A DNA stretch of 64,000 nt from Phycisphaerales bacterium (GTDB lineage: Bacteria > Planctomycetota > Phycisphaerae > Sedimentisphaerales > Anaerobacaceae), in the NCBI GenBank assembly GCA_003141315.1, contig PLLP01000024.1, positions 1 through 64,000 on the forward strand, read 5' to 3'. Positions 1 to 64,000 of this stretch are shown here, in pieces (within the stretch, counting starts at the first letter, position 1; each line of letters begins with the position of its first letter). The notes under the pieces were generated by a model. It saw only the letters and a list, made by a program, of their open reading frames with translations, was not told where the DNA came from and did no database searches. The translations under genes and the position numbers were made by a program.

Positions 1-1209
1 CTCAAGAAAACCGGCTCATTCTACTACCACTGCGACTGGCACGCCTCCCACTACGTCAAAATTATGCTCGACCAGATTTTCGGTCATAACCAATTTCAAA
101 CCGAAATAATTTGGCGACGCACAAACGCAAAGGGACTCGCATTTCGCTCATTCCCCAATGACCATGATTCAGTTTTCTATTACACAAAGAGCGACGATTA
201 CACCTTTAATCGTCAATATCTGCCACACAATGAGGATTATGTTAAGGAGTTTTATAAACACGTCGAGCCGGAAACCGGCAGAAGATATGCGCTGGACAAT
301 TTGGCTAATCCAAACCAAGACCGGCCTAACCTTACTTATGAATTTCTTGGCGTTAAACGTGTATGGCGGTGGACAAAGGAACGTATGCAGGAGGCCTACG
401 ATAAAGGTCTTATAGTTCAATCTTCTGCTGGCAGTGTCCCACGTCTTAAACGATACCTCGATGAACAAGAAGGAATACCGGTTGATAGTATTTGGGCAGA
501 TATTCCCCCAATACAATCTCAATCAGAAGAACGTCTTGGCTATCCGACTCAAAAACCGCTTGCGTTGCTTGACCGAATTATCAAGGCAAGTTCGAATGAA
601 AACGATATTGTCTTAGACGCTTTTTGCGGTTGTGGGACGGCGTTAGTTGCTGCTGAAAATCTTGGCCGTCAATGGATAGGCATTGATGTTTCGCCGACTG
701 CCTGTCGGGTTATGGCAAAACGTCTGCGCGATGTCTGCAAAATGAAAGAAGGTGAAGAACTCTGGCAGATTGGTCGCGGCTTTGTCGTGCGTGACCTTCC
801 CTGGACTATTGAAAAATTGCGAGAAATCCCACCATTTGAGTTTGAGAACTGGGCCGTTATTGCTCTGGGCGGCAGGCCCAATGTCGCCAAGGTCGGCGAT
901 ATGGGCATTGACGGGCGTATCTATCCGATATCGGCCATGCCGAAAAAGAATAAGGGAGAACTTGGCTTTATGGATGTCTGGTATCCCATTCAGGTCAAGC
1001 AGAAAGACAAGGTGGGCAGACCTGATATCGACGCATTTGAGGCGGCAATGACACGCGAAGACAGAACAAAGGGGTTCTTTGTTGCGTTCGACTACTCATC
1101 CGATGCTATGAGTGAGATACAGGCCTTTTTCAAGAAGTCCGGCAAGAGCATAATCGCCCTTACCGTTAAAGACATCCTCGACGAACAAATCGCCTACAAA
1201 CTGACATGA
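1..1209 (+). CDS. DNA methyltransferase with C-terminal PD-(D/E)XK-like domain (5'-truncated by window edge)
   Basis: The reading frame is open from base 1, so the gene begins before the window; the ATG at 64 is internal. The visible part is the second half of an N4/N6 DNA methylase (PF01555-type): the segment after the missing DPPY motif, a target-recognition stretch, then the SAM-binding motif DAFCGCGTALVAAENL. This motif order (catalytic before SAM) is that of the beta class, as in type III Mod proteins. The last ~120 residues are an extra domain with GDMGIDGRIY followed by WYPIQVKQKDKVGRPDI; a D...QxK arrangement is typical of Mrr/PD-(D/E)XK nucleases. The protein could thus both modify and cut DNA, or the domain may only bind. 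No separate restriction gene follows; the next ~960 bases are gene-free. The methylase call is firm, the nuclease activity inferred. Confidence 0.85.
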   Translation, partial: LKKTGSFYYHCDWHASHYVKIMLDQIFGHNQFQTEIIWRRTNAKGLAFRSFPNDHDSVFYYTKSDDYTFNRQYLPHNEDYVKEFYKHVEPETGRRYALDNLANPNQDRPNLTYEFLGVKRVWRWTKERMQEAYDKGLIVQSSAGSVPRLKRYLDEQEGIPVDSIWADIPPIQSQSEERLGYPTQKPLALLDRIIKASSNENDIVLDAFCGCGTALVAAENLGRQWIGIDVSPTACRVMAKRLRDVCKMKEGEELWQIGRGFVVRDLPWTIEKLREIPPFEFENWAVIALGGRPNVAKVGDMGIDGRIYPISAMPKKNKGELGFMDVWYPIQVKQKDKVGRPDIDAFEAAMTREDRTKGFFVAFDYSSDAMSEIQAFFKKSGKSIIALTVKDILDEQIAYKLT

Positions 1210-2175
1210 AGTAATCTGTCTTAATCCGTGGTTAATTTTTTTTGCTGACTTTTAATTTGAATTGAAAGCGAACAGCTTTCGTGTACGAGTGAAAAATTGC
1301 TGTTTAAGCTCGCTTAAAAAAGCAATTTTTTACGAATATACCCAAGTCAGCGAAAAACTCTCTGTGCGCCGAAGGTCCGCCTAGGCGGATGTCCTCTGTG
1401 GCTAAAAAATCTGTGAAAATCTGTGTTAATCTGTGGTTAAAATTAGTCGTTAGTTTTTAGTCGTTAGTCCGCCACACGAACGGCGGATCTTCGATATTTA
1501 GGTGCAAAAAAATCAGTGTTAATCAGTGAAATCTGTGGCTGAATTTTATTATGAGCTTTGTATTTCGCGTTCCCTCTTTTCGCCATCTTGCCTATCCTGC
1601 CACAGCAAAACATCCAATCTTAACATCAAAATTTGCCATCAAAAACTACCCAAAAACCACTCGATTTCACCTCGAAACTACCCAAAAGTTACTCGAAACT
1701 GCTCGAAAGTGACCAAAATCCGACCGAAAGTGGTGTCATTTTGCGCTTAATCTGGGAAACATATTCACAATAGATAATTTAGGCAATTCCTCAATCCTAA
1801 TTTTTCTCTCAAAAACAAAGATTCGCCCCAAAAACATCCCAAAAAATTCTAAAAATTTTCAAAAAATCCCTCATTTTTTTAAAAAAAATTCAATTTTTAA
1901 AATCTAAAATCTACCAAATAAAAAATGAAATCCGTCCCCCGCTAGCGTCTTGGGTCTTGCGTCATGAGTCTTTTTAAAATCCGTGTAAATCCGTGTAAAT
2001 CCGTGGTTAAATTACTCTGTGTTCTCTGTGTGCCGAAGGTTCGCCTGTGGCGAATCCACCGCAGGTGATATAAACAAACTCCTATGGGCTATATGTTTTA
2101 ATGTATGATATAGAATCGTTTATTGGCGAAGATTTGTTAGAATAGCGGAAGTTTGCAGGTTTCGCGGGAATTAAA
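1210..2175. other. Gene-free region with degenerate repeats
   Basis: No convincing gene lies here; a 74-codon frame at 1526-1750 has low-complexity, repeat-derived composition. The stretch holds many copies of an 'AATC(T/C)GTG(T)TAA' type word (1390-1440, 1505-1540, 1975-2015), repeated CTCGAAA words near 1670-1715, and palindromic GC-rich elements of the kind GTCCGCC...GGCGGA (about 1375-1392, 1468-1485, 2030-2065). The same palindromes recur at 15.68, 35.86 and 35.93 kb. Poly-A/T tracts fill 1800-1930. Confidence 0.7.
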
Positions 2176-4662
2176 ATGGATATAAAACAAATGGAAACAC
2201 CCTGGAAGACGATTTTTGCTGCTATTTTGCTTGTTATGGCTATCCATCTCAATGCCGCTGCGAACCCGGAAGAATACAGTAGAGAAAACGATTTTAATTT
2301 TGATTGGCGATTTCAAAAAGGGGATTTTAAGGAGGCGGCGAATCCGCAATACGACGATACCGGCTGGCGAAAATTAAATCTGCCTCACGACTGGAGCATC
2401 GAGGGGCCTTACGATTCCAATTTTGCCAGCGGCACAGGGTATCTGCCGGCAGGGATAGGCTGGTACCGAAAAACTTTTGAGCTGAATGCGCCGCTTAAAG
2501 GCAAGGTCATTGCAGTAGAATTTGACGGGATATATAACAATTCGGAAGTCTGGATTAACGGCCATTATCTCGGTAAAAGACCTTACGGCTATTCAAGCTT
2601 TCAATACGATTTGACTGAGTATATAAACTTTGCCCCTGCTACGAATGTTATCGCCGTCCGCGTGGACCATTCGCAGTTTGCAGATTCCCGCTGGTACACA
2701 GGCTCCGGCATCTACCGCAATGTGCGGCTGAGAATAACAGAGCCGTTGAATATCGCCCATTGGGGAACTTACGTTACCGCATCTGTTGCCGACGATTCGA
2801 ATGCGCAAATAAAAATTGAAACCACAGTCGTCAACGGCGATAAAATCCAAAGGGCCTTTCAGTTTCAATCAGACATTATTGACCGGCAGGGCAGAATCGT
2901 TGCCGGCCAAACAACATCGCATACGCTCGCCGAAATAAAAGATGTAGTTATTACTCATCGGCTTTCTGTAAACAGCCCGAAACTATGGGATGTCGAGTCG
3001 CCTTATCTGTATCAGCTCAAAACCACGATTAAAGAAGCGGATTCGAACCATTCGGCAAGCTCAGGGCAGGCAAGCTCGCCGCAAGGCGAAAAAATAATCG
3101 ACAGCACTACGACGCCCTTCGGCATCAGGAGTTTTCGTTTTGACCCGGCGAAGGGTTTTTTTCTGAATGGCAGGAATATCAAAATCAAAGGCGTATGTCT
3201 TCATCACGATGCCGGCTGTGTCGGTGCGGCGGTGCCTGCAGGGATGTGGAAGCGGCGATTGGAACTGCTCAAACAAATCGGCGCCAACGCAATCAGGACG
3301 AGTCATAATCCTTCTTCCCCGGAGTTCCTGGATTTGTGCGACCAGATGGGATTTATCGTTATAGAAGAGGCTTTCGATGAATTTACGCCGGGTAAGAAAA
3401 AATGGATACAGGGCTGGAATATCGGCATACCGGGCAAAGCGGGTTATAACGAGGTATTCGATGAGTGGGCGGTGCGGGATATCGAGGATATGGTAAGACG
3501 CGACCGCAACCACCCGTCAATTATCCTCTGGAGCATCGGCAACGAGATTGATTACCAAAACGACCCGTTTTCTCATCCGGTGCTGGGAAAATCATACAAG
3601 CCGAAAAATCCGCCCGCAGAAAACCTTCTAAAATACGGCGGGCTGCTGGTCAAGGCGGTTAAACGGCTCGATGCGACCAGGCCTGTGACAGCTTCGCTGG
3701 CGAATATGCAGGTTTCCAACGCCATCGGGCTGGCGGAGATTCTGGATGTCGTTAGCTATAATTATCAGGAAAAATATTACAAAAAAGAACACGATGATTA
3801 TCCGCAGCGATGCATTTTAGGCGGTGAAAACAACAGGACGCTGCCCGAATGGGAAGTGGTGGAGAAAAACGATTACGTCTCAGGACAGTTTGTCTGGATT
3901 GGATTCGCCTGTCTCGGCGAAGCTGATGCCTGGCCCAACAAATCCTGGAAGCATGGACTGTTTGACCTGTGCGGCTTCAAAAAACCCCAAGGCTGGTTTC
4001 GCCAAAGCCTGTGGACAACAGAGCCGTTTGTTTATATTGCCTGTCAGGAAATGCCGGCAGACGAACGAAAACTGCTGCCGCCGGATTGGCAGGCGCTGCG
4101 CTCGAAGTGGAATTGGCCGAATGGAAAACTAATGAGCGTGTTCTGTTTTACGAACTGCGATGAGGTGGAACTATTTTTGAATGGCGAATCCGTATCAGGC
4201 AAGTCCATAAGTAAAAGCAGTGAGCGATTGCTTAACTGGCGGGTGCCGTTCAGGAGCGGCTCGTTAAAAGCTGTCGGCAAACGCAGCGGCAGGGCGGTCT
4301 GCGAATACATTCTACAGACAGCCAATCAGCCGGCAGGGGTTAAACTGATTGCGGACAAAAAAAACTTATTTGCTGACGGAAAAGATATTTCCCATATCGA
4401 GTTTCAGATAGTTGATGCCAACGGGATTGTTGTTCCCGACGCAGAAGTTGCGGTGAAATTCAGCGTAAGCGGCCAGGCTGCGATTATAGGCATCGGCAAT
4501 GCAGACCCGAACAGTCACGAATCCTATCAGGGAACGACTCATGCAACATGGCAGGGCAGAGGCCTGCTTATCCTGCAGTCTGCAAAACAGCCTGGCACGG
4601 TTATCCTCAGGGCAGAAGCGCAAGCTCTTGAGCCGGATTCGATTACCATTGATGTAAAATAA
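2176..4662 (+). CDS. Secreted glycoside hydrolase family 2 (beta-galactosidase-like)
   Basis: An 828-residue protein with an N-terminal signal peptide (hydrophobic FAAILLVMAIHLNAAA). The GH2 sugar-binding domain follows (LPHDWSIEGPY; GWYRKTFEL), then the immunoglobulin-like domain, then the TIM-barrel with the acid/base glutamate in WSIGNEID (about E457) and a glutamate in ILGGENNR (about E551) at the nucleophile position. A C-terminal Ig-like/DUF4982-type region (FLNGESVSG, VPDAEVAVKFSVSG) completes the usual length. It probably removes terminal beta-linked sugars from polysaccharides outside the cytoplasm; which sugar cannot be told from sequence alone. It stands alone, with a weak terminator after it. 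A stretch around residues 290-304 (SASSGQASSPQG) is encoded by a dispersed repeat element and interrupts the domain in frame. Confidence 0.88.
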   Translation: MDIKQMETPWKTIFAAILLVMAIHLNAAANPEEYSRENDFNFDWRFQKGDFKEAANPQYDDTGWRKLNLPHDWSIEGPYDSNFASGTGYLPAGIGWYRKTFELNAPLKGKVIAVEFDGIYNNSEVWINGHYLGKRPYGYSSFQYDLTEYINFAPATNVIAVRVDHSQFADSRWYTGSGIYRNVRLRITEPLNIAHWGTYVTASVADDSNAQIKIETTVVNGDKIQRAFQFQSDIIDRQGRIVAGQTTSHTLAEIKDVVITHRLSVNSPKLWDVESPYLYQLKTTIKEADSNHSASSGQASSPQGEKIIDSTTTPFGIRSFRFDPAKGFFLNGRNIKIKGVCLHHDAGCVGAAVPAGMWKRRLELLKQIGANAIRTSHNPSSPEFLDLCDQMGFIVIEEAFDEFTPGKKKWIQGWNIGIPGKAGYNEVFDEWAVRDIEDMVRRDRNHPSIILWSIGNEIDYQNDPFSHPVLGKSYKPKNPPAENLLKYGGLLVKAVKRLDATRPVTASLANMQVSNAIGLAEILDVVSYNYQEKYYKKEHDDYPQRCILGGENNRTLPEWEVVEKNDYVSGQFVWIGFACLGEADAWPNKSWKHGLFDLCGFKKPQGWFRQSLWTTEPFVYIACQEMPADERKLLPPDWQALRSKWNWPNGKLMSVFCFTNCDEVELFLNGESVSGKSISKSSERLLNWRVPFRSGSLKAVGKRSGRAVCEYILQTANQPAGVKLIADKKNLFADGKDISHIEFQIVDANGIVVPDAEVAVKFSVSGQAAIIGIGNADPNSHESYQGTTHATWQGRGLLILQSAKQPGTVILRAEAQALEPDSITIDVK
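3041..3090. repeat. Dispersed repeat inserted in frame in the GH2 gene
   Basis: TTCGGCAAGCTCAGGGCAGG at 3051-3070 closely matches the words TTCGACAAGCTCA and CTCAGGGCAGGCT of the intergenic element at 15581-15630 (read on the minus strand). The copy adds a Ser/Gly/Ala-rich stretch to the enzyme without breaking the frame. Confidence 0.6.
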
Positions 4663-4667
4663 TAAAT

Positions 4668-4705
4668 CGGCTGCGGCGGGGTGAAATTGTTTGCGACAGC
4701 AGCCG
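4668..4705 (+). terminator. Possible terminator after GH2 gene
   Basis: CGGCTGC (4668-4674) pairs with GCAGCCG (4699-4705) right after the GH2 stop codon; T-rich sequence follows only about 25 bases later. The loop is long, so this is a weak candidate. Confidence 0.4.
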
Positions 4706-4819
4706 CATCAAAAAATATTATCATTTTTTTAAATATTTTTTGCTATATGTAAGTATCTATATCATAAATAGTTATAAAACCCACACTTGTCCGGAATTTA
4801 AATTAATTGGAGAAAGTTA

Positions 4820-4848
4820 TTGACCGGATTCAGGCGAGTAGTTATAAT
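4820..4848 (+). promoter_or_regulatory. Sigma70-type promoter of the sulfur operon
   Basis: TTGACC (4820-4825), a 17-base spacer, and a consensus TATAAT (4843-4848) lie about 50 bases ahead of the Rrf2 start codon. Confidence 0.7.
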
Positions 4849-4854
4849 TGCTAT

Positions 4855-4881
4855 TAAATTAGTAGTATTAGTAGTAATTTA
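4855..4881 (+). promoter_or_regulatory. Candidate Rrf2 operator
   Basis: TAAATTA (4855-4861) and TAATTTA (4875-4881) form an inverted repeat around the transcription start expected from the promoter just upstream. The position suits autorepression by the Rrf2 protein encoded next. The inner bases are a TAGTAGTA direct repeat, which leaves the exact site uncertain. Confidence 0.45.
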
Positions 4882-4899
4882 GAGGTGTGCAAAATTATT

Positions 4900-5340
4900 A
4901 TGAAGATTTCGACACGGGCAAGATATGGTTTACGGTTTATGATAGAGCTTGCTGCTGATTATGGCAGGAAGCCGGTTTATTTGAAAAATATTGCCGGCTC
5001 TCAGGAGATACCGGAGAAATATCTGGGCCAGATTGCGATAAGTTTGAAGTCAGCCGGCCTTATCGATGGTTTTCGCGGTGTTCATGGCGGGTATATATTG
5101 GCAAGACCGCCGTCAGATATTAATCTTAAGGAGATTGTGAGTGTTCTTGAAGGCGATTTATCACTTATAGAGTGTTTGAGGACGCCGGGTTCTTGCCAGC
5201 GGGCGTCGGAGTGCGTAAGCAGGGAGGTGTGGCAGAAACTCGGAGATGTAATTTCAGAGACGCTGGAGGCAATTACGCTTGAGACACTTGCGGCAAAGAG
5301 CAGGGAAAAATTGCAGAAAGAAGTGATGTATCATATTTAG
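4900..5340 (+). CDS. Rrf2-family transcriptional regulator
   Basis: The ATG at 4900 is preferred over the upstream GTG at 4885, because the family begins MKISTRARYGLRFM and AGAGGTG (4881-4887) serves as ribosome site. The protein is a winged helix-turn-helix of IscR/NsrR/CymR type, ~146 residues. It carries three cysteines in CLRTPGSCQRASEC, the place where IscR and NsrR bind an iron-sulfur cluster, so it probably senses Fe-S, redox or sulfur status through a cluster. It is the first gene of an operon leading to O-acetylhomoserine sulfhydrylase and cysteine synthase, which points to control of sulfur assimilation, comparable in role to CymR. A consensus promoter and an inverted repeat directly upstream suggest autoregulation. 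Confidence 0.88.
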   Translation: MKISTRARYGLRFMIELAADYGRKPVYLKNIAGSQEIPEKYLGQIAISLKSAGLIDGFRGVHGGYILARPPSDINLKEIVSVLEGDLSLIECLRTPGSCQRASECVSREVWQKLGDVISETLEAITLETLAAKSREKLQKEVMYHI

Positions 5341-5390
5341 GGAATTATTAATATTGATAAGGAAAAAGGTTTGCAAAGGAGAAATTTTAC

Positions 5391-6689
5391 ATGGCAAAGA
5401 ATGAGAATAAATTAAAAGCTGAAACTATTTTGCTGCATGGCGGCCAGGAAGCGGACCCGACAACCGGTTCGCGGGCGGTTCCAATTTACCAGACAACTTC
5501 TTACCAGTTTAAGAGCACCGAGCACGCCGCAAACCTCTTCGGGTTAAAGGAATTCGGCAATATCTATACACGGCTGATGAACCCGACAACAGATGTGCTG
5601 GAAAAACGTATGGCGGGGCTGGATGGCGGCGTCGGCGCTCTTGCCGTCGCAAGCGGGCAGTCGGCGATAACGCTTGCCTTGCTGACTATCGCAAAGGCCG
5701 GCGATGAGATTGTGTCAGCGGATAACCTTTACGGCGGGACATATACCTTGTTTCATTACACGTTTCCGCGATTCGGGATAAAGGTAAATTTTGTAAAGTC
5801 CAATGATTTGGCGGCGATTCAAAAGGCAATTACGCCGAAGACCAAAGCGGTATATGCCGAGAGCATCGGCAATCCGAAACTCGACGTTGCCGATTTGGAA
5901 GGCATTGTCGCCGTTGCGCACAAGAACGGGATTCCGGTTGTTCTCGATAACACGGTGTCGCCGTATTTGCTCAAGCCAATAGATTTCGGCGTGGATATTG
6001 TGGTTTATTCGGCGACAAAATTTATCGGTGGGCACGGCACTTCGCTCGGCGGAATAATTGTTGATTCCGGCAAGTTCGACTGGACGAATGGCAAATTCCC
6101 GCTGATAGACGGGCCTGAACCGAGCTATCACGGCCTGAATTTTGTGGAGGCATTAAAGCCGTTGGGAAATATCGCTTACATTATAAAGGCGAGGGTGATG
6201 CTGCTGCGTGATTTGGGGCCGGCATTGTCGCCCTTTAATTCGTTCCTGTTTTTGCAGGGTCTTGAAACGCTGCACCTGCGGATGCCGAGACATTCCGAAA
6301 ATGCATTGGCTGTCGCTCAGCATCTCGAAAAGCATCCTGCGGTGAGCTGGGTTAATTACCCCGGCCTGGCGACAAGTCCTGAAATCAAGAGGACGAAAAA
6401 ATATCTCCCGAAAGGCGCCGGTGCGATTATAGGTTTCGGCATCAAAGGCGGACTCGAACCGGGAAGGAAATTCATCGATTCGCTGGAGCTGATTTCGCAC
6501 CTGGCAAATATCGGCGATGCGAAGAGCCTTGCGATTCATCCAGCCTCGACGACGCATCAGCAGCTTTCGCCTGATGAGCAGCTGGCAACCGGCGTGACGG
6601 TTGATTTTATCCGGCTTTCAATCGGTATCGAAAATGTTGGTGACGTGATAGCGGATATTGACCAGGCGCTGGCGAAGGCCGTGAAATAA
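5391..6689 (+). CDS. metY: O-acetylhomoserine sulfhydrylase (MetY type)
   Basis: A 432-residue PLP enzyme of the Cys/Met metabolism family. Characteristic parts are [19 protein letters not shown] at the N-terminus, [12 protein letters not shown], and the PLP lysine in [13 protein letters not shown] (K210). The length and the [10 protein letters not shown]-like C-terminal block ([16 protein letters not shown]) fit MetY rather than the shorter cystathionine synthases. It makes homocysteine from O-acetylhomoserine and sulfide in the cytoplasm. It lies 50 bases after the Rrf2 gene with a good ribosome site (AAAGGAG) and before YezD and CysK, so the operon channels sulfide into both homocysteine and cysteine. 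Confidence 0.93.
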
Positions 6690-6712
6690 AGGCCGATGCG
6701 GAGGGTTGCCGG

Positions 6713-6907
6713 ATGAGTTATAAACCAGAGAACAATACCGATGCGGTTAATGAAAGAATAGTAAAAGAGCTGGCTGATGTCGTTAAGTCGATTAAGTTCG
6801 GCCAGCTCGTTATCACTATACATAATTCGAAAATAGTGCAGGTGGATAAAACGGAAAAATATCGTTATCAGGAGCCGAACTACTTCGAGAAGGGCAGCGG
6901 AATTTAA
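6713..6907 (+). CDS. YezD-family small protein (DUF2292)
   Basis: A 64-residue protein with the family pattern KSIKFGQLVITIHNSKIVQVDKTEKYR. YezD-like proteins are small, of unknown function, and recurrently found beside sulfur-assimilation genes (family knowledge). Here it sits between metY and cysK in the same direction with a GAGGG ribosome site, so it is likely to be co-expressed with them. No catalytic residues are visible. Confidence 0.75.
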   Translation: MSYKPENNTDAVNERIVKELADVVKSIKFGQLVITIHNSKIVQVDKTEKYRYQEPNYFEKGSGI

Positions 6908-6998
6908 CTGCCGAGCGGACAGCCGCAGGAAAATCTGAAATTTTGAAAACAGGTGTTCGACCAGTCATCTGGAGGATGCAGCCAAAAGGAGTTTACAG

Positions 6999-7844
6999 AT
7001 GAGAAAGGTCGAACAGAGTTTGAAAATTGTTTTTGTATTGGTTTTGTTGTCTTATGGCGGGACTTTCGCAGGTGTGCCGCTGACAAATCTTGAAGGCGTA
7101 GGCGGTGTCGCCTTTAACCCGCTGGCATATCCCGCCAATCCCGGCTCGTCGCTGGGCGACCCCAACAGTGATTTTGGAAAAATACTTGGCAGGCCGCAGA
7201 TAGGCGGGTGGTATGTGAATCTCGGCGAGAGCAAAATCAGTTGGACGAGTTTCGGCATCGCGGAGACGTTCGCCGGTCGGGTGGAAGTTTCGTTCGGGCA
7301 TGAAACGATAGCGCCCAGCGGCGCCGATTACATCAGCAAGGACAGCATCGGCGTCAAACTGCTGATTCTTCCGGAAAATGCCTTTGGCAATTGGAGTCCC
7401 GCGGTATCTGCCGGCGTGATAAGCAAGCATACTTCACCGGTGAAAATAGTTTCGACGGCGGATTCGAGCGGCTACGATTATTATATTGTGGCGACGAAGC
7501 TCATCAAGGAACTGCCGAGGCCGGTGCTGCTATCGGGCGGGGTGCTTTCGACGAACGGTTATACCACAGGCGTGCTGGGGTATTCCGATAATCGCGACAC
7601 AACATATTTCGGTAATGTCGATGTGCTGCCGCTGGATAATGTGGCGGTGGGTGTTGAGTATAAGCAGGGTGCGAAATTCGACGATGGTTTCAAAAACGCT
7701 GATTACTGGAATACGCATCTGGCATGGTTTGTGAACAAGAACCTGACGCTCGTGGCGGCTTATGTCAATTCGGGCGACGAAAAATCGACCAGCAAAGTCG
7801 GATTTGGCGAAGGGTTGGTGCTTAGTTTTCAATACGCGTTTTAA
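6999..7844 (+). CDS. DUF3034-type outer-membrane beta-barrel protein
   Basis: 281 residues with a signal peptide (IVFVLVLLSYGGTFAG) and a body of alternating amphipathic strands ending in phenylalanine (LVLSFQYAF), as outer-membrane barrels do. The layout resembles DUF3034 proteins: LTNLEGVGG near the start, AETFAGRVEVSFGHE, KDSIGVKLLI and YYIVATKLIKELPRPVL. Function is unknown. Its place inside the sulfur operon, between yezD and cysK with a strong AAAGGAG site, suggests it helps uptake of a sulfur source, but that is inference from neighbourhood only. Confidence 0.65.
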   Translation: MRKVEQSLKIVFVLVLLSYGGTFAGVPLTNLEGVGGVAFNPLAYPANPGSSLGDPNSDFGKILGRPQIGGWYVNLGESKISWTSFGIAETFAGRVEVSFGHETIAPSGADYISKDSIGVKLLILPENAFGNWSPAVSAGVISKHTSPVKIVSTADSSGYDYYIVATKLIKELPRPVLLSGGVLSTNGYTTGVLGYSDNRDTTYFGNVDVLPLDNVAVGVEYKQGAKFDDGFKNADYWNTHLAWFVNKNLTLVAAYVNSGDEKSTSKVGFGEGLVLSFQYAF

Positions 7845-7865
7845 ATTTTATGAAGGGCAAAAGTT

Positions 7866-8798
7866 ATGAATATTTATGAGGATATCACGAAGACGGTCGG
7901 TAGGACTCCGCTTGTTCGGCTAAAACACATAGGGAAGGAAACCGGTGCGCAGATAGCGGTAAAACTGGAGTTTTTTAATCCATTATCGAGTGTCAAGGAC
8001 AGAATAGGCGTGGCGATGATTGATGCGGCAGAGAGAGAGGGCAAGTTGAAACCCGGCGGCCTGATTGTCGAGCCGACGAGCGGAAACACCGGGATTGCAC
8101 TTGCGTTTGTGGCGGCGGCACGCGGGTACCGGCTGATTCTGACGATGCCTGAAACGATGAGTATCGAGAGGCGGGCATTGCTTAAGATTCTCGGCGCCGA
8201 GCTTGTATTGACACCCGGCCCAGAAGGGATGAAGGGTGCGGTTAAGAAGGCTGAAGAAATTGTCGCCCAGACGCCGGGGGCATTTTTGCCGCAGCAGTTC
8301 AAGAATCCCGCCAACGTGGAAATTCACCAGAAGACCACCGCTGAAGAGATATGGAACGATACTGACGGACAGGTTGATATTCTCGTGGCCGGCGTCGGCA
8401 CAGGCGGGACCATTACCGGCATATCGAGTGTCCTCAAAAAAAGAAAAACCTCCTTTACGGCTGTCGGAGTGGAACCGGCCGGCTCGCCGGTTCTTTCCGG
8501 CGGCAAGCCCGGGCCTCACAAGATTCAGGGAATAGGCGCAGGCTTTGTGCCGGACATTTATCGCTCCGACCTTGTCGATGAGATTATTGGCGTCACTGAA
8601 GAGGACGCCGGCAAGAATGCCCGCCGGATGGCGCGCGAAGAAGGAATTCTGGTCGGCATATCGAGCGGGGCAGCGATTACAGCGGCGCTGAAGGTGGCGG
8701 CCAGACTTGAGAACAAGGGAAAATTGATAGTCGTTATTATCCCGAGCTGCGGCGAGCGATACCTCTCGACTTGGCTTTTCGCCGAGTATATGAAATGA
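7866..8798 (+). CDS. cysK: Cysteine synthase A
   Basis: A 310-residue fold-type II PLP enzyme that makes cysteine from O-acetylserine and sulfide. It shows the PLP lysine in SSVKDRIG (K44), the substrate loop [10 protein letters not shown], the phosphate-binding loop [10 protein letters not shown], and the C-terminal serine region [14 protein letters not shown]. It is the last gene of the sulfur operon. Its final ~100 bases plus the following ~57 bases are duplicated, with decay, at 10169-10325. Confidence 0.95.
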
Positions 8799-8855
8799 GA
8801 TTGGTGGGGACAGTTGAAATTTTGGTAATATAGCTTTGCAATAAAGCGGCCGCGG
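8697..8855 (+). repeat. Left copy of a ~158-bp direct repeat (cysK 3' end plus intergenic)
   Basis: This stretch recurs at 10169-10325 with about ten differences and a net 2-base deletion. It covers the last 34 codons of cysK and the sequence up to GCGGCCGCGG. The two copies flank the lectin segment. Confidence 0.9.
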
Positions 8856-8892
8856 CGGGATCAGAATGACAAGTCACGTTTTGAGATAGTTT

Positions 8893-9795
8893 CTAAATGT
8901 TCGGTTTTGTCGCCGACAAAAAAAACGGCTGTGAGTTCTGCAATTTATGAAGCTCACAGCCGATGATATTTCGATTTGCCGTTGTCTCTACAGTGTTCTT
9001 CTCTAATGCTACGCCGATACTGCCCAGAAGGACAGCGCCAGGGGCTGGAATTGTCGGCGGATTGAAAGACCAGTTCTTAATATCCTGGCTCCCGTAGGCA
9101 CCGCCGTTTCCTGCGCTGAAACCAACGTACGCCTGAGGACCCAAGGTCCCGAAAACGTCCACCGTCGTGGACATGATGGCGCTCCCAGGCTTAACTGAAG
9201 AATCGCCGAGGTAGACACTCAAGAGCGTGGTGGAAGGATTGTAATCGATCCAGGCATACTGGTTCTTGTCATAGAACGCTCCCTCCGTAACAGGCACGGA
9301 GCCCGGTGGAAGACTCGGAAGTGGGTCCACTCCATTAGTGACGACCCCAATGAAACTTGGACCCCGCCCGCGGAAGAGAACGGCCACGCTGGGAGAGAGG
9401 CCGGCATACCCCGAGCCTTGCCCGGCTGCACCCAAGGCACTGGCCCCGGCGCTGTCGTTCTGTAGCAGGAAAGTAAAGCCGTCAGTGACACCCAGCCCGG
9501 AACTCGGGTCAGACGTGACCAGGAACTCGAAGGAAGTACTGAACCCAGTCGTGGCGTCAAGGGGGACGGCGATCGTCCGGTAGGCTGTTCCCGACTGGGA
9601 CTCCGTACTCGGGACAAGCCGAAGCACATTCCCTGCTTGCGCCGCATTACCATTGAGCGTCAGTCCTGCCGTGCTGGAAAAATCGCTGTAGCTAAAGGAG
9701 ACATTTGCGACTGCTTGTCTCGGAGACAAAACGGACACCAACAAAACCAGAAATAAAAGTCCCTGTACTGACAACATTAGGATTGATTTACGCAT
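8893..9795 (-). CDS. Secreted L-type-lectin-like protein with broken PEP-CTERM tail
   Basis: The start at 9795 (MRKSILML) has GGAGG upstream and gives a signal peptide; a longer frame to 9888 has no support. The body (FSYSDFSSTAGLTLNGNA, TDGFTFLLQND, GSQDIKNWSF) resembles legume/L-type lectin domains of planctomycete secreted proteins. Near the end PPTIPAPGAVLLGSIGVAL matches the start of a PEP-CTERM exosortase signal. The usual membrane helix and arginine cluster are absent, and the frame runs instead through a rho-independent terminator into unrelated residues. The sorting signal therefore appears deleted and the protein may be non-functional or simply secreted. It lies in a segment bracketed by the duplicated cysK tail and on the opposite strand from its neighbours, suggesting insertion. 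Confidence 0.65.
   Translation of the reverse strand: MRKSILMLSVQGLLFLVLLVSVLSPRQAVANVSFSYSDFSSTAGLTLNGNAAQAGNVLRLVPSTESQSGTAYRTIAVPLDATTGFSTSFEFLVTSDPSSGLGVTDGFTFLLQNDSAGASALGAAGQGSGYAGLSPSVAVLFRGRGPSFIGVVTNGVDPLPSLPPGSVPVTEGAFYDKNQYAWIDYNPSTTLLSVYLGDSSVKPGSAIMSTTVDVFGTLGPQAYVGFSAGNGGAYGSQDIKNWSFNPPTIPAPGAVLLGSIGVALEKNTVETTANRNIIGCELHKLQNSQPFFLSATKPNI
8926..8962 (-). terminator. Rho-independent terminator of the lectin gene
   Basis: A 10-bp perfect stem, CGGCTGTGAG with CTCACAGCCG, is followed on the minus strand by eight T residues. It lies inside the last codons of the present lectin frame, evidence that the original stop codon was upstream. Confidence 0.85.
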
Positions 9796-10014
9796 CTTTA
9801 CCCTGCCTCCAAAACGAGAATGCAATTCGCACTCCCAACCCTTTATAAGGCCCCCCGAATCACGATGGAACACTCCATTCGCTGACATCTTCGGAAAGTC
9901 ATTTTGAATCTCATTTATATTACCCGATAACCAAACCGCCTGTCAATAAGAAAAAGGGAAATTTCGCAAAAAAACACATATTTTTTGGGACCATCTCAAC
10001 AAAACCCGTAAAAG

Positions 10015-10168
10015 TCAAGAGCGGAAACTTGAATACCCCGTTCGGGTTAGGCTAAAAGTAGTGAACTCGCCACCGTTTCCTGCTGTATAGTAGCCACTGG
10101 CTTGAACCCAATAGACACGACCACCATAGTAACATGCGTCATCATGCGTAGGACTCGCGAATGCCGGT
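10015..10168 (-). pseudogene. Fragment of a secreted protein
   Basis: Reading leftward from 10168 gives ASPTHDDACYYGGRVYWV followed by SGYYTAGNGGEFTTFSL and a stop at 10015. The composition is that of an exported, aromatic- and glycine-rich domain, possibly another PEP-CTERM protein, but it has no start of its own: the frame continues upstream only through the antisense of the duplicated cysK tail. It is best seen as a gene relic at the right border of the inserted segment. Confidence 0.4.
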
Positions 10169-10325
10169 GCGGCCAGACTTGAGAACAAGGGAAAATTGAT
10201 AGTTGTGATTATCCCGAGTTGAGGCGAGCGATACCTCTCGACTTGGCTTTTCGCCGAGTATATGAAATGAGATGGGGGGATGATTGAAATTTTGGTAATA
10301 TAGCTTTGCAATAGAGCGGCTGCGG
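10169..10325 (+). pseudogene. Duplicated cysK 3' fragment (right copy of direct repeat)
   Basis: Matches 8697-8855. The copy carries a nonsense change (IPSC of the intact gene becomes IPS-stop, TGC to TGA in context) and has no start, so it is not expressed as protein. Its right end runs into the mnmA promoter. Confidence 0.9.
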
Positions 10326-10333
10326 TTTAAAAT
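10306..10333 (+). promoter_or_regulatory. mnmA promoter
   Basis: TTGCAA (10306-10311), a 16-base spacer and TAAAAT (10328-10333) end 8 bases before the mnmA ATG, and no ribosome site lies between. A start of transcription at or next to the ATG (leaderless mRNA) is implied. The -35 box lies in the duplicated repeat; the left copy (8697-8855) has the -35 but not the -10. Confidence 0.5.
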
Positions 10334-10341
10334 AGAACGCT

Positions 10342-11424
10342 ATGCAAAAAAAGGTTGTTGTAGCTATTAGCGGCGGGGTGGATTCTGCCGTGGCCGCTGC
10401 ATTGCTTCGGGATGCAGGTTATGATGTGACGGCGGTATTCTTCTGCCTTCAGAAGGAGGGGACATACAGCAGCAACGAGCGGGCATGCTGCAGTCCGCAG
10501 GATGCAGCCGACGCCCGGCACATCGCAGCCAAACTCAGCATACCTTATACAGCGTTATCGGTCTCGGAAGATTTTGAGACAATAATCGATAGTTTTGTCG
10601 AGGATTATGAAAACGGGCGGACGCCGAACCCCTGCATCAGATGCAATGAAAAGGTAAAATTCAGGAGGCTCTTCGCTCTTGCGGATTCTCTTGGTGCGGA
10701 TTATGTGGCAACCGGGCATTACGCCAGAATCATCGAGCATAAGGGGCAGGCTGCGATTGCACCCGCCAGGGCGGTCGGCAAAGACCAGTCTTATGTTTTG
10801 TTCAGTCTTCCCAAAGAAAAGCTCGGCAGGATTCTTTTTCCTGTCGGCCAACTGGAAAATAAACATGCGGTAAGGAGATTAGCCAAAGATTTGGGTCTGG
10901 ACGTGCACGACAAGCCTGACAGCCAGGATATTTGTTTTGTTCCCGGCGGGGATTATGTAAATCTGCTTCTTGTTCGCGGAAGCCCCGCCCTGCGTGCCGG
11001 CGATGTTGTGGATTCTTCGGGCGGCGTAATCGGTCGGCATAACGGCTATGGCAGATTTACAATCGGGCAGCGGCGGGGAGTGGGTATTGCGACCGGTGAA
11101 CCTGCGTATGTGACAGATATAAATCCGCAAACAGCGGTTGTGACAATCGGCACAAAAAAAGAACTGCTGGCGGACGGGTTAAAGGCGGATTGTGCCAATT
11201 GGCAGGTGGATGTGCCGGCTTCGTTCGATGCCGTGGTGAAGATTCGATATAATAGTCGCGGCGTTCCCGCAACGGTTCAGATTGGAGAAAATAATACTTT
11301 CGAGGTTCGCTTTAACAGGCCATTGGAAGCGGTGACGCCGGGGCAGGCGGCGGTGGTATATTCGGATGAATGTCTTCTCGGCGGCGGATGGATAAAAGAA
11401 AAATTAATCTCAGGGGACAAATGA
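10342..11424 (+). CDS. mnmA: tRNA-specific 2-thiouridylase MnmA
   Basis: 360 residues, normal for the family. An N-terminal PP-loop (SGGVDSAVAAALL) activates U34 with ATP; cysteines in NPCIRCN (C98) and SQDICFVPGG form the catalytic pair that carries sulfur; the C-terminal beta-barrel follows (GRHNGYGRFTIGQRRG is the tRNA-binding segment). It makes s2U34 in tRNA for Glu, Gln and Lys. It overlaps the next gene by ATGA and is followed by an E1-like enzyme and a cysteine desulfurase, its expected sulfur donor. A cysteine-rich ACCSPQDAADA segment is present, as in other non-proteobacterial MnmA proteins. Confidence 0.95.
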   Translation: MQKKVVVAISGGVDSAVAAALLRDAGYDVTAVFFCLQKEGTYSSNERACCSPQDAADARHIAAKLSIPYTALSVSEDFETIIDSFVEDYENGRTPNPCIRCNEKVKFRRLFALADSLGADYVATGHYARIIEHKGQAAIAPARAVGKDQSYVLFSLPKEKLGRILFPVGQLENKHAVRRLAKDLGLDVHDKPDSQDICFVPGGDYVNLLLVRGSPALRAGDVVDSSGGVIGRHNGYGRFTIGQRRGVGIATGEPAYVTDINPQTAVVTIGTKKELLADGLKADCANWQVDVPASFDAVVKIRYNSRGVPATVQIGENNTFEVRFNRPLEAVTPGQAAVVYSDECLLGGGWIKEKLISGDK

Positions 11425-12194
11425 AAAATATGGACTTGTCACGATATGCCAGGCAGATAAGTTTCAAGCCTTTCGGCGTCGAAGGCCAGCAGAGGCTTGT
11501 TAAAAGCAGCGCATTGATTGTAGGAGTCGGCGGTCTCGGCAGCTGGGCGGCGGAACTGCTCGTCCGTGCCGGCGTCGGCCATATCCGGCTTGCCGATGAT
11601 GACTGCGTTGAGATAACCAATATACACAGGCAAAGTTTATTTACCGAAAAGGACAGCAGTGAACGCAGCCTCAAGGTGACCGCAGCGGCGGAACATCTGC
11701 GGGAAATTAACAGCAGCTGTAATATCGAACCGGTTTTTACAAGAATGGACAGGCTCACCGCGGGAAAATTAGTTGAGGGTATGGATGTGATAGTTGACGG
11801 GACGGATAATTTTCCTGCCAGGTTCATACTTAATGATTGTGCAGTAAAGAACTCCAAACCGTGGGTGTTTGCGGGCGTGCTCGGCAGCGAGGCACAGATG
11901 ATGACGATAATTCCCGGTAAAACGCCGTGCCTGCGATGCCTGCTCGGGCAGGTGCCGTCGTGCAGCGGGCAGAGCTGCAGAGAGGTCGGAGTTCTGGGGC
12001 CGGCGGTGGCGGCGGTGGCGGCGTTCGAGGCGTCGGAGGCATTGAAAATTCTTTCCGGCAATATCGACCGGGCAAACCCGAATCTGGTTGTGTTCGATTT
12101 CTGGTCAAATATTATCGAGCAGGTGAACGTTTCCAAATTGAGAACGGATTGCACGTGCTGCGTTCAGAAGAATTTTGAGTTTCTTGAGCCGTAA
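11421..12194 (+). CDS. ThiF/MoeB/HesA-family E1-like adenylyltransferase
   Basis: The start at 11421 overlaps the mnmA stop (ATGA) and has an AGGGGAC ribosome site; the frame upstream to 11370 is not needed. The ATP-binding loop GVGGLGSWAAELLVRAG and DDDCVEITNIHRQSLF are typical of MoeB/ThiF. Two cysteine pairs (CLRCL and CTCC) would bind zinc. Such enzymes adenylate the C-terminal Gly-Gly of a ThiS/MoaD-like sulfur carrier. No carrier gene is adjacent, so the partner is encoded elsewhere. The operon with MnmA and a cysteine desulfurase suggests a role in sulfur relay for tRNA or cofactor thiolation. Confidence 0.88.
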   Translation: MKNMDLSRYARQISFKPFGVEGQQRLVKSSALIVGVGGLGSWAAELLVRAGVGHIRLADDDCVEITNIHRQSLFTEKDSSERSLKVTAAAEHLREINSSCNIEPVFTRMDRLTAGKLVEGMDVIVDGTDNFPARFILNDCAVKNSKPWVFAGVLGSEAQMMTIIPGKTPCLRCLLGQVPSCSGQSCREVGVLGPAVAAVAAFEASEALKILSGNIDRANPNLVVFDFWSNIIEQVNVSKLRTDCTCCVQKNFEFLEP

Positions 12195-12197
12195 ATT

Positions 12198-13358
12198 ATG
12201 GAAATAAAAAAGCCGATATATCTCGATTACAATGCGACTACGCCGCTGGATAAACGTGTGCTGGAAAGTATGATGCCGGCGCTGACTTTTTCTTTCGGCA
12301 ATCCTTCCAGCGAAGGTAATTCACTGGGCAGGCAGGCAGGGGATATGGTGGAAAATGCCCGGCGGCAGACGGCGGATTTTATCGGCGCATCCGCAAGGGA
12401 GATAATTTTTACCTCCGGCGCTACGGAAGCCTGCAACCTGGCAATTAAAGGCGCGGCGAAGATGTATCGCGACAAAGGCAATCATATTATAGCCTCCGCT
12501 GTCGAACACAAGGCTGTCCTCGAATCGTGCAGGCGGCTGGAGCAGGACGGATTCAAACTTACTTTGCTCAAACCCGATTCTTTCGGGATGATTTCCGCAG
12601 AACAGGTTTCTGAAGCGATTACCAATGAGACAATATTAGTATGCGTTATGATGGCAAATAACGTTGTAGGCACGATTAACCCCGTCGATGAAATCGGGCT
12701 TGTCTGCAGGAAACGGGGAATCCTTTTTTTCTGCGATGCGACCCAGGCGGCGGGAAAGCTCGCGGTGAATGTCGAGCGGATGAACGCTGATTTGGCGGCG
12801 TTTTCAGCTCATAAAATTTGCGGTCCGAAGGGGACGGGTGCTCTTTACGTGCGGGGCAAAAATCCGCGTGTAAAGCTGGCAGCCCAAATCGATGGCGGAG
12901 GTCAGGAACATTTTCTTCGAAGCGGCACGCTTAACGTCCCCGGTATTGTCGGGTTTGGAGCGGCCTGCGCTTTGTGCAAAGAGGAACTGGGCAATAAACC
13001 GTCCGCGCCGGCTGAACTGCGAAAAAAACTGGAGGATGGTTTAAAGGCGGCGTTAACTGATATACAGATAAACGGGCATCCGGAAAAACGGTTGCCTAAT
13101 ACCGTGAATGTTTCGTTTAAGGGTGTTGAGGCTGTTTCTCTGCTTGGCAAGATGACGGATATTGCGGCGTCGGCAGGGTCGGCCTGCGAGTCGGGAACGT
13201 CGGGTTCGAATTATGTACTTCGGGCGATGGGGGTGGCTGAAGATTCGGTATCGAGCGCCATAAGATTGAGCCTGGGGCGTTTCACTACCGAAGAGGAAAT
13301 TGATTATGCGATAGAAAGGATAAGCAGTTCTGTTCTATCGCTTCGCGGCGGGAAATAG
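12198..13358 (+). CDS. Cysteine desulfurase (NifS/IscS family)
   Basis: 386 residues, class V aminotransferase fold. It has IYLDYNATTPLD at the N-terminus, the PLP lysine in SAHKICGPKGTGALY, and the catalytic cysteine in SAGSACESGTSG. It strips sulfur from cysteine and hands it on as persulfide. Because it follows mnmA and the E1-like gene with a 3-base gap, its most likely acceptors are those two proteins. No IscU scaffold gene is adjacent, so general Fe-S assembly is not indicated here. Confidence 0.93.
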   Translation: MEIKKPIYLDYNATTPLDKRVLESMMPALTFSFGNPSSEGNSLGRQAGDMVENARRQTADFIGASAREIIFTSGATEACNLAIKGAAKMYRDKGNHIIASAVEHKAVLESCRRLEQDGFKLTLLKPDSFGMISAEQVSEAITNETILVCVMMANNVVGTINPVDEIGLVCRKRGILFFCDATQAAGKLAVNVERMNADLAAFSAHKICGPKGTGALYVRGKNPRVKLAAQIDGGGQEHFLRSGTLNVPGIVGFGAACALCKEELGNKPSAPAELRKKLEDGLKAALTDIQINGHPEKRLPNTVNVSFKGVEAVSLLGKMTDIAASAGSACESGTSGSNYVLRAMGVAEDSVSSAIRLSLGRFTTEEEIDYAIERISSSVLSLRGGK

Positions 13359-13430
13359 CGGAAAGATTGTAATGCTTTTCATTAAGAAAATCAAAAATCA
13401 GGGATAGCCGGTAATTTTTTCAGGAGAAAA

Positions 13431-14492
13431 ATGAAAATGCTTTCGAGTATCACTTTTTCAGATGAGCGTATTCTTGCGGTGGCGGTACCTTTGGCGATTG
13501 CTTTTATAACCACCATCATCGGGTATATTTTAAGACAAATATTATTCAAAAGTTTTACCCGCTGGGCACAAAAAACAGAAACTCAAATCGATGATATTAT
13601 CCTCGAATCGATAAAGACGCCTTCCATCCTGTGGCTTATTATGCTCGGTTTATATACTGGGGTCATATTTTCGAATCTTCCTGAAAGGGCTGTTCTAATT
13701 ATCGGCAGGATTCTGTTCATACTCGGCGCATTATCGGTGACTCTTGCTCTTGCAAATATGTTAGCCCGCATTACGAGGGTTTATTCGAACAGGGTTTCGC
13801 CGACGCTGCCGGGAATATCTCTAACGGAAAATATTATACGGGTCTTCGTTTTATGCACCGGCGTACTGGTGATTCTTAACAGCCTCGGCGTTTCGATAAC
13901 CCCGATACTTGCAACTTTGGGTGTGGGTGGTTTGGCTGTGGCTTTGGCGCTGCAGGATACCCTTTCGAATTTATTCGCGGGATTCCATATTAGTCTGAAT
14001 AAAATGCTGAACGTCGGCGATTACATCAGACTTGAAACCGGCGAAGAAGGCTATGTGATGGATATTACCTGGCGAACCACGAAGATAAGGATGCTTTCGG
14101 ATAACGTAATTTTAGTCCCCAATTCCAAAATTGCACAGACAATTATAACCAACTATTATTTTCCGGGAAAAGATTTGGCGGTGTCTGTGAATATCGGCGT
14201 TCATTACAGCAGCAATCTCGATGAGGTCGAAAGGATTACCTGCGAAGTAGCCAGAGAAGTAATGCGGGACGTGCCCGGCGGCATTCCTGAATTTGCTCCT
14301 TCTATACGGTATAATGAATTGGGCGATTCCTGCGTAAAATTTTCAGTGAATATGCGGGCGAAGGAATTTACCGACCAGTACCTGATAAAACACGAATTTA
14401 TCAAAAGGCTGCACCAGCGTTATAAGAAGGAAGGCATTGTAATTCCGTATCCGGTCATGGCGATAAATTATTCACAGGAAGGGGCAAAGTAA
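13431..14492 (+). CDS. MscS-family mechanosensitive channel
   Basis: 353 residues with three to five hydrophobic helices, then the pore-lining helix ILATLGVGGLAVALALQDTL, then the beta domain (VGDYIRLETGEEGYVMDITWRTT, VLVPNSKI) of small-conductance channels. It releases solutes under membrane tension. A strong AGGAGAAAA site fixes the start. It is followed 7 bases later by the DUF1646 permease, so the two are probably co-transcribed. Confidence 0.92.
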   Translation: MKMLSSITFSDERILAVAVPLAIAFITTIIGYILRQILFKSFTRWAQKTETQIDDIILESIKTPSILWLIMLGLYTGVIFSNLPERAVLIIGRILFILGALSVTLALANMLARITRVYSNRVSPTLPGISLTENIIRVFVLCTGVLVILNSLGVSITPILATLGVGGLAVALALQDTLSNLFAGFHISLNKMLNVGDYIRLETGEEGYVMDITWRTTKIRMLSDNVILVPNSKIAQTIITNYYFPGKDLAVSVNIGVHYSSNLDEVERITCEVAREVMRDVPGGIPEFAPSIRYNELGDSCVKFSVNMRAKEFTDQYLIKHEFIKRLHQRYKKEGIVIPYPVMAINYSQEGAK

Positions 14493-14499
14493 TTCGAGT

Positions 14500-15570
14500 A
14501 TGGTGTTGCTGCTGGCAAATAATAACGGCGCAGGTTTATTCGTGATAGGGGGGCTGTTTTTTGTAATGGCCCTTGTGCTGCTGCTTCCTTTTTTCTCCAA
14601 AAGGGTTGAAGAGGAGCTGGAAATCTTTCTTTTTATAATGGGAATTATTTCCGTAAGCATCTCGAAGCTATGGAACCTGCATCTGCTAAAAGAGGCATTG
14701 GTTGAGCCGATTAAAATTACACTTGCGGTTCTGATTGCGGGCCTGCTGTTCCGCATCCTCAGGTCGAAAATTGCAAAATCTACGGTTGCTCTTGAAAGCC
14801 GGTTCGGCAACAACGTTTTGGTTTTTATTATTGTTGTCGGTCTGGGTTTGATTAGCAGCGTAATTACCGCAATTATCGCAGCCCTGATACTTAGCGAGGT
14901 GCTGGGCGTATTAAATCTTTCGAGGCGATGTAAGATTAAAGTGGCGGTTATCAGCTGTTTTTCAATCGGGCTGGGGGCGGCGTTGACGCCGATAGGCGAA
15001 CCGCTTGCTACGATAGCGATTTCCCGCCTGCAGGGCCCGCCGCATAACGCTGATTTTTTGTTTCTGTTCAGGAATCTGAGTAAATTTGTCATCCCCGCAA
15101 TTTTCGTATTGGGTATATACGCCGCATTTTTGAAAGAGTCGCCGGGTTCGAAACCTGCTTCCAAAATAGATGAGCCTGAAACAACAGCCGGCATTTTTTT
15201 CAGGGCTTTGAAGATATATCTTTTTGTGCTGGCCCTCGTATTTTTAGGGACGGGTTTTACGCCTGTTGTCGAAAAGTACGTGGTGAATATGCCTGCCTTT
15301 GTGCTTTACTGGGTGAATATGGTTTCTGCCATTCTCGACAACGCCACTTTGACGGCGGCGGAAATCTCGCAGGCGATGACCGCAAAGCAAATCGAGTTTC
15401 TGCTTATGGGCTTGCTTATTGCCGGCGGTATGCTGATTCCCGGCAATATCCCCAACATAATCTGCGCAAAGAAATTATCCATAAAGAGCAGAGAATGGGC
15501 GTTGTTTGGCGTCCCGCTTGGACTGGCGATGATGGCCGGCTTCTTCATTATCCTCATCGCCGCAAGATAA
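14500..15570 (+). CDS. DUF1646-family membrane permease
   Basis: 356 residues with about ten hydrophobic helices. Charged residues sit inside helices at IGLGAALTPIGEPLATIAISRL and near AILDNATLTAAEI, as in ion-transporter superfamily members related to NhaD/citrate permeases. DUF1646 proteins are uncharacterised. Tight coupling to the MscS gene could suggest a role in ion balance; this is inference. Confidence 0.75.
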   Translation: MVLLLANNNGAGLFVIGGLFFVMALVLLLPFFSKRVEEELEIFLFIMGIISVSISKLWNLHLLKEALVEPIKITLAVLIAGLLFRILRSKIAKSTVALESRFGNNVLVFIIVVGLGLISSVITAIIAALILSEVLGVLNLSRRCKIKVAVISCFSIGLGAALTPIGEPLATIAISRLQGPPHNADFLFLFRNLSKFVIPAIFVLGIYAAFLKESPGSKPASKIDEPETTAGIFFRALKIYLFVLALVFLGTGFTPVVEKYVVNMPAFVLYWVNMVSAILDNATLTAAEISQAMTAKQIEFLLMGLLIAGGMLIPGNIPNIICAKKLSIKSREWALFGVPLGLAMMAGFFIILIAAR

Positions 15571-15580
15571 CCGATTCCGC

Positions 15581-15630
15581 AGCCTGCCCTGAGCGACCAG
15601 TGGTGAGCTTGTCGAACCAAGTCGAAGGGA
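15581..15630. repeat. Dispersed intergenic element (GAGCTTGTCGAA type)
   Basis: Contains GCCTGCCCTGAGCGACC and GTGAGCTTGTCGAACC then AAGTCGAAGGGA. The same words occur at 38.69-38.80 kb and, altered, within the GH2 gene at 3.05 kb. A second palindrome, ATCCGCCTGCGGCGGAC, follows at about 15676-15692. No gene is seen between 15571 and 15778. Confidence 0.7.
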
Positions 15631-15778
15631 GAAAAATTAGCCACGAAAAGGCACAAAAGGAAATAGACAGGATAATCCGCCTGCGGCGGACGGCTCTGAT
15701 TTCCTGAATTTTTAGAGGTTACCTTAAGTTTTAACTATTTCAATTTGTCGACTGCGAGTCAAAAAGTTCCGGAAGGCT

Positions 15779-16063
15779 TTAATTATTTAGAAGTTTGTCG
15801 ATATCCCAATACATCGAAGACCACCCTTTGTACATCTTGTAAAGGGATATAATATCATATATTTTTCCTATTTCTTCACTCGCAGATTTAACATAGCCGG
15901 CCTCTAAACAAAGTTCTTTAACGGTATCACAATGACTTTTAATACCCCTATCGAGCAGTCTGTCAAATAACTCTATCGCCTTTTCTTCGTCATGTTCAAA
16001 CCTACCATAAGTTTTCTGAAAAAGCTCTTTAATAGCTTTTTTATAAATTTCTTCGTGGGACAT
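15779..16063 (-). CDS. Hypothetical small helical protein
   Basis: 94 residues, lysine- and glutamate-rich, predicted all-helical (MSHEEIYKKAIKELFQKTYG; LFDRLLDRGIKSHCDTVKEL). There is no signal peptide or membrane helix. An AAAGG site precedes the ATG. It follows the 247-residue gene on the same strand after 32 bases, so the pair probably form one transcript. I do not recognise the family. Confidence 0.5.
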   Translation of the reverse strand: MSHEEIYKKAIKELFQKTYGRFEHDEEKAIELFDRLLDRGIKSHCDTVKELCLEAGYVKSASEEIGKIYDIISLYKMYKGWSSMYWDIDKLLNN

Positions 16064-16095
16064 TTGCTTAACCTTTCATTATAATTTTCAAAAAT

Positions 16096-16839
16096 TCAAT
16101 TACGAGATTTGCTAAGCCATCCCAAAACCGAAACCCAAATGACCTTTACTGTCACTTCATAAAACCATTTACCTGTATTTATCAGTGATTTAATTCTTCT
16201 CTGCCTCAGTCTGCGCATCAATGTTTCAAGAGCAATAGTAGAACGGCTTACTTCTTCCTGCATTTCTGAAGTCATGAAATCCTGAACAGAGAACTTTTCT
16301 CTTATTTCAGACCAGTCGTCGATCAGTAACGTATTATTTACTTCAGGACATTTCCGCAATTCAATACTTAAAGGTGTTATTGTATAGTCTATCTTTTTTA
16401 TCAATAGTTGAAGCGTTTTATCTCGATCCATTAATTCTGCATCATATTTTTTATCTAAAGAACGGTATATTTTCTCTGCCTTTACCTCAATGGCACGGTT
16501 GCATCTATCTTGGGTATTTTTCTGTTCTGCTTCCGAAGTTTTATGTGGAAAGATATTCGTGTGTCCTGGAGGCAAAGTAAACCCTGTTTGCCACTTTTTC
16601 AGCGTTGCGGTAAACTCTTTTTCCGCTTCCTTATAAGCTTTTTCTTCTAAATCCTTGTTTTTCTTTAATAGTTTTTTCTGAGTTGCTTTCTGCAAAGCCC
16701 GGAAAAGCTTCAAAAGCGGCTTAATATCCCTAACCACAAAGTTGTTTTGTGTTTGCGATGAAGATTGCATTTGCTTTCTCTTCTGGTATATCATTAATAA
16801 AAAGCAATAAAGAACCCCAACATTGATAATATCGACCAT
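16096..16839 (-). CDS. Hypothetical membrane-associated coiled-coil protein
   Basis: 247 residues. The N-terminus has a hydrophobic stretch (VLYCFLLMIY) followed by basic residues, the middle is long charged helix (KKNKDLEEKAYKEAEKEF, predicted coiled coil), and the C-terminus has another hydrophobic segment (VTVKVIWVSVLGWL). I do not recognise it. A near-perfect 20-bp palindrome ends one base before the start codon, so translation may begin at a later ATG (for example MQSSSQTQ), or the palindrome is a regulatory site. Confidence 0.5.
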   Translation of the reverse strand: MVDIINVGVLYCFLLMIYQKRKQMQSSSQTQNNFVVRDIKPLLKLFRALQKATQKKLLKKNKDLEEKAYKEAEKEFTATLKKWQTGFTLPPGHTNIFPHKTSEAEQKNTQDRCNRAIEVKAEKIYRSLDKKYDAELMDRDKTLQLLIKKIDYTITPLSIELRKCPEVNNTLLIDDWSEIREKFSVQDFMTSEMQEEVSRSTIALETLMRRLRQRRIKSLINTGKWFYEVTVKVIWVSVLGWLSKSRN

Positions 16840-16840
16840 T

Positions 16841-16860
16841 GTGTTTGAGTACTAAAACAC
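16841..16860. promoter_or_regulatory. 20-bp palindrome, candidate operator
   Basis: GTGTTTGAGTACTAAAACAC is symmetric about AGTACT except for one base pair. It lies directly upstream of the 247-residue gene on the minus strand and about 90 bases before the GH20 promoter, so it could regulate either. Confidence 0.45.
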
Positions 16861-16951
16861 ATTTTATAAAACCACGCTTACGCTATTGCTTGGGCAACTC
16901 TCCCCTATGGCTAAATTAGGGGTTTTCTAACAGGGTTTTGGCACAAAAACA

Positions 16952-16981
16952 TTGCCCGAAATGTAATTTGTGTGATAAGAT
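16952..16981 (+). promoter_or_regulatory. Possible promoter of the amino-sugar operon
   Basis: TTGCCC (16952-16957), an 18-base spacer and TAAGAT (16976-16981), 28 bases before the GH20 start. Confidence 0.4.
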
Positions 16982-17009
16982 TCCCTTCAGGCGAACTTAA
17001 TTATTTGTA

Positions 17010-18884
17010 ATGGACTGCATTTATGGAGTTTTACAGGTGGATGCTGCGGAGTTGTTAATCCCAGTCAAAAGGATAGCCGATTTAAAGGGCAGGTTTCATT
17101 GGCCCATTGATTCGATTCTTGCCGGCTCGGCGCCAGCGGATATGCTCCCCCTCGAACAGCTCGCCAAAGATATAAGTCGCAAGGTTAACGCGAGGCCGAA
17201 ATTAACCCTGAACAGTTCATCGGCAGCCGCCGTGCGGATAAGACGTGATAAAAGCATCAGCGGCGAGGAGGCATATCAATTAAAAATATTACCCGGCGGT
17301 ATCGATATTTCCGCCGGCGGAGATGCAGGGGCGTATTATGCGGTGCAGACGTTGCGGGATATTATCGCAATCGAAGGTCGGAATCTTTTGTGCCGCCGGA
17401 TAGAAGATTGGCCGGACTTTACGCGTCGAGGCGTTTATCTCGATTGTTCACGCGGCAAGGTGCCGAAACTAAATACACTAAAGGAGCTGGCGGAGAGGCT
17501 TTCGCACTGGAAGATAAATGAGCTGCAGCTTTACGTGGAAAATGTTTTTACTTTTAAGCGGCATCCCGCAATCGGCAAAGGATACAGCCCGTTCACGCCT
17601 GACGAGATTTTGTCGCTGCGGGATTATTGCAGCAAGCGGCACGTCCGGCTGGTGGGGTCTTTGGCAAGTTTCGGGCATACGGAAAAAATTCTTATGCTGC
17701 CGGAATACGAACATCTCGGCGAACTGGCGGGCTTTCGGGGTTTTGCGGGCGGAACGACTTTGTGCCCGACGGATGCGGGGTCGATTAAACTTGTCGGCGA
17801 GCTTTATGACGAATTTATGCCGTTATTCGATGCTGTTGATTTTAATGTCTGCGGCGATGAGCCGTGGGAACTTGGAAAAGGGCGGAGCAAAAGACGGGCT
17901 GCGAGAGTCGGCGTCGGGCAGGTCTATCTCGAATTTTTCCTGAAGCTGTATCGGCTCTGCCAAAAGCACGGCAAACGAATGAATGCCTGGGCGGATATTG
18001 TTTTGCAATATCCTGAACTGCTTAAAAAGATTCCAAAAGATATAGTGATGTTGAACTGGGATTACAATGTTGGTGGTGAGCGCGTCGGCAGGACGCGAGA
18101 AATTGCGAAGGCCGGCCTTGCCTTTATGGTTTGCCCCGGCACAAGCTCGTGGAATACGCACGGCACTCGGCTGGCTAACGCGATGGGCAACGTCGCTGAA
18201 TTTGCGGCGGCAGGACGCAAGTACGGCGCGGAAGGTTTGCTCAATACCGACTGGGGCGATAACGGGCATCGGAATTTCCTTGGGCTTAGCCTGCACGGCT
18301 TTGCGCACGGTGCGGCGCACTCGTGGAATTCCAAAGGCGCTGACGACAAAACTTTTACATCCAGATTTTGCAGAGATGTATTTGGAACGGCGGGCAAAAA
18401 GGCTGCTAAGGCTATAAGGCTTATCGGCAGCACATACCTTACCTGCGGTGCGCCGTATCGAAACGAATGCGCTCTTTTTTATGCGCTTATTGAGCCGATG
18501 AAGAATAATAAGGCGATGATCCCGAGCAGGATAGATGCGGCGAGCGAAGCCGGGCTAAAAAAAGTGGTATCGCAGCTGTCGGATGATGCGATTTGGCCTG
18601 CGGCGCCGAAAGGGATGGATGAATTTGAAGTTTTGGCTTTGCGTGAAATTGAAACCGCAGGCAGGATGGATTGCCTGGCGGCAGAGAGGGCGCTTACCGC
18701 GAAAAAAATCAGGAGCGGCGAAAATGTGCCTTCGGTAAGGTTGCGGGAAATAGCAGGCCAGATGCGAAAGATTGCAAAGGATTTCGAATCGCTTTGGCTG
18801 GCAAGAAATAAGCAGTCAAGGCTGCGGGACAACCTGAAATTATTCAGGCAGGCGGAAGAGAACATGAAGTTATCGGGGAAGTGA
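17010..18884 (+). CDS. Glycoside hydrolase family 20 (beta-N-acetylhexosaminidase-like)
   Basis: 624 residues. The N-terminal GH20b domain (ISGEEAYQLKI, AGGDAGAYYAVQTLRDII) is followed by a TIM barrel starting at DWPDFTRRGVYLDCSRGK. The catalytic Asp-Glu pair is in FNVCGDEPWELGKG (about residue 280). There is no signal peptide, which implies action in the cytoplasm or export by another route. It is the first gene of an operon with AnmK, MurQ and a sodium symporter, so it probably releases GlcNAc from imported cell-wall or chitin fragments. The C-terminal ~150 residues are helical and of unknown role. Confidence 0.87.
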   Translation: MDCIYGVLQVDAAELLIPVKRIADLKGRFHWPIDSILAGSAPADMLPLEQLAKDISRKVNARPKLTLNSSSAAAVRIRRDKSISGEEAYQLKILPGGIDISAGGDAGAYYAVQTLRDIIAIEGRNLLCRRIEDWPDFTRRGVYLDCSRGKVPKLNTLKELAERLSHWKINELQLYVENVFTFKRHPAIGKGYSPFTPDEILSLRDYCSKRHVRLVGSLASFGHTEKILMLPEYEHLGELAGFRGFAGGTTLCPTDAGSIKLVGELYDEFMPLFDAVDFNVCGDEPWELGKGRSKRRAARVGVGQVYLEFFLKLYRLCQKHGKRMNAWADIVLQYPELLKKIPKDIVMLNWDYNVGGERVGRTREIAKAGLAFMVCPGTSSWNTHGTRLANAMGNVAEFAAAGRKYGAEGLLNTDWGDNGHRNFLGLSLHGFAHGAAHSWNSKGADDKTFTSRFCRDVFGTAGKKAAKAIRLIGSTYLTCGAPYRNECALFYALIEPMKNNKAMIPSRIDAASEAGLKKVVSQLSDDAIWPAAPKGMDEFEVLALREIETAGRMDCLAAERALTAKKIRSGENVPSVRLREIAGQMRKIAKDFESLWLARNKQSRLRDNLKLFRQAEENMKLSGK

Positions 18885-20086
18885 TGCAAAGGAGTTTGTC
18901 GATAAATAAAAAACAAAATAATCTTATAGCACTTTCAAAGAAAAAGAAGCTGCGAGTCGCTGGTCTTATGTCGGGAACGTCGGCGGACGGCGTCGATGTC
19001 GCGATTATCGATTTCGGCGACAGGTTAAAGGTGCTGGCGTTCGATACGTATCCTTACCCGGAATCCGTGAGCAGGGCGATATCGAAACTTGTTAACGGTC
19101 AGGAACAATCGGCGGGGGAGATTTGTCATCTGAATTTTGTAATCGGCGAAGTGTTCGCGGATGCTGGTTTAAGGCTTTGCAAAAAAAGCGGCATTGATAT
19201 TAATTCGATAGACCTTATCGGTTCGCACGGCCAGACGATTTATCATAATCCCGCGGGTAGGCGATTCGGTAAAAAGTTATTGCGTTCGACGCTGCAGATT
19301 GGAGAGCCGGCAGTCATTGCGGGGCGGACAGGCAGGATGGTCATTGCGGATTTTCGGCCTGCGGATATTGCCGCCGGCGGCCAGGGCGCACCGCTTGTCT
19401 CTTATGCGGATTACATTTTGTTTTCCGATAAAAAGAAAAATCGCATCATACAAAATATCGGCGGCATCGCAAATCTTACGTGGTTAAAGGCGGCAGGCCG
19501 TCTCGAAGATGTAATTGCGTTTGATACGGGGCCGGGAAATATGATTATCGACCATATTGCGTGCCTGATAAGCAATGGCAAAAGCCGTTATGATGTGGAT
19601 GGCAGAATCGCGGCAAAAGGAGATGTGAATAAACCGCTGCTGAAAAAATTGATGCAGCATAAATTCCTGAAAAGACGTCCACCGAAAACCACGGGCAGAG
19701 AAGAGTTCGGTGCGGTATTTTCGAATATAATTTTCCACAATGCGGCGCAAGCAGGTATGAAGGCAGAGGATATTCTCGCTACTGCGACGGCGTTTACAGC
19801 AGAGAGCATAATTTCGGCATACAAGCGATTTCTGCCGGATTTGCCTGACGAGGTTATTTTGTGCGGCGGCGGGGCGAGAAATAAGACGCTTGTGCGAATG
19901 CTGCGGGACGGCATTTACAAATCGAAGATTTTGACGACCGACGATTTCGGAATAAATGCCGACGCCAAAGAAGCAATATCATTTGCGATACTTGCAGCCC
20001 AGACCATTCGAGGCATACCGAATAATGTTCCGTCAGCTACAGGAGCAAAGAAACCCGTAGTGCTGGGAAAGATTGTGCAGGGATAG
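18881..20086 (+). CDS. anmK: Anhydro-N-acetylmuramic acid kinase
   Basis: 401 residues of the sugar-kinase (ASKHA) fold: VAGLMSGTSADGVDVAIIDF at the N-terminus, DIAAGGQGAPLV, FDTGPGNMIID and EVILCGGGARN. It opens and phosphorylates 1,6-anhydro-MurNAc to MurNAc-6-phosphate. The start is GTG at 18881, overlapping the GH20 stop (GTGA), or ATG three bases later; the resulting N-terminus is ~25 residues longer than usual and basic. Directly upstream of murQ, whose substrate it makes. Confidence 0.93.
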   Translation: MMQRSLSINKKQNNLIALSKKKKLRVAGLMSGTSADGVDVAIIDFGDRLKVLAFDTYPYPESVSRAISKLVNGQEQSAGEICHLNFVIGEVFADAGLRLCKKSGIDINSIDLIGSHGQTIYHNPAGRRFGKKLLRSTLQIGEPAVIAGRTGRMVIADFRPADIAAGGQGAPLVSYADYILFSDKKKNRIIQNIGGIANLTWLKAAGRLEDVIAFDTGPGNMIIDHIACLISNGKSRYDVDGRIAAKGDVNKPLLKKLMQHKFLKRRPPKTTGREEFGAVFSNIIFHNAAQAGMKAEDILATATAFTAESIISAYKRFLPDLPDEVILCGGGARNKTLVRMLRDGIYKSKILTTDDFGINADAKEAISFAILAAQTIRGIPNNVPSATGAKKPVVLGKIVQG

Positions 20087-20088
20087 AG

Positions 20089-20985
20089 ATGAAAGACAGG
20101 AGCAAACTTACAACCGAAAAGAGGAATCTGAAGACCGCTGACATCGACCGGCATAGCACTCTTGAGATTGTCGATATTATCAATAACCAGGATATGCTTG
20201 TCGCGCCCGCTGTTGCGAGGGAGCGAAAACGGATAGCGGCGGCGGCAGACGTAATCGTCCAAAGTTTTAAAAGGGGCGGCAGATTATTTTACGTCGGCGC
20301 GGGAACAAGCGGCAGGCTCGGCGTACTGGATGCAGCGGAATGCCCGCCGACTTACGGCGTCAGGCCATCAATGGTTCAGGGGATTATTGCGGGTGGCCGC
20401 CGGGCGCTTGTGCGGTCGGTTGAAGGGGCGGAAGATATCGCGGAGAATGGCGCAAGGGCGATTACCAAAAAACACGTTAAGCCTGTTGATGTTGTGGTTG
20501 GCATAGCAGCCTGCGGAATTACGCCGTTTGTGCAGGGGGCTATGAAAAAGGCGGGGCAGATTGGCGCCGCGACAATTTTTATAACTTGTGCGCCGCAGGC
20601 GAAAGGATACATACCTGCCGATATTATCATAAATCCTGTTGTCGGCCCGGAAGCGATTACCGGCTCAACGAGAATGAAGGCGGGAACAGCGACAAAACTT
20701 GTCCTCAATACGCTTACGACTACTGCGATGATAAAAATCGGCAAGGTGTACGGCAACCTGATGGTGGACCTGTGTGCGACCAACAAAAAACTTCAGGACC
20801 GCTCCGAGCGGATAATAATGGAAACGACAGGCTTATCGAGACCGGCGGCGAGGAAACTTCTCAAAAAAGCGCACGGGCTTGTCAAGGCGGCAATAGTTAT
20901 GAACGTTAAAAAAGTTGATTTTAAAACGGCTCGAAGAATTATCGGCAACTGCGGCAATTCGCTCAGGGCTGCGATTGGTGAATAA
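20089..20985 (+). CDS. murQ: N-acetylmuramic acid 6-phosphate etherase
   Basis: 298 residues, SIS-domain fold, full family length. Motifs: FYVGAGTSGRLGVLDAAECPPTYG, IAENGARAI (substrate-cleaving glutamate region), ATIFITCAPQAK and GSTRMKAGTATKLVLNTLTT. It splits D-lactate from MurNAc-6-P to give GlcNAc-6-P. It starts 2 bases after anmK, completing a two-step anhydroMurNAc salvage route. Confidence 0.95.
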   Translation: MKDRSKLTTEKRNLKTADIDRHSTLEIVDIINNQDMLVAPAVARERKRIAAAADVIVQSFKRGGRLFYVGAGTSGRLGVLDAAECPPTYGVRPSMVQGIIAGGRRALVRSVEGAEDIAENGARAITKKHVKPVDVVVGIAACGITPFVQGAMKKAGQIGAATIFITCAPQAKGYIPADIIINPVVGPEAITGSTRMKAGTATKLVLNTLTTTAMIKIGKVYGNLMVDLCATNKKLQDRSERIIMETTGLSRPAARKLLKKAHGLVKAAIVMNVKKVDFKTARRIIGNCGNSLRAAIGE

Positions 20986-20988
20986 TAA

Positions 20989-22461
20989 ATGGAAGAGATT
21001 TTTGTAAAGCAGATAAGCGGCTCCCTGGGATTTTTGGATTTGGCGGTGGTCTTTGTTTCTGTGGGGCTGCTTTTTATCATAGCGTATCTGAGCGGCAGAA
21101 AAGAGGAGAACACAAACGATTTTTTTCTCGGCGGAAGGCGTGTCCCCGTTAGTATCGCGTGCCTTTCGTTTGTGGCTACCGAGGTAAGCGCCGTGACGAT
21201 TACAAGCGTGCCCGCGACAGGCTACAGCGAAAACCTTCAGTATCTGCAGTTTTTTGTCGGCTCTGCCGCGGCAAAAATTTTTGTCGCATTTTTATTTATT
21301 CCGGTTTTCTACAAACATAACTGCACGAGCATATACGAATTTTTAAGGGAGCGTTTCGGGCCGCAAACCCAGTACGCGGGTTCGATTTTCTTTTTTATTA
21401 CAAGGCTGGTCGGCTCAGGGGTAAGGCTTTATGCGGCGTGTCTTGCGGTTTCGATTATAATGGGATGGAGTCTTGCGCAAACGCTGCTGTTATTTACCAT
21501 CGTGAGCATTCTTTTAATCGGCTACGGCGGCATAAAAGCGGTTGTCTGGTCGGGCGCTTACCAGGCAATCTTTTTTTACATTACCGGCGCAGCTCTTGTC
21601 ATTTATATTTTTTCAAGACTTGACGGCGGCCTGACCCAGATTTGGAACACAGCAGCGGAAGCGGGGCGACTCAGTCTGTTCAATTTCAACCTGCGATTAA
21701 ATGACCCGACGACTTTTTGGGCGGGTACTGCCAACGCATTTTTCATTGGCCTTGCCGTTTTCGGGACAGACCAGGAAATGGTGCAGCGGCTGCTTACTGT
21801 CGATACCCGCAGGTCGAGTCAGCGGGCGATTATATCGACCATATTTGCGTCGCTGCCGATAATTATTATGTACCTGTTTGCGGGGACGCTGCTGTTCGTA
21901 TTTTATCACCAGCATCCGCAAGTTGCCGCACCGGCGGAATCGAAGGAAATCCTGTCGAATTTTGTGGTGAATGTTCTGCCCGCTGGAATGAAAGGGCTTG
22001 TCCTGGCGGCGATTATTCTGGCGAGCATCGATTCGCCGCTCAGTTCGCTTTCATCGTCATTTATTACGGATATTTATCGCCCGCTTATCAGGCGGGGGGC
22101 TTCTGAAAGACATTACCTGTTTGTCTCGCGGGCGGCGGTAGCCGGTTTCGGCGTGATTTTGGCGATGATTGCCTTTGCCTGCCAGCCGGTTCATAGCGTT
22201 CTCTGGTTTGCATTTAAGATTGTTTCCGTCACCGGCGGCGCAGCGCTCGGCATATTCCTGCTCGGCATACTTACCAATCGCAAATCCAACACAGGGAACG
22301 TAATTGCGATGATTGTAAGCACAATAGCGATGGGGATTCTTTTAATTCTGTCCGAATACGGCAAAATCACCCTTGCCTGGAGCTGGCTGATTGTTATGGG
22401 GACGATAGTCACATTTGCCCTCGGCTGGCTCCTCGGCAAAAAAGAGGACGCCAAAGATTAA
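20989..22461 (+). CDS. Sodium:solute symporter (SSS family), probably for amino sugars
   Basis: 490 residues with about 13 hydrophobic helices and SSS family signatures: DFFLGGRRVPVSIACLSFVA, ITSVPATGYSE, LVGSGVRLYAACLAVSI and FGTDQEMVQRLLTV. It starts 3 bases after murQ. Position in a MurNAc/GlcNAc salvage operon that has no PTS genes makes uptake of a cell-wall amino sugar the best guess; the substrate cannot be read from sequence. Confidence 0.88.
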   Translation: MEEIFVKQISGSLGFLDLAVVFVSVGLLFIIAYLSGRKEENTNDFFLGGRRVPVSIACLSFVATEVSAVTITSVPATGYSENLQYLQFFVGSAAAKIFVAFLFIPVFYKHNCTSIYEFLRERFGPQTQYAGSIFFFITRLVGSGVRLYAACLAVSIIMGWSLAQTLLLFTIVSILLIGYGGIKAVVWSGAYQAIFFYITGAALVIYIFSRLDGGLTQIWNTAAEAGRLSLFNFNLRLNDPTTFWAGTANAFFIGLAVFGTDQEMVQRLLTVDTRRSSQRAIISTIFASLPIIIMYLFAGTLLFVFYHQHPQVAAPAESKEILSNFVVNVLPAGMKGLVLAAIILASIDSPLSSLSSSFITDIYRPLIRRGASERHYLFVSRAAVAGFGVILAMIAFACQPVHSVLWFAFKIVSVTGGAALGIFLLGILTNRKSNTGNVIAMIVSTIAMGILLILSEYGKITLAWSWLIVMGTIVTFALGWLLGKKEDAKD

Positions 22462-22504
22462 TTCGCGGCTCTTGCCTGCTGTCGTGAAATTATAGACAAA
22501 ACAC

Positions 22505-22533
22505 TTGCAAGAGCAGGCCTTTAGGTTTATATT
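22505..22533 (+). promoter_or_regulatory. Promoter of the pyrophosphatase gene
   Basis: TTGCAA (22505-22510), 17-base spacer, TATATT (22528-22533), about 70 bases upstream of the GTG start. The -35 overlaps a hairpin (GCTCTTGC with GCAAGAGC, 22469-22515) that may end the preceding operon. Confidence 0.5.
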
Positions 22534-22603
22534 ACCCCTTTTTAGTTTGTTTTTAGTTTAGATTAAGCGGTTTATCGAAGGACTTAATAAAGGAGAACAA
22601 ACA

Positions 22604-25099
22604 GTGGAAACGCGTAAGGAGAGTAAAGTTTTAGCCCCACGGCTGGGATTTCTCGCTGCGGCAGGTTTGCTGCTGACGAGTGCATCTTCAGCACTGGCAG
22701 GCGAAGCGGACCTGATATTGCCGGACCTGAGATCGGTGAAATTCCTTTGGGAAACGGTTGACGGCTGGTCATTGCTGATTGGAGGCCTGGTGCTGTGCGT
22801 GCTTGGCGCGGTGTTTGGCATGGTGCAGTTCAGCCAGATAAAGAAGATGGAAGTCCACAAGTCGATGCTGGATATCTCGGAACTGATTTATGAGACCTGC
22901 AAGACATATCTGCTTACACAGGGTAAGTTCATCCTCATTTTGTGGGCCTTTGTTGCAGCGATTATAGCGGTGTATTTCTACTGGCTTCAGAAAATGGGTT
23001 CTGCCAAGGTCAGCATCATTCTATTATGCAGTTTAATCGGTATTCTGGGCAGCTACATTGTGGCGTGGTTCGGAATGCGGATTAACACAATGGCAAACTC
23101 ACGTTCGGCGTTCAGTAGCCTTAAGGGAAAGCCGTTCCCGACGTATGCGATACCGATTAAGTCCGGAATGAGTATCGGCATGCTTTTGATAAGCATCGAG
23201 CTGTTCGTGATGCTTTGCATATTGCTGTTTATCCCCAAAGATTATGCGGGGCCATGCTTTATCGGTTTTGCGATCGGCGAATCTTTGGGTGCGTCGGTGC
23301 TGAGGATTGCAGGCGGCATCTTTACCAAGATTGCCGACATAGGTTCGGACTTGATGAAGATAGTTTTCAAGATAAAGGAAGACGATGCACGCAACCCGGG
23401 CGTAATAGCGGACTGCACGGGCGATAACGCGGGCGATTCAGTCGGCCCGACCGCGGATGGTTTCGAGACTTACGGCGTGACAGGTGTGGCGCTGATATCA
23501 TTCATACTGCTGGCGGTAAACCCGTCGGTGTTTCTGCCGACAGGTATCACAACTGCAACAGCCACCCCAGACCAAATGGCAGCGGCAACCACTCAGGTAA
23601 GCACCACTCAAGTCTCACTGCTTGTCTGGATATTTGTGATGCGTCTTGTAATGCTAATCGCAAGCGCTGTTTCGTACTGGATAAATGACGCAATAGCAAA
23701 GGCAAAATATTTGAATGCTGATGAAATGAACTTCGAGAAGCCTTTGATATCGCTGGTGTGGATAACCTCATTTGTGTCTATCGGTTTTACTTATCTTGTG
23801 TCCTATTTGATAATACCGAATATGGGCGACGGGACAATGTGGTGGAAGCTTGCATCAATCATAACATGCGGGACATTGGCGGGAGCGATAATACCTGAAA
23901 TAGTGAACATCTTTACTTCGACGAAATCAGCGTATGTTCAGAATATAGTCAATTCGGCTCGAAAGGGCGGGGCGCCATTGTGCATCCTTTCAGGATTCAC
24001 GGCTGGTAATTTCAGTGCCTATTGGATGGGCTTCACTATTCTGGGCCTGATGGCAATCGGCTATGGCGTAAGCACGACAGGATTGAGCGCTTTGATGATA
24101 GCTCCGTCGGTCTTTGCGTTCGGCCTGATAGCATTTGGATTTCTTGGAATGGGGCCTGTCACGATAGCCGTTGACTCTTACGGCCCTGTTGCTGACAACG
24201 CTCAATCGGTTTATGAGCTTTCGCTTATTGAAAGCATTCCGAATGTCAAGAATGAGATTAAAAAGGAATTTGGTTTTGAGCCGAACTTCGATAAGGCCAA
24301 AGGATTTTTGGAAGCCAATGACGGCGCAGGTAATACATTCAAGGCGACGGCAAAGCCGGTGCTTATCGGCACAGCAGTCGTAGGCGCCACCACGATGATT
24401 TTCTCAATCATTATGATTTTAACAAAAGGCCTGCAGCCGGAATTGCTGGCCAACCTTTCGATACTTCATCCCCCGTTCCTGCTGGGTCTGATGGCCGGCG
24501 GCGCTGTGATATACTGGTTCACAGCTGCTTCGATGCAGGCGGTCTCGACGGGGGCTTATCATGCTGTAAAGTTTATTAAGGCCAACATCAGGCTGGAAGG
24601 CGCAGAAAAGGCATCGACAGAGGATAGTAAGAAAGTTGTCGAGATATGCACGAAGTTTGCCCAGAAGGGCATGATAAATCTGTTCCTTGCGATATTCTTC
24701 GGGACACTGGCGTTTGCGTGCCTCGACCCGTATTTCTTCATCGGCTACCTGATATCGATAGCCCTGTTCGGATTGTACCAGGCTATATTTATGGCTAATG
24801 CCGGCGGTGCCTGGGATAATGCCAAGAAGTACGTCGAAGTGGACCTGAAGGAAAAAGGGACTGAATTGCATGCGGCGACAGTTGTCGGCGATACAGTCGG
24901 CGACCCGTTCAAAGATACTTCATCCGTGGCGATGAACCCGATAATCAAATTCAGCACGCTGTTCGGACTGTTGGCAATCGATATGGCACTGGTACTCAAC
25001 AGAAAGTTAGATGTAGTATTGGCGGTTGTTTTCTTTGCCGTCAGTGTGTTCTTTGTGCTTCGTTCATTCTACGATATGAGGATTCAGGAAAACGATTAG
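22604..25099 (+). CDS. hppA: Membrane-bound ion-translocating pyrophosphatase
   Basis: 831 residues with ~16 helices, starting at GTG after GGAGAACAAACA. It hydrolyses cytoplasmic pyrophosphate and pumps H+ and/or Na+. Conserved blocks are EDDARNPGVIADCTGDNAG, DSVGPTADGFETYG, DSYGPVADNAQSVYE and VVGDTVGDPFKDTSS. At the position that separates K+-dependent from K+-independent enzymes, the motif reads GNTFKA with lysine, which points to K+ independence. The segment between ADNAQ and GNTFKA is much longer than in common H+-PPases, with a charged insert near residues 535-570, so this is a divergent subgroup. The first ~35 residues look like a signal sequence, ending ASSALAG. Confidence 0.93.
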   Translation: METRKESKVLAPRLGFLAAAGLLLTSASSALAGEADLILPDLRSVKFLWETVDGWSLLIGGLVLCVLGAVFGMVQFSQIKKMEVHKSMLDISELIYETCKTYLLTQGKFILILWAFVAAIIAVYFYWLQKMGSAKVSIILLCSLIGILGSYIVAWFGMRINTMANSRSAFSSLKGKPFPTYAIPIKSGMSIGMLLISIELFVMLCILLFIPKDYAGPCFIGFAIGESLGASVLRIAGGIFTKIADIGSDLMKIVFKIKEDDARNPGVIADCTGDNAGDSVGPTADGFETYGVTGVALISFILLAVNPSVFLPTGITTATATPDQMAAATTQVSTTQVSLLVWIFVMRLVMLIASAVSYWINDAIAKAKYLNADEMNFEKPLISLVWITSFVSIGFTYLVSYLIIPNMGDGTMWWKLASIITCGTLAGAIIPEIVNIFTSTKSAYVQNIVNSARKGGAPLCILSGFTAGNFSAYWMGFTILGLMAIGYGVSTTGLSALMIAPSVFAFGLIAFGFLGMGPVTIAVDSYGPVADNAQSVYELSLIESIPNVKNEIKKEFGFEPNFDKAKGFLEANDGAGNTFKATAKPVLIGTAVVGATTMIFSIIMILTKGLQPELLANLSILHPPFLLGLMAGGAVIYWFTAASMQAVSTGAYHAVKFIKANIRLEGAEKASTEDSKKVVEICTKFAQKGMINLFLAIFFGTLAFACLDPYFFIGYLISIALFGLYQAIFMANAGGAWDNAKKYVEVDLKEKGTELHAATVVGDTVGDPFKDTSSVAMNPIIKFSTLFGLLAIDMALVLNRKLDVVLAVVFFAVSVFFVLRSFYDMRIQEND

Positions 25100-25158
25100 G
25101 CCTTTCTGAAACTGATATTTTGCAGTTAGCGGCTTGGTGAACGGCGAAAAATTTTGGC

Positions 25159-25187
25159 TTGACTGAAAAGGGACTTTTAGTTATTCT
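25159..25187 (+). promoter_or_regulatory. Promoter of the hydrogenase operon, leaderless
   Basis: TTGACT (25159-25164), 17-base spacer, TATTCT (25182-25187). The first ATG of the operon begins 7 bases after the -10 box and no ribosome site lies ahead of it, so the mRNA probably begins at the start codon. Confidence 0.55.
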
Positions 25188-25193
25188 CCCGAA

Positions 25194-26645
25194 ATGGAAA
25201 AACAGTTGATATTATTTTTGATTGTTATGCTGCCTGTTGCGGGTGCATTCTTCCTGCCGGTTGTAGGGAGATTTTCTGAAGCCGTCAGGAACAGGCTTGC
25301 GTTTCTGCTCGTCGCCGCGTCCTTTGTGCTTTCTTTGACGTTGTTGCCCAGCGTGCTCAACAATCAGGTAATCACCATTTCGCAGAATCTGCCGCTGGGA
25401 TTCAACTTTATCCTTACCGCTGACGCCCTGGCTGTGTTTATGGCGATGGTCTCCTCGTTTATCAGCGCGATTATCATCGTGTATTCCTTTACCTATATAA
25501 GCCACTATGAAAATCGCGGCGAATACTACCTTATGGTGGTTTTGTTCCTCGGCGCGATGATGGGCCTGGTTTTTTCGGGCAGCCTGATTCTGCTGTATGT
25601 TTTCTGGGAGATTACAGGCATAACCAGCTGGCGGCTTATCGGTTTCTTCAGGGAAAAGCAGCACGTCCTGCGGGCAGACAAGGCATTTTTAATGACGGTT
25701 TTCGGCGCCCTGCTGATGCTTATAGGATTTATCAGGCTGTATGTTGAAACAGGTTCGTTCGATTTACAGGTAATAAAAGAAGCGGTTAAGATTCATCCTT
25801 TGTCCGGCCTGACGGTTGCCCTTATTATGGCCGGCATACTTTCCAAATCGGCGACGCTGCCGCTTCATACATGGCTGCCGGATGCAGGCGTCGCGCCTTC
25901 GCCGGTGACGGCTTTGCTGCACGCCGCGGTGCTGGTTAAAATCGGCGTATATGTTTTTGCCCGATTGTTCGTTGTGACAATGCCGCTCGATATACCGTGG
26001 ATGAATGTGATAGCTATAATCGCGGCGGCGAGCGCACTGGTTTCCGCGGGCGCTGCGCTTATCGATACCGATTTAAAAAGGATTATCGCGTATTCCACGA
26101 TAAGCCAGATAGGTTTTATATTTTTGGGATTTACTGTAAGTAATGAAATAGGCGTAGCCGGCAGCCTTTTGTATATCCTGATGCACGGTTTGGCGAAAGC
26201 GGGCCTCTTCCTCTGTGCGGGCATTATCGAGCAGAACACAAAAACAAAAGATATAACAAAACTCGGCGGCCTGATGTACACGATGCCTGTGACGGCGCTG
26301 TCATTTTTGTTCTGTTCGTTTTCCGTTATGGGGATACCTCCTTTCGGAGGATTTTTCGCGAAATATATGGTAATCGCCGGCACGCTTCAGGCGGGGCACC
26401 TAGCAATTGCCTTCGTATTTTTATTCGGCGCGGTTTTGACCATACTGTATCTGTTCAGGGTATTCAATATGGTTTTTATGGGCGATGTTGGCAGTTCTTC
26501 CGCAAAGGAAGGCTCGCCTTCGATGGTCTTTTGCGTGGCTTTATTTGCGGTGCTGTCTTTACTGGGCGGTATTTTAATCAGCTACCCGAACAATATGATA
26601 GCAATCGTGATTAAACAAATGATAACTGGTTCAATCCCGACTTAG
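25194..26645 (+). CDS. Proton-conducting antiporter-like subunit (NuoL/MrpA-like), first of three
   Basis: 483 residues and ~14 helices of the NuoL/M/N-MrpA/D superfamily (PF00361). Key features: FWEITGITSWRLIGF with the pumping glutamate, KSATLPLHTWLPDAGVAPSPVTALLHAA with the conserved lysine, and DLKRIIAYSTISQIGFIFLG. It lacks the long lateral helix of true NuoL. It is the first gene of the group 4 [NiFe]-hydrogenase operon and would form one of the ion channels in the membrane arm. Confidence 0.88.
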   Translation: MEKQLILFLIVMLPVAGAFFLPVVGRFSEAVRNRLAFLLVAASFVLSLTLLPSVLNNQVITISQNLPLGFNFILTADALAVFMAMVSSFISAIIIVYSFTYISHYENRGEYYLMVVLFLGAMMGLVFSGSLILLYVFWEITGITSWRLIGFFREKQHVLRADKAFLMTVFGALLMLIGFIRLYVETGSFDLQVIKEAVKIHPLSGLTVALIMAGILSKSATLPLHTWLPDAGVAPSPVTALLHAAVLVKIGVYVFARLFVVTMPLDIPWMNVIAIIAAASALVSAGAALIDTDLKRIIAYSTISQIGFIFLGFTVSNEIGVAGSLLYILMHGLAKAGLFLCAGIIEQNTKTKDITKLGGLMYTMPVTALSFLFCSFSVMGIPPFGGFFAKYMVIAGTLQAGHLAIAFVFLFGAVLTILYLFRVFNMVFMGDVGSSSAKEGSPSMVFCVALFAVLSLLGGILISYPNNMIAIVIKQMITGSIPT

Positions 26646-26671
26646 TCGGGGCTTACAGCAGGCGGCGAAGG

Positions 26672-28492
26672 ATGACAGAAAACATACTGATTGCGATGAT
26701 TGTGATACCGCTTATAGCGGGATTGCTTTCCCTTTTGCTTCCCAAAAAAGGGTGCGGGGTTTTTGCCCTTCTTGCTGCCGCGGTTAATTTTATCCTTGCC
26801 GTATCCATATTTAACAAAGAATTGAATTTGACGTTCCCGTGGGCCGGTTTCGGAATGGCTTTTTCGCTGCGGCTTTATCAGTTCAGCGGATTCATTATGC
26901 TGGCAGCGGCGTTTTTCGGCCTGCTTATTTCGCTTTATTCGCTCAGTTTTCTCAAAGACAAGGATTATCGCCGGCAGTTTTACGCGTATCTTTTGATTTC
27001 GCTTTCCTTTGTTAATGGCGCGGTGCTTGCGAATAATCTGGTGGTTCTGCTTTTCTTCTGGGAAGGGCTTTTGGTTACCCTGTTCGGCCTGATTGTCATC
27101 GGGGGAAAGCAGTCATTCAGGACCGCAACGAAGGCGCTGGTAATCGTCGGCCTTTCGGACCTCTGTATGATGGCGGGAATTGCACTTACAGGGTATCTTG
27201 CCGGCACACTGGTAATTTCGGATATACATCTCGGCCTCGGTTCGCTGGGCGGCCTTGCGTTTATACTGATGGCCATCGGTGCGGTTTCCAAAGCTGGGGC
27301 GATTCCTTTTCACACGTGGATTCCTGATGCGGCTGTGGATGCGCCGCTGCCGTTCATGGCCCTTTTCCCCGCGACTCTCGAAAAGCTCCTCGGAATATAT
27401 CTCCTCGCCAGGATAACCCTCGACATGTTCAAGCTGGATGCGGGTTCGCCTTTGAGCATTGTGCTTATGATTCTGGGCGCAATAACCATATTGATAGCCG
27501 TGATGATGGCGCTGGTGCAAAAGGATTATAAGAAGCTGCTTTCGTACCACGCAATCAGCCAGGTAGGGTATATGATTCTCGGAATCGGGACGTGCCTGCC
27601 TGCGGGTATTGCGGGCGGTATTTTCCACATGCTAAATCACGCTATGTATAAATGCGGGCTGTTTCTTACGGGCGGGGCGGTGGAAAAATCTACAGGCACA
27701 ACAAACCTTGAAAATCTCGGCGGGCTTCGTGCCAAAATGCCGGTCACGTTTATTTGCTTTTTCATAACGGCTGCGTCAATTTCCGGCGTGCCGCCTTTCA
27801 ACGGGTTTTTCTCGAAAGAGCTGGTCTATGATGCGGCGATGCAGAGGGGCTGGATTTTTTATCTCGCCGCGATACTCGGCTCATTTTTCACCGCGGCATC
27901 TTTCCTGAAGCTGGGGCATGCCGCTTATTTCGGCAAATCCCGCAAGGAAAATAAAGACGCAAAAGAAGTATCCGTTTTTATGCTTATTCCTATGATTACG
28001 CTTGCGGCGGTCTGCGTTATTTTCGGCGTGTTTAACTATCTGCCCATCAATAATTTCATCAAGCCGATTCTCGGTGCGAGGGCAGAAGGGCATAACTTTA
28101 CGGGTTCATCGGTAAATATGACCCTCGGCATTATTACAGTACTGGTTTTGCTCGGGGCTATTATTCATCATCTTATGGCTGCGAAGATTATGGGCGGCGG
28201 CATCAAGGCTGCGGAGCATATTCACCACGCTCCTGTTCTTTCGGTTGTGTACCGCTGGGCAGAGAAAAAATATCTCGACCCTTACGAAGTCGGGGTGAAG
28301 TTTGTCAAAATAATATCGAAATTGTTGTGGCGTATTGACAGGGGTATAGACTGGATTTACGAATCTTTAACGCCTTCGGCGGCCCTGTTTGTCTCGCGGA
28401 CGATTCGCAGGATGCATACCGGTTATTACGCCGTCTATATTGCCTGGTCTCTTGTGGGTGCATTGCTGATAATGTTGTTTATTTTCCGGTAA
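26672..28492 (+). CDS. NuoL-like antiporter subunit, second of three
   Basis: 606 residues. The PF00361 core shows FFWEGLLVTLFGLIVIG, SKAGAIPFHTWIPDAAVDAPLPFMALFPATLEK and DYKKLLSYHAISQVGYMILG. A C-terminal extension contains a charged amphipathic segment (WAEKKYLDPYEVGVKFVKII) and a last helix, like the lateral arm of NuoL. It is likely the distal subunit of the membrane arm. Gap of 26 bases to the previous gene. Confidence 0.88.
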   Translation: MTENILIAMIVIPLIAGLLSLLLPKKGCGVFALLAAAVNFILAVSIFNKELNLTFPWAGFGMAFSLRLYQFSGFIMLAAAFFGLLISLYSLSFLKDKDYRRQFYAYLLISLSFVNGAVLANNLVVLLFFWEGLLVTLFGLIVIGGKQSFRTATKALVIVGLSDLCMMAGIALTGYLAGTLVISDIHLGLGSLGGLAFILMAIGAVSKAGAIPFHTWIPDAAVDAPLPFMALFPATLEKLLGIYLLARITLDMFKLDAGSPLSIVLMILGAITILIAVMMALVQKDYKKLLSYHAISQVGYMILGIGTCLPAGIAGGIFHMLNHAMYKCGLFLTGGAVEKSTGTTNLENLGGLRAKMPVTFICFFITAASISGVPPFNGFFSKELVYDAAMQRGWIFYLAAILGSFFTAASFLKLGHAAYFGKSRKENKDAKEVSVFMLIPMITLAAVCVIFGVFNYLPINNFIKPILGARAEGHNFTGSSVNMTLGIITVLVLLGAIIHHLMAAKIMGGGIKAAEHIHHAPVLSVVYRWAEKKYLDPYEVGVKFVKIISKLLWRIDRGIDWIYESLTPSAALFVSRTIRRMHTGYYAVYIAWSLVGALLIMLFIFR

Positions 28493-28511
28493 AACGTAAA
28501 GGAAGAAACTT

Positions 28512-29948
28512 ATGCCATCGCTATTTGTTCTGACGCCATTTCTGCTGCTGGTTGTCGTGAATCTTCCTTTTAAATTCCTGAGGAAGCAGATTGCCCTTTG
28601 GCCCGCCGTCGGCGGGATGCTCGTTGCCCAGGTTGTTTTTAGCACTTTTTATCCGCTGAATATCGGCAGGGGCATCGCAGACCCCTTTGAACAATTCTTT
28701 ATGTTCGGATTATCCTTAGACAGCCTGTCGTCAATTATGCTCCTTATAATCGGCATAGTGGCATTCGTTTCGGTTCTTGTGGCGTCAAGTATGATTTCCG
28801 AAGAGAGGCAAGTTTTTCATTTCCTGAATCTTATCTTGATTTCTGTTATCGGAATGAATACGACTGTATTAATTTCGGACATTTTTTCCCTGTATGTGTT
28901 TGTCGAAATCACTGCCTTGGCGGTGTTTGTCCTGATTGCGATGGAAAAGGGAAAATTTGCCATCGAAGGGACATTTAAATACCTCATTCTTTCAGCCGTT
29001 GCCAGCGTTTTTATGCTTACTGCGATAGCCTTTTTCCTTATGGCGGTAGGCAGCACGTCTTTCGCCGCTATTAAGGATGCGTTTGCGAGCAATTCATCGG
29101 ATGCTTTCCTGCTCAAGCTCGGCACGGGATTATTTTTGTGCGGCTTATTGATTAAGTGCGGCGTGGTTCCGTTTCACGGGTGGGTGCCGGACGCATATTC
29201 CGCTGCGCCTGCTTCGGTGTCTGTGCTGCTGGCGGGCGTCGTCACAAAAGTGTCGGGCGTCTATGTTCTCCTGAGACTTTTCGGCACCGTATTTATTTTG
29301 AATGCGGCACTGCAAAATACGCTTTTACTTGTCGGCATAATTTCAATATGTTTTGCGGCTTTTGCTTCGCTTACGCAAACCGATTTTAAGCGGATGCTCG
29401 CATACTCCAGCATCAGCCAGGTAGGCTATATTGTTCTTGCTTTGGGAGCCGCTACGCCGCTTGCTTTTGTGGGTGCGGTTTTTCACTTTTTTAATCACGC
29501 GATTTTCAAGTCCCTGCTCTTCGTCAACGCGGCGTCTCTTGAGAAACGTCTTGGCACAACCGATATGGATAAAATAGGGGGCATGGGTTCGAAGATGAAG
29601 GTGACGTCGGCAACGTCGCTGATAGGGCTGCTTTCGACGGCAGGGATTCCGCCGCTGTCGGGATTCTGGAGCAAGCTGATTATTATAATTGCATTGTTCA
29701 GCGCAGGAAGGCCTGTTTATGCCGTTATTGCCTTGCTGGCGAGCGCGTTGACGCTTGCATATTTTCTTTCTTTGGAGCGCAAGGTTTTCTTCGGCAAGGT
29801 TGTGGCGTCGCCGGCGGCCGAAACAAAGGCTTCTTTCGGGATAACTTTTTCTGAAGTTTTACTTGCCGCAATTACCGTAGCGGCGGGATTGGGTTTTGCT
29901 TTTATTCTTAACACGTGGCTTCTGCCTTTAAAGGAAATTGTGCATTAA
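28512..29948 (+). CDS. NuoN/MrpD-like antiporter subunit, third of three
   Basis: 478 residues, ~14 helices. FVEITALAVFVLIAME carries the conserved glutamate, KCGVVPFHGWVPDAYSAAPASVSVLLAGVVTK the lysine region and DFKRMLAYSSISQVGYIVLAL the central helix. A clear AAGGAAG ribosome site precedes the ATG. Three PF00361 subunits in one operon match the number in complex I and in Mbh/Mrp-type assemblies. Confidence 0.88.
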   Translation: MPSLFVLTPFLLLVVVNLPFKFLRKQIALWPAVGGMLVAQVVFSTFYPLNIGRGIADPFEQFFMFGLSLDSLSSIMLLIIGIVAFVSVLVASSMISEERQVFHFLNLILISVIGMNTTVLISDIFSLYVFVEITALAVFVLIAMEKGKFAIEGTFKYLILSAVASVFMLTAIAFFLMAVGSTSFAAIKDAFASNSSDAFLLKLGTGLFLCGLLIKCGVVPFHGWVPDAYSAAPASVSVLLAGVVTKVSGVYVLLRLFGTVFILNAALQNTLLLVGIISICFAAFASLTQTDFKRMLAYSSISQVGYIVLALGAATPLAFVGAVFHFFNHAIFKSLLFVNAASLEKRLGTTDMDKIGGMGSKMKVTSATSLIGLLSTAGIPPLSGFWSKLIIIIALFSAGRPVYAVIALLASALTLAYFLSLERKVFFGKVVASPAAETKASFGITFSEVLLAAITVAAGLGFAFILNTWLLPLKEIVH

Positions 29949-29949
29949 A

Positions 29950-30435
29950 ATGTCGATTGATATTATTCTATTATTTTGTCTGGTTTTGGCGGCGATATGG
30001 ACGGTAATGACCGTAAGGCTGATTCATTCCATCATAGGCCTGGCTCTTACCAGCGTACTACTTTCAGCTCTTATGTATCGGCTGGCATCCCCATTGGCAG
30101 CGGTATTCGAGCTTTCCGTTTGTGCCGGCCTGATATCGGTTATTTTTCTTGTGACGGTTAGTTTCACACAGCGTGTAAGCAAAGAAGAGATGCCTGCCCG
30201 CCGCAAAGAAAGATTTGTAAGGTTCTGGGGTCTGCTTTTTATAGTCGCAGTTGCGGGTCTGCTGCTTATTCTGTTTTTTAAGGCGCCGCAGTTCCAGTTG
30301 CCGCCGCCCGCCGGCGAGCAAAATGTGCGCGATGTGCTTTGGAATCTGAGGCATCTGGATATGCTCGGCCAGGTTATCGTGCTTCTGGCGGGTGCGCTTG
30401 GCGTGGCGGTGTTCTTTAAGGAGCATAAAAAATGA
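29950..30435 (+). CDS. NuoJ/MrpB-like membrane subunit
   Basis: The ATG at 29950 follows the previous stop by one base and is preferred to the TTG at 29938. 161 residues with about five helices; AVFELSVCAGLISVIFLVTV corresponds to the NuoJ pi-bulge helix. It overlaps the next gene by ATGA. In complex-I-like machines this subunit joins the antiporter arm to the NuoH/quinone-like module. Confidence 0.75.
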   Translation: MSIDIILLFCLVLAAIWTVMTVRLIHSIIGLALTSVLLSALMYRLASPLAAVFELSVCAGLISVIFLVTVSFTQRVSKEEMPARRKERFVRFWGLLFIVAVAGLLLILFFKAPQFQLPPPAGEQNVRDVLWNLRHLDMLGQVIVLLAGALGVAVFFKEHKK

Positions 30436-30752
30436 GTGCCGATTTGTCCCAGTTATTCGGGCATTTTATGATTGCTATTATACTTCTGTTTATAATCGGG
30501 GCTTACTGCATTTTGGCAAGCTTCAACATGGTTCGAATATTAATCGGCCTGGAGATTCTAATCAAGGCGGCAACTCTTTTGATTATCCTTGCGGGTTATA
30601 TTTGCGGCCGAACGGCTTTGGCGCAGACGATTGTTATTACACTGATTGTAATCGAAATTGTGGTTATGGTCGTTGCCAGCGGCGTGACGCTTTGGGCCTT
30701 CCGGAATAACGAATCAATTGACCCGAGAAAATTAAGTGAGTTAAAAGGTTAA
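30432..30752 (+). CDS. NuoK/MrpC-like membrane subunit
   Basis: 106 residues, three helices. LASFNMVRILIGLEILIKAATLLIIL carries the conserved membrane glutamate of NuoK, and TIVITLIVIEIVVMVVASG the second. Overlaps the NuoJ-like gene by 4 bases (ATGA). Followed by an inserted GIY-YIG cassette before the NuoA-like gene. Confidence 0.85.
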   Translation: MSADLSQLFGHFMIAIILLFIIGAYCILASFNMVRILIGLEILIKAATLLIILAGYICGRTALAQTIVITLIVIEIVVMVVASGVTLWAFRNNESIDPRKLSELKG

Positions 30753-30753
30753 G

Positions 30754-31032
30754 CCCCGTTAGAGATATATAGGAATGTTTTATACTTATGTAATAAAAAG
30801 TCAAAAGGACAAAAAGTGGTATACTGGTTATACTCGAAATTTACGGAAACGCCTCGAAGAACACAAGGGCAATAAGGTGTTTTCAACGAAAAGCAGAGGG
30901 CCTTTTGATTTGATATACTATGAAGCTTGTATTAATGAAGAAGATGCCCGGACAAGGGAAAAATATCTGAAGTCAGGGATGGGTAAACGTTATCTTAAAA
31001 ACCGAATGAGGCGTTTCCTATCTCTAACGGGG
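30754..31032. mobile_element. GIY-YIG cassette bounded by 14-bp perfect inverted repeats
   Basis: CCCCGTTAGAGATA at 30754-30767 is perfectly inverted as TATCTCTAACGGGG at 31019-31032. GGAA lies just inside the left arm after four bases and TTCC just inside the right arm. The right arm codes the last residues (SLTG) of the enclosed nuclease. The unit sits neatly between the NuoK- and NuoA-like genes and leaves both intact. Confidence 0.75.
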
Positions 31033-31035
31033 TAA
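30775..31035 (+). CDS. GIY-YIG endonuclease domain protein
   Basis: 86 residues. The GIY-YIG core appears as YTYVIKSQKDKKWYTGYTRNLRKRLEEH, with Tyr and Arg in the catalytic positions and the metal-binding glutamate in TREKYLKSGMGKRYLKNR. It belongs to the UhbA/YhbQ-like stand-alone group. Its role in the operon is not expected to be metabolic; the inverted repeats that enclose it suggest a small mobile cassette. Confidence 0.88.
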   Translation: MFYTYVIKSQKDKKWYTGYTRNLRKRLEEHKGNKVFSTKSRGPFDLIYYEACINEEDARTREKYLKSGMGKRYLKNRMRRFLSLTG

Positions 31036-31038
31036 CTT

Positions 31039-31383
31039 ATGACCAATGAAATTATATTATCACCGCTGGTTGCCTTTGCAATCGTATTATTTGCCGTATG
31101 TGTTTTGGCCTGGCTTTGTTCCATTTACGCCTACCGCAAAAAGGGAAGTCCCGTCGCCGGAATGTCGAAGGAATATGCCTGCGGTGAGGATTTTCAAGGC
31201 CATGACATTCAGCCTGATTACAGCCAGTTTTTCCCGTTTGCATTTTTCTTTACTATCCTGCATATAGTTGCGCTGGTAATCGCAACGGTTCCCGCTGAGA
31301 CGATGAAAACATTTGCTATGGCGATAACGTATATAATTGGAGCAGCTATAGGGCTGTTAATCCTCATGAGGACGTGGAAATGA
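31039..31383 (+). CDS. NuoA-like membrane subunit
   Basis: 114 residues, three helices. After the first helix comes EYACGEDFQGHDIQPDYSQF, matching the NuoA loop YECG, whose cysteine is preserved. The second helix FFPFAFFFTILHIVALVIA replaces the acidic FDVE motif of quinone-using NuoA. The standard Hyc/Hyf hydrogenases of enterobacteria lack a NuoA partner, so this subunit makes the assembly more complex-I-like. Confidence 0.75.
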   Translation: MTNEIILSPLVAFAIVLFAVCVLAWLCSIYAYRKKGSPVAGMSKEYACGEDFQGHDIQPDYSQFFPFAFFFTILHIVALVIATVPAETMKTFAMAITYIIGAAIGLLILMRTWK

Positions 31384-31808
31384 GCGTTATTACAAAAGTA
31401 ATTAACTGGTCGAGGGTGAAATCGCCGTGGGTTCTTCATTTTAATACCGGCGCCTGTAATGCCTGCGACATAGAGATTATAGCGGCCCTTACGCCGCGAT
31501 ACGACATTGAGCGATTTGGAGTCGTGTTGAAGGCAACGCCGAGGCACGCGGATATTCTTTTGTGTTCCGGGCCGGTGACAAAGCAGATAGAATCCCGGCT
31601 GCTGCGGATTTATGAGCAGATGCCGGAGCCCAAATTTGTCGTGGCGATAGGCAGTTGTGCCTGTTCGGGCGGGGTGTTTAACGGCTGCTATAATGTTGAC
31701 GGCGGCATAAATAAGGTTTTGCCGGTGTCGGCGTATATTCCCGGGTGTCCTGCCAGCCCGAAGGCGATAATTGATGGCGCAGTGAAACTGCTGCAAAGCC
31801 TCGAATAA
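31380..31808 (+). CDS. [NiFe]-hydrogenase small subunit (NuoB-like)
   Basis: The ATG at 31380 overlaps the NuoA-like stop; the GTG two codons upstream is less likely. 142 residues. Cysteines for one [4Fe-4S] cluster are in FNTGACNACDIEI (C26, C29), GSCACSGGVF and YIPGCPASP. It is the short, single-cluster small subunit of group 4 hydrogenases, equivalent to NuoB, and passes electrons from the NuoI-like ferredoxin subunit to the NiFe site. Confidence 0.9.
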   Translation: MSVITKVINWSRVKSPWVLHFNTGACNACDIEIIAALTPRYDIERFGVVLKATPRHADILLCSGPVTKQIESRLLRIYEQMPEPKFVVAIGSCACSGGVFNGCYNVDGGINKVLPVSAYIPGCPASPKAIIDGAVKLLQSLE

Positions 31809-31847
31809 GCCCCTATGGGAAAAAAATAATAAATTCAGGAAATAAAA

Positions 31848-32321
31848 ATGACTGAAGAAGAAAAAATCAAACAGGAACTCGAACAGAAATTTGGGTTTTT
31901 AAAAGACACAATAGCGATTAAGCGGAAAGGCCGTATGTTCTTTGACGTGCCTTCGGAAAAGTTTGACGAGGTATTCGCTTACGCCGTAAAGCAGATGCAT
32001 TTCGATGCGATATGTGCAATAACCGGTATGGATATTGTCGACCGCTATGCGATTATGTATCACCTCAACAGGCAGGGCAGTATAGTATTGAATTTGAGAA
32101 TATACACAGGTAAAGATAATCCTGTGATAAAGACCGTCACGCTATTTTTCCCCGGTGCGGAAATGTACGAGAGGGAGATGATGGATTTGCTGGGAATAAA
32201 GGTAGAAGGTCTGCCTGAAGGGGGCAGGTATCCTTTGCCGGATAACTGGCCGAAGGATGAACATCCTCTGCGTAAAGACTGGAAGGCTGGCGCCTCCAAA
32301 AAGGAGAACCAAAATGCATGA
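31848..32321 (+). CDS. NuoC-like 30-kDa subunit
   Basis: 157 residues of the complex I 30-kDa family. FFPGAEMYEREMMDLLGIKVEGLPEG resembles the family signature (ERE.xDLFGI). It holds no cofactor and braces the large subunit. Its last 8 bases overlap the next gene. Confidence 0.88.
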   Translation: MTEEEKIKQELEQKFGFLKDTIAIKRKGRMFFDVPSEKFDEVFAYAVKQMHFDAICAITGMDIVDRYAIMYHLNRQGSIVLNLRIYTGKDNPVIKTVTLFFPGAEMYEREMMDLLGIKVEGLPEGGRYPLPDNWPKDEHPLRKDWKAGASKKENQNA

Positions 32322-33543
32322 CCCGGGTGAAGTGAAAATTACGATAGGGCCGCAGCATCCTGCGTTAAAAGAGCCGGAAAGTTTTCTGCTCAGCCTTCAC
32401 GGGGAAAAGATAACGGCTTCGAGCGTAAGGCTTGGCTATAATCATCGCGGCATAGAAAAAGCCTGTGAAGACAGGACGTACGTCCAGGATTTGTATCTTG
32501 TCGAACGGGTTTGCGGTATATGTTCTCATTCGCATTCGACCTGTTTTGTGCAGGCGGTAGAAGAAATCGCCGGTATCGAGATACCTGCCCGCGCAAGCTA
32601 TCTTCGCACGCTGATTAGCGAGCTCGAGCGTATTCACAGTCACCTTTTGTGGCTGGGAGTGGCGGGGCACGAAATTGGTTTCGATACGCTGCTTATGTAC
32701 ACGTGGCGAGACCGCGAGGCGGTAATGGATGTGCTGGCGGCGATTACCGGCAACAGGGTAAATTATGGTATGAACACCATCGGTGGCGTGAGGCGTGATA
32801 TTACGCCGCAACACAAAGAGATGGTGCTTAAGGCAATAGATATCCTCGAAGAAAGAACGAAATATTATATCGAGCTCGGACTGGGGGAATCGACATTGCT
32901 TAAACGGCTGTCCGGTGTGGGCAAATTAACTAATGAAGACGTCGTAAGATTAGGCGCGGTCGGCCCGACTGCCCGTGCGTCCGGCTGGGGACGGGACGTG
33001 CGAAAAGATGACCCTTACGCAGCTTACGCACATCTCGATTTCAAAGTTATAACCAACGACCAGTGCGATGTGTATGGCCGGACGCTGGTGCGGCTCGGAG
33101 AGCTGATGGAGGCATACAGCATGGTGCGCCAGATTCTCCAGAAGATGCCGGATGGGCCGATTGCCGTAAAGGCGCCGCGCAAGATTCCAGCAGGCGAAGC
33201 GGTAAGCCGTTATGAGGCGCCGAGAGGCGAAGATTTTCATTATGTAAGGTCGAACGGCACGGACAAGCCCGACCGCGTAAAGGTAAGGGCGCCAACTTTG
33301 GCCAATGTCCAGGCTGTTTCAAAAATGCTGGAAGGCGGGTATCTGGCGGATATGTCGATTGTCGTGGCGGCGATTGACCCGTGTTTTTCCTGCACCGACA
33401 GGCTCATATCGGTTTGTGATGAGGATACGCAAAAGAAGAATACGGTTTCTTGGGAATCGATTCGGCTGAAAGGAATCGACTGGTATAAAAACCAGGGAAT
33501 CGATTTTACTTATTTGAATAAAAAATTGGCAAGGAAGTTTTAG
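32314..33543 (+). CDS. Group 4 [NiFe]-hydrogenase large (catalytic) subunit
   Basis: The start at 32314 is set by AAGGAG eight bases upstream; 409 residues. Both NiFe ligand pairs are present: N-terminal ERVCGICSHSHS (C67, C70) and C-terminal DPCFSCTDR (C357, C360). NuoD of complex I lacks these cysteines, so this is a hydrogenase rather than an NADH dehydrogenase subunit. After DPCFSCTDR a 46-residue tail remains, as expected for a precursor cleaved by a maturation protease; such a protease gene closes the operon. It would reduce protons to H2 (or oxidise H2) at a ferredoxin-linked site in the cytoplasm. No Hyp accessory genes are in the window. Confidence 0.93.
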   Translation: MHDPGEVKITIGPQHPALKEPESFLLSLHGEKITASSVRLGYNHRGIEKACEDRTYVQDLYLVERVCGICSHSHSTCFVQAVEEIAGIEIPARASYLRTLISELERIHSHLLWLGVAGHEIGFDTLLMYTWRDREAVMDVLAAITGNRVNYGMNTIGGVRRDITPQHKEMVLKAIDILEERTKYYIELGLGESTLLKRLSGVGKLTNEDVVRLGAVGPTARASGWGRDVRKDDPYAAYAHLDFKVITNDQCDVYGRTLVRLGELMEAYSMVRQILQKMPDGPIAVKAPRKIPAGEAVSRYEAPRGEDFHYVRSNGTDKPDRVKVRAPTLANVQAVSKMLEGGYLADMSIVVAAIDPCFSCTDRLISVCDEDTQKKNTVSWESIRLKGIDWYKNQGIDFTYLNKKLARKF

Positions 33544-33549
33544 AAAAAT

Positions 33550-34491
33550 ATGGCAAATGCGATTTTCAATATTTTGGTTTTCCCGGGATTTTTGTTTCTC
33601 TTTGTCTTTGGTTTTATCGCGGAATACGTGGACAGAAAACTTTACGCCCGCTTTCAGAACAGGGTAGGGCCTCCTTGGTTTCAGCCGTTTGCGGATTTCG
33701 TGAAGCTGATAAGCAAACAAAAAATAGTTCCGGATGAGGCTGACGTCGCCGTCTTTAAACTGGTGCCGATATTTGCGCTTACGGCGTCGATTACCGCTGT
33801 TCTTTACATACCTGTCTGGGGCAACAAGGCGATATATTCCTTTAACGGCGATATTATTGTTGTGCTGTATCTTTTGACGATTCCGACGTTCGCGTATTTT
33901 CTGGGCGGGTGGTATTCGAGGTCGGTTTATTCGATGATTGGCGCGGTGAGGTCGCTTACGCAGATATTTGCTTATGAGGTTCCGCTTTTCCTGTGCATGC
34001 TCGGGCCGGCACTGCTTGCAGATACGTGGTCTTTAAGCGGGATGGTTGCGTTCTATAACCAGCACCCCGGATATTGGTTGTGTAATTTGCTTGGATTTGC
34101 AGTCGCTCTTATATCGCTTCTGGGCAAACTCGAAAAAGTTCCATTCGATATACCGGAGGCGGAAACAGAAATCGTTGCGGGCGCTTTCACTGAATATAGC
34201 GGCAGATACCTCGCGTTGCTCAGGATGGCTCTTAATGTTGAACTGGTGGTGGGGGCATCGCTGCTTGCAGCCGTATTTTTGCCGTTCGGGTTTAACCTTA
34301 ATCCGGCTGCCGTATTTCCGTTATACATTATTCAGGTATTTTTTATTATCGCTATCGTTTCATTTTTGCGGACATTATTTGCGCGGCTGCGTCTCGACCA
34401 GATGATTAACTTTTGCTGGAAATACCTTGCTCCGCTGGCATTTGTGCAGGTCGTCATTAACCTTATCCTGAAAGGAATACTACCGAGATGA
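33550..34491 (+). CDS. NuoH-like membrane subunit
   Basis: 313 residues with eight helices. RFQNRVGPPWFQPFADFVKLISKQ is the family N-terminal loop and EKVPFDIPEAETEIVAGAFTEYSGRYLALLRMA the acidic loop facing the catalytic head. This subunit anchors the hydrogenase head to the membrane arm and couples redox change to ion movement. Overlaps the next gene (ATGA). Confidence 0.93.
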   Translation: MANAIFNILVFPGFLFLFVFGFIAEYVDRKLYARFQNRVGPPWFQPFADFVKLISKQKIVPDEADVAVFKLVPIFALTASITAVLYIPVWGNKAIYSFNGDIIVVLYLLTIPTFAYFLGGWYSRSVYSMIGAVRSLTQIFAYEVPLFLCMLGPALLADTWSLSGMVAFYNQHPGYWLCNLLGFAVALISLLGKLEKVPFDIPEAETEIVAGAFTEYSGRYLALLRMALNVELVVGASLLAAVFLPFGFNLNPAAVFPLYIIQVFFIIAIVSFLRTLFARLRLDQMINFCWKYLAPLAFVQVVINLILKGILPR

Positions 34492-34865
34492 GGAAACCAG
34501 GCAAGATAGCAGGGCAGCTTATACAATCTATTTTCAAGAAACCCGCCACGCTGAATTATCCTGCTGAAAGGTCGGGTATGCCGGAGGGGTTCAGGGGCAA
34601 ATTAAAATTCAATCCCGAAAAATGTATCGGCTGCAAAATGTGCATGCGCGATTGCCCGACGGGTGCGATTGAGATTGTAAAAGTTGGCGAGAAAAAATTC
34701 GAAGCCAAAATCGATTTGGGCAAATGTATCTATTGCGGCCAATGCGTGGACTCCTGTATGAAGGAGGCGCTTGGGATTACCAGTGAATTCGAGCTGGCAA
34801 AGTTGAACCCGGACGATTTAAAGATTACTTTTAATGCTGAAAATACAAGCGATTCTCAAAAGTAG
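34488..34865 (+). CDS. NuoI-like 2x[4Fe-4S] ferredoxin subunit
   Basis: 125 residues. Two complete cluster motifs: CIGCKMCMRDCPTGAIEI and CIYCGQCVDSCMKEAL. It is the likely docking and entry point for electrons from soluble ferredoxin, since no NADH module (NuoEFG) is present in the operon. Starts inside the NuoH stop; overlaps the protease gene by 32 bases. Confidence 0.92.
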   Translation: MRKPGKIAGQLIQSIFKKPATLNYPAERSGMPEGFRGKLKFNPEKCIGCKMCMRDCPTGAIEIVKVGEKKFEAKIDLGKCIYCGQCVDSCMKEALGITSEFELAKLNPDDLKITFNAENTSDSQK

Positions 34866-35340
34866 GCTGAAAAGCGCCCGCAAGGTTGCGATACTGGGCG
34901 TTGGTTCTGAATTGAGGAGAGATGACGTTGCCGGTATCATTGTTGCTCAAAGCATCAATGAATATATCAAAAAGAGGAAGATAAAAACAATAAAGGTTTT
35001 TCTTGGCCGGACAGCGCCTGAAAATCTCACGGGAGAAATCAAGAAATTTAAGCCGACGCACCTGATTATTATCGATGCGGCGGACATCGGCCAAAAGGCC
35101 GGCTCAATCGGGATTATCGATGCCGCCAAAGAAGGAGGGTCGTCTTTTTCCACGCACAGGATGCCGATTCACTTCATCAAAGATTATCTCGAACAATCTG
35201 TCGGCTGTGATGTTATAATCATAGGAATACAGCCGAAATCTATCAGTTTCGGCGAGACGATTTCACCCGAAGTGCAAAAATCCGTAAAAATTTTGTCAGC
35301 GGAATTGATAGACATTCTGAAAAAAGTCCGTATGGAATAA
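34834..35340 (+). CDS. [NiFe]-hydrogenase maturation endopeptidase (HycI-like)
   Basis: 168 residues. The protease signature GVGSELRRDDVAG and IIIDAADIGQKAG carry the acidic nickel-sensing residues, and STHRMPIHFIKDYLE the histidine. It removes the C-terminal tail of the large subunit after nickel insertion, which fits the intact DPCFSCTDR site and 46-residue tail seen in this operon. Start codon by overlap with the ferredoxin gene; no strong ribosome site. Confidence 0.88.
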   Translation: MLKIQAILKSRLKSARKVAILGVGSELRRDDVAGIIVAQSINEYIKKRKIKTIKVFLGRTAPENLTGEIKKFKPTHLIIIDAADIGQKAGSIGIIDAAKEGGSSFSTHRMPIHFIKDYLEQSVGCDVIIIGIQPKSISFGETISPEVQKSVKILSAELIDILKKVRME

Positions 35341-35668
35341 TTCACCGCCTTTCGGTCTATAAAAATTTTTCATCAGCGAATTATCAGATTTTTTTGGCTT
35401 AAAAGTAAGATTTTTCAGAAATTTCTTAAAATTTTCTTACCGGACTATTTGTGGTTATCGGGTCTAAAAGAGATAATCTGCAAAGTTGTCGCACCTCGCT
35501 GCACGGGGTTAAAACGGGGATTGGCTTAAAGAGGGGGAAGCGGTAATCTGTTAAAATGTATTTCTTCTTACCTGTTTTAAAGGCCTCATTCGGCTGTTTG
35601 AAATGCGGCAAAAAAATACTGAAGAGCCGGCGAGAAATTTGTCGATTGCCTGAAGAGTAAAAAAGTGG
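35341..35668. other. AT-rich gap after hydrogenase operon
   Basis: No gene is supported. T-rich runs follow the operon at 35365-35435, without a clear stem. A 60-codon frame on the minus strand at 35426-35611 has no ribosome site or family signal. Confidence 0.5.
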
Positions 35669-35844
35669 CGGCTCTTTAAAATGACCGGTTAGGTCTTAAT
35701 TAGTTCAGACTTATTACTGCCGTCTTTCGACATGAACGCACAAGGCAGAGCGAAACGCAGGCACTGTAAGGCGAGAGCTAAATTAACAAAAGGAAAGAGC
35801 CGTAATGATACAAGGAGAGCGACTTATTGTCGCCCTCCTTTTTT
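35669..35844 (+). ncRNA. Candidate structured non-coding RNA, family unassigned
   Basis: Nested pairings enclose the region: P1 CGGCTCTTT (35669-35677) with AAAGAGCCG (35794-35802); P2 TTAATTAG (about 35696-35703) with CTAAATTAA (35778-35786); P3 TTACTGCC (about 35714-35721) with GGCACTGTAA (35760-35769). Smaller hairpins are GACC-GGTTA-GGTC, GTC-TTTC-GAC and GCG-AAA-CGC. A rho-independent terminator follows 11 bases after P1. The nested rod shape with asymmetric bulges is 6S-like in outline, but no known consensus was matched. No long reading frame is present. It could be a small RNA or a leader element; the next gene is ~270 bases away. Confidence 0.5.
35814..35844 (+). terminator. Rho-independent terminator of the candidate RNA
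   Basis: GGAGAGCGAC (35814-35823), loop TTATT, GTCGCCCTCC (35829-35838): nine of ten pairs, followed by six T residues. Confidence 0.8.
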
Positions 35845-35854
35845 ATTTTTGCCG

Positions 35855-35990
35855 TTCGCCACAGGCGAACCTTCGGCGTCTGTGGCGGACTAAATACTAA
35901 ATCCTAAATATTGAAGATCCGCTTCGCCGAAGGTCCGCCTGGGCGGAGCGGACTAAATCCTAAATACTAGATACTAAATACTAACGACAT
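35855..35990. repeat. Palindromic and word repeats
   Basis: Contains GTTCGCCACAGGCGAAC, GTCCGCCTGGGCGGAG and several copies of TACTAAATCCTAAATACT-like words. The same palindromes occur near 1.4, 2.05 and 15.68 kb. Confidence 0.7.
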
Positions 35991-36067
35991 TGCCCGATAA
36001 AAAAGGCTTGATTTTTTAAATATAGATGATACAATAACAAAATTGTTTCTCAGAGGAGCATTTCTAA

Positions 36068-36100
36068 TGAAAAACGGTTTTTTGCTGTTGAGGTTGTAAA
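36068..36100 (+). CDS. Possible 10-codon leader peptide
   Basis: ATG to TAA encodes MKNGFLLLRL, preceded by GAGGAGC and ending 14 bases before the next gene, whose own ribosome site is AGGAGG. It could be translationally coupled to the toxin-like gene, or be the remnant of an older signal-peptide start. Confidence 0.25.
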
Positions 36101-36114
36101 TTTAGGAGGAAGTT

Positions 36115-36945
36115 ATGAAAAAGCTTACAGCCATCGTAGTAATCACGTTTGTTTTATCAATCACGCCTGTTTTCGCAACGTATTCCGGCGGAACGGGCGA
36201 GCCAAACGACCCATGGCAAATCTCCTGCCCAAACGATTTATTGTATCTTGGCAGCCATCCCGCTGATTATAATTCCTGTTTTATCCTAACAGCGGATATT
36301 AACCTCGCCGCCTGCACCGTCACCACCGCCGTCATCGCTCCGGATATAAACAGTGTCGCTGATAATTTTCAAGGCGTAGCGTGGCTTGTCAGTGGCATTG
36401 AACTCATACTGGAGGAGAACGGATTTGTGGCGCAGACAGGGTATACGGAAGAGGTATTTGCCATTTCTGGTGTTGCTTTTACCGCAGGTATGTCGCTGCA
36501 AACATTGGAGCAGAATACTCGCAGAATAGTAGAACCGGTGCGAAATAGCAGTGGCCAGATTATCTCTGGTTACACAGCTAATAAGAGATGTCTTGAGATG
36601 AATCCCGGTTATTCTTCTCCATACAAACCAGCTTCGCTTGCCTCCGAAGGTAAGATAGCTTCCGGAACAGACCTTGTGCGTGTATACACTGAAAATATGG
36701 AGGGACAGTGGGCTATGCCGCGTTCAGAAATAGTTGGACTATCACCTTATCAGATAGCAAATAAATATTCCCTTAAATATGTGCCGACTAATGTTGTGAA
36801 CGTAAATGCTACGGGGACAAATGCTCGAATCGGAATCGCAAAAGATAATTTTGGTTATACTGGTGGAGGAGTACAAGTAGAGTTTCTTGGCAAAGGAGCC
36901 GAATATTATAATCCTAGAACAATTCCTTCAGGAGGTATCAAATGA
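36115..36945 (+). CDS. Chimeric secreted protein: GLUG-type leader joined to a polymorphic-toxin-like C-terminus
   Basis: 276 residues. Residues 1-22 are a signal peptide; 22-87 (YSGGTGEPNDPWQI, DLLYLGSHPADYNSCFILT, ADINLA) match the opening of planctomycete GLUG-repeat surface proteins. The family repeats should follow but the sequence changes abruptly after NFQGVAW. Residues ~187-276 (GQWAMPRSEIVGLSPYQIANK, YSLKYVPTNVV, NFGYTGGGVQVEFLG) have the look of a toxin tip found at the ends of RHS/contact-dependent toxins; I cannot name the family. The next gene overlaps by ATGA and has the size of an immunity protein, and an RHS core fragment lies 1.2 kb downstream. Toxin function is inference from this context. 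Confidence 0.55.
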   Translation: MKKLTAIVVITFVLSITPVFATYSGGTGEPNDPWQISCPNDLLYLGSHPADYNSCFILTADINLAACTVTTAVIAPDINSVADNFQGVAWLVSGIELILEENGFVAQTGYTEEVFAISGVAFTAGMSLQTLEQNTRRIVEPVRNSSGQIISGYTANKRCLEMNPGYSSPYKPASLASEGKIASGTDLVRVYTENMEGQWAMPRSEIVGLSPYQIANKYSLKYVPTNVVNVNATGTNARIGIAKDNFGYTGGGVQVEFLGKGAEYYNPRTIPSGGIK

Positions 36946-37292
36946 ACTGGCATATAAACAATAACGAATTAATATTTGATAACGGGGAAGCAGTCAGTTT
37001 TGATTTTTCTATAGCTCAAGCAAAAGATGTCGAAGGTGTTATAGTAGTAATATTAGGTGTCCCAGCCAGCGAAGTAATGACAGAGAATGTATTTGGTATT
37101 TCTTACGAAGGAAAAATAATTTGGCAAATTGAACGCACACCAGCTACTGCAACCAATCCTATCAATAGTTATATAGGGCTACGCAAAGGTGGTACAGGAA
37201 AAGTTATTCTTCATAATTGGAATGAGGTGGCAACTGTTGTTGACACAAAGACTGGAAGGATTACAGATAGTTGGGTAGAGCGATATAGATAA
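36942..37292 (+). CDS. Small protein, probable immunity partner
   Basis: 116 residues, no signal peptide or membrane helix, mixed beta-rich pattern (WHINNNELIFDNGEAVSFDF, GKIIWQIERTP, GTGKVILHNWNEVATVVD). It begins inside the stop codon of the toxin-like gene (ATGA) with AGGAGG-like GGAGG just upstream, the usual toxin-immunity arrangement. No family recognised. Base composition is more AT-rich than that of the metabolic genes nearby, consistent with transfer. Confidence 0.5.
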   Translation: MNWHINNNELIFDNGEAVSFDFSIAQAKDVEGVIVVILGVPASEVMTENVFGISYEGKIIWQIERTPATATNPINSYIGLRKGGTGKVILHNWNEVATVVDTKTGRITDSWVERYR

Positions 37293-37344
37293 GGCATAAA
37301 ATGAATTGGGCAGATTGAAGACGCTTTGGTTAAAGGAATGGCCA

Positions 37345-37479
37345 ATGGGCATTGCTCAAAACTTAATGAGGTTGTTTACCGATCCAATAGCGTTTTTACG
37401 CTGGCTCAATCCAACTCCCGCTGCATGGATGTTGCTGTTTGGTTGGTATATGTTTATCGAGATGACATTAAGGCCTTGA
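37345..37479 (+). CDS. Small membrane-peptide frame or gene fragment
   Basis: 44 codons with a helix-like hydrophobic end (AAWMLLFGWYMFIEMTLRP) preceded by LMRLFTDPIAFLRWLNP. The frame can extend upstream to a TTG at 37306. A competing 54-codon frame begins at 37338. No clear ribosome site. It may be a relic of a larger gene of the toxin locus. Confidence 0.25.
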   Translation: MGIAQNLMRLFTDPIAFLRWLNPTPAAWMLLFGWYMFIEMTLRP

Positions 37480-37509
37480 CGGAAGATATAAGATTAAGAT
37501 AATGAGGTA

Positions 37510-37968
37510 ATGTTAGTGAGAGGATTAAACAAAATGAGCCAATTAGAATACAGGTTGTACTCACATAACAGCCGCGGTTTTACGGCGATTGAATTGCTGG
37601 TGGTTTTTGGCATAATCGCATTTATTATTGTCGGTTATCGATTGGCAGGATTTTTAGGGGGTGCTATTGGTCTTTTGGTAATTCCTGCAGGTGCTGGAAT
37701 TGTGGCGATGTTTCAATGCTTGGTAAAAGACGGGATTCCAATGCACCCATATTGCCAGAATGGTCGTTGCCGAGGTTCCAGTAATTACGAAATAAAGAGG
37801 TTTGATAACGACTTTTTTTTAGTCTGTAAGTGCGGTGGCCGCTATAAAAAGTTTGGGCGAAGGTTTATGCAGATAACTGAGCAGGGGGAAAAAATACCTT
37901 ATTTGATTTGGCGTCCATTTAGGGGGTGGTTTCCTGATAAAGAAAAACCTGAAAGAAAATCCGTGTAA
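37510..37968 (+). CDS. Small protein with prepilin-like N-terminus and cysteine-pair domain
   Basis: 152 residues. RGFTAIELLVVFGIIAFIIV is a type IV prepilin/pseudopilin signal (G before F, E at +5), followed by a second hydrophobic stretch. The rest is unlike a pilin: PYCQNGRCRG and LVCKCGGRYKKFGRRFM resemble a small zinc-ribbon or a cytoplasmic immunity-type protein. It appears to be a chimera of a pseudopilin start and an unrelated domain, as with the gene at 36115. No function assigned. Confidence 0.45.
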   Translation: MLVRGLNKMSQLEYRLYSHNSRGFTAIELLVVFGIIAFIIVGYRLAGFLGGAIGLLVIPAGAGIVAMFQCLVKDGIPMHPYCQNGRCRGSSNYEIKRFDNDFFLVCKCGGRYKKFGRRFMQITEQGEKIPYLIWRPFRGWFPDKEKPERKSV

Positions 37969-37981
37969 TGGTTCAGACAAA

Positions 37982-38115
37982 ATGATGCACAATATTAAAA
38001 AGACAGAAAGAAATTTCTATAAACATATTGATACTAATGATACCTATGTTATCGAAATTGCGGGTGATGGAACACTAATAGGTAGTTTTGGCCCAATTAG
38101 TGAATTGGGCGACAT
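37982..38115 (+). pseudogene. 5' fragment of an unknown small gene
   Basis: ATG at 37982 opens a frame for about 44 residues (YVIEIAGDGTLIGSFGPI) that then runs into the RHS fragment in the wrong frame. It is probably a decayed cassette of the same toxin/immunity locus. Confidence 0.35.
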
Positions 38116-38124
38116 TCTATACCT

Positions 38125-38466
38125 TTGCTTTATGCAGGCGAATGGCGCGACTCCGACATTAGCCAGTATTATTTACGCAGCCGCTGGTATAACCCCGCCA
38201 ATGGCCGCTTTAATGCAACTGACCCGTATGATGGAGATAATGAGGAGCCGCTTAGTCTTCACAAGTATTTGTATTGTAATCCAAATCCGGTGAACTTCAC
38301 TGACCCTTCGGGCGAGTTTGATTTTGCTGAAACATGGGGCATTGAGGACAATCAGACATATCCTTTTTTAAGGCTAACGTATCCGGTCGGCGACATCAAT
38401 CTGGATGGCAAGGTTGACTTTACTGATTTTGCTTATTTCGCTGAGCATTGGCTGGCCGGCTTATAA
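38125..38466 (+). pseudogene. RHS core fragment ending in a dockerin-like domain
   Basis: No real start: the frame opens in the middle of the RHS-associated core, with SQYYLRSRWYNPANGRFNAT, DPYDG, SLHKYLYCNPNPVNFTDPSG. Where a variable toxin tip would follow, the protein instead ends in GDINLDGKVDFTDFAYFAEH, the dockerin-like C-terminal repeat common in planctomycete secreted proteins. The >1000-residue RHS filament part is missing. It is a displaced RHS end, typical of a locus where tips are exchanged by recombination. Confidence 0.75.
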
Positions 38467-38963
38467 ATTAGGATATTCGCAATACGAGATACGAGTCACG
38501 GGCGACGAGCGGCGGAGTCAGCGTCGCCATTCGGCCTTGCGGACCATTAAGGGAGGGACGTTGGAGATGCCGATTTTTTTATTTTTCCCGTTTGTGCAAC
38601 TCTTGCCCGCAGGATACCACTGTATCTGAACTATTTGCGGTTTCGTGAACAGTTTGTTTTTTTTCTCTTTGAAAAGCATAGTTCGACAGGCTCACTATAA
38701 ATAGTTCGACACGCTCACTACAAAGGGTTCAACAGGCAGTTCGACAGGCTCACTGTCCTGAGCAAAGTCGAAGGACTCACTATAAATAGTTCTACAACCT
38801 TGCCATTTCCAATAGTTTTTTGCCGGCCATAAAAAAATCGGCTCTGAATTGTTATCGGCCTAAAAATGCATCAGCTTTTGTAAATTGTGGCGTGGGAAAG
38901 CAAAAAAATTGCACCCTCAACCGTAATGGTTTGCTTGCAAAAATTGGAATACGCAGGTACCGG
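38467..38963. other. Repeat-rich gap
   Basis: No gene supported; a 74-codon frame at 38405-38629 overlaps the RHS end in another frame. The gap contains the repeat cluster at 38688-38800 and AT-rich sequence. Confidence 0.6.
38688..38800. repeat. Cluster of TTCGACAGGCTCACT repeats
   Basis: GTTCGACAGGCTCACTATAA and variants appear four or more times. The third copy extends into CACTGTCCTGAGC then AAAGTCGAAGGA, forming an imperfect hairpin (TTCGAC...GTCGAA). Related to the elements at 15.58 kb and in the GH2 gene. Confidence 0.8.
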
Positions 38964-39980
38964 TTATGCCTTCGGAGGTTTTTCTTTTTTGGACTTTTTC
39001 TCTTTAGGCGGCTTGGGCGGCTTTACCTTTTTCTCTTTAGGTGCGGCATCTCCTTTTGAGCCTAATCCGGCGATGGCAGCGCCGCCGCCGATAATCAGCA
39101 TTGCGACGACAGCCAGGGCGCCTACAATAACCCAGCCCATATAAATGCCGAACATACTGCTCTTTGCCTTCAGAATCGAAGGCAGGCTGTATCCTGTTGC
39201 GGCTATTATTATCGTAAAGATTGTGACAATCAGCGGAATAACCAGAACGATACCCAAAACATTGCTGAACATATCCGGTTTTATTTCAGCAGCAGCCGGC
39301 ATTGCAAAAGCCACCGCAGCAGCTTCCATAGTCTGTTTTGGCATCTCCAGCATTTCCTCAGCCTTGATTGCATCTTCCATAGATGGCGGCGGTGCTGTCT
39401 TTCCCGGCGCTGCCGGCGCAGCATCCGGCGAATCTGATGTGTAGATTTCGTCGAGTATGCCGCCTAATGAAGTATCATCAGCCTGCAAAGAAAGGTCTAA
39501 TAGTCCGCCGCTGCCGAACGAATCAAGGTTCAAATCGCCCTTGTCTTTTCCTGCCGCTTTGCCTGAGCTGCTCCTGTTTGCATCCATAAGGTCATCGAGT
39601 TTATCCGAACCGGCGCCGGTCTCACCCAGATTCAGTCCATCGCTAAACAGGGCGGTGTCGGCGTTAATCATATCGGCTTTTGAGCCGGCTGTTTCATCTG
39701 CCAGAAAGATGCTCTCGTTCGCTTTTTCCTTCGGCTTCGAAGGGGCCTTGTTTTCTTCTTTTTTGGGTTCAGGCTCGTTTGTATCTGCGAGGACAAGCTG
39801 TTCGAAATCCGCATCAGCGTTCTCTTTGTTTATCGCGTCAACTTCCTCGACCTTAAAGAGCAGATTGGAACCGTCGCGAAATTCCCGCAGTTTGCCGGCC
39901 TTGACCATTTCCCTGATGTCGTCTTCGGATTTATGAAGCTTTTGAGCCACTTCCTGCAATGAGTAAAACATACCTGCCAT
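38964..39980 (-). CDS. Helix-turn-helix protein with membrane-anchored C-terminus
   Basis: 338 residues. The N-terminal ~50 residues (MFYSLQEVAQKLHKSEDDIREMVKAGKLREFRDGSNLLFKVEEVD) are an excisionase/MerR-like HTH_17 domain (this quoted in pieces: FYSLQEVAQKLHKSEDDI and KLREFRDGSNLLFKVEEVD). A long acidic, low-complexity linker follows, then two hydrophobic helices near residues 237-265 and 275-305, and a lysine/proline-rich tail (KEKKVKPPKPPKEKKSKK). The same helix-turn-helix type is common in planctomycete proteins with disordered linkers. It may sense or organise something at the membrane; no known function. It reads away from the tRNA-Pro gene. Confidence 0.65.
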   Translation of the reverse strand: MAGMFYSLQEVAQKLHKSEDDIREMVKAGKLREFRDGSNLLFKVEEVDAINKENADADFEQLVLADTNEPEPKKEENKAPSKPKEKANESIFLADETAGSKADMINADTALFSDGLNLGETGAGSDKLDDLMDANRSSSGKAAGKDKGDLNLDSFGSGGLLDLSLQADDTSLGGILDEIYTSDSPDAAPAAPGKTAPPPSMEDAIKAEEMLEMPKQTMEAAAVAFAMPAAAEIKPDMFSNVLGIVLVIPLIVTIFTIIIAATGYSLPSILKAKSSMFGIYMGWVIVGALAVVAMLIIGGGAAIAGLGSKGDAAPKEKKVKPPKPPKEKKSKKEKPPKA

Positions 39981-40151
39981 AATATTTCCCTCAGGCTAAA
40001 GGTTTGTCTTCAATTTAACCAGATTATCCAATTTCACTGATTATAATGTCTTTTTCGTCAAAATGCAAGTCAAATTTAACCAAAAAGAAGTCTTTGCTGA
40101 TGTAAAATGTCAATTATGGCCGATTCCGTTTTTATTTTAATGAGGATTATG

Positions 40152-40180
40152 TTGCAAAATTGAGGCTTTTTATGTAAAAT
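40152..40180 (+). promoter_or_regulatory. tRNA-Pro promoter
   Basis: TTGCAA (40152-40157), 17-base spacer, TAAAAT (40175-40180), ending 8 bases before the tRNA. Confidence 0.6.
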
Positions 40181-40188
40181 CTTGTAAG

Positions 40189-40263
40189 CGGGGTGTAGCT
40201 CAGCTTGGCTAGAGCGCCTGCTTTGGGAGCAGGAGGCCGCTGGTTCAAGTCCAGTCACCCCGA
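40189..40263 (+). tRNA. tRNA-Pro (TGG)
   Basis: A complete cloverleaf: acceptor CGGGGTG with CACCCCG and discriminator A; D-arm GCTCAGCTTGGCTAGAGC; anticodon stem CCTGC/GCAGG with loop TTTGGGA, anticodon TGG; T-arm CTGGTTCAAGTCCAG. No CCA is encoded. Its 3' half is repeated at 48789-48836, marking it as an integration target. Confidence 0.95.
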
Positions 40264-40375
40264 TTTTCGCAAACCTTGAATTTATAAGTGCTTACCCTTC
40301 GCTCAATTATTTCTGTGGATGTATGTTGTACATGCCTTAAGCAATAGGTTTTTAAGTATGTACAGAAGTTTAAAT

Positions 40376-41140
40376 TTACTTGGAATTAAATTTGCCGAGC
40401 AGCCGGAGCAGGCCATCCAGAATAGTCAGTGGGTGCGGGGGGCAACCGGGAATATACAAATCAACGGGCAGTATGCGGTCGGCGCCATTGTTGACTTCCG
40501 GGTGATTGATGTATGGGCCGCCGGCAATTGCGCAGGAACCAACCGCAATAACAACCTTGGGGTCCGGGATTGCTTCGCAGGTTTTCTTTAAGGCGAGTTT
40601 CATATTTTCAGTGACAGGGCCGGTGATGAGCAAACCATCCGCGTGACGAGGCGAGGCAACAAACTGGATGCCGAAACGTCCAAGGTCAAAGACGATGGTG
40701 GTAAGGACATTTGTATCTGCTTCGCAGGCGTTGCAGCCTCCCGCGGAAACCTGTCGCAGTTTGAGCGAGCGGCCGAGAACCCGGCGAATCCGGGTACCCA
40801 ATGCATCGGCAAGCTTAATCTCGGCATCGGATATTATCAGGTCTTCTCTGCTGCGGGCAGCCATTCGGTATTCGTTAGTGAATTGAATCGCACCTTTTTT
40901 GCAGGCCTGCTGACATTGGCCGCAAAAAATGCAGCGTCCCAAATCGAGTTTCAAACTACCGGCGGAACAGTGGATAGCATCTGTCGGGCAGACGTTTTCG
41001 CATTCGCGGCAATCATTAGCACATTTTTTGGTATCAACGACGGGACGCCCGCGAAAGCGGTCAGGCAGTGCAGGTTCGCCTTTCGGAAAGGCAATCGTTC
41101 TGTGTTTCTGCTGAATTCTCGCTAATATCGTTTTTATCAT
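40376..41140 (-). CDS. Fused ferredoxin / NuoB-like small subunit (HyfH-HyfI type)
   Basis: 254 residues. Residues 36-90 hold two [4Fe-4S] motifs (C40, C44, C47, C51: CANDCRECENVCP; C70, C73, C76, C80: CIFCGQCQQACKKGA). Residues ~120-254 are a NuoB-like small subunit with GGCNACEAD (C136, C139), GSCAIAGGPY and YIPGCPPHP for its proximal cluster. In most relatives these are two proteins; here they are one chain. All clusters are intact although the large subunit of this complex has lost its NiFe ligands, so electrons still have a path. Last gene of the island operon; start follows AAGGAAC. Confidence 0.88.
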   Translation of the reverse strand: MIKTILARIQQKHRTIAFPKGEPALPDRFRGRPVVDTKKCANDCRECENVCPTDAIHCSAGSLKLDLGRCIFCGQCQQACKKGAIQFTNEYRMAARSREDLIISDAEIKLADALGTRIRRVLGRSLKLRQVSAGGCNACEADTNVLTTIVFDLGRFGIQFVASPRHADGLLITGPVTENMKLALKKTCEAIPDPKVVIAVGSCAIAGGPYINHPEVNNGADRILPVDLYIPGCPPHPLTILDGLLRLLGKFNSK

Positions 41141-41149
41141 CTGAGTTCC

Positions 41150-42673
41150 TTATAAGTCATGGCCGCAATAGGAAAGGTTGAAACTTTTGTTGCAAAGCGG
41201 AAAGTCGGAAATCTGCTGATCCCTGAGTGCCATTGAAAGTCCCATCCAATTATGGAACGAGGGGTCAACAATTTTGTAATGGGAAAACCGGCCATCGGAA
41301 CCTGTTAAAGCGACGTGGCAAATTTCGCCCCGCCATCCTTCCACTAAACTTACGACAATTTTTTCCGGAGAAAGTGTATCGAGCGGCACGGCAGCATGTC
41401 TTTGCGGGAGCGTTTCCATCTGGTTATTGATAAAGGCGAGGGATTTTTGAATTTCGAGCCATCTTACATAAGCGCGTGCAAAGACATCGCCTGTATGCCA
41501 TGTCGAAACGGGAACCTGTGCGAACTGATATATGCCGGATGGAAAGTTGAAGCGGCAGTCGCGGTCAATGCCGCAGGCCCGTGCAATTACACCGACCAAT
41601 CCCAAATCAGCACAGGTCTTTTGGGTTAATGTCCCGGTTTCCTCGAATCTTGCGACAACGGAAGGCGTGCTCCAGAGCAGGTTGACCGCGACAGTGATGT
41701 CTTTAGCGGCTTTGGCCAGGCGGCCTTTGAGTTCTGTAAGATGTTTTTCTTCCAAATCGAAACCAGTGCCTCCCGGACAGATAAGGCCTCTTCCAAAACG
41801 ATTGCCGCAAATAAGTGCGGTCATATTAAGGAAGTCGCCGCGAATTCGTCCGCAGAATGAAGCGGTTGGGAGGTATCCGACGTCGCCGGCTAAAGCGCCG
41901 AGGTCGCCGGTATGATTTGCCAGGCGTTCCAATTCGAGGGCAATCGCCCGCAGGCTTTGAGCCCGTGCGGAGACGTTGCAATCGCAAAGGGCTTCAAATA
42001 TCTGGCAGTATGCGGCAGCGTGGCCGATAGTGGTGTCGCCGGCGGCGGTCTCCATATAATGAATGGTGCGTTTATTCGGGCCTCCGATTAAGGCTACTTC
42101 GATGCCGCGATGCTGATAGCCAAGTGAGATTTCGAGATTGAATACGTCTTCGCCATTACACTGGAAACGGAAATGGCCAGGCTCAATTATACCAGCGTGA
42201 ACCGGGCCGACTGCGACTTCGTGTATCTCTTCGCCGGTGAGCTGGAAAAAATTCGTAATACCCGGTATTATTTTATCTTCAGGTTTGCGTCCGAATGCAT
42301 CCTGTCCTTTACGGCAGGATGAATGAAAACGGATTGGCTTTAACCAGGGATGGCCGACGGGGGTAATCGCCCATTGCTCTGCGATTTCCCGTTCGAACCA
42401 ATGGGCCTGCGGACACTCTGCGGTCAATGACGGATAGCTTTCTTCCACGTCGGCGGAAGACAAAAATAAAGTGCCTGCCTCATCATTGGCAAGGACTGCG
42501 AACAGGCGGACACGGTTTTTATCGAGAGGCTTTCCAAACAAAGCAGATATTCGGCAGCCCGACTGAGCAGCCTTGATTATCCAGTCGCGGAAATCAGATA
42601 TCGGAATGACCGGAATTTTCGAGAGTTCCGAAACCTCGCAATTATAAATCTGAAGCGATTGTAATTTAGACAT
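41150..42673 (-). CDS. HycE/HyfG-like large subunit lacking NiFe ligands (Ehr type)
   Basis: The start ATG at 42673 overlaps the previous stop and follows GGAGG; 507 residues. The N-terminal ~150 residues are NuoC-like (FEREIAEQWAITPVGHPWLK) and the rest NuoD/HycE-like (LEISLGYQHRGIEVALI). Where hydrogenases have CxxC, this protein reads METAAGDTTIGH (AGDT at 211-214); where they have DPCxxC it reads DPSFHNW (470-476). All four NiFe cysteines are thus gone, and the 32-residue tail cannot be a normal cleaved peptide. Named knowledge: energy-converting hydrogenase-related (Ehr) complexes show just this loss. It is therefore not a hydrogenase; its redox partner or substrate is unknown. Confidence 0.88.
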   Translation of the reverse strand: MSKLQSLQIYNCEVSELSKIPVIPISDFRDWIIKAAQSGCRISALFGKPLDKNRVRLFAVLANDEAGTLFLSSADVEESYPSLTAECPQAHWFEREIAEQWAITPVGHPWLKPIRFHSSCRKGQDAFGRKPEDKIIPGITNFFQLTGEEIHEVAVGPVHAGIIEPGHFRFQCNGEDVFNLEISLGYQHRGIEVALIGGPNKRTIHYMETAAGDTTIGHAAAYCQIFEALCDCNVSARAQSLRAIALELERLANHTGDLGALAGDVGYLPTASFCGRIRGDFLNMTALICGNRFGRGLICPGGTGFDLEEKHLTELKGRLAKAAKDITVAVNLLWSTPSVVARFEETGTLTQKTCADLGLVGVIARACGIDRDCRFNFPSGIYQFAQVPVSTWHTGDVFARAYVRWLEIQKSLAFINNQMETLPQRHAAVPLDTLSPEKIVVSLVEGWRGEICHVALTGSDGRFSHYKIVDPSFHNWMGLSMALRDQQISDFPLCNKSFNLSYCGHDL

Positions 42674-44148
42674 CAAAATCCTCCAATCGCTTTGGCGGCA
42701 GCGTGAAGAGCAGTGTTCAAAAAAGGCGGAATGTATAAGCCGAAAATAAGAGTAAGGACGCCGAGAAAGGCAGGCGGCAGGATATTAAGAATTGTTTGGG
42801 AACCGGTTTGTGCGGAAATATTCTGCGGCGCTTTGCCCTGTGCCATATTCAGAAAAATTTTGGACATCGAGATAAATATCAGCGCAAGAACAGCAAGGTA
42901 TGCGATTGCGATACCAACGCGATGCTGCTCGAACATTGCCTTTGCGATGATAAACTCACTGATGAATAAGCCGAATGGAGGCAGGCCGACAATAGCAACG
43001 AACCCCGCCAGCCACAGAACACCGGTGGCAGGGGTAATGCTGATGATACCGGTGACGTCCTTTGAGGCCTTGGTTTTGTAGACGGCGAGGATGTTTCCTG
43101 CGACAAAAAAAAGCATCGCTTTGGTAAGGGAGTGATTAACAGCGTGGAGCATCGCTCCGAAGGCGGCGGCGCCGCTGACCCCGACGCCAAGAGCCAGAAT
43201 ACCCATGTGTTCGACGCTGGAATAGGCGAGCATTCGTTTGTAATCGGTTTGGCCCAGGATGAAAATAGCAGCCCAGATAATGGAGATGAGGCCGAAAACA
43301 ATCAGCAGGCTGGAGCTGAATTCACTTTGGCCGGCAGCGGAGAGCACCTGGTGGCTTCGCAGTATCGCCAGAAAAGCACAATTGAGCAAAGCGCCTGACA
43401 GAAGAGCTGATACGATAGAGGGCGATTCGCTGTGCGCATCCGGCAGCCATGTGTGCAAAGGAGCAAGTCCCATTTTTGTTCCGTAGCCGACGAGTAAAAA
43501 CAGAAATGCGGCGCGGAGCCATGGAATATTCAAAGTGCCGCCCTGTTGTATAAGGTCCGACAAAAGCAGTTTTGTGTCCTGGTTGCCGGCCTTGGCTGCG
43601 GCGACAGCTAAAAAGAAATTGCCAAGCAGGGCAAGTGCAATTCCAACCGAGCATATCAAAAGATATTTCCAGGTTGCTTCGAGGGAACGATTGTGACGAT
43701 GAAAATAAATCAGGGGGGCAGTGGCAAGAGTTGTTGCTTCCATTGCAACCCAGAGAAGACCTAAATGCTGGCTGGCTGTGACGAGGGTCATAGTCGCCAG
43801 AAACGCAAGCAGGCATGCTATGAAAATAGCTTCGGGAGTATTGGTAAAAATCGAACCATCCTCGAAGTCCTGCTTTTCCTGTTTCTTCTCAGAATTAAGG
43901 TAACCAACGGCATAAAACGAGGCAGCGAGGAACAGCACGCTCGTGATGCTTAAGAACAACAGGCCGGGCGCATCAAGCATAAGCCAGCCGTTCAATACAG
44001 GTTCGGGCGTGCGGCTCCACGCAATAGCGGTTAATACGCTGTGAGCAAACGCGGCCGATACGAATATCACACGGCGCAAAGTGTCGTGACGAATAATCAG
44101 CGACAAAATCGCGGCTATAATCGGAACCAAAATAAGTGCGGCTATCAT
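42673..44148 (-). CDS. HyfF-like antiporter subunit
   Basis: 491 residues, ~14 helices, PF00361 family. Markers are VAMEATTLATAPLIYFHRH, GTKMGLAPLHTWLPDAHSES, DYKRMLAYSSVEHMGILALGV (HyfF-specific SSVEHMG) and VNHSLTKAMLFFVAGN. One of two proton-channel subunits in the island complex. The stop overlaps the start of the large subunit gene (TGATG). Confidence 0.92.
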   Translation of the reverse strand: MIAALILVPIIAAILSLIIRHDTLRRVIFVSAAFAHSVLTAIAWSRTPEPVLNGWLMLDAPGLLFLSITSVLFLAASFYAVGYLNSEKKQEKQDFEDGSIFTNTPEAIFIACLLAFLATMTLVTASQHLGLLWVAMEATTLATAPLIYFHRHNRSLEATWKYLLICSVGIALALLGNFFLAVAAAKAGNQDTKLLLSDLIQQGGTLNIPWLRAAFLFLLVGYGTKMGLAPLHTWLPDAHSESPSIVSALLSGALLNCAFLAILRSHQVLSAAGQSEFSSSLLIVFGLISIIWAAIFILGQTDYKRMLAYSSVEHMGILALGVGVSGAAAFGAMLHAVNHSLTKAMLFFVAGNILAVYKTKASKDVTGIISITPATGVLWLAGFVAIVGLPPFGLFISEFIIAKAMFEQHRVGIAIAYLAVLALIFISMSKIFLNMAQGKAPQNISAQTGSQTILNILPPAFLGVLTLIFGLYIPPFLNTALHAAAKAIGGF

Positions 44149-44152
44149 CCGG

Positions 44153-44797
44153 TCAACTCCTCAGGCTCGACAACCTGTCGGTGTCGATGTGGTCTAATTC
44201 ACGATTGATGTGGAAAATTACGATACCCATCACGAAGACAGCAACGAACACATCTAACAGAATCCCAAGTTCGACAAGCAGCGGCTGCTTTTCGGCGAGG
44301 GTCATACCGAAGGTGAAGATGCCGTTTTCGAGAACTATGTATCCGAGCACCTGGGAGAGGGCTTTTTTCCTGCTGATAATCAAAAATAGGCCTGACATTA
44401 TGGTAAAGAAAGCGACAGGAACAAGCATCGGTGAGACAATATCAAGAGGAAGCGGCAGCCGGGAGCCTAACCACATGCAAACAACTAATGCCAGCGGGCC
44501 GATTATCACGGATTTTCCATATCCGATAAAAGGCTCGACCTCTCGCTGCGCACTTACATCACGCATAGCCCGCGAAAGAAGCCAGGGGAACACGATGCCC
44601 TTGAGACCTATGATAGCTGCGGAAAAAAGTGTAAGCCGAATGTCGGAAATTCCGCCGTGCATCACAAGAGGCAGGATACCCAGCGCTATGCCCTGTGCGG
44701 CAACGACGCGGATGCAGGTGCCGAGACTGCTCAGGCCAAGAAGCATCAGATTCATCAGCACAAGCAAAATCATTATTGTATCAATTGAATTATTCAT
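44153..44797 (-). CDS. HyfE-like membrane subunit
   Basis: The start ATG at 44797 (MNNSIDTIMILLVLMNLML) lies 4 bases after the HyfC-like stop; the open frame upstream to 44851 is overlap. 214 residues, seven or so helices; VLGYIVLENGIFTFGMTLAEK carries the conserved membrane glutamate of the NuoK-like part of HyfE. Links the antiporter subunits to the HyfC-like anchor. Confidence 0.9.
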   Translation of the reverse strand: MNNSIDTIMILLVLMNLMLLGLSSLGTCIRVVAAQGIALGILPLVMHGGISDIRLTLFSAAIIGLKGIVFPWLLSRAMRDVSAQREVEPFIGYGKSVIIGPLALVVCMWLGSRLPLPLDIVSPMLVPVAFFTIMSGLFLIISRKKALSQVLGYIVLENGIFTFGMTLAEKQPLLVELGILLDVFVAVFVMGIVIFHINRELDHIDTDRLSSLRS

Positions 44798-44801
44798 AAG
44801 C

Positions 44802-45713
44802 CTACCTTGAAACCAGAACCAAAGCCAAAATCGACAAAGCTGTTGCACCAAGAAGAAGCTGCGGAACGTGCAGCAATCTAAGCCTTGCCATAATTGATTC
44901 GATGATGCCTATAACAACAGCAAGAGCCAGCATTCCCAATAGCGATGAAACGATATCGAGTAATAAAATGCCGCTGTGAACCGGAACTATAATGCCAATC
45001 AGTATCGAACCTAAGAGCCAAAGTTTCAATGTTGCCCCATAAAGTATGAAGGCGAAGTCCGGCCCGCTGTGGTCGAGAACCATAACTTCGTGAATCATCG
45101 TCAACTCCAGATGTGTGTTCGGGTCATCGACAGGTATTCGACAATTTTCAGATAATAATACCACAAAAAACGCCAGGCTGATAAGAGCCAGAGCAGGGGC
45201 GGCGTGTCCCCACGAGACTGAATCTATGCCGGTAAGCATCGGGGAAAGTGAAATGTGGCCGGTATATTTGGCGACGGCGGCAAGGCCTATAAGAAACGCG
45301 GGCTCAGCCAAAGCGGAAAATGTCACTTCCCTGCTTGCACCCATACCTTCGAAGCTGGAGCCTGTATCGAGAGCGCTTAAGACCGTCATAAATCTTGCTA
45401 ATCCGAGAAAATATGCGAGGACAACAAAGTCGCCCTTGAAGGCAAACAAAGCAGGCAAACCGCCAAACGGAATAAAAACAGTAGCTGCAATAACCGCGGC
45501 AAATCCGACCAAGGGACCGGCGAGAAAAACCCATGTTGTCGTGCTGCTGTAGACTGCGCCTTTTTTGAAAAGCTTCGAAATATCATAATAGGTCTGCAAT
45601 AATGGCTGTCCCGTTCGGCCTGCGAATATCGCCTTTGTTCGATTGATGATTCCGAACATCAGAGGCGCCAGAAGCACAGCTAAAACAGAATTAGTAATCG
45701 ATATAAGGTTCAT
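44802..45713 (-). CDS. HyfC/HycD (NuoH-like) membrane subunit
   Basis: 303 residues, eight helices. FAGRTGQPLLQTYYDISKLFKK and FMTVLSALDTGSSFEGMGASRE match HycD/HyfC; VDDPNTHLELTMIHEVMVLDHSGPDFA is the acidic loop that faces the catalytic head. It follows the HyfB-like gene by 4 bases. Confidence 0.93.
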   Translation of the reverse strand: MNLISITNSVLAVLLAPLMFGIINRTKAIFAGRTGQPLLQTYYDISKLFKKGAVYSSTTTWVFLAGPLVGFAAVIAATVFIPFGGLPALFAFKGDFVVLAYFLGLARFMTVLSALDTGSSFEGMGASREVTFSALAEPAFLIGLAAVAKYTGHISLSPMLTGIDSVSWGHAAPALALISLAFFVVLLSENCRIPVDDPNTHLELTMIHEVMVLDHSGPDFAFILYGATLKLWLLGSILIGIIVPVHSGILLLDIVSSLLGMLALAVVIGIIESIMARLRLLHVPQLLLGATALSILALVLVSR

Positions 45714-45717
45714 AATT

Positions 45718-47697
45718 CTATCTCATCTTCCATACCAAAAGTATCAGAAGCGTAAGGGCGATATAAAGCACATAAAGTTGGAGCCTACCGTGTTGGAGCC
45801 AATGAAGCCTGGAAAGAGTTTTGTTAATCCAGTTAAAAACCGGCTCGAATAAATAGCGAAGGCTGACATCGGCGGTTTCCGTGGCGAAGCCGGATTCGGC
45901 GGGGAAATATTCTTTTGTCGAAACCGGTTTGCTGCGTGTCATCAGGAAAGGCTTAAAAAGGTATATAAGAGGCTGGGCGAACGAAGACGCCGTGTACTGC
46001 ATTCTTGGCGATGGCGCTGCATAACCGCAATCCCAGGTGCCCGCCGAGCGCACGGTGCGTCCGCGGAGCATCCATTTCCGCATCACTGCCAGAAACACTA
46101 CTAACCCGATAAGCAATCCAGCGGCAGCCACAAACCACCACATAACAGTGGAAGTATCAGCGACCTCCTCGGCGACAACCTGTGAGTCAAGCGAGGTTGC
46201 CTGCGTGAGAACAGGCGCAGCATAGCGAATCACATACGGCGACAACAGGCCAATAAGAATGCAGCAAATCGCCAGTATCAACATAGGCAGCCGCATCGCA
46301 AATGCAACTTCGTGAGCGCGGCGGGCATGCTCTGTTCGAGGCTCGCCGAGAAAGATAATTCCAAACGCCTTTGTGAAACAGGCACACGCGAGGCCGCCTA
46401 TCAAGGCCAACCCGCCTATAATGCACAGGGCTAACACGACCGCCTGCGCACCATTGGTAATGCCGTTTTTAAATACGCCGAGATAAATAAGAAATTCACT
46501 CGCAAAGCCGTTCAACGGAGGCAGGCCGGAAATTGCAACAGCGCCAATCAGGAAAGTAAGGCCGGTCCAGGGCATTCGTTTCAGCAGGCCGCCCAGGCTA
46601 TCGATTTCGCGGGTACCAGTGGCGTGAGCAATAGAACCTGCGCCGAGAAATAAAAGCCCCTTAAAAAAGGCGTGATTAACCACATGAAATAGTCCGCCCG
46701 CAAACCCAAGCACCGCCAAGGCAGGCAGGCCTGTGCTTAATCCGAGAAGCCCGAGGCCCAGTCCCAATGTGATTATTCCGATGTTCTCGACACTGTGATA
46801 TGCCAGGAGGCGTTTTAAGTCATGTTGCGCCAGAGCGAACAGGACGCCGAGAACGCCCGAACTTACTCCGATAGCGATAAGCAGCCATGCCCACCATTCT
46901 TGTGGCTGGCCGAGTAAAATCAGTGTCCTTACTAATCCGTAGATACCAGTTTTTATCATCACGCCGCTCATTACCGCAGAGACGTGGCTTGGAGCAGCGG
47001 GGTGCGCTTCAGGCAGCCAAACGTGCATCGGCATAAAGCCGGCCTTGGTGCCGAACCCGATGACCGCCAGCAAAAACAAAATGTTCGCGGTCGATGGAGC
47101 GATGTTGCCAATCACGTCAAAATCCAAAGAGCCGGTGCTGGAGCCGAGCAGGATGAAGAAGGCAAGGAGAAATGCCGTACCGATATGCATGGCGACAAGA
47201 TATGTCCAGCCTGCCTCACGGTTTTGTTTTTCTTCGTGCTCAAATGTGACTAAGAAAAACGACGCAAGCGACATCACTTCCCAGGCGATAAGGAACAGGA
47301 CGGCGTTTCGTGCAAGCACGACCATCGCCATCGACGCCGCCAGCATGTTATAAAAGAACCAGTGGGCGCCGAGAAATTTTTGCTGGTGGTAAGGCCGCAG
47401 ATATTGCGTTCCGTAGATGGCTGCTAAAGCAGACAGAACGAAGATGGGAATCAGAAACAACGCGGAAACGGGGTCAAGCTCTATGAAAAACGAGCCGAGC
47501 GGAATGCTCCAGTCATACCGCAGGGATTCTTTTGCTCCATTCAGAAGAACCGTTATCGCTGGTATAAGCCCGAGAACCGCACCGGCTACAACTCCTGCAC
47601 AGGCAAGCGAGGAAGATAGCTTTGGCTTATTGCCCCAAAGCAGCGCCACAAATCCGCTACAGGCGATTACACACAATCCCAAAATGAGCAGCGACAT
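45718..47697 (-). CDS. HyfB/HycC-like antiporter subunit
   Basis: 659 residues, ~16 helices. AWEVMSLASFFLVTFEHE carries the conserved glutamate; TKAGFMPMHVWLPEAHPAAPSHVSAVMSGVMIKTGIYG the lysine region; DLKRLLAYHSVENIGIITLG is specific for HycC/HyfB (YHSVENIG). The C-terminal extension includes RSAGTWDCGYAAPSPRMQYTASSFAQPL, also usual in HycC. First structural gene of the island complex, 37 bases after the regulator gene. Confidence 0.93.
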   Translation of the reverse strand: MSLLILGLCVIACSGFVALLWGNKPKLSSSLACAGVVAGAVLGLIPAITVLLNGAKESLRYDWSIPLGSFFIELDPVSALFLIPIFVLSALAAIYGTQYLRPYHQQKFLGAHWFFYNMLAASMAMVVLARNAVLFLIAWEVMSLASFFLVTFEHEEKQNREAGWTYLVAMHIGTAFLLAFFILLGSSTGSLDFDVIGNIAPSTANILFLLAVIGFGTKAGFMPMHVWLPEAHPAAPSHVSAVMSGVMIKTGIYGLVRTLILLGQPQEWWAWLLIAIGVSSGVLGVLFALAQHDLKRLLAYHSVENIGIITLGLGLGLLGLSTGLPALAVLGFAGGLFHVVNHAFFKGLLFLGAGSIAHATGTREIDSLGGLLKRMPWTGLTFLIGAVAISGLPPLNGFASEFLIYLGVFKNGITNGAQAVVLALCIIGGLALIGGLACACFTKAFGIIFLGEPRTEHARRAHEVAFAMRLPMLILAICCILIGLLSPYVIRYAAPVLTQATSLDSQVVAEEVADTSTVMWWFVAAAGLLIGLVVFLAVMRKWMLRGRTVRSAGTWDCGYAAPSPRMQYTASSFAQPLIYLFKPFLMTRSKPVSTKEYFPAESGFATETADVSLRYLFEPVFNWINKTLSRLHWLQHGRLQLYVLYIALTLLILLVWKMR

Positions 47698-47734
47698 TTA
47701 TTTTTTACCCACATTCCATCTTTATAGATGGGTT

Positions 47735-48409
47735 TTATTTTACATCTTTTTCAACTCGACAGACTTCAGCGAGGATTTCCTCACGGGTTCCCTGACGAGT
47801 GATAACATCCTTAAAGCCGGTATCCCGCAAGGCAAAAGCTAATCGCGAAAGCAAATACAGATGAGCGCGAACCGTCGGGCTGACCAGCGTGAACAAACAA
47901 TTGACCGGCTTATTATCCAGGGCAGCAAAATCTATAGGCTTTTCGAGAAAACACAGAGTCGCCATTGGTCCCGGCACATGGAGAACAATCGGATTACGAA
48001 CGTGCGGAATGGCGATGCCATCACCTATGCCAGTCGATGCCATAGCCTCGCGGGCCAGAAGCACCTGCAGAAGGAATTTTTTATCGACCTCCTCAGGCAA
48101 TCGCATCAATTCGACTACCGCGGCAAGTGCGGATTCCTTATTCGTACCGCCAACACGATAATGAATACTGCCGGCCATCAGCGCTTCAGACAGACCCGCC
48201 GGCGGCATAGACTGGCTTTCAAACTCCTGCAGGATATCAATAGAGAAGTTAACCTTGTGGCTGGTAGCCCATTCGAGAAGTTCGGCACGATTGAACCTGT
48301 AATGGTTATTCAGCCTGTAAGCGGGCAGATTTCCGCTTTGAACCCATCGATAAACCGTTTTTTCGTTGACGTTCAATAACTTTGCTACGTCTCTAACACT
48401 TAGCTGCAT
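47735..48409 (-). CDS. Helix-turn-helix / PTS-EIIA fusion, probable regulator of the island operon
   Basis: 224 residues. Residues 1-50 are an excisionase-family HTH (LSVRDVAKLLNVNEKTVYRW, LPAYRLNNHYRFNRAELLEW). Residues ~70-220 are a fructose/PtsN-type EIIA domain with the phosphorylatable histidine in GIAIPHVRNP (H136). It lies first in the island operon behind a consensus-spaced promoter. The combination suggests that the phosphorylation state of a PTS-like chain adjusts expression or activity of the membrane complex; no HPr or EI genes are in the window. The HTH might instead descend from an excisionase of the island. Confidence 0.8.
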   Translation of the reverse strand: MQLSVRDVAKLLNVNEKTVYRWVQSGNLPAYRLNNHYRFNRAELLEWATSHKVNFSIDILQEFESQSMPPAGLSEALMAGSIHYRVGGTNKESALAAVVELMRLPEEVDKKFLLQVLLAREAMASTGIGDGIAIPHVRNPIVLHVPGPMATLCFLEKPIDFAALDNKPVNCLFTLVSPTVRAHLYLLSRLAFALRDTGFKDVITRQGTREEILAEVCRVEKDVK

Positions 48410-48457
48410 TTTTTTCTCTTAATGGACAAACCGATACTTTCTTAGACAAAAGCCGAC

Positions 48458-48486
48458 ATATTAATAATCATGTCCTTAATAGTCAA
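48458..48486 (-). promoter_or_regulatory. Promoter of the island operon
   Basis: On the minus strand TTGACT (48486-48481), 17-base spacer, TAATAT (48463-48458), about 49 bases ahead of the HTH/EIIA start. Confidence 0.6.
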
Positions 48487-48788
48487 TATAATAATTTCAT
48501 CTTGTCGTAAAGCACGCTGCTGTTGAGATTCGGTCATCTTTAGAGGGCGTTATTGCAGTGAATGCGGCAACAGGGTATAATGCCTCCAAAAGCGTAGGAT
48601 AAGTGCAGCGACATATTACGAAAACCTTAGTTTGAATGTGTTTTTGACAGGCGGTCTTGAAAAATTACACTTTTGACTACACTTTTGCGGCTGCATTTAA
48701 AGGGATTTAACCGGTTTTATTGAGTTTTTGACTTTACGTAAGTTTAGTTTTTGCAGTAAGTTATAAAAAGTAGCGTTTTTCCGAAAAG

Positions 48789-48836
48789 GCTTTGGGAGCA
48801 GGAGGCCGCTGGTTCAAGTCCAGTCACCCCGATTTT
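48789..48836 (+). repeat. tRNA-Pro 3'-half copy (candidate att site)
   Basis: 48 bases identical to 40220-40267, from GCTTTGGGAGCAGG to CACCCCGATTTT. The 5' half of a tRNA is absent, so it is not a gene. It marks the distal end of the island. Confidence 0.92.
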
Positions 48837-48985
48837 TCCGCCAGTCCGTCTTCGGCGAGGCAAGCCCGCAGCGACATTAATCCCGCCTAATTCGAGGGTT
48901 ATTTTTCATTTGTACCTCCCAAACATTTTAAACGGCTATGTGCCGGGAAACCTGCTGCCGTAAAGACAATTGCCGGAAAAAAATA

Positions 48986-49017
48986 CCCCCGCTTACAATG
49001 GTTATTGTAAACGGGGG
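48986..49017 (-). terminator. Terminator of the adhesin operon
   Basis: CCCCCGcTTACAAT pairs with ATTGTAAaCGGGGG around a 4-base loop; a T-rich run follows on the minus strand. It lies 80 bases after the adhesin stop and could also act on the plus strand. Confidence 0.85.
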
Positions 49018-49096
49018 TTTGTTTCACAAACTAATTTGTTTATTCAGATATATAAGCCTGTTGCTTATTGAACTCTGAATTTCTTATCATTCTGTC

Positions 49097-51277
49097 CTAA
49101 AAGCTCCAGCCTAAGCCAGCGCTTATCGTAGCAGAAGAATCGCAGTATCCGATGCCTGCGCTAAGGGTAATATCTCTCTGTTCGCCGACAAGAGCCTTGG
49201 CGCCAAAGGCCACGGCATTCTGGTTAGAAAAATTTCCGTATCCCATTCCGACAGAAACATTCTTTCCCGCAACCGGAGCCGGGATAGCCGACAGCGCTGC
49301 TACAGAGGCTATACCTGCATAGGACTTGTCGATTCTGCCGTCAAGTCTTGAAATTTCTCTCTTGAATTGCCTCACATTAACCGCATCATAATCATTGACA
49401 CCCTCAGCAACGCCCATAACCCTTGCCGGTCCGCTCGTAGCTGTATCAGCGAATGTCGCCCCGTTATCATCCAGAGTTAAGGTCGTCGAGTTTGTTCCGC
49501 CGGAAATAACTGTGCTTGTCTGGCTGATTTCAATACCGTGTGATTCTCCTGTGTCCGTGTTCACAAGCAGTGAAACCGAGGTGCTATCCATCGCAAAACG
49601 GGAACGTGCGTTGGTGTTGGAGTTATCATTATCCGCAACCATCACGATGCTGTTGGATGCTTCGCTTTCTGTATTGCCTGTAATGGTAATCCCTGTATAT
49701 CCGCCGCTGAGATGGATGTTCGAATTGGTCACGGAAACAACGTGACTGCCATCTTCGCTGCTTATTGTGGTTTCGCCTGTAATCGTATTGGTTGCACCGG
49801 TCATCACATTGGTTGAAGTGCTGTTGCCTATGGTATTTACCGAATTCTCCGTGGTAACACCTATGTTATTGTTTGCGGCTTCGATGTTGTTTGTGCCGGT
49901 GGTGGCGTTGGCCGTAATATTATTCGTTCCATTTGCGCCGGTGGCTTCGATGGTATTTGACTGGTCGTTCGCATCGGCAGACATAACATTACTGCCCGCT
50001 GTTGCGGTTATTAAGTTATTGCCTGTAGTCGCTGTGATTGTGTTGCCCGTGCCGCCTGTCAACTGGTTTTGCCCGCCGGCGTCCAGAATATTGTCGGTGC
50101 CGGCAGTGAGGGCGTTCGTTGTGTCGGCCACAATCGAGTTTGTGCCGCCTTCGGCATTCGCCAACAGCTCATTTAACACGTTGTTGTCTCCGCCAATAGC
50201 TACGGATGTTGTCCCGTCAATATTCGCGGCGGTAATCACGTTAATTTCAGGGCTATCTGCCGTGCCGACAGAAAGGGTCGCAAGGTCATCCTCCAGTGTC
50301 AGGGTTGAAGAATTGGTGCCGCCGCTAAGCGTTGTCGTGTGGCTCGTCTGGTCAACAGTCAAACCCTCGCTATCAGCGGTCAGCGCTGAAACCTGAGTAG
50401 CTGTGGTAGCAACCGTAGCGCCACCCGTCACACCCATAGAACTGCTTGTTGTGCCGGTAATCGTGTTAGTGGCGCCGGTAAGGGTATTTGCTGAACCTGC
50501 AGTGCCGATGGTATTGGTTGCTCCGTTGGCTGTGAGGTTTCCGCCGACACTGGTGTTACCGTTTGTCGCAACTGTGAAATTACCGCTGTTAACATTTATG
50601 CCGCCATTCAATGACGACAGCCCAGTGACGCCTAACGTGTTGCTTAATGTTGTTGCACCTGTAACACCGAGTGTGCTGCTCAATGTTGTTGCGCCGGTAA
50701 CGCCAAGGGTGCTGCTTAATGTTGTTGCACCTGTAACGCCGAGGGTGCTGCTTAATGTCGCTGCACCGCTTACGCCAAGTGTGCTGCCGAGAGTCGCCGC
50801 ACCGGTAGTAGCCAGGGTACTTACTCCTGATACTGCGCCTGCGTTTGTAATACCGCTGCTGCTGTTATTAATGCCGCTTAAAGTGGAAGAGCCGCTTACG
50901 CTTAAATCGCCGCTGGCGGTGGTAGTCGAGCTGCCTACAGTTAAACTATTTGTGACCGTTGAAGTCCCACTGCCGCCGCCATTGGTTGTCGCGCTGATTA
51001 CGGTGGACTGGCCATTGGAAACAATTGTGTTGATAGAACTTGCTGAACCGTTCAAATCAGTCACAATAAAATTGCCGTAACCAAAGTTGTCATAATCCAC
51101 AAAAACCGTGACATCATCATCAGCGCCAATCTCACCGCTGGCGTTTCGCACTCCATCGCCAGCCGAATCGAAACCGCTGATATACGAATTAGCGGCCATT
51201 ACGTATTGAGGCTGCGCCATTACCATAACGAGAATCAGTATGGCCAGCTGTTTCAAAAATGTCTTCCGCCATTTCAT
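49097..51277 (-). CDS. Trimeric autotransporter adhesin (YadA-type anchor)
   Basis: 726 residues. A signal peptide (LAILILVMVMAQPQYVMAA) is followed by a Ser/Thr/Gly/Asn-rich stalk. Residues ~155-225 hold tandem 12-residue repeats of STLGVTGATTLS. Further shorter repeats (TNTITG..., NTIEATGANGTNNI) form a head/stalk, and the last ~95 residues (VNVRQFKREISRLDGRIDK, ALSAIPAPVAGKNVSVGMGYG, ISAGLGWSF) are the YadA-like membrane anchor. The protein should trimerise in the outer membrane and display the stalk for attachment. It is the second gene of a two-gene operon with the anchored protein at 51302, 24 bases away, with an AAAGGG ribosome site. Confidence 0.85.
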   Translation of the reverse strand: MKWRKTFLKQLAILILVMVMAQPQYVMAANSYISGFDSAGDGVRNASGEIGADDDVTVFVDYDNFGYGNFIVTDLNGSASSINTIVSNGQSTVISATTNGGGSGTSTVTNSLTVGSSTTTASGDLSVSGSSTLSGINNSSSGITNAGAVSGVSTLATTGAATLGSTLGVSGAATLSSTLGVTGATTLSSTLGVTGATTLSSTLGVTGATTLSNTLGVTGLSSLNGGINVNSGNFTVATNGNTSVGGNLTANGATNTIGTAGSANTLTGATNTITGTTSSSMGVTGGATVATTATQVSALTADSEGLTVDQTSHTTTLSGGTNSSTLTLEDDLATLSVGTADSPEINVITAANIDGTTSVAIGGDNNVLNELLANAEGGTNSIVADTTNALTAGTDNILDAGGQNQLTGGTGNTITATTGNNLITATAGSNVMSADANDQSNTIEATGANGTNNITANATTGTNNIEAANNNIGVTTENSVNTIGNSTSTNVMTGATNTITGETTISSEDGSHVVSVTNSNIHLSGGYTGITITGNTESEASNSIVMVADNDNSNTNARSRFAMDSTSVSLLVNTDTGESHGIEISQTSTVISGGTNSTTLTLDDNGATFADTATSGPARVMGVAEGVNDYDAVNVRQFKREISRLDGRIDKSYAGIASVAALSAIPAPVAGKNVSVGMGYGNFSNQNAVAFGAKALVGEQRDITLSAGIGYCDSSATISAGLGWSF
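50610..50830. repeat. 36-bp tandem repeats in the adhesin gene
   Basis: About six copies of a 36-base unit (core GTTGTTGCACCTGTAACACC in plus orientation) encode the 12-residue stalk repeats. Neighbouring units differ by only a few bases, so copy number may vary between strains. Confidence 0.8.
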
Positions 51278-51301
51278 AACATATCCCTTTCCTTTTAAAT
51301 G

Positions 51302-51931
51302 TTATTGAACCACTTCCTTTTTTATCACCACTGTCCCGCTTCCTGCGGGCATGAGAAATACCTTCACATTACCGCCGTCAAGCAAAACGATATTCTTTTT
51401 AAGCACAGTTATGCGCTTGAGGTCCTTAAAGACTGTTTTCTCCAGTTCCTCACATTTTACGTTCACGTATTCAACCGTATCATACACGGCATCGAGGTTC
51501 GGCAGGAAACTTGCAGTGGCATAGAGCGTAGAATTATCCGGCCTTAAAATTTCAAACGAAGCCGAAAAAACGTGCTGGTCAGGCTCACTTTTCGGGGGAA
51601 AAATATATACCCCGCTTTTATTATTCGCCGTAAGAAAAGTCGCAACCTGGTTAATCCGGCTTACACAGGAAAGAACTCCGAGTTTTACAGCCGCCTGCGT
51701 GACTGCGTTAACCGACGGGTTAGCCGGCATCTGTGCCGGAGCCGGATTACCAACGGGGGCGCTGCGCCGGTTGGGTTCCTGCGGCTGTGATGATGTCGCA
51801 GAAAGGTTTATTACCCCTGAAGTCCCGGGCGAAAGAAAAAGGATGGTGCAAACGATGATAAAGGTTAAGACGCCGAAAATGATAAATCTGAATTTTCGTA
51901 AGCTGTGGATACCGTCCGTTGCTTTGTCCAT
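51302..51931 (-). CDS. Membrane-anchored periplasmic protein next to adhesin
   Basis: 209 residues. One N-terminal helix (FIIFGVLTFIIVCTILFLSP) follows basic residues; a proline-rich spacer leads to a soluble domain (VFSASFEILRPDNSTLYATA, VKCEELEKTVFKDLKRITVL). No known family recognised. Being co-transcribed just upstream of the trimeric autotransporter, it could assist its assembly, as SadB or TpgA do for other trimeric adhesins; this is analogy only, no sequence likeness to those was seen. Confidence 0.55.
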   Translation of the reverse strand: MDKATDGIHSLRKFRFIIFGVLTFIIVCTILFLSPGTSGVINLSATSSQPQEPNRRSAPVGNPAPAQMPANPSVNAVTQAAVKLGVLSCVSRINQVATFLTANNKSGVYIFPPKSEPDQHVFSASFEILRPDNSTLYATASFLPNLDAVYDTVEYVNVKCEELEKTVFKDLKRITVLKKNIVLLDGGNVKVFLMPAGSGTVVIKKEVVQ

Positions 51932-52409
51932 TAAACGATTTCCTTCCTTTAATTTTGTTCGAAGCGTTTTACCACAAGAATTAGTCTTGCCGCAGATTTT
52001 ACTCGCACCCCAATAGTTCGGTCAAACCAAATTTTCCGAAAAATTGCTGTAAATTCAAAATAATATCGGCCTGACAATTTTACCGACCTTTAATATATAT
52101 ATCCCACAAAACCCGAATCGCAAATCTTCTGCCCGTATCATTTTCAAGCCGGTGTTAAAATAGATAAACTCTATCGGCAAAATAGCAAAGATTGCAATTA
52201 CAGTTATGCTGCAAATGCCGTCTTTTTATAATGAATATGCGGTAAATTGCACCCGGCAAGTTGGCATCCTGATTTCTATTCTGCTTGTAATATGCCGCAA
52301 AATACAATATCTTATCGAACACGGTAAAAAACTGAACTGTTAAACAATGGCAAATATATTTAGGTGTTAATGCTATGACCGGCAGTAGTTTCCGTGGAGG
52401 ATTGTTTGT
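51932..52409. other. Divergent intergenic region between adhesin and hut operons
   Basis: No gene supported; a 174-codon minus-strand frame at 52155-52679 mostly lies antisense to hutU. A TATAAT sits at 52227-52232, without a good -35 box. The GGAGG ribosome site of hutU is at 52396-52400. Confidence 0.5.
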
Positions 52410-54074
52410 ATGAATCCAGGAGCAGATATAAAAGCGCCGAGAGGTAATAAAATATCCTGCAAGGGTTGGCATCAGGAAGCTGCTATGCGTATGCTGATGA
52501 ACAACTTGGATTCTGAAGTTGCCGAAAAGCCTGAAGAATTGATTGTCTACGGAGGAAGTGGTAAGGCCGCACGCAACTGGGACTGTTTCCACAAAATCGT
52601 CAGCACATTGCAGAAACTGGAAAACGATGAAACCCTTCTCATTCAAAGCGGCAAACCGGTGGGAGTCTTTCGCACACATTTGGAAGCGCCGCGAGTATTG
52701 ATTGCTAACTCTAACCTTGTCCCGCGATGGGCTAACGCAAATGAATTCTCCCGGTTAGAGCAGCTGGGATTAATAATGTACGGGCAAATGACGGCAGGTT
52801 CGTGGATTTATATCGGCTCGCAGGGAATCCTTCAGGGCACTTATGAAACTTTTGCTGAGTGTGCCAGGCAGCATTATGGAGGAACGCTTCAGGGGCGGCT
52901 ATTGGTGACAGGTGGGCTCGGCGGTATGGGCGGCGCACAGCCTTTGGCCGCCACTATGAACGGCGCTGCATTTCTCGGCATCGATGTCGATGAAAGCCGT
53001 ATAAAAAAACGAATCCAAACGGGTTATTGCGACCAGATTTGCTACAACCTCGATGATGCCCTCGAACTGGTATTGTCTGCCAAACAAAAAAAACAGGCTT
53101 TGTCCGTAGGGTTAGTCGGCAATTGTGCGGAGGTTTTGCCGGAACTGGTTAGAAGAGGAATTGTGCCGGACGTCCTTACTGACCAGACCAGCGCACACGA
53201 TTTGCGGAATGGCTATATCCCCGCGGGCTTGTCTTTGCAGCAGGTCGCAAAAATGAGGAAAGATGACCCCGATGGTTACGAGCAGCGTGTCCTCGATTCT
53301 ATGGTGACACATGTGACGGCTATGCTGAAGCTCAAAAGGCTCGGTGCCGTCACATTCGATTACGGAAATAATATTCGCGGCCAGGTATGCGACCGGCGAT
53401 GTCTGAAAGAGGCCTTCGAGATACCGGGTTTTGTTCCGGAATATATTCGCCCGCTTTTCTGCAGGGGGTCGGGGCCTTTCCGCTGGGTGGCGCTTTCGGG
53501 AAATCCCAACGATATTAGCGTCACAGACAAAGCCATCATGGAAACGTTCCCGGATAAACCGGATTTGCACAACCTGATAAAAAAGTTTCAGCAAAAAGTG
53601 CGGTTCCAGGGACTGCCCGCCCGCATTTGCTGGCTGGAATATGGTGAACGGGCTGCGATTGGCGAGCGGTTTAACTGGCTCGTGAAAAATGGCAGGGTGG
53701 ATGCCCCGATAGTGATAGGAAGAGACCACCTTGATTCCGGGTCGGTAGCATCGCCTAACAGGGAAACAGAGGCAATGAAAGATGGGTCAGATGCTATTGC
53801 AGATTGGCCGCTACTGAACGCACTGCTGAATACTGCAAGCGGTGCAAGTTGGGTTTCCATTCATAGCGGCGGCGGTGTAGGCATCGGCTATTCCATTCAC
53901 GCAGGTATGGTGTGCGTAGCCGACGGGACTGATAACGCTTCCCGGCGTTTGCAGCGGGTGCTGACCAATGACCCCGGCACAGGCGTAATGCGGCACGCCG
54001 ACGCGGGCTATGAGCTGGCTGTTGAAACAGCAAAGAGGCATAAAATTCATCTGCCAATGATAACGGAGGAATAG
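52410..54074 (+). CDS. hutU: Urocanate hydratase
   Basis: 554 residues, full family length. NAD-binding and active-site blocks: [55 protein letters not shown], and the C-terminal [19 protein letters not shown]. It hydrates urocanate to imidazolonepropionate, the second step of histidine breakdown. First gene of the hut operon, with GGAGG 10 bases before the ATG. Confidence 0.96.
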
Positions 54075-54079
54075 TAGAA

Positions 54080-55591
54080 ATGAAACCGGTCACACAGGTT
54101 AGAATCAGGAATTTAAACGATGATATTGCGGCAAGTATTGCCAGGCTCAAGGTCGACCGAAGCAGGATTCGTGCATCGAGAGCCATCGTGGACAAAGCCC
54201 TCAAAGACGGGAAAACTTACTACTCCATCAATACCGGTTTTGGGATTTTGGCCAATAAGCGGATAAGCGACAATGAGCTTAAGAAGCTGCAGTATAATCT
54301 GTTGATTTCTCACGCCGTCGGGGTAGGGGAGCTTATTCCCAAAGATATTTCGCGATTGATGCTGGCTCTGAAAATTCATTCATTGGGGCTTGGATATTCC
54401 GGCGTTTCGGAAAAGGTTTTCGAGCGGCTGTTATTTCTGCTTGAAAATGACAGGATACCCGCTGTGCCGAAGAAAGGCAGTGTAGGCGCATCGGGAGACC
54501 TTGCTCCGCTGGCTCACATGTCTTTGCCTGTCATCGGGCAGGGGTTTTTCTGGGATAAAGATGGTAAGAAAACCATTCCCGCTCGTAAAGCGCTTAAAGA
54601 AGACGGGCTAAAGCCCATCGAACTGGAACCCAAGGACGGCCTTGCCTTAATAAACGGCACTCAGATGATGGCGGCGTATGGAAGTTACGTGCTTAGTAAG
54701 TGCGTAAATCTTCTGAAGGCGGCTGATATTATTTCCATAATTTCTCTGGAGGCTTTTCGCGGTAGTATAAAACCATTCGACCCGAGGATACACCAGGCTC
54801 GTCCTCACAAAGGACAGATTGACGTTGCGGGCAATGTTACAAAACTGCTTGCCAACAGTGAAATCCTGGAGTCGCACAGATACTGCAATCGTGTTCAGGA
54901 CCCTTACAGTTTGCGATGTATTCCCCAGGTTCACGGAGCGAGCAGGGACAGCATCGACCATTGTATCTCGGTTGTGGATACAGAGAACAATTCCGCTACC
55001 GATAATCCCCTTACGTTTGAGAATGGCGATATAATCAGCGGGGGTAATTTTCATGGTCAGCCGCTGGCGCTGGTACTCGATTTTGCGGCGATTGCGATGG
55101 CGGAGATGGCAAATATCTCTGAGCGGCGAACATATTTATTGCTGAAGGGCGGCGACGGACTTCCGCAGCTGCTGATGAGTGAAACAGGTATTAATTCCGG
55201 ATTTATGATTCCGCAATATACCGCCGCGGCGCTGGTAGCAGAGAACAAGGTGCTTGCGCACCCCGCATCGGTGGATTCGATTCCCACCTGTGTCGGGCAG
55301 GAAGACCACGTGAGTATGGGCAGCATCTCCGCACACAAACTCCTGGAAGTATTCCGGAACGTGGAGTTGGTATTGGCTATTGAGCTGATAACATCCGCCC
55401 AGGCGCTGGATTTCAGAGACCCGCTGAAACCGGGCGATGGTGTTGTCGCTTCACATAAACTTATCAGAGAACACATTCCCCACCTTTACGAGGACAGCTA
55501 TTTCGCAAATCTTATTGCTTCTGCGCTCGATTTGATTCAGTCCGGCAAACTTGTTGCTGCCGTCGAAGCCAAATGCGGTGAATTAAAATGA
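54080..55591 (+). CDS. hutH: Histidine ammonia-lyase
   Basis: 503 residues. The MIO cofactor triad Ala-Ser-Gly is in GSVGASGDLAPLAHM (137-139). SINTGFGILANKRI and the C-terminal QEDHVSMGSISAHK are family signatures. It deaminates histidine to urocanate. It starts 5 bases after hutU and overlaps hutI. Confidence 0.96.
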   Translation: MKPVTQVRIRNLNDDIAASIARLKVDRSRIRASRAIVDKALKDGKTYYSINTGFGILANKRISDNELKKLQYNLLISHAVGVGELIPKDISRLMLALKIHSLGLGYSGVSEKVFERLLFLLENDRIPAVPKKGSVGASGDLAPLAHMSLPVIGQGFFWDKDGKKTIPARKALKEDGLKPIELEPKDGLALINGTQMMAAYGSYVLSKCVNLLKAADIISIISLEAFRGSIKPFDPRIHQARPHKGQIDVAGNVTKLLANSEILESHRYCNRVQDPYSLRCIPQVHGASRDSIDHCISVVDTENNSATDNPLTFENGDIISGGNFHGQPLALVLDFAAIAMAEMANISERRTYLLLKGGDGLPQLLMSETGINSGFMIPQYTAAALVAENKVLAHPASVDSIPTCVGQEDHVSMGSISAHKLLEVFRNVELVLAIELITSAQALDFRDPLKPGDGVVASHKLIREHIPHLYEDSYFANLIASALDLIQSGKLVAAVEAKCGELK

Positions 55592-56817
55592 TGAAAGTTA
55601 TCAAAAATATTGGCTGCCTTGCACAGTGCAAACCGGATGGTACACAGGCGGACATTCATCTTTTGCATAAGGCCGCTATTGTATGGCAGGATGATAAGAT
55701 TTACTGGGTTGGCCCGCAGTCGCAGATACCTGAAGGGCTTGCGTTCGATGAGGAGCTGGATGCGGATAATAAATTAGTTCTGCCCGGATTGATAGATTGC
55801 CATACGCATCTTGCGTTTGGCGGCTGGCGGCAGGATGAGTTTGAAGAAAGGCTTAGAGGTAAATCATACCTGGAAATTGCGGAGAGAGGCGGAGGAATTC
55901 AGGCGACAGTGCAGGCAACCCGCAACGCCTCTAAGGCTGAATTATCGAATAAGTGCCGTGGTTTTCTGGAACAGATGGGCCGGCTGGGCGTGACGACCGT
56001 CGAGTGCAAAAGCGGTTACGGACTTTCCACGGAACAGGAATTGAAACTGCTTGAGATATACCGCGAACTGGGACAAACGCAGCCTTTAACAATTGTTCCA
56101 ACTTTTCTCGGCGCTCATATCGTTCCACAGGAATACAAAAAAAACAGAAGGCTGTATATCGACCTGCTGATTAATGAAATGCTGCCTGCTGTTTGCGAAC
56201 GCAATCTGGCTCGCTTTTGTGATATTTTTATTGAGGATACCGCGTTTTCTACCGAAGAGGCACGGGAGATTTTGAATGTTGCTGTCAAATTGGGTCTGAA
56301 AATAAAAGTGCATGCCGACCAATTCGGAGACAATAGCGGTTCTCTGCTTGCCGCGGATTTGCATGCCGTTTCCGCTGACCATTTGGAATTTATTTCTGAC
56401 GGTGGTATTTCCTGTCTGGCGCAAAATTCCGTTGTTGGTGTTATTCTGCCTATAGCGAGTCTTTACACACGGCAAAAGGCGGTCGATGCCCGTAGATTGA
56501 TTGACAAAAAATTGAAGCTGGCTGTAGCGACCGATTTTAACCCCGGTTCAGCGCCGAGTTTCGACCTGTATTTGGCCTTGATGCTGGCCTGCAACCTCTG
56601 CGGATTGACGCCTGCTGAAGCGGTAAAAGGGGCAACAATTTATGCAGCCGAGGCGTTGGATTTGTCTGACAGGTTAGGTTCACTGGAACCGGGCAAGCTC
56701 GCCGATTTTATTATTATTGATTCTGCTGATGTCAATCATTGGCTTTATCATTTCAGGCCTGACACCTGCCTGCTGGCCGTAAAAAATGGAAAGATAATTT
56801 ATCAGCGGCAGGAATAG
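55588..56817 (+). CDS. hutI: Imidazolonepropionase
   Basis: 409 residues of the amidohydrolase superfamily. Metal ligands lie in LIDCHTHLAFGG and KVHADQFGD; the catalytic aspartate region is ATDFNPGSAPSFDL. It opens the imidazolone ring to N-formimino-glutamate. Start overlaps the hutH stop (ATGA). Confidence 0.96.
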   Translation: MMKVIKNIGCLAQCKPDGTQADIHLLHKAAIVWQDDKIYWVGPQSQIPEGLAFDEELDADNKLVLPGLIDCHTHLAFGGWRQDEFEERLRGKSYLEIAERGGGIQATVQATRNASKAELSNKCRGFLEQMGRLGVTTVECKSGYGLSTEQELKLLEIYRELGQTQPLTIVPTFLGAHIVPQEYKKNRRLYIDLLINEMLPAVCERNLARFCDIFIEDTAFSTEEAREILNVAVKLGLKIKVHADQFGDNSGSLLAADLHAVSADHLEFISDGGISCLAQNSVVGVILPIASLYTRQKAVDARRLIDKKLKLAVATDFNPGSAPSFDLYLALMLACNLCGLTPAEAVKGATIYAAEALDLSDRLGSLEPGKLADFIIIDSADVNHWLYHFRPDTCLLAVKNGKIIYQRQE

Positions 56818-56862
56818 CAGCTTTTTATTTCGCAGTTAACACGGATTAAGGAAGGAATATAT

Positions 56863-58695
56863 ATGAACGAAAAGCTGGTTGAGTGTGTGCCGAATTTTTC
56901 GGAAGGCAGGGATACGAACATAATAAAACAAATTTCCGGAGCGATAGAAGCCGTCGATGGCATCAGGCTGCTCGATGTCGATTCGGGAGCGGATACGAAC
57001 CGTACGGTCATCACATTTGTAGGCGCACCTGAAGCAGTGAAGGAAGCGGCATTTCGGGCAATAAAAAAGGCTTATGAATTAATCGATATGTCGAAACATA
57101 CCGGCTCACACCCGAGGCTGGGTGCTACGGACGTCTGCCCCTTCGTTCCGGTAAGCGGCATAACTGTAGAAGAGTGCATCGACATTTCGAAAGAAGTGGC
57201 AAAACGTGCAGGCGAGGAGCTTGGTATCAGTGTGTACCTCTACGAAAAATCCGCCCAGATGCCGGAAAGACAAGACCTCTCTAACATCCGTGAGGGCGAA
57301 TACGAAGGACTCCGGCAAAAACTTAAAGATCCCAAATGGAAGCCGGACTTCGGGCCTGCCGTATTTAATGCGAGGGCAGGCGCTACCGTCATCGGCGTAA
57401 GAGAATTTTTGATTGCCTACAACGTCAACCTTAACACCCGTGAGCAGAAATACGCCAACGACATCGCTTTCGAGCTGCGGGCAAAAGGCCGTTCCGTTAG
57501 AAAAGGCTCAAACTCCCCCATATACCTGTGGAGAAAGGAAATATTAAAATATAAACAGGGGCATTATCCCTGCGGCTCCTGCGAATTCGCGGGCAATACA
57601 ATCGATGAAACGATACAGCACTGCCAAAAGGAACACAGCTATGACTTGGCGGAACTGCTGAAAAGCAACGACATCAACCCCCAAAAACCGGAAGGCCAAT
57701 CCGTCAAAAAACCTGGCATCTTCGAACACTGTAAGTCTATAGGCTGGACGGTAAAAAATTACGACAGGGCTCAAATCTCCATCAACCTTACCGACTACAA
57801 AAAAACCTCGATGCACGATGTGATGGAACAGGCCCGCAAACTTGCTGCCGACAGGGGTATGGTCGTCACAGGAAGCGAAATCGTCGGCGTTGTGCCGTTC
57901 CACGCACTGCTGCAGGCCGGCGATTACTACCTCAAAAAGCAGCATCGCTCCACAGGCGTGCCGATTCGCGACAGGCTGGAAACGGCTGTTCAGTCGCTCG
58001 GTTTAAGGGATGTGAGCGGCTTTGTAATTGAAGAGCGGGTGCTCGGATTACCCGTCAATCCGCCTGGCTCGCTTGTCGAAATGAAAGTGTGCGATTTTGC
58101 TGACGAGGTGTCGCGTGAATCGCCCGCGCCGGGCGGCGGCTCCGTTGCTGCACTGGCAGGTGCATTGGGGGCGGCGCTCGCTTCGATGGTCTGCAATCTT
58201 ACCGCCAACAAAGGTGGCTCTTCTGATGTCGATACAATTCTGAACGATGCAGCAGAGAATTGCCAAGAGATAAAATTCGAACTTGTCCGGGCAGTCGATG
58301 CCGACACCAAGGCATTTGATGATGTGATGAAGGCCCGGCGTCTGCCTTCGAATAACGAGCAGGAAAAACAGGCCAGGGGCCACGCTATGCAGGCTGGGCT
58401 GAAAAAGGCCGTCCTTATCCCTTTGGAAACCGCTTCTCTTAGTCTCAAAGCTATTCAAATGGCCGAAACTGCCGCACAATACGGCAATCCAAATACGTTA
58501 TCCGATGCCGGCACAGGGGCGCAGATAGCCTTCGCAGGATTGAAAGGCGGCATCTATAACGTGCTTATAAACCTCAAAGACATCGAAGACAAACAGTTCA
58601 GCAGCCAGGTGCGACAGCAGTGTACCGAACTGCTGGAAAAAGCGAAGACAACGCTGGGCAGGATCGAAAAGCTGCTCGAACAAAAACTGGCTTAG
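56863..58695 (+). CDS. ftcD: Glutamate formimidoyltransferase / formimidoyl-THF cyclodeaminase fusion
   Basis: 610 residues. The transferase part has LVECVPNFSEGRD and HTGSHPRLGATDVCPFVPV. Between about residues 225 and 290 a cysteine/histidine-bearing insert occurs (CGSCEF then HCQKEH) that looks like a small zinc site; the transferase resumes at RAQISINLTDY. The C-terminal cyclodeaminase starts near residue 405 (SPAPGGGSVAALAGALGAALA). It takes the formimino group from the HutI product onto tetrahydrofolate and converts it to 5,10-methenyl-THF plus ammonia, giving glutamate. The insert makes the protein ~70 residues longer than the mammalian enzyme. Last gene of the hut operon. Confidence 0.94.
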   Translation: MNEKLVECVPNFSEGRDTNIIKQISGAIEAVDGIRLLDVDSGADTNRTVITFVGAPEAVKEAAFRAIKKAYELIDMSKHTGSHPRLGATDVCPFVPVSGITVEECIDISKEVAKRAGEELGISVYLYEKSAQMPERQDLSNIREGEYEGLRQKLKDPKWKPDFGPAVFNARAGATVIGVREFLIAYNVNLNTREQKYANDIAFELRAKGRSVRKGSNSPIYLWRKEILKYKQGHYPCGSCEFAGNTIDETIQHCQKEHSYDLAELLKSNDINPQKPEGQSVKKPGIFEHCKSIGWTVKNYDRAQISINLTDYKKTSMHDVMEQARKLAADRGMVVTGSEIVGVVPFHALLQAGDYYLKKQHRSTGVPIRDRLETAVQSLGLRDVSGFVIEERVLGLPVNPPGSLVEMKVCDFADEVSRESPAPGGGSVAALAGALGAALASMVCNLTANKGGSSDVDTILNDAAENCQEIKFELVRAVDADTKAFDDVMKARRLPSNNEQEKQARGHAMQAGLKKAVLIPLETASLSLKAIQMAETAAQYGNPNTLSDAGTGAQIAFAGLKGGIYNVLINLKDIEDKQFSSQVRQQCTELLEKAKTTLGRIEKLLEQKLA

Positions 58696-58766
58696 GATAA
58701 GAACCGTTGTATCTTGACAGTAAATTGCGTTAGTCGGGACGAGACAAAAAGACAAGGAGAAACATA

Positions 58767-59216
58767 ATGCTTAGGATTCGGCGGGGACGAATGAATGATG
58801 CGGAATTAATAATCGATTTCCAGATAAGGCTTGCCAAAGAAACTGAAGGAATGAGGCTGAATAAGGAAACGGTAAGCAAAGGCGTGCGGGCGGTTCTGCG
58901 GGATAAGGCCAAAGGCGAATATTTTATGGCCGAGAAAAACGGAGAGGTTGTCGGGATGATGCTGACGATTCCGGAATGGAGCGACTGGCGAAACGGGACG
59001 GCTATCTGGATACATTCGTTGTATGTAAGACCAGAATGGCGGGGAAGGGGGGCTTTCAAAAAGATGTACCTGTATTTGAAGAAGAAAGTTGGATTATCAG
59101 CCGGCCTTGTCGGGCTTCGGCTGTATGTCGAAAGGAAAAACAAAACTGCCCATAAGGTTTATAAAAGGCTGGGAATGAATAGCGACCATTATCTGATGTA
59201 TGAATGGCTGAAATGA
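58767..59216 (+). CDS. GNAT-family N-acetyltransferase
   Basis: 149 residues of the GNAT fold: IRRGRMNDAELIIDFQI at the start, SLYVRPEWRGRGAFKKMY as the acetyl-CoA loop (R/Q-x-x-G-x-G/A), and LYVERKNKTAHKVYKRLGM near the end. Substrate unknown. AAGGAG ribosome site. Separate from the hut operon by 71 bases, same direction. Confidence 0.9.
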   Translation: MLRIRRGRMNDAELIIDFQIRLAKETEGMRLNKETVSKGVRAVLRDKAKGEYFMAEKNGEVVGMMLTIPEWSDWRNGTAIWIHSLYVRPEWRGRGAFKKMYLYLKKKVGLSAGLVGLRLYVERKNKTAHKVYKRLGMNSDHYLMYEWLK

Positions 59217-59294
59217 CTTCTCTCGACAAATCCCGATAAGCAAAAATCGTGTTCTCACTTCGTTCGATAGCTCCGGTGAAAGCAGGCTAATCTG

Positions 59295-60086
59295 TTAGTT
59301 GTTTAGATTATTTTTGGATATTTTCTCCAGTTTTTTGCGGATTTTGCCGAGTTCGCTGGATTTGAAAGAGGACTTTGTTTTTTCGAGGATGTCGATAGTC
59401 TCATTAACGGCTGCCTTGAGGGTGCTGAGCCTCGGGCATTTGAAAAGGTGGCAAACGGGAGCATCGCTCTGTTGTTTTGGAGCATCGGAGAGGATGTATC
59501 TTATATCAGCCAGGGCGGCGTTCACGCCGGCAAAAGTTAAATCCAGGAAATTTTTTTGCGAGCTGTCTATTTTGGCGGCGCCCGAATTTTTAAAACCGTC
59601 CTCGATGCTGGCAAGGCCGGTTCGCCATGTTTCTAAAGTTTTCTTTGCGTTTGAGACAGTTCTGTAAAAGCGGGTTTGGTCGATGGCCTTTAAAACGTAT
59701 TCGAGAAGTTGAGTGAAATCAACGGGCTTAATCAGGTAAGCGATTACAGGCAGGCCGATAGCGTCTATTGCGGTGTTTTGAGAAGGATAGCCCGTTACCA
59801 GAATAGCCGACAGTCCCTCTGCGAGTCTCGGCAGGGCCTTGATAAATTCGAGATTGGGATTTCCCGGCATCCTGATGTCGGTAATAAGGACGTCGTATTG
59901 ATTGCTTTTGAGTTTTATAATTCCGGCGTTGGCATCTTGTACGCAATCACAATAGAATCCTTCCCTTCTGAGCAGGTCGGCGGTCGAATTAAGAAAAATC
60001 TCCTCGTCATCAGCAATCAGCACTTTGCCGAGCTGGTTTGTGTGTGGGTTTTGTTTCCGGGTTTTTTTTATAGAGTTTTTCTGCAA
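59295..60086 (-). CDS. Response regulator with uncharacterised C-terminal domain
   Basis: 263 residues from a TTG start at 60086, chosen because AAAGGAG lies 5-6 bases upstream. Residues ~20-140 are a receiver domain: KVLIADDEEIF (acidic pair), DVLITDIRMPG (phosphorylated Asp), LVTGYPS and LIKPVDF (Lys). The remaining ~120 residues are helical (LETWRTGLASIEDGF, KAAVNETIDILEKTKSS) with no DNA-binding or enzymatic motif visible. No histidine kinase is adjacent. Confidence 0.85.
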   Translation of the reverse strand: MQKNSIKKTRKQNPHTNQLGKVLIADDEEIFLNSTADLLRREGFYCDCVQDANAGIIKLKSNQYDVLITDIRMPGNPNLEFIKALPRLAEGLSAILVTGYPSQNTAIDAIGLPVIAYLIKPVDFTQLLEYVLKAIDQTRFYRTVSNAKKTLETWRTGLASIEDGFKNSGAAKIDSSQKNFLDLTFAGVNAALADIRYILSDAPKQQSDAPVCHLFKCPRLSTLKAAVNETIDILEKTKSSFKSSELGKIRKKLEKISKNNLNN

Positions 60087-60284
60087 AATAGTCTCCTTTT
60101 CCGCACAAAAATAATTTATTCACGACAACGGTTGGTGAATCAGGTATCTCTGTTCCGCATAATCCTGTTAATCTGTTGGTGATACAGGTATCGGCTGCAA
60201 TCATACGATAACGGTGTTTTATGTCAATGGGCCTGTATAGATATTTTTTAACGATTTCGGTGGTTTTCCATGAGGCAAATAAAA

Positions 60285-60308
60285 AAGGCCGGTAGAGGTA
60301 CCGGCCTT
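60285..60308 (-). terminator. Rho-independent terminator of the porin-like gene
   Basis: AAGGCCGGTA pairs perfectly with TACCGGCCTT around GAGG, followed on the minus strand by a run of seven T residues. Confidence 0.9.
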
Positions 60309-60333
60309 AAGAATCAAAGATTTTTTTACTGTC

Positions 60334-61182
60334 TTAGAATTTATACTTCAGCATGAGGCTCGCCCATGTGAGGCTCTTTTCGCTATTGACGGATTTATCC
60401 ATCGTGACCTGGTGAAAGACGCCCGGCGTGAAAATCAGGCTGCTGCCGAGGTCAAAATCGGTTGAAACGCCGAAAACGGCGTCCGACCAACCGTGGTCAA
60501 CATTCAAAGCATTCGGTGCAACGCCGTCGTTATAGACTAATTCTGAATGCAGATTGATAACCCTTTCCTTGTCAGTAATTGGGCAGTGTGTCTTCAATGC
60601 ATAATCGAGCATAAAGATATGAGCAAAACCCGAAGCGGTGCCACCTGGGAAGGATTTATCGCCGACAAAGGAATCCTCGTTGGATGGCCAAAGTTTAACA
60701 AGAATGTATGTCGGGACAAGACCTTCGACTCCGAGAATTTTCGGAAAAGAAAGTGCGCCGTGCAATTCCTGGAGGTCTATGCCGTTTGGAAAACTAGAAG
60801 TATCGTGGCTGGAGAGGTGCGGAAAATTATAATATACATAGCCAATCATATAGCAGGTCATATAGGGCTGGTCTGTGAATAATGCATTGCGATAATAAAC
60901 CCTGTAATCCCAGCGTTGAAACTGCTGATTGCCGAATCCGTTATACTGTCCTGTGCCATTGGGAATATGGCCTGTCACATTAAGGCCGAAACCTGACCCG
61001 AACAAATCCAGGTCCACGAACGGGTGAGTAGCGCTGTGGCTGCCGTAGACAGTGAATCCGCGCCAGATGTATCTGCTGGTATATTCTGTGCCGACGACGC
61101 CGTGCAGGTCGCCTGATTCTGCGAGAAGGCAGCCGGTCCAGCCCAAAAGCAGCAGGGTACCTAATACAAAACTCTTTTTCAT
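60334..61182 (-). CDS. Outer-membrane beta-barrel protein (TorF/Gcw_chp-like)
   Basis: The ATG at 61182 is chosen over TTG 61188 because AAAGGAGC sits 8 bases upstream; 282 residues. Signal peptide SFVLGTLLLLGWTGCLLA, then GVVGTEYTSRYIWRGFTVY, which resembles the opening strand of TorF-type putative porins (sxxYxxRGxxx), and strands ending in WASLMLKYKF. Probably a 12-strand or similar outer-membrane protein of unknown cargo. A strong terminator follows. Confidence 0.65.
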   Translation of the reverse strand: MKKSFVLGTLLLLGWTGCLLAESGDLHGVVGTEYTSRYIWRGFTVYGSHSATHPFVDLDLFGSGFGLNVTGHIPNGTGQYNGFGNQQFQRWDYRVYYRNALFTDQPYMTCYMIGYVYYNFPHLSSHDTSSFPNGIDLQELHGALSFPKILGVEGLVPTYILVKLWPSNEDSFVGDKSFPGGTASGFAHIFMLDYALKTHCPITDKERVINLHSELVYNDGVAPNALNVDHGWSDAVFGVSTDFDLGSSLIFTPGVFHQVTMDKSVNSEKSLTWASLMLKYKF

Positions 61183-61404
61183 TGCCAATGCTCCTTTCCA
61201 AAACGAAATATTTCTTACGTTATCTAAACGGTTTATTATTTCAGACTTGGCAGGAAAAGTATACCAGTGGAGCGGAATAAGTCAAGTGAAAAAATGATTT
61301 TGGGGGATTTTTTTTGGGAATAAAAAAGGAGGCAATTCCTTCTGATTTAGACCGGCAATTACCGGAAAAAGGCCGGTTGAAAAAGGTAAAAAATCCATTC
61401 CGGT

Positions 61405-61689
61405 TTACCGGTTTCTGCAATGGCGAAATAAGCACCGTAAAATCTTCAGAACATCCCTGTTTGCGATTCGATAATAGATATGCAGGCCTTCCCTTCTTCG
61501 TGCGAGGACGCCCTTATTCGTCATCAGGTTAAGGTGCTGGCTGGTGAGGGACTGGCTGCTGTCGAGCCTCTCGACGATTTTGTTGACGCATTTTTCACCG
61601 CCGGCGAGAATCTCTATTATCATCAGCCTGTCGGGATGCGCAATTGCTTTCAGGACAGCGGCCATTTTTTCTGCCAGCCTGTTATTCAT
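61405..61689 (-). CDS. ArsR/SmtB-family regulator
   Basis: 94 residues, winged helix: LKAIAHPDRLMIIEILAGG, SQSLTSQHLNLMTNKGVL as recognition helix, LHIYYRIANRDVLKIL as wing and last helix. Cysteines are at C34 (GGEKCVNK) and in LRCLFRHC near the end, a pairing similar to the dithiol sensors SqrR/BigR. It overlaps the thioredoxin gene (ATGA). A 22-bp palindrome upstream of that gene is the likely operator. The signal could be persulfide, oxidant or metalloid. Confidence 0.88.
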   Translation of the reverse strand: MNNRLAEKMAAVLKAIAHPDRLMIIEILAGGEKCVNKIVERLDSSQSLTSQHLNLMTNKGVLARRREGLHIYYRIANRDVLKILRCLFRHCRNR

Positions 61690-62216
61690 AAATTGTTTCC
61701 TGTGCCTTCGGATAGTTTCTCGATAACCTTGCCGTAATCGGCTTCTGTTTTCAATCCGACGAGTCGCATCGCTTCTTTGCCGTCTTTGAAGATTAGAACT
61801 GTAGGAGTTGCCTCGACCTTGTTTTCATTTGCCAGCTCGGCAAACTGCGAGACATCCACCTTAATGAAGACAGCCTTTCCCTGATATTTTTCGGCGACTT
61901 TTTCGAGAACCGGCGACAATAATTTGCAGGGATAGCACCATTCAGCGTAGAAATCCGCCAGCACTACGCCTTTGGAATTCTTCGCTTTTTCAAACGCTTC
62001 CTTGTTTCCGACAGTAATAACCATTGAGTTCTCCTTTCCTGATGAACCGGTATTTAGCAGAAAAATTAAAAAACCTCCCAGCATTGCCCCCACCATCATT
62101 CCCCGCAGGGGGTTGGCGGTAAGAGGGCAGGCGCCGGTTGTGCATTTTCCGAAATAGCCCAGCAGGCCGCCGATAACTGCCCCTGCCAGGATTCCAAAAA
62201 CAAGCCGAATAAACAT
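61686..62216 (-). CDS. Membrane (DUF6132-like) - thioredoxin fusion with internal start
   Basis: 176 residues. Residues 1-60 contain two hydrophobic helices around KCTTGACPLTANPLRG, a motif of small DUF6132-type membrane proteins. Residues ~65-176 are a complete thioredoxin with active site FYAEWCYPCKLL (WCYPC, not the common WCGPC) and the cis-proline in EATPTVLIFKDG. GGAAAGG precedes the first ATG. A second strong site, GGAAAGGAG (62031-62039), precedes an in-frame ATG at 62024 (MVITVGNKEAF), so a free cytoplasmic thioredoxin of 112 residues is probably also made. It may also be two ancestral genes joined by loss of a stop codon. Overlaps arsR. Confidence 0.82.
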   Translation of the reverse strand: MFIRLVFGILAGAVIGGLLGYFGKCTTGACPLTANPLRGMMVGAMLGGFLIFLLNTGSSGKENSMVITVGNKEAFEKAKNSKGVVLADFYAEWCYPCKLLSPVLEKVAEKYQGKAVFIKVDVSQFAELANENKVEATPTVLIFKDGKEAMRLVGLKTEADYGKVIEKLSEGTGNNL

Positions 62217-62234
62217 ATTTTATACCTTTCCAAC

Positions 62235-62256
62235 TATATTAAGATATTTTAATATA
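62235..62256. promoter_or_regulatory. Candidate ArsR operator
   Basis: TATATTAA (62235-62242), six bases, TTAATATA (62249-62256): a perfect 8-bp inverted repeat 19 bases upstream of the thioredoxin-fusion start and ahead of the co-transcribed arsR gene. AT-rich palindromes of this size are usual ArsR sites. Confidence 0.6.
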
Positions 62257-62314
62257 CTTATACTATTGCGGAAAGCAAAATGTTCTTAAAAAAACATATT
62301 TTTTCACAGGAGGT

Positions 62315-63967
62315 TTATGGGGTTTGCCGGCCGCCTGCGGGCTGCGGCTGACTATTTTGGTCTGTTTTTTTGGTATTTTGCCCGTCGAGCCTGTTATAAA
62401 AAAGAGCCTCCCTGTTAGAAAGCTTATTTTGTTGAATCAGGCTGCGTATATTCTGCACGTCGATATTTCCGGAAGAGGGGGCTGCTGACTGAACGTTTTG
62501 CGGCTCGATGAGTTCGGCAGAAAAAGCGTTTTTGAAATTGCGGATTGTCGCAAATGAGATAAAAATTGCCGCTGCGGCCACAACAGTTATCAGTATATAC
62601 GATGAAAGGGTTTTTGCAGGCGGCTTTTGGATGCCGGTAATTTTTTCCGGCAGGTGTCGGTCCGCCTTCGGCGGGTCGCGATAAATGCAGTCGGTCTGAA
62701 CGGCCGGCGTAATGTTAGATTTACGAAGGCGAAATCTTTTTGGGGACAGGAATTTTTTGAATATGGCAATCCTGTTCAGGATGGACAAAAATGCGCCCGT
62801 TGGGCAGAGGAACCGGCAAAACAGCCTTGTGTAAAATAATGAGCCGGCGAGAGCAACAATGGCTATGGTAATTATGTATGGGGTTATAGAACGGGAAAAT
62901 ATAGAAACAAGCGGGTCGGATGACAGGGTCGACTGATTTCTGGAGACAAAAAAAGCGATGATGAAAATGAAAAGAAGCAGGTATTTTACGAAGGTAAGAT
63001 TTCTGGAAATAGATGCCGGCACGGATGGTTTTAATCTTCGCGGCACAACAGAGCCAACCAGTTCTTGGAGTGCGCCGAATGGGCAGAGATAGCCGCAGTA
63101 GATATTTCCAAAGATGATTACGAGAACCGGAACGATAGCAGTGATAAGAAAGGCGACGCCGAAAGCAACGGCAGGCAGATTCAGCGTGAGCAGGTTAGAT
63201 ACCTGCACGAGAGAATACTGGGCGTTAAATAGGACACCGGCAACGATAAAGTTGATAAGAAGAATCGCCAGTCTTATTTTGTAGCCGCCGAGGGAAATTA
63301 TGATTAAGCTTGCAGCGATAGCAGCAGCCAGGAATAGAGCAGCATAATCAAAAGGCCTGGCGACGGCTGTTTCTTTTGTTTCAGCTGACGGCTTGTTTTT
63401 ATCGAGCTCCTGGCGGGCGAATTCCTGTGCGGAGGTCTGCAAAGAGGCTATAATGGCATTATAACTGATTGTTGCGCCTGTGACGGCATCGGTTTGCGAG
63501 AACGGCTGGCGGTTGAACAGGTATTTACCCAGCAGGAGATTTTTTTTATCGATTACCTTCTTGAGATATTCCGGAGTTTCATTAGAGGTAATTATTTGAA
63601 AGTCGAGGAGTTTGCCGGCGGGGTCGATGAAGATGGCCAGATTTATTTTGCCGCCGAACCCGCTGATTTGCGGCGCGAAATTCTCGCTGCTGAAGATAAA
63701 ACCCGCGAGCCTTTCATTGCTGTCGTATATTTTATAGTAGCCGGCGATTTCCTGCGATAGCTGGACGGATACCGGCTGGATTTTTAATGCTCCTGCGAGG
63801 GATTCGGCGGTCTGCTGCGGCAGAGATGCGAAAGAAGCAACCGCAGCCGGCTGAGTTTGCCGTACAGTTGGCCGGAAAAAGAGAATATTCGAGCATAAAA
63901 TTACCGTTAAGGCGACTGCGAAGAGAACGAAGCCGAATCTTGTTGTGCGATGAATTGTTTTTGACAT
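62315..63967 (-). CDS. NosR/NapH-like membrane flavoprotein with FMN-binding domain
   Basis: 550 residues. After one N-terminal helix, residues ~50-190 are an FMN-binding domain (TDAVTGATISYNAII carries the flavinylated-Thr motif). About six helices follow, with two polyferredoxin-type motifs CGYLCPFGALQEL and CRFLCPTGAFLSIL. NosR-like proteins end in a 2x[4Fe-4S] domain; here only CIYRDPPKADRHLPEK remains, and it is coded by a GC palindrome (CCGCCGAAGGCGGA). It probably carries electrons across the membrane to periplasmic partners. Upstream of the thioredoxin and arsR genes on the same strand, 98 bases apart. Confidence 0.82.
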   Translation of the reverse strand: MSKTIHRTTRFGFVLFAVALTVILCSNILFFRPTVRQTQPAAVASFASLPQQTAESLAGALKIQPVSVQLSQEIAGYYKIYDSNERLAGFIFSSENFAPQISGFGGKINLAIFIDPAGKLLDFQIITSNETPEYLKKVIDKKNLLLGKYLFNRQPFSQTDAVTGATISYNAIIASLQTSAQEFARQELDKNKPSAETKETAVARPFDYAALFLAAAIAASLIIISLGGYKIRLAILLINFIVAGVLFNAQYSLVQVSNLLTLNLPAVAFGVAFLITAIVPVLVIIFGNIYCGYLCPFGALQELVGSVVPRRLKPSVPASISRNLTFVKYLLLFIFIIAFFVSRNQSTLSSDPLVSIFSRSITPYIITIAIVALAGSLFYTRLFCRFLCPTGAFLSILNRIAIFKKFLSPKRFRLRKSNITPAVQTDCIYRDPPKADRHLPEKITGIQKPPAKTLSSYILITVVAAAAIFISFATIRNFKNAFSAELIEPQNVQSAAPSSGNIDVQNIRSLIQQNKLSNREALFYNRLDGQNTKKTDQNSQPQPAGGRQTP

Positions 63968-64000
63968 CGGCAGGATTTCTGCGTGCCTGTATTTTTTTAA

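Follow-up and report, generated by a model that had tools for sequence, protein, structure and literature searches.

How a complete energy-converting complex came to lie between a tRNA gene and a copy of one half of that gene, with no integrase beside it, is the question raised by positions 40189-48836 of the stretch of DNA analysed here. This stretch (the window) covers the first 64 kb of a contig of 278 kb in a Phycisphaerales genome (2.35 Mb, 96.6% complete), which is designated G000 in our genome comparisons. A single tRNA was found in the window by ARAGORN, tRNA-Pro(TGG) at 40189-40263 on the plus strand. A repeat search of the window revealed an exact 48-nt direct repeat at 40220-40267 and 48789-48836, on the same strand and 8569 bp apart from start to start, which spans from the anticodon stem to 4 nt beyond the 3' end of tRNA-Pro. 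The initial annotation, made from the letters alone, had reported this copy of the tRNA-Pro 3' half about 8.5 kb from the intact tRNA, and it was confirmed at 48 of 48 positions with both copies on the plus strand. A chance origin of the match is ruled out. In the whole genome the sole other match to the half copy is a partial one of 34 nt at 88% within tRNA-Pro(GGG), so that the sequence is not scattered over the genome. The 3' end of tRNA-Pro reads ...CACCCCGATTTT, and the right flank from 48837 on begins TCCGCCAGTCCGTC. The reading that we strongly favour is that 40268-48836 is an integrated tRNA island, in which an element of the family described below recombined at tRNA-Pro(TGG) with an Ehr operon aboard and has since lost its integrase. 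The features are as follows.

40189-40263, plus strand: tRNA-Pro(TGG), putative target gene regenerated by the island, with the attL core in its 3' part (ARAGORN)
40220-40267, plus strand: left copy of the 48-nt direct repeat (repeat search)
40268-40375: left island end, without the arm repeats and integrase gene found here in other members
40376-41140, minus strand: HyfH/HyfI fusion of two [4Fe-4S] domains and a NuoB-like subunit (PF00037, PF01058)
41150-42676, minus strand: HyfG-like (NuoC/D) large subunit without NiFe-ligating cysteines (PF00346, PF00329; alignments to FHL subunit 5 and 12 relatives)
42673-44148, minus strand: HyfF-like antiporter-type membrane subunit (PF00361; hydrogenase 4 subunit F models)
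44153-44797, minus strand: HyfE-like (NuoK-like) membrane subunit (PF00420, NF008556)
44802-45713, minus strand: HyfC-like (NuoH-like) membrane subunit (PF00146)
45718-47697, minus strand: HyfB-like antiporter-type membrane subunit (PF00361; hydrogenase 4 subunit B model)
47735-48409, minus strand: operon regulator with HTH_17 and PTS EIIA-2 domains and a conserved IPH histidine motif (PF12728, PF00359; alignment)
48410-48492, minus strand: promoter region of the operon, forming the upstream limit of the transferred unit (the homology to G024 stops here)
48551-48788, plus strand: conserved right end of the integrative-element family (DNA search, alignments, model)
48789-48836, plus strand: displaced tRNA-Pro 3' part with the attR core, 48/48 identical (repeat and genome search)

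All seven genes between the tRNA copies (regulator, HyfB, HyfC, HyfE, HyfF, HyfG and the HyfH/I fusion) lie on the minus strand and are full length compared with their relatives. This bears out the one-way gene order that had been proposed at first, and Pfam domains and hydrogenase 4 subunit models bear out the full HyfBCEFG(HI)-like set with a regulator. The operon fills 8.1 of the 8.5 kb of the island. The ATG start of HyfE gives a protein of 214 aa as in relatives, with a length equal to that of the gene in G024, a genome of another genus. The HyfH/I fusion joins a NuoI-like to a NuoB-like part and has MbhJ and FHL subunit 7 as its closest solved relatives; the Fe-S subunits are similar to MbhJ and to FHL subunits 6 and 7.

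The two NiFe-ligating CxxC motifs that characterize group 4 NiFe hydrogenases (Hyf/FHL) were not found in the large subunit, where the CGICGFAH of FHL subunit 5 aligns with AGDTTIGH and the C-terminal DPCYSC aligns with NLSYCG. These replacements are kept in all 13 aligned HyfG homologues, and the Fe-S subunits of the complex are retained. Ehr complexes are related to group 4 hydrogenases, are without Ni-Fe ligands, contain antiporter-like subunits and are suspected of coupling redox reactions to ion translocation (PMC6349859). The island operon likewise combines a group-4-hydrogenase-like subunit set and antiporter-like subunits with absent Ni-Fe ligands. Because the large subunit is without the NiFe cysteines, the complex is predicted to be of the Ehr type and not a hydrogenase. 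Its earlier description as group-4-type is therefore apt for a hydrogenase-related complex, and does not hold for a NiFe enzyme. The two Fe-S subunits would probably hand electrons on to a partner or to quinone, a transfer coupled to ion pumping by HyfB and HyfF.

In a first DNA search, with the window sequence alone as the query, the 296-bp stretch between the operon and the half copy matched 11 further genomes of the order, largely through 48664-48727. The matched loci share a conserved block of about 130 bp that contains tandem arms TACACTTTTGACTACACTTTTG, and nine of the right ends obtained from this search lead into a tRNA 3' half (Ala, Val or Pro) from the anticodon region. A right-end model was built from nine such ends, with the window as one row and the tRNA part left out, and it matches 19 of the 397 genomes of the class (about 20 genomes). 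Fourteen hits lie outside the model and are not interrupted by the end of a contig. A strict T-arm motif, for which the chance expectation is 0.44% per 155 nt, follows four of them, and on visual inspection about eight of the 14 continue into a recognisable Pro, Val or Ala half. The window, itself among the nine rows of the model, scores 87.7 bits at 48663-48786. Here a degenerate inverted arm (about 48551-48608) and direct arms TTACACTTTTGACTACACTTTTG at 48665-48687 are seen together with a block conserved to about 48786, after which the tRNA-Pro 3' half follows.

The left ends of other members carry a recombinase. In G013 the tRNA-Pro(TGG) is followed by arms and an intact 382-aa tyrosine recombinase, while the left end in G096 consists of a tRNA-Val, arms and a 185-aa truncated recombinase that is 75% identical to that of G013. 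The G096 element has other cargo, and its right end and half copy follow after about 8 kb. A tRNA-Ala with arms forms the left end in G058. Neither left arms nor a recombinase after the tRNA occur in the window, at 40268-40375. Since the conserved end recurs before tRNA 3' halves and a recombinase is present at family left ends, the island can be placed with confidence, on sequence grounds, as an integrase-less member of a family of tRNA-targeting integrative elements. No paper on this family was found in the open-licence literature, and the family is apparently undescribed. Tycheposons are also tRNA-targeted, cargo-carrying elements with tyrosine recombinases that stand outside the classic phages and ICEs; their hosts differ from that of the window. 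Searches with the family integrase in phage and plasmid records gave weak matches only (about 24%), and no convincing relative of HyfG, the regulator, the arm pattern or the family integrase was found in viral contigs.

The history of the operon itself was examined through its relatives. Energy-converting complexes had been introduced as usually core, vertically inherited genes; this does not describe the present case, as a HyfG homologue was found in only 13 of 60 relatives (41-84% identity across most of the length). A Hyf gene set on a tRNA-linked island is, moreover, already known (PMC3826726). Between G000 and G024 the six structural operon proteins are 87.5% identical and RpoB is 75.2% identical, compared with an operon identity of about 48-79% in most other pairs of similar RpoB identity; with HyfG alone, this pair is one of two clear outliers against RpoB. 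At the DNA level the two genomes are 84% identical over 8102 bp bounded by 48492 and 40394. This alignment begins 83 bp ahead of the regulator, finishes at the end of HyfH/I and extends past neither edge of the operon. The dS of the operon for this pair is 0.53-0.84 with dN/dS of about 0.06-0.10, whereas the dS of rpoB is saturated. The operon is under purifying selection. As the DNA homology with a distant genus is confined to the operon and its identity is too high for vertical descent, these comparisons (operon against RpoB identity, homology limits and dS) show that the operon was acquired horizontally and hence that the island has the horizontal content expected of a tRNA island. In addition, the HyfG tree across a wider set mixes phyla, and more than 500 stretches matching the Ehr operon were found across many phyla. 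G030 was considered as a further transfer case and set aside, being no outlier in the operon-versus-RpoB comparison.

The same cargo does occur at other tRNA genes, a check that the initial annotation had proposed. The G005 operon is carried on an 11-kb island bounded by tRNA-Val(TAC) on one side and by an exact 21-nt repeat of the 3' end of this tRNA on the other; a tyrosine recombinase gene extends up to the tRNA. In G024, 34 bp separate the end of the operon from the 3' end of tRNA-Gly(CCC), and an integrase fragment lies upstream where the contig ends; in G014 the corresponding distance, to the 3' end of tRNA-Ser(TGA), is 113 bp. At L100 the operon starts 171 bp past a tRNA-Ala. No tRNA half copies above shuffled controls were found at these last three loci or at further tRNA-near operon loci, and among those tested a half copy is present only in the window and G005. 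Adjacency of the operon to a tRNA is uncommon across all phyla, and tRNA islands are therefore one vehicle among several. The family right end is absent at the other Ehr operon loci tested, so the operon does not usually travel on this element family. The site of the operon varies even between close relatives, since L101 and G005 are 97% identical in RpoB and have different neighbours: their DNA is 91% identical over the operon only, and the L101 operon adjoins obgE and a type I R-M system. Two other integrases near operons were rejected, one upstream of the operon in L104 that is Xer-like, follows an apparent topA and is therefore a housekeeping gene, and one beside tRNA-Lys in L106 that is oriented away from the operon.

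The element end beside the half copy, the operon-only homology with a distant genus and the integrase-bearing G005 island together support the view of a tRNA-targeted cargo. An element that targets tRNA-Pro, -Val and -Ala would have recombined at tRNA-Pro(TGG), the shared sequence beginning at the anticodon stem, so that the incoming copy rebuilt tRNA-Pro and the native 3' part was displaced to 48789-48836. The cargo would be one Ehr operon with its own promoter and regulator, which probably entered aboard the element. The integrase end, expected just to the right of the tRNA, would have been lost after entry. No tyrosine recombinase or remnant of one was found in the island, and the genome has only two tyrosine recombinases, both of the XerC/XerD type. 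With no integrase on board, the island is a defective or non-autonomous one and not an active island of the Islander type. The initial annotation had inferred delivery without an integrase; this holds for the island as it is now, but need not hold for its arrival, as relatives carry the integrase just past the tRNA and one of these (in G096) is truncated, which makes loss after arrival the simpler view. An island that never had an integrase and was mobilised in trans by a helper integrase recognising the arms seems to us very unlikely. The right arms are well conserved (the 87.7 bits above) and the family integrase is found at the same tRNA in G013, and with only XerC/XerD-type recombinases in the genome the helper would need to be transient. 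However, a mobilisable island would need both sets of arms, and the left arms present in G013, G096 and G058 are missing from the window; decay of the integrase in place is, moreover, visible in G096. Either way, the island is probably immobile now unless helped in trans.

Loss of the integrase from an element that brought the operon has also to be weighed against a later insertion, by an unrelated route, of the operon into a decayed resident element at tRNA-Pro, the half copy and arms being older. The homology with G024 that ends exactly at the operon edges, the absence of the family end from other Ehr loci, and genome pairs that share the operon and not its neighbours, as if it moved as a unit on different carriers, are all in its favour. 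The half copy is, however, still 48/48 identical, nothing else of an older element is traceable within an island that is almost wholly operon, and G005 demonstrates that carriage within a tRNA island with an integrase happens, so that we regard later insertion as rather unlikely. Vertical inheritance of the complex next to a chance or relic tRNA fragment, which the initial annotation had offered as ancient fixation, is barely tenable. Purifying selection and ordinary composition agree with it, and so does the poor synteny that is normal between these genera, but the operon identity to G024 is far above that of RpoB, the presence among relatives is patchy, and a conserved element end adjoins the tRNA fragment; ancient fixation is rejected on the element end, the operon-only homology and the G005 tRNA-Val island. 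Composition, put forward earlier as a check, proved uninformative since it does not mark the island (its tetranucleotide distance is 0.127, that of other stretches 0.09-0.17; GC 0.499). The upstream neighbour gene and tRNA-Pro(TGG) are conserved in synteny in many genera of the bacterial family, the members of which (other genera only) share no conserved downstream gene with the right flank of the window. Empty sites sought via the tyrS, hflX and MgtE-like neighbours of the G005, G014 and G024 copies were not obtained, as these neighbours are not conserved.

The ends of the island correspond to the Islander definition, in which the limits are set by a regenerated tRNA and a displaced 3' fragment, correctly ordered and oriented (PMC4383910), given that the intact tRNA is followed downstream by a 3' fragment of itself in the same orientation. 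Islander requires an integrase on board, which is lacking here, and the same paper notes that some islands encode none (PMC4383910). The closest precedent is GIAcaTY.4 of Acidithiobacillus caldus, which is likewise linked to a tRNA (tRNA-Ser-GGA), flanked by direct repeats and equipped with hyfBCEFG (PMC3826726). That island has 105 kb and 94 ORFs with its own integrase, Tra genes and hup hydrogenase genes, in contrast to the 8.5 kb, single operon and missing integrase seen here; the same study cites cases elsewhere in which mobile elements carry NDH-1 subunits and hydrogenases (PMC3826726). What is new is the compactness, a small tRNA island being taken up mainly by an energy-converting membrane complex, together with the apparently undescribed element family. 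The 130-bp end provides a sequence handle for recognising such islands after integrase loss, through which the spread of Ehr operons could be tied to particular vehicles and not read from incongruent trees alone. One conserved end with several tRNA targets also makes target switching by the integrase directly testable. The wider proposal of an undescribed, class-wide family that switches between tRNA-Pro, -Val and -Ala while keeping one att end, with integrase-less members trans-mobilised as compact carriers of whole respiratory operons, is distinctly unlikely in our assessment.

Compared with Ehr as described previously (PMC6349859), the operon in the window is without formate dehydrogenase or nuoEF genes, and an HTH/PTS-EIIA regulator gene heads most of the examined operons for which the region is complete. 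A separate complex-I-like cluster was found in the same genome at about 25-35 kb, so that the island complex is not the sole one of its kind.

Upstream of tRNA-Pro(TGG) lies an HTH_17 gene (window 38964-39980) whose place next to this tRNA is kept in a dozen genera or more; on the tRNA's downstream side there was no gene in common with the right flank of the window. Features lying on either side of the island include the following:

25194-34865, complex-I-like cluster with three antiporter-type subunits and NuoB/D/H/I-like genes
49097-51277, YadA-anchor trimeric adhesin-like protein, immediately right of the half copy of tRNA-Pro
52410-58695, histidine-degradation genes hutU, hutH, hutI, ftcD-like, after the right flank of the island

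The complex-I-like cluster is separate from the island and is located 5 kb to its left. Matches to hutU were all but absent among 60 relatives.

Within the operon, the regulator combining HTH_17 and PTS-EIIA2 (window 47735-48409 and its homologues) is the first gene in most of the examined genomes with a complete region. PTS-linked control of an Ehr complex is a candidate idea that merits testing.

Two HyfB genes were observed in each of the operons of genomes G037 and G040 (loci L043 and L044). Their operons are 83% identical whereas RpoB is 73% identical, an excess like that between the window and G024 (another genus), and because of this excess the G037/G040 operon probably represents another transfer.

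Genome G096 (L340:64-8300) contains another member of the element family to which the island belongs, in this case at tRNA-Val. Its integrase is truncated, and it also encodes a surface protein with HYR/PKD domains, a protease of the M48 family and an rve transposase. This element is a case of integrase decay caught in place.
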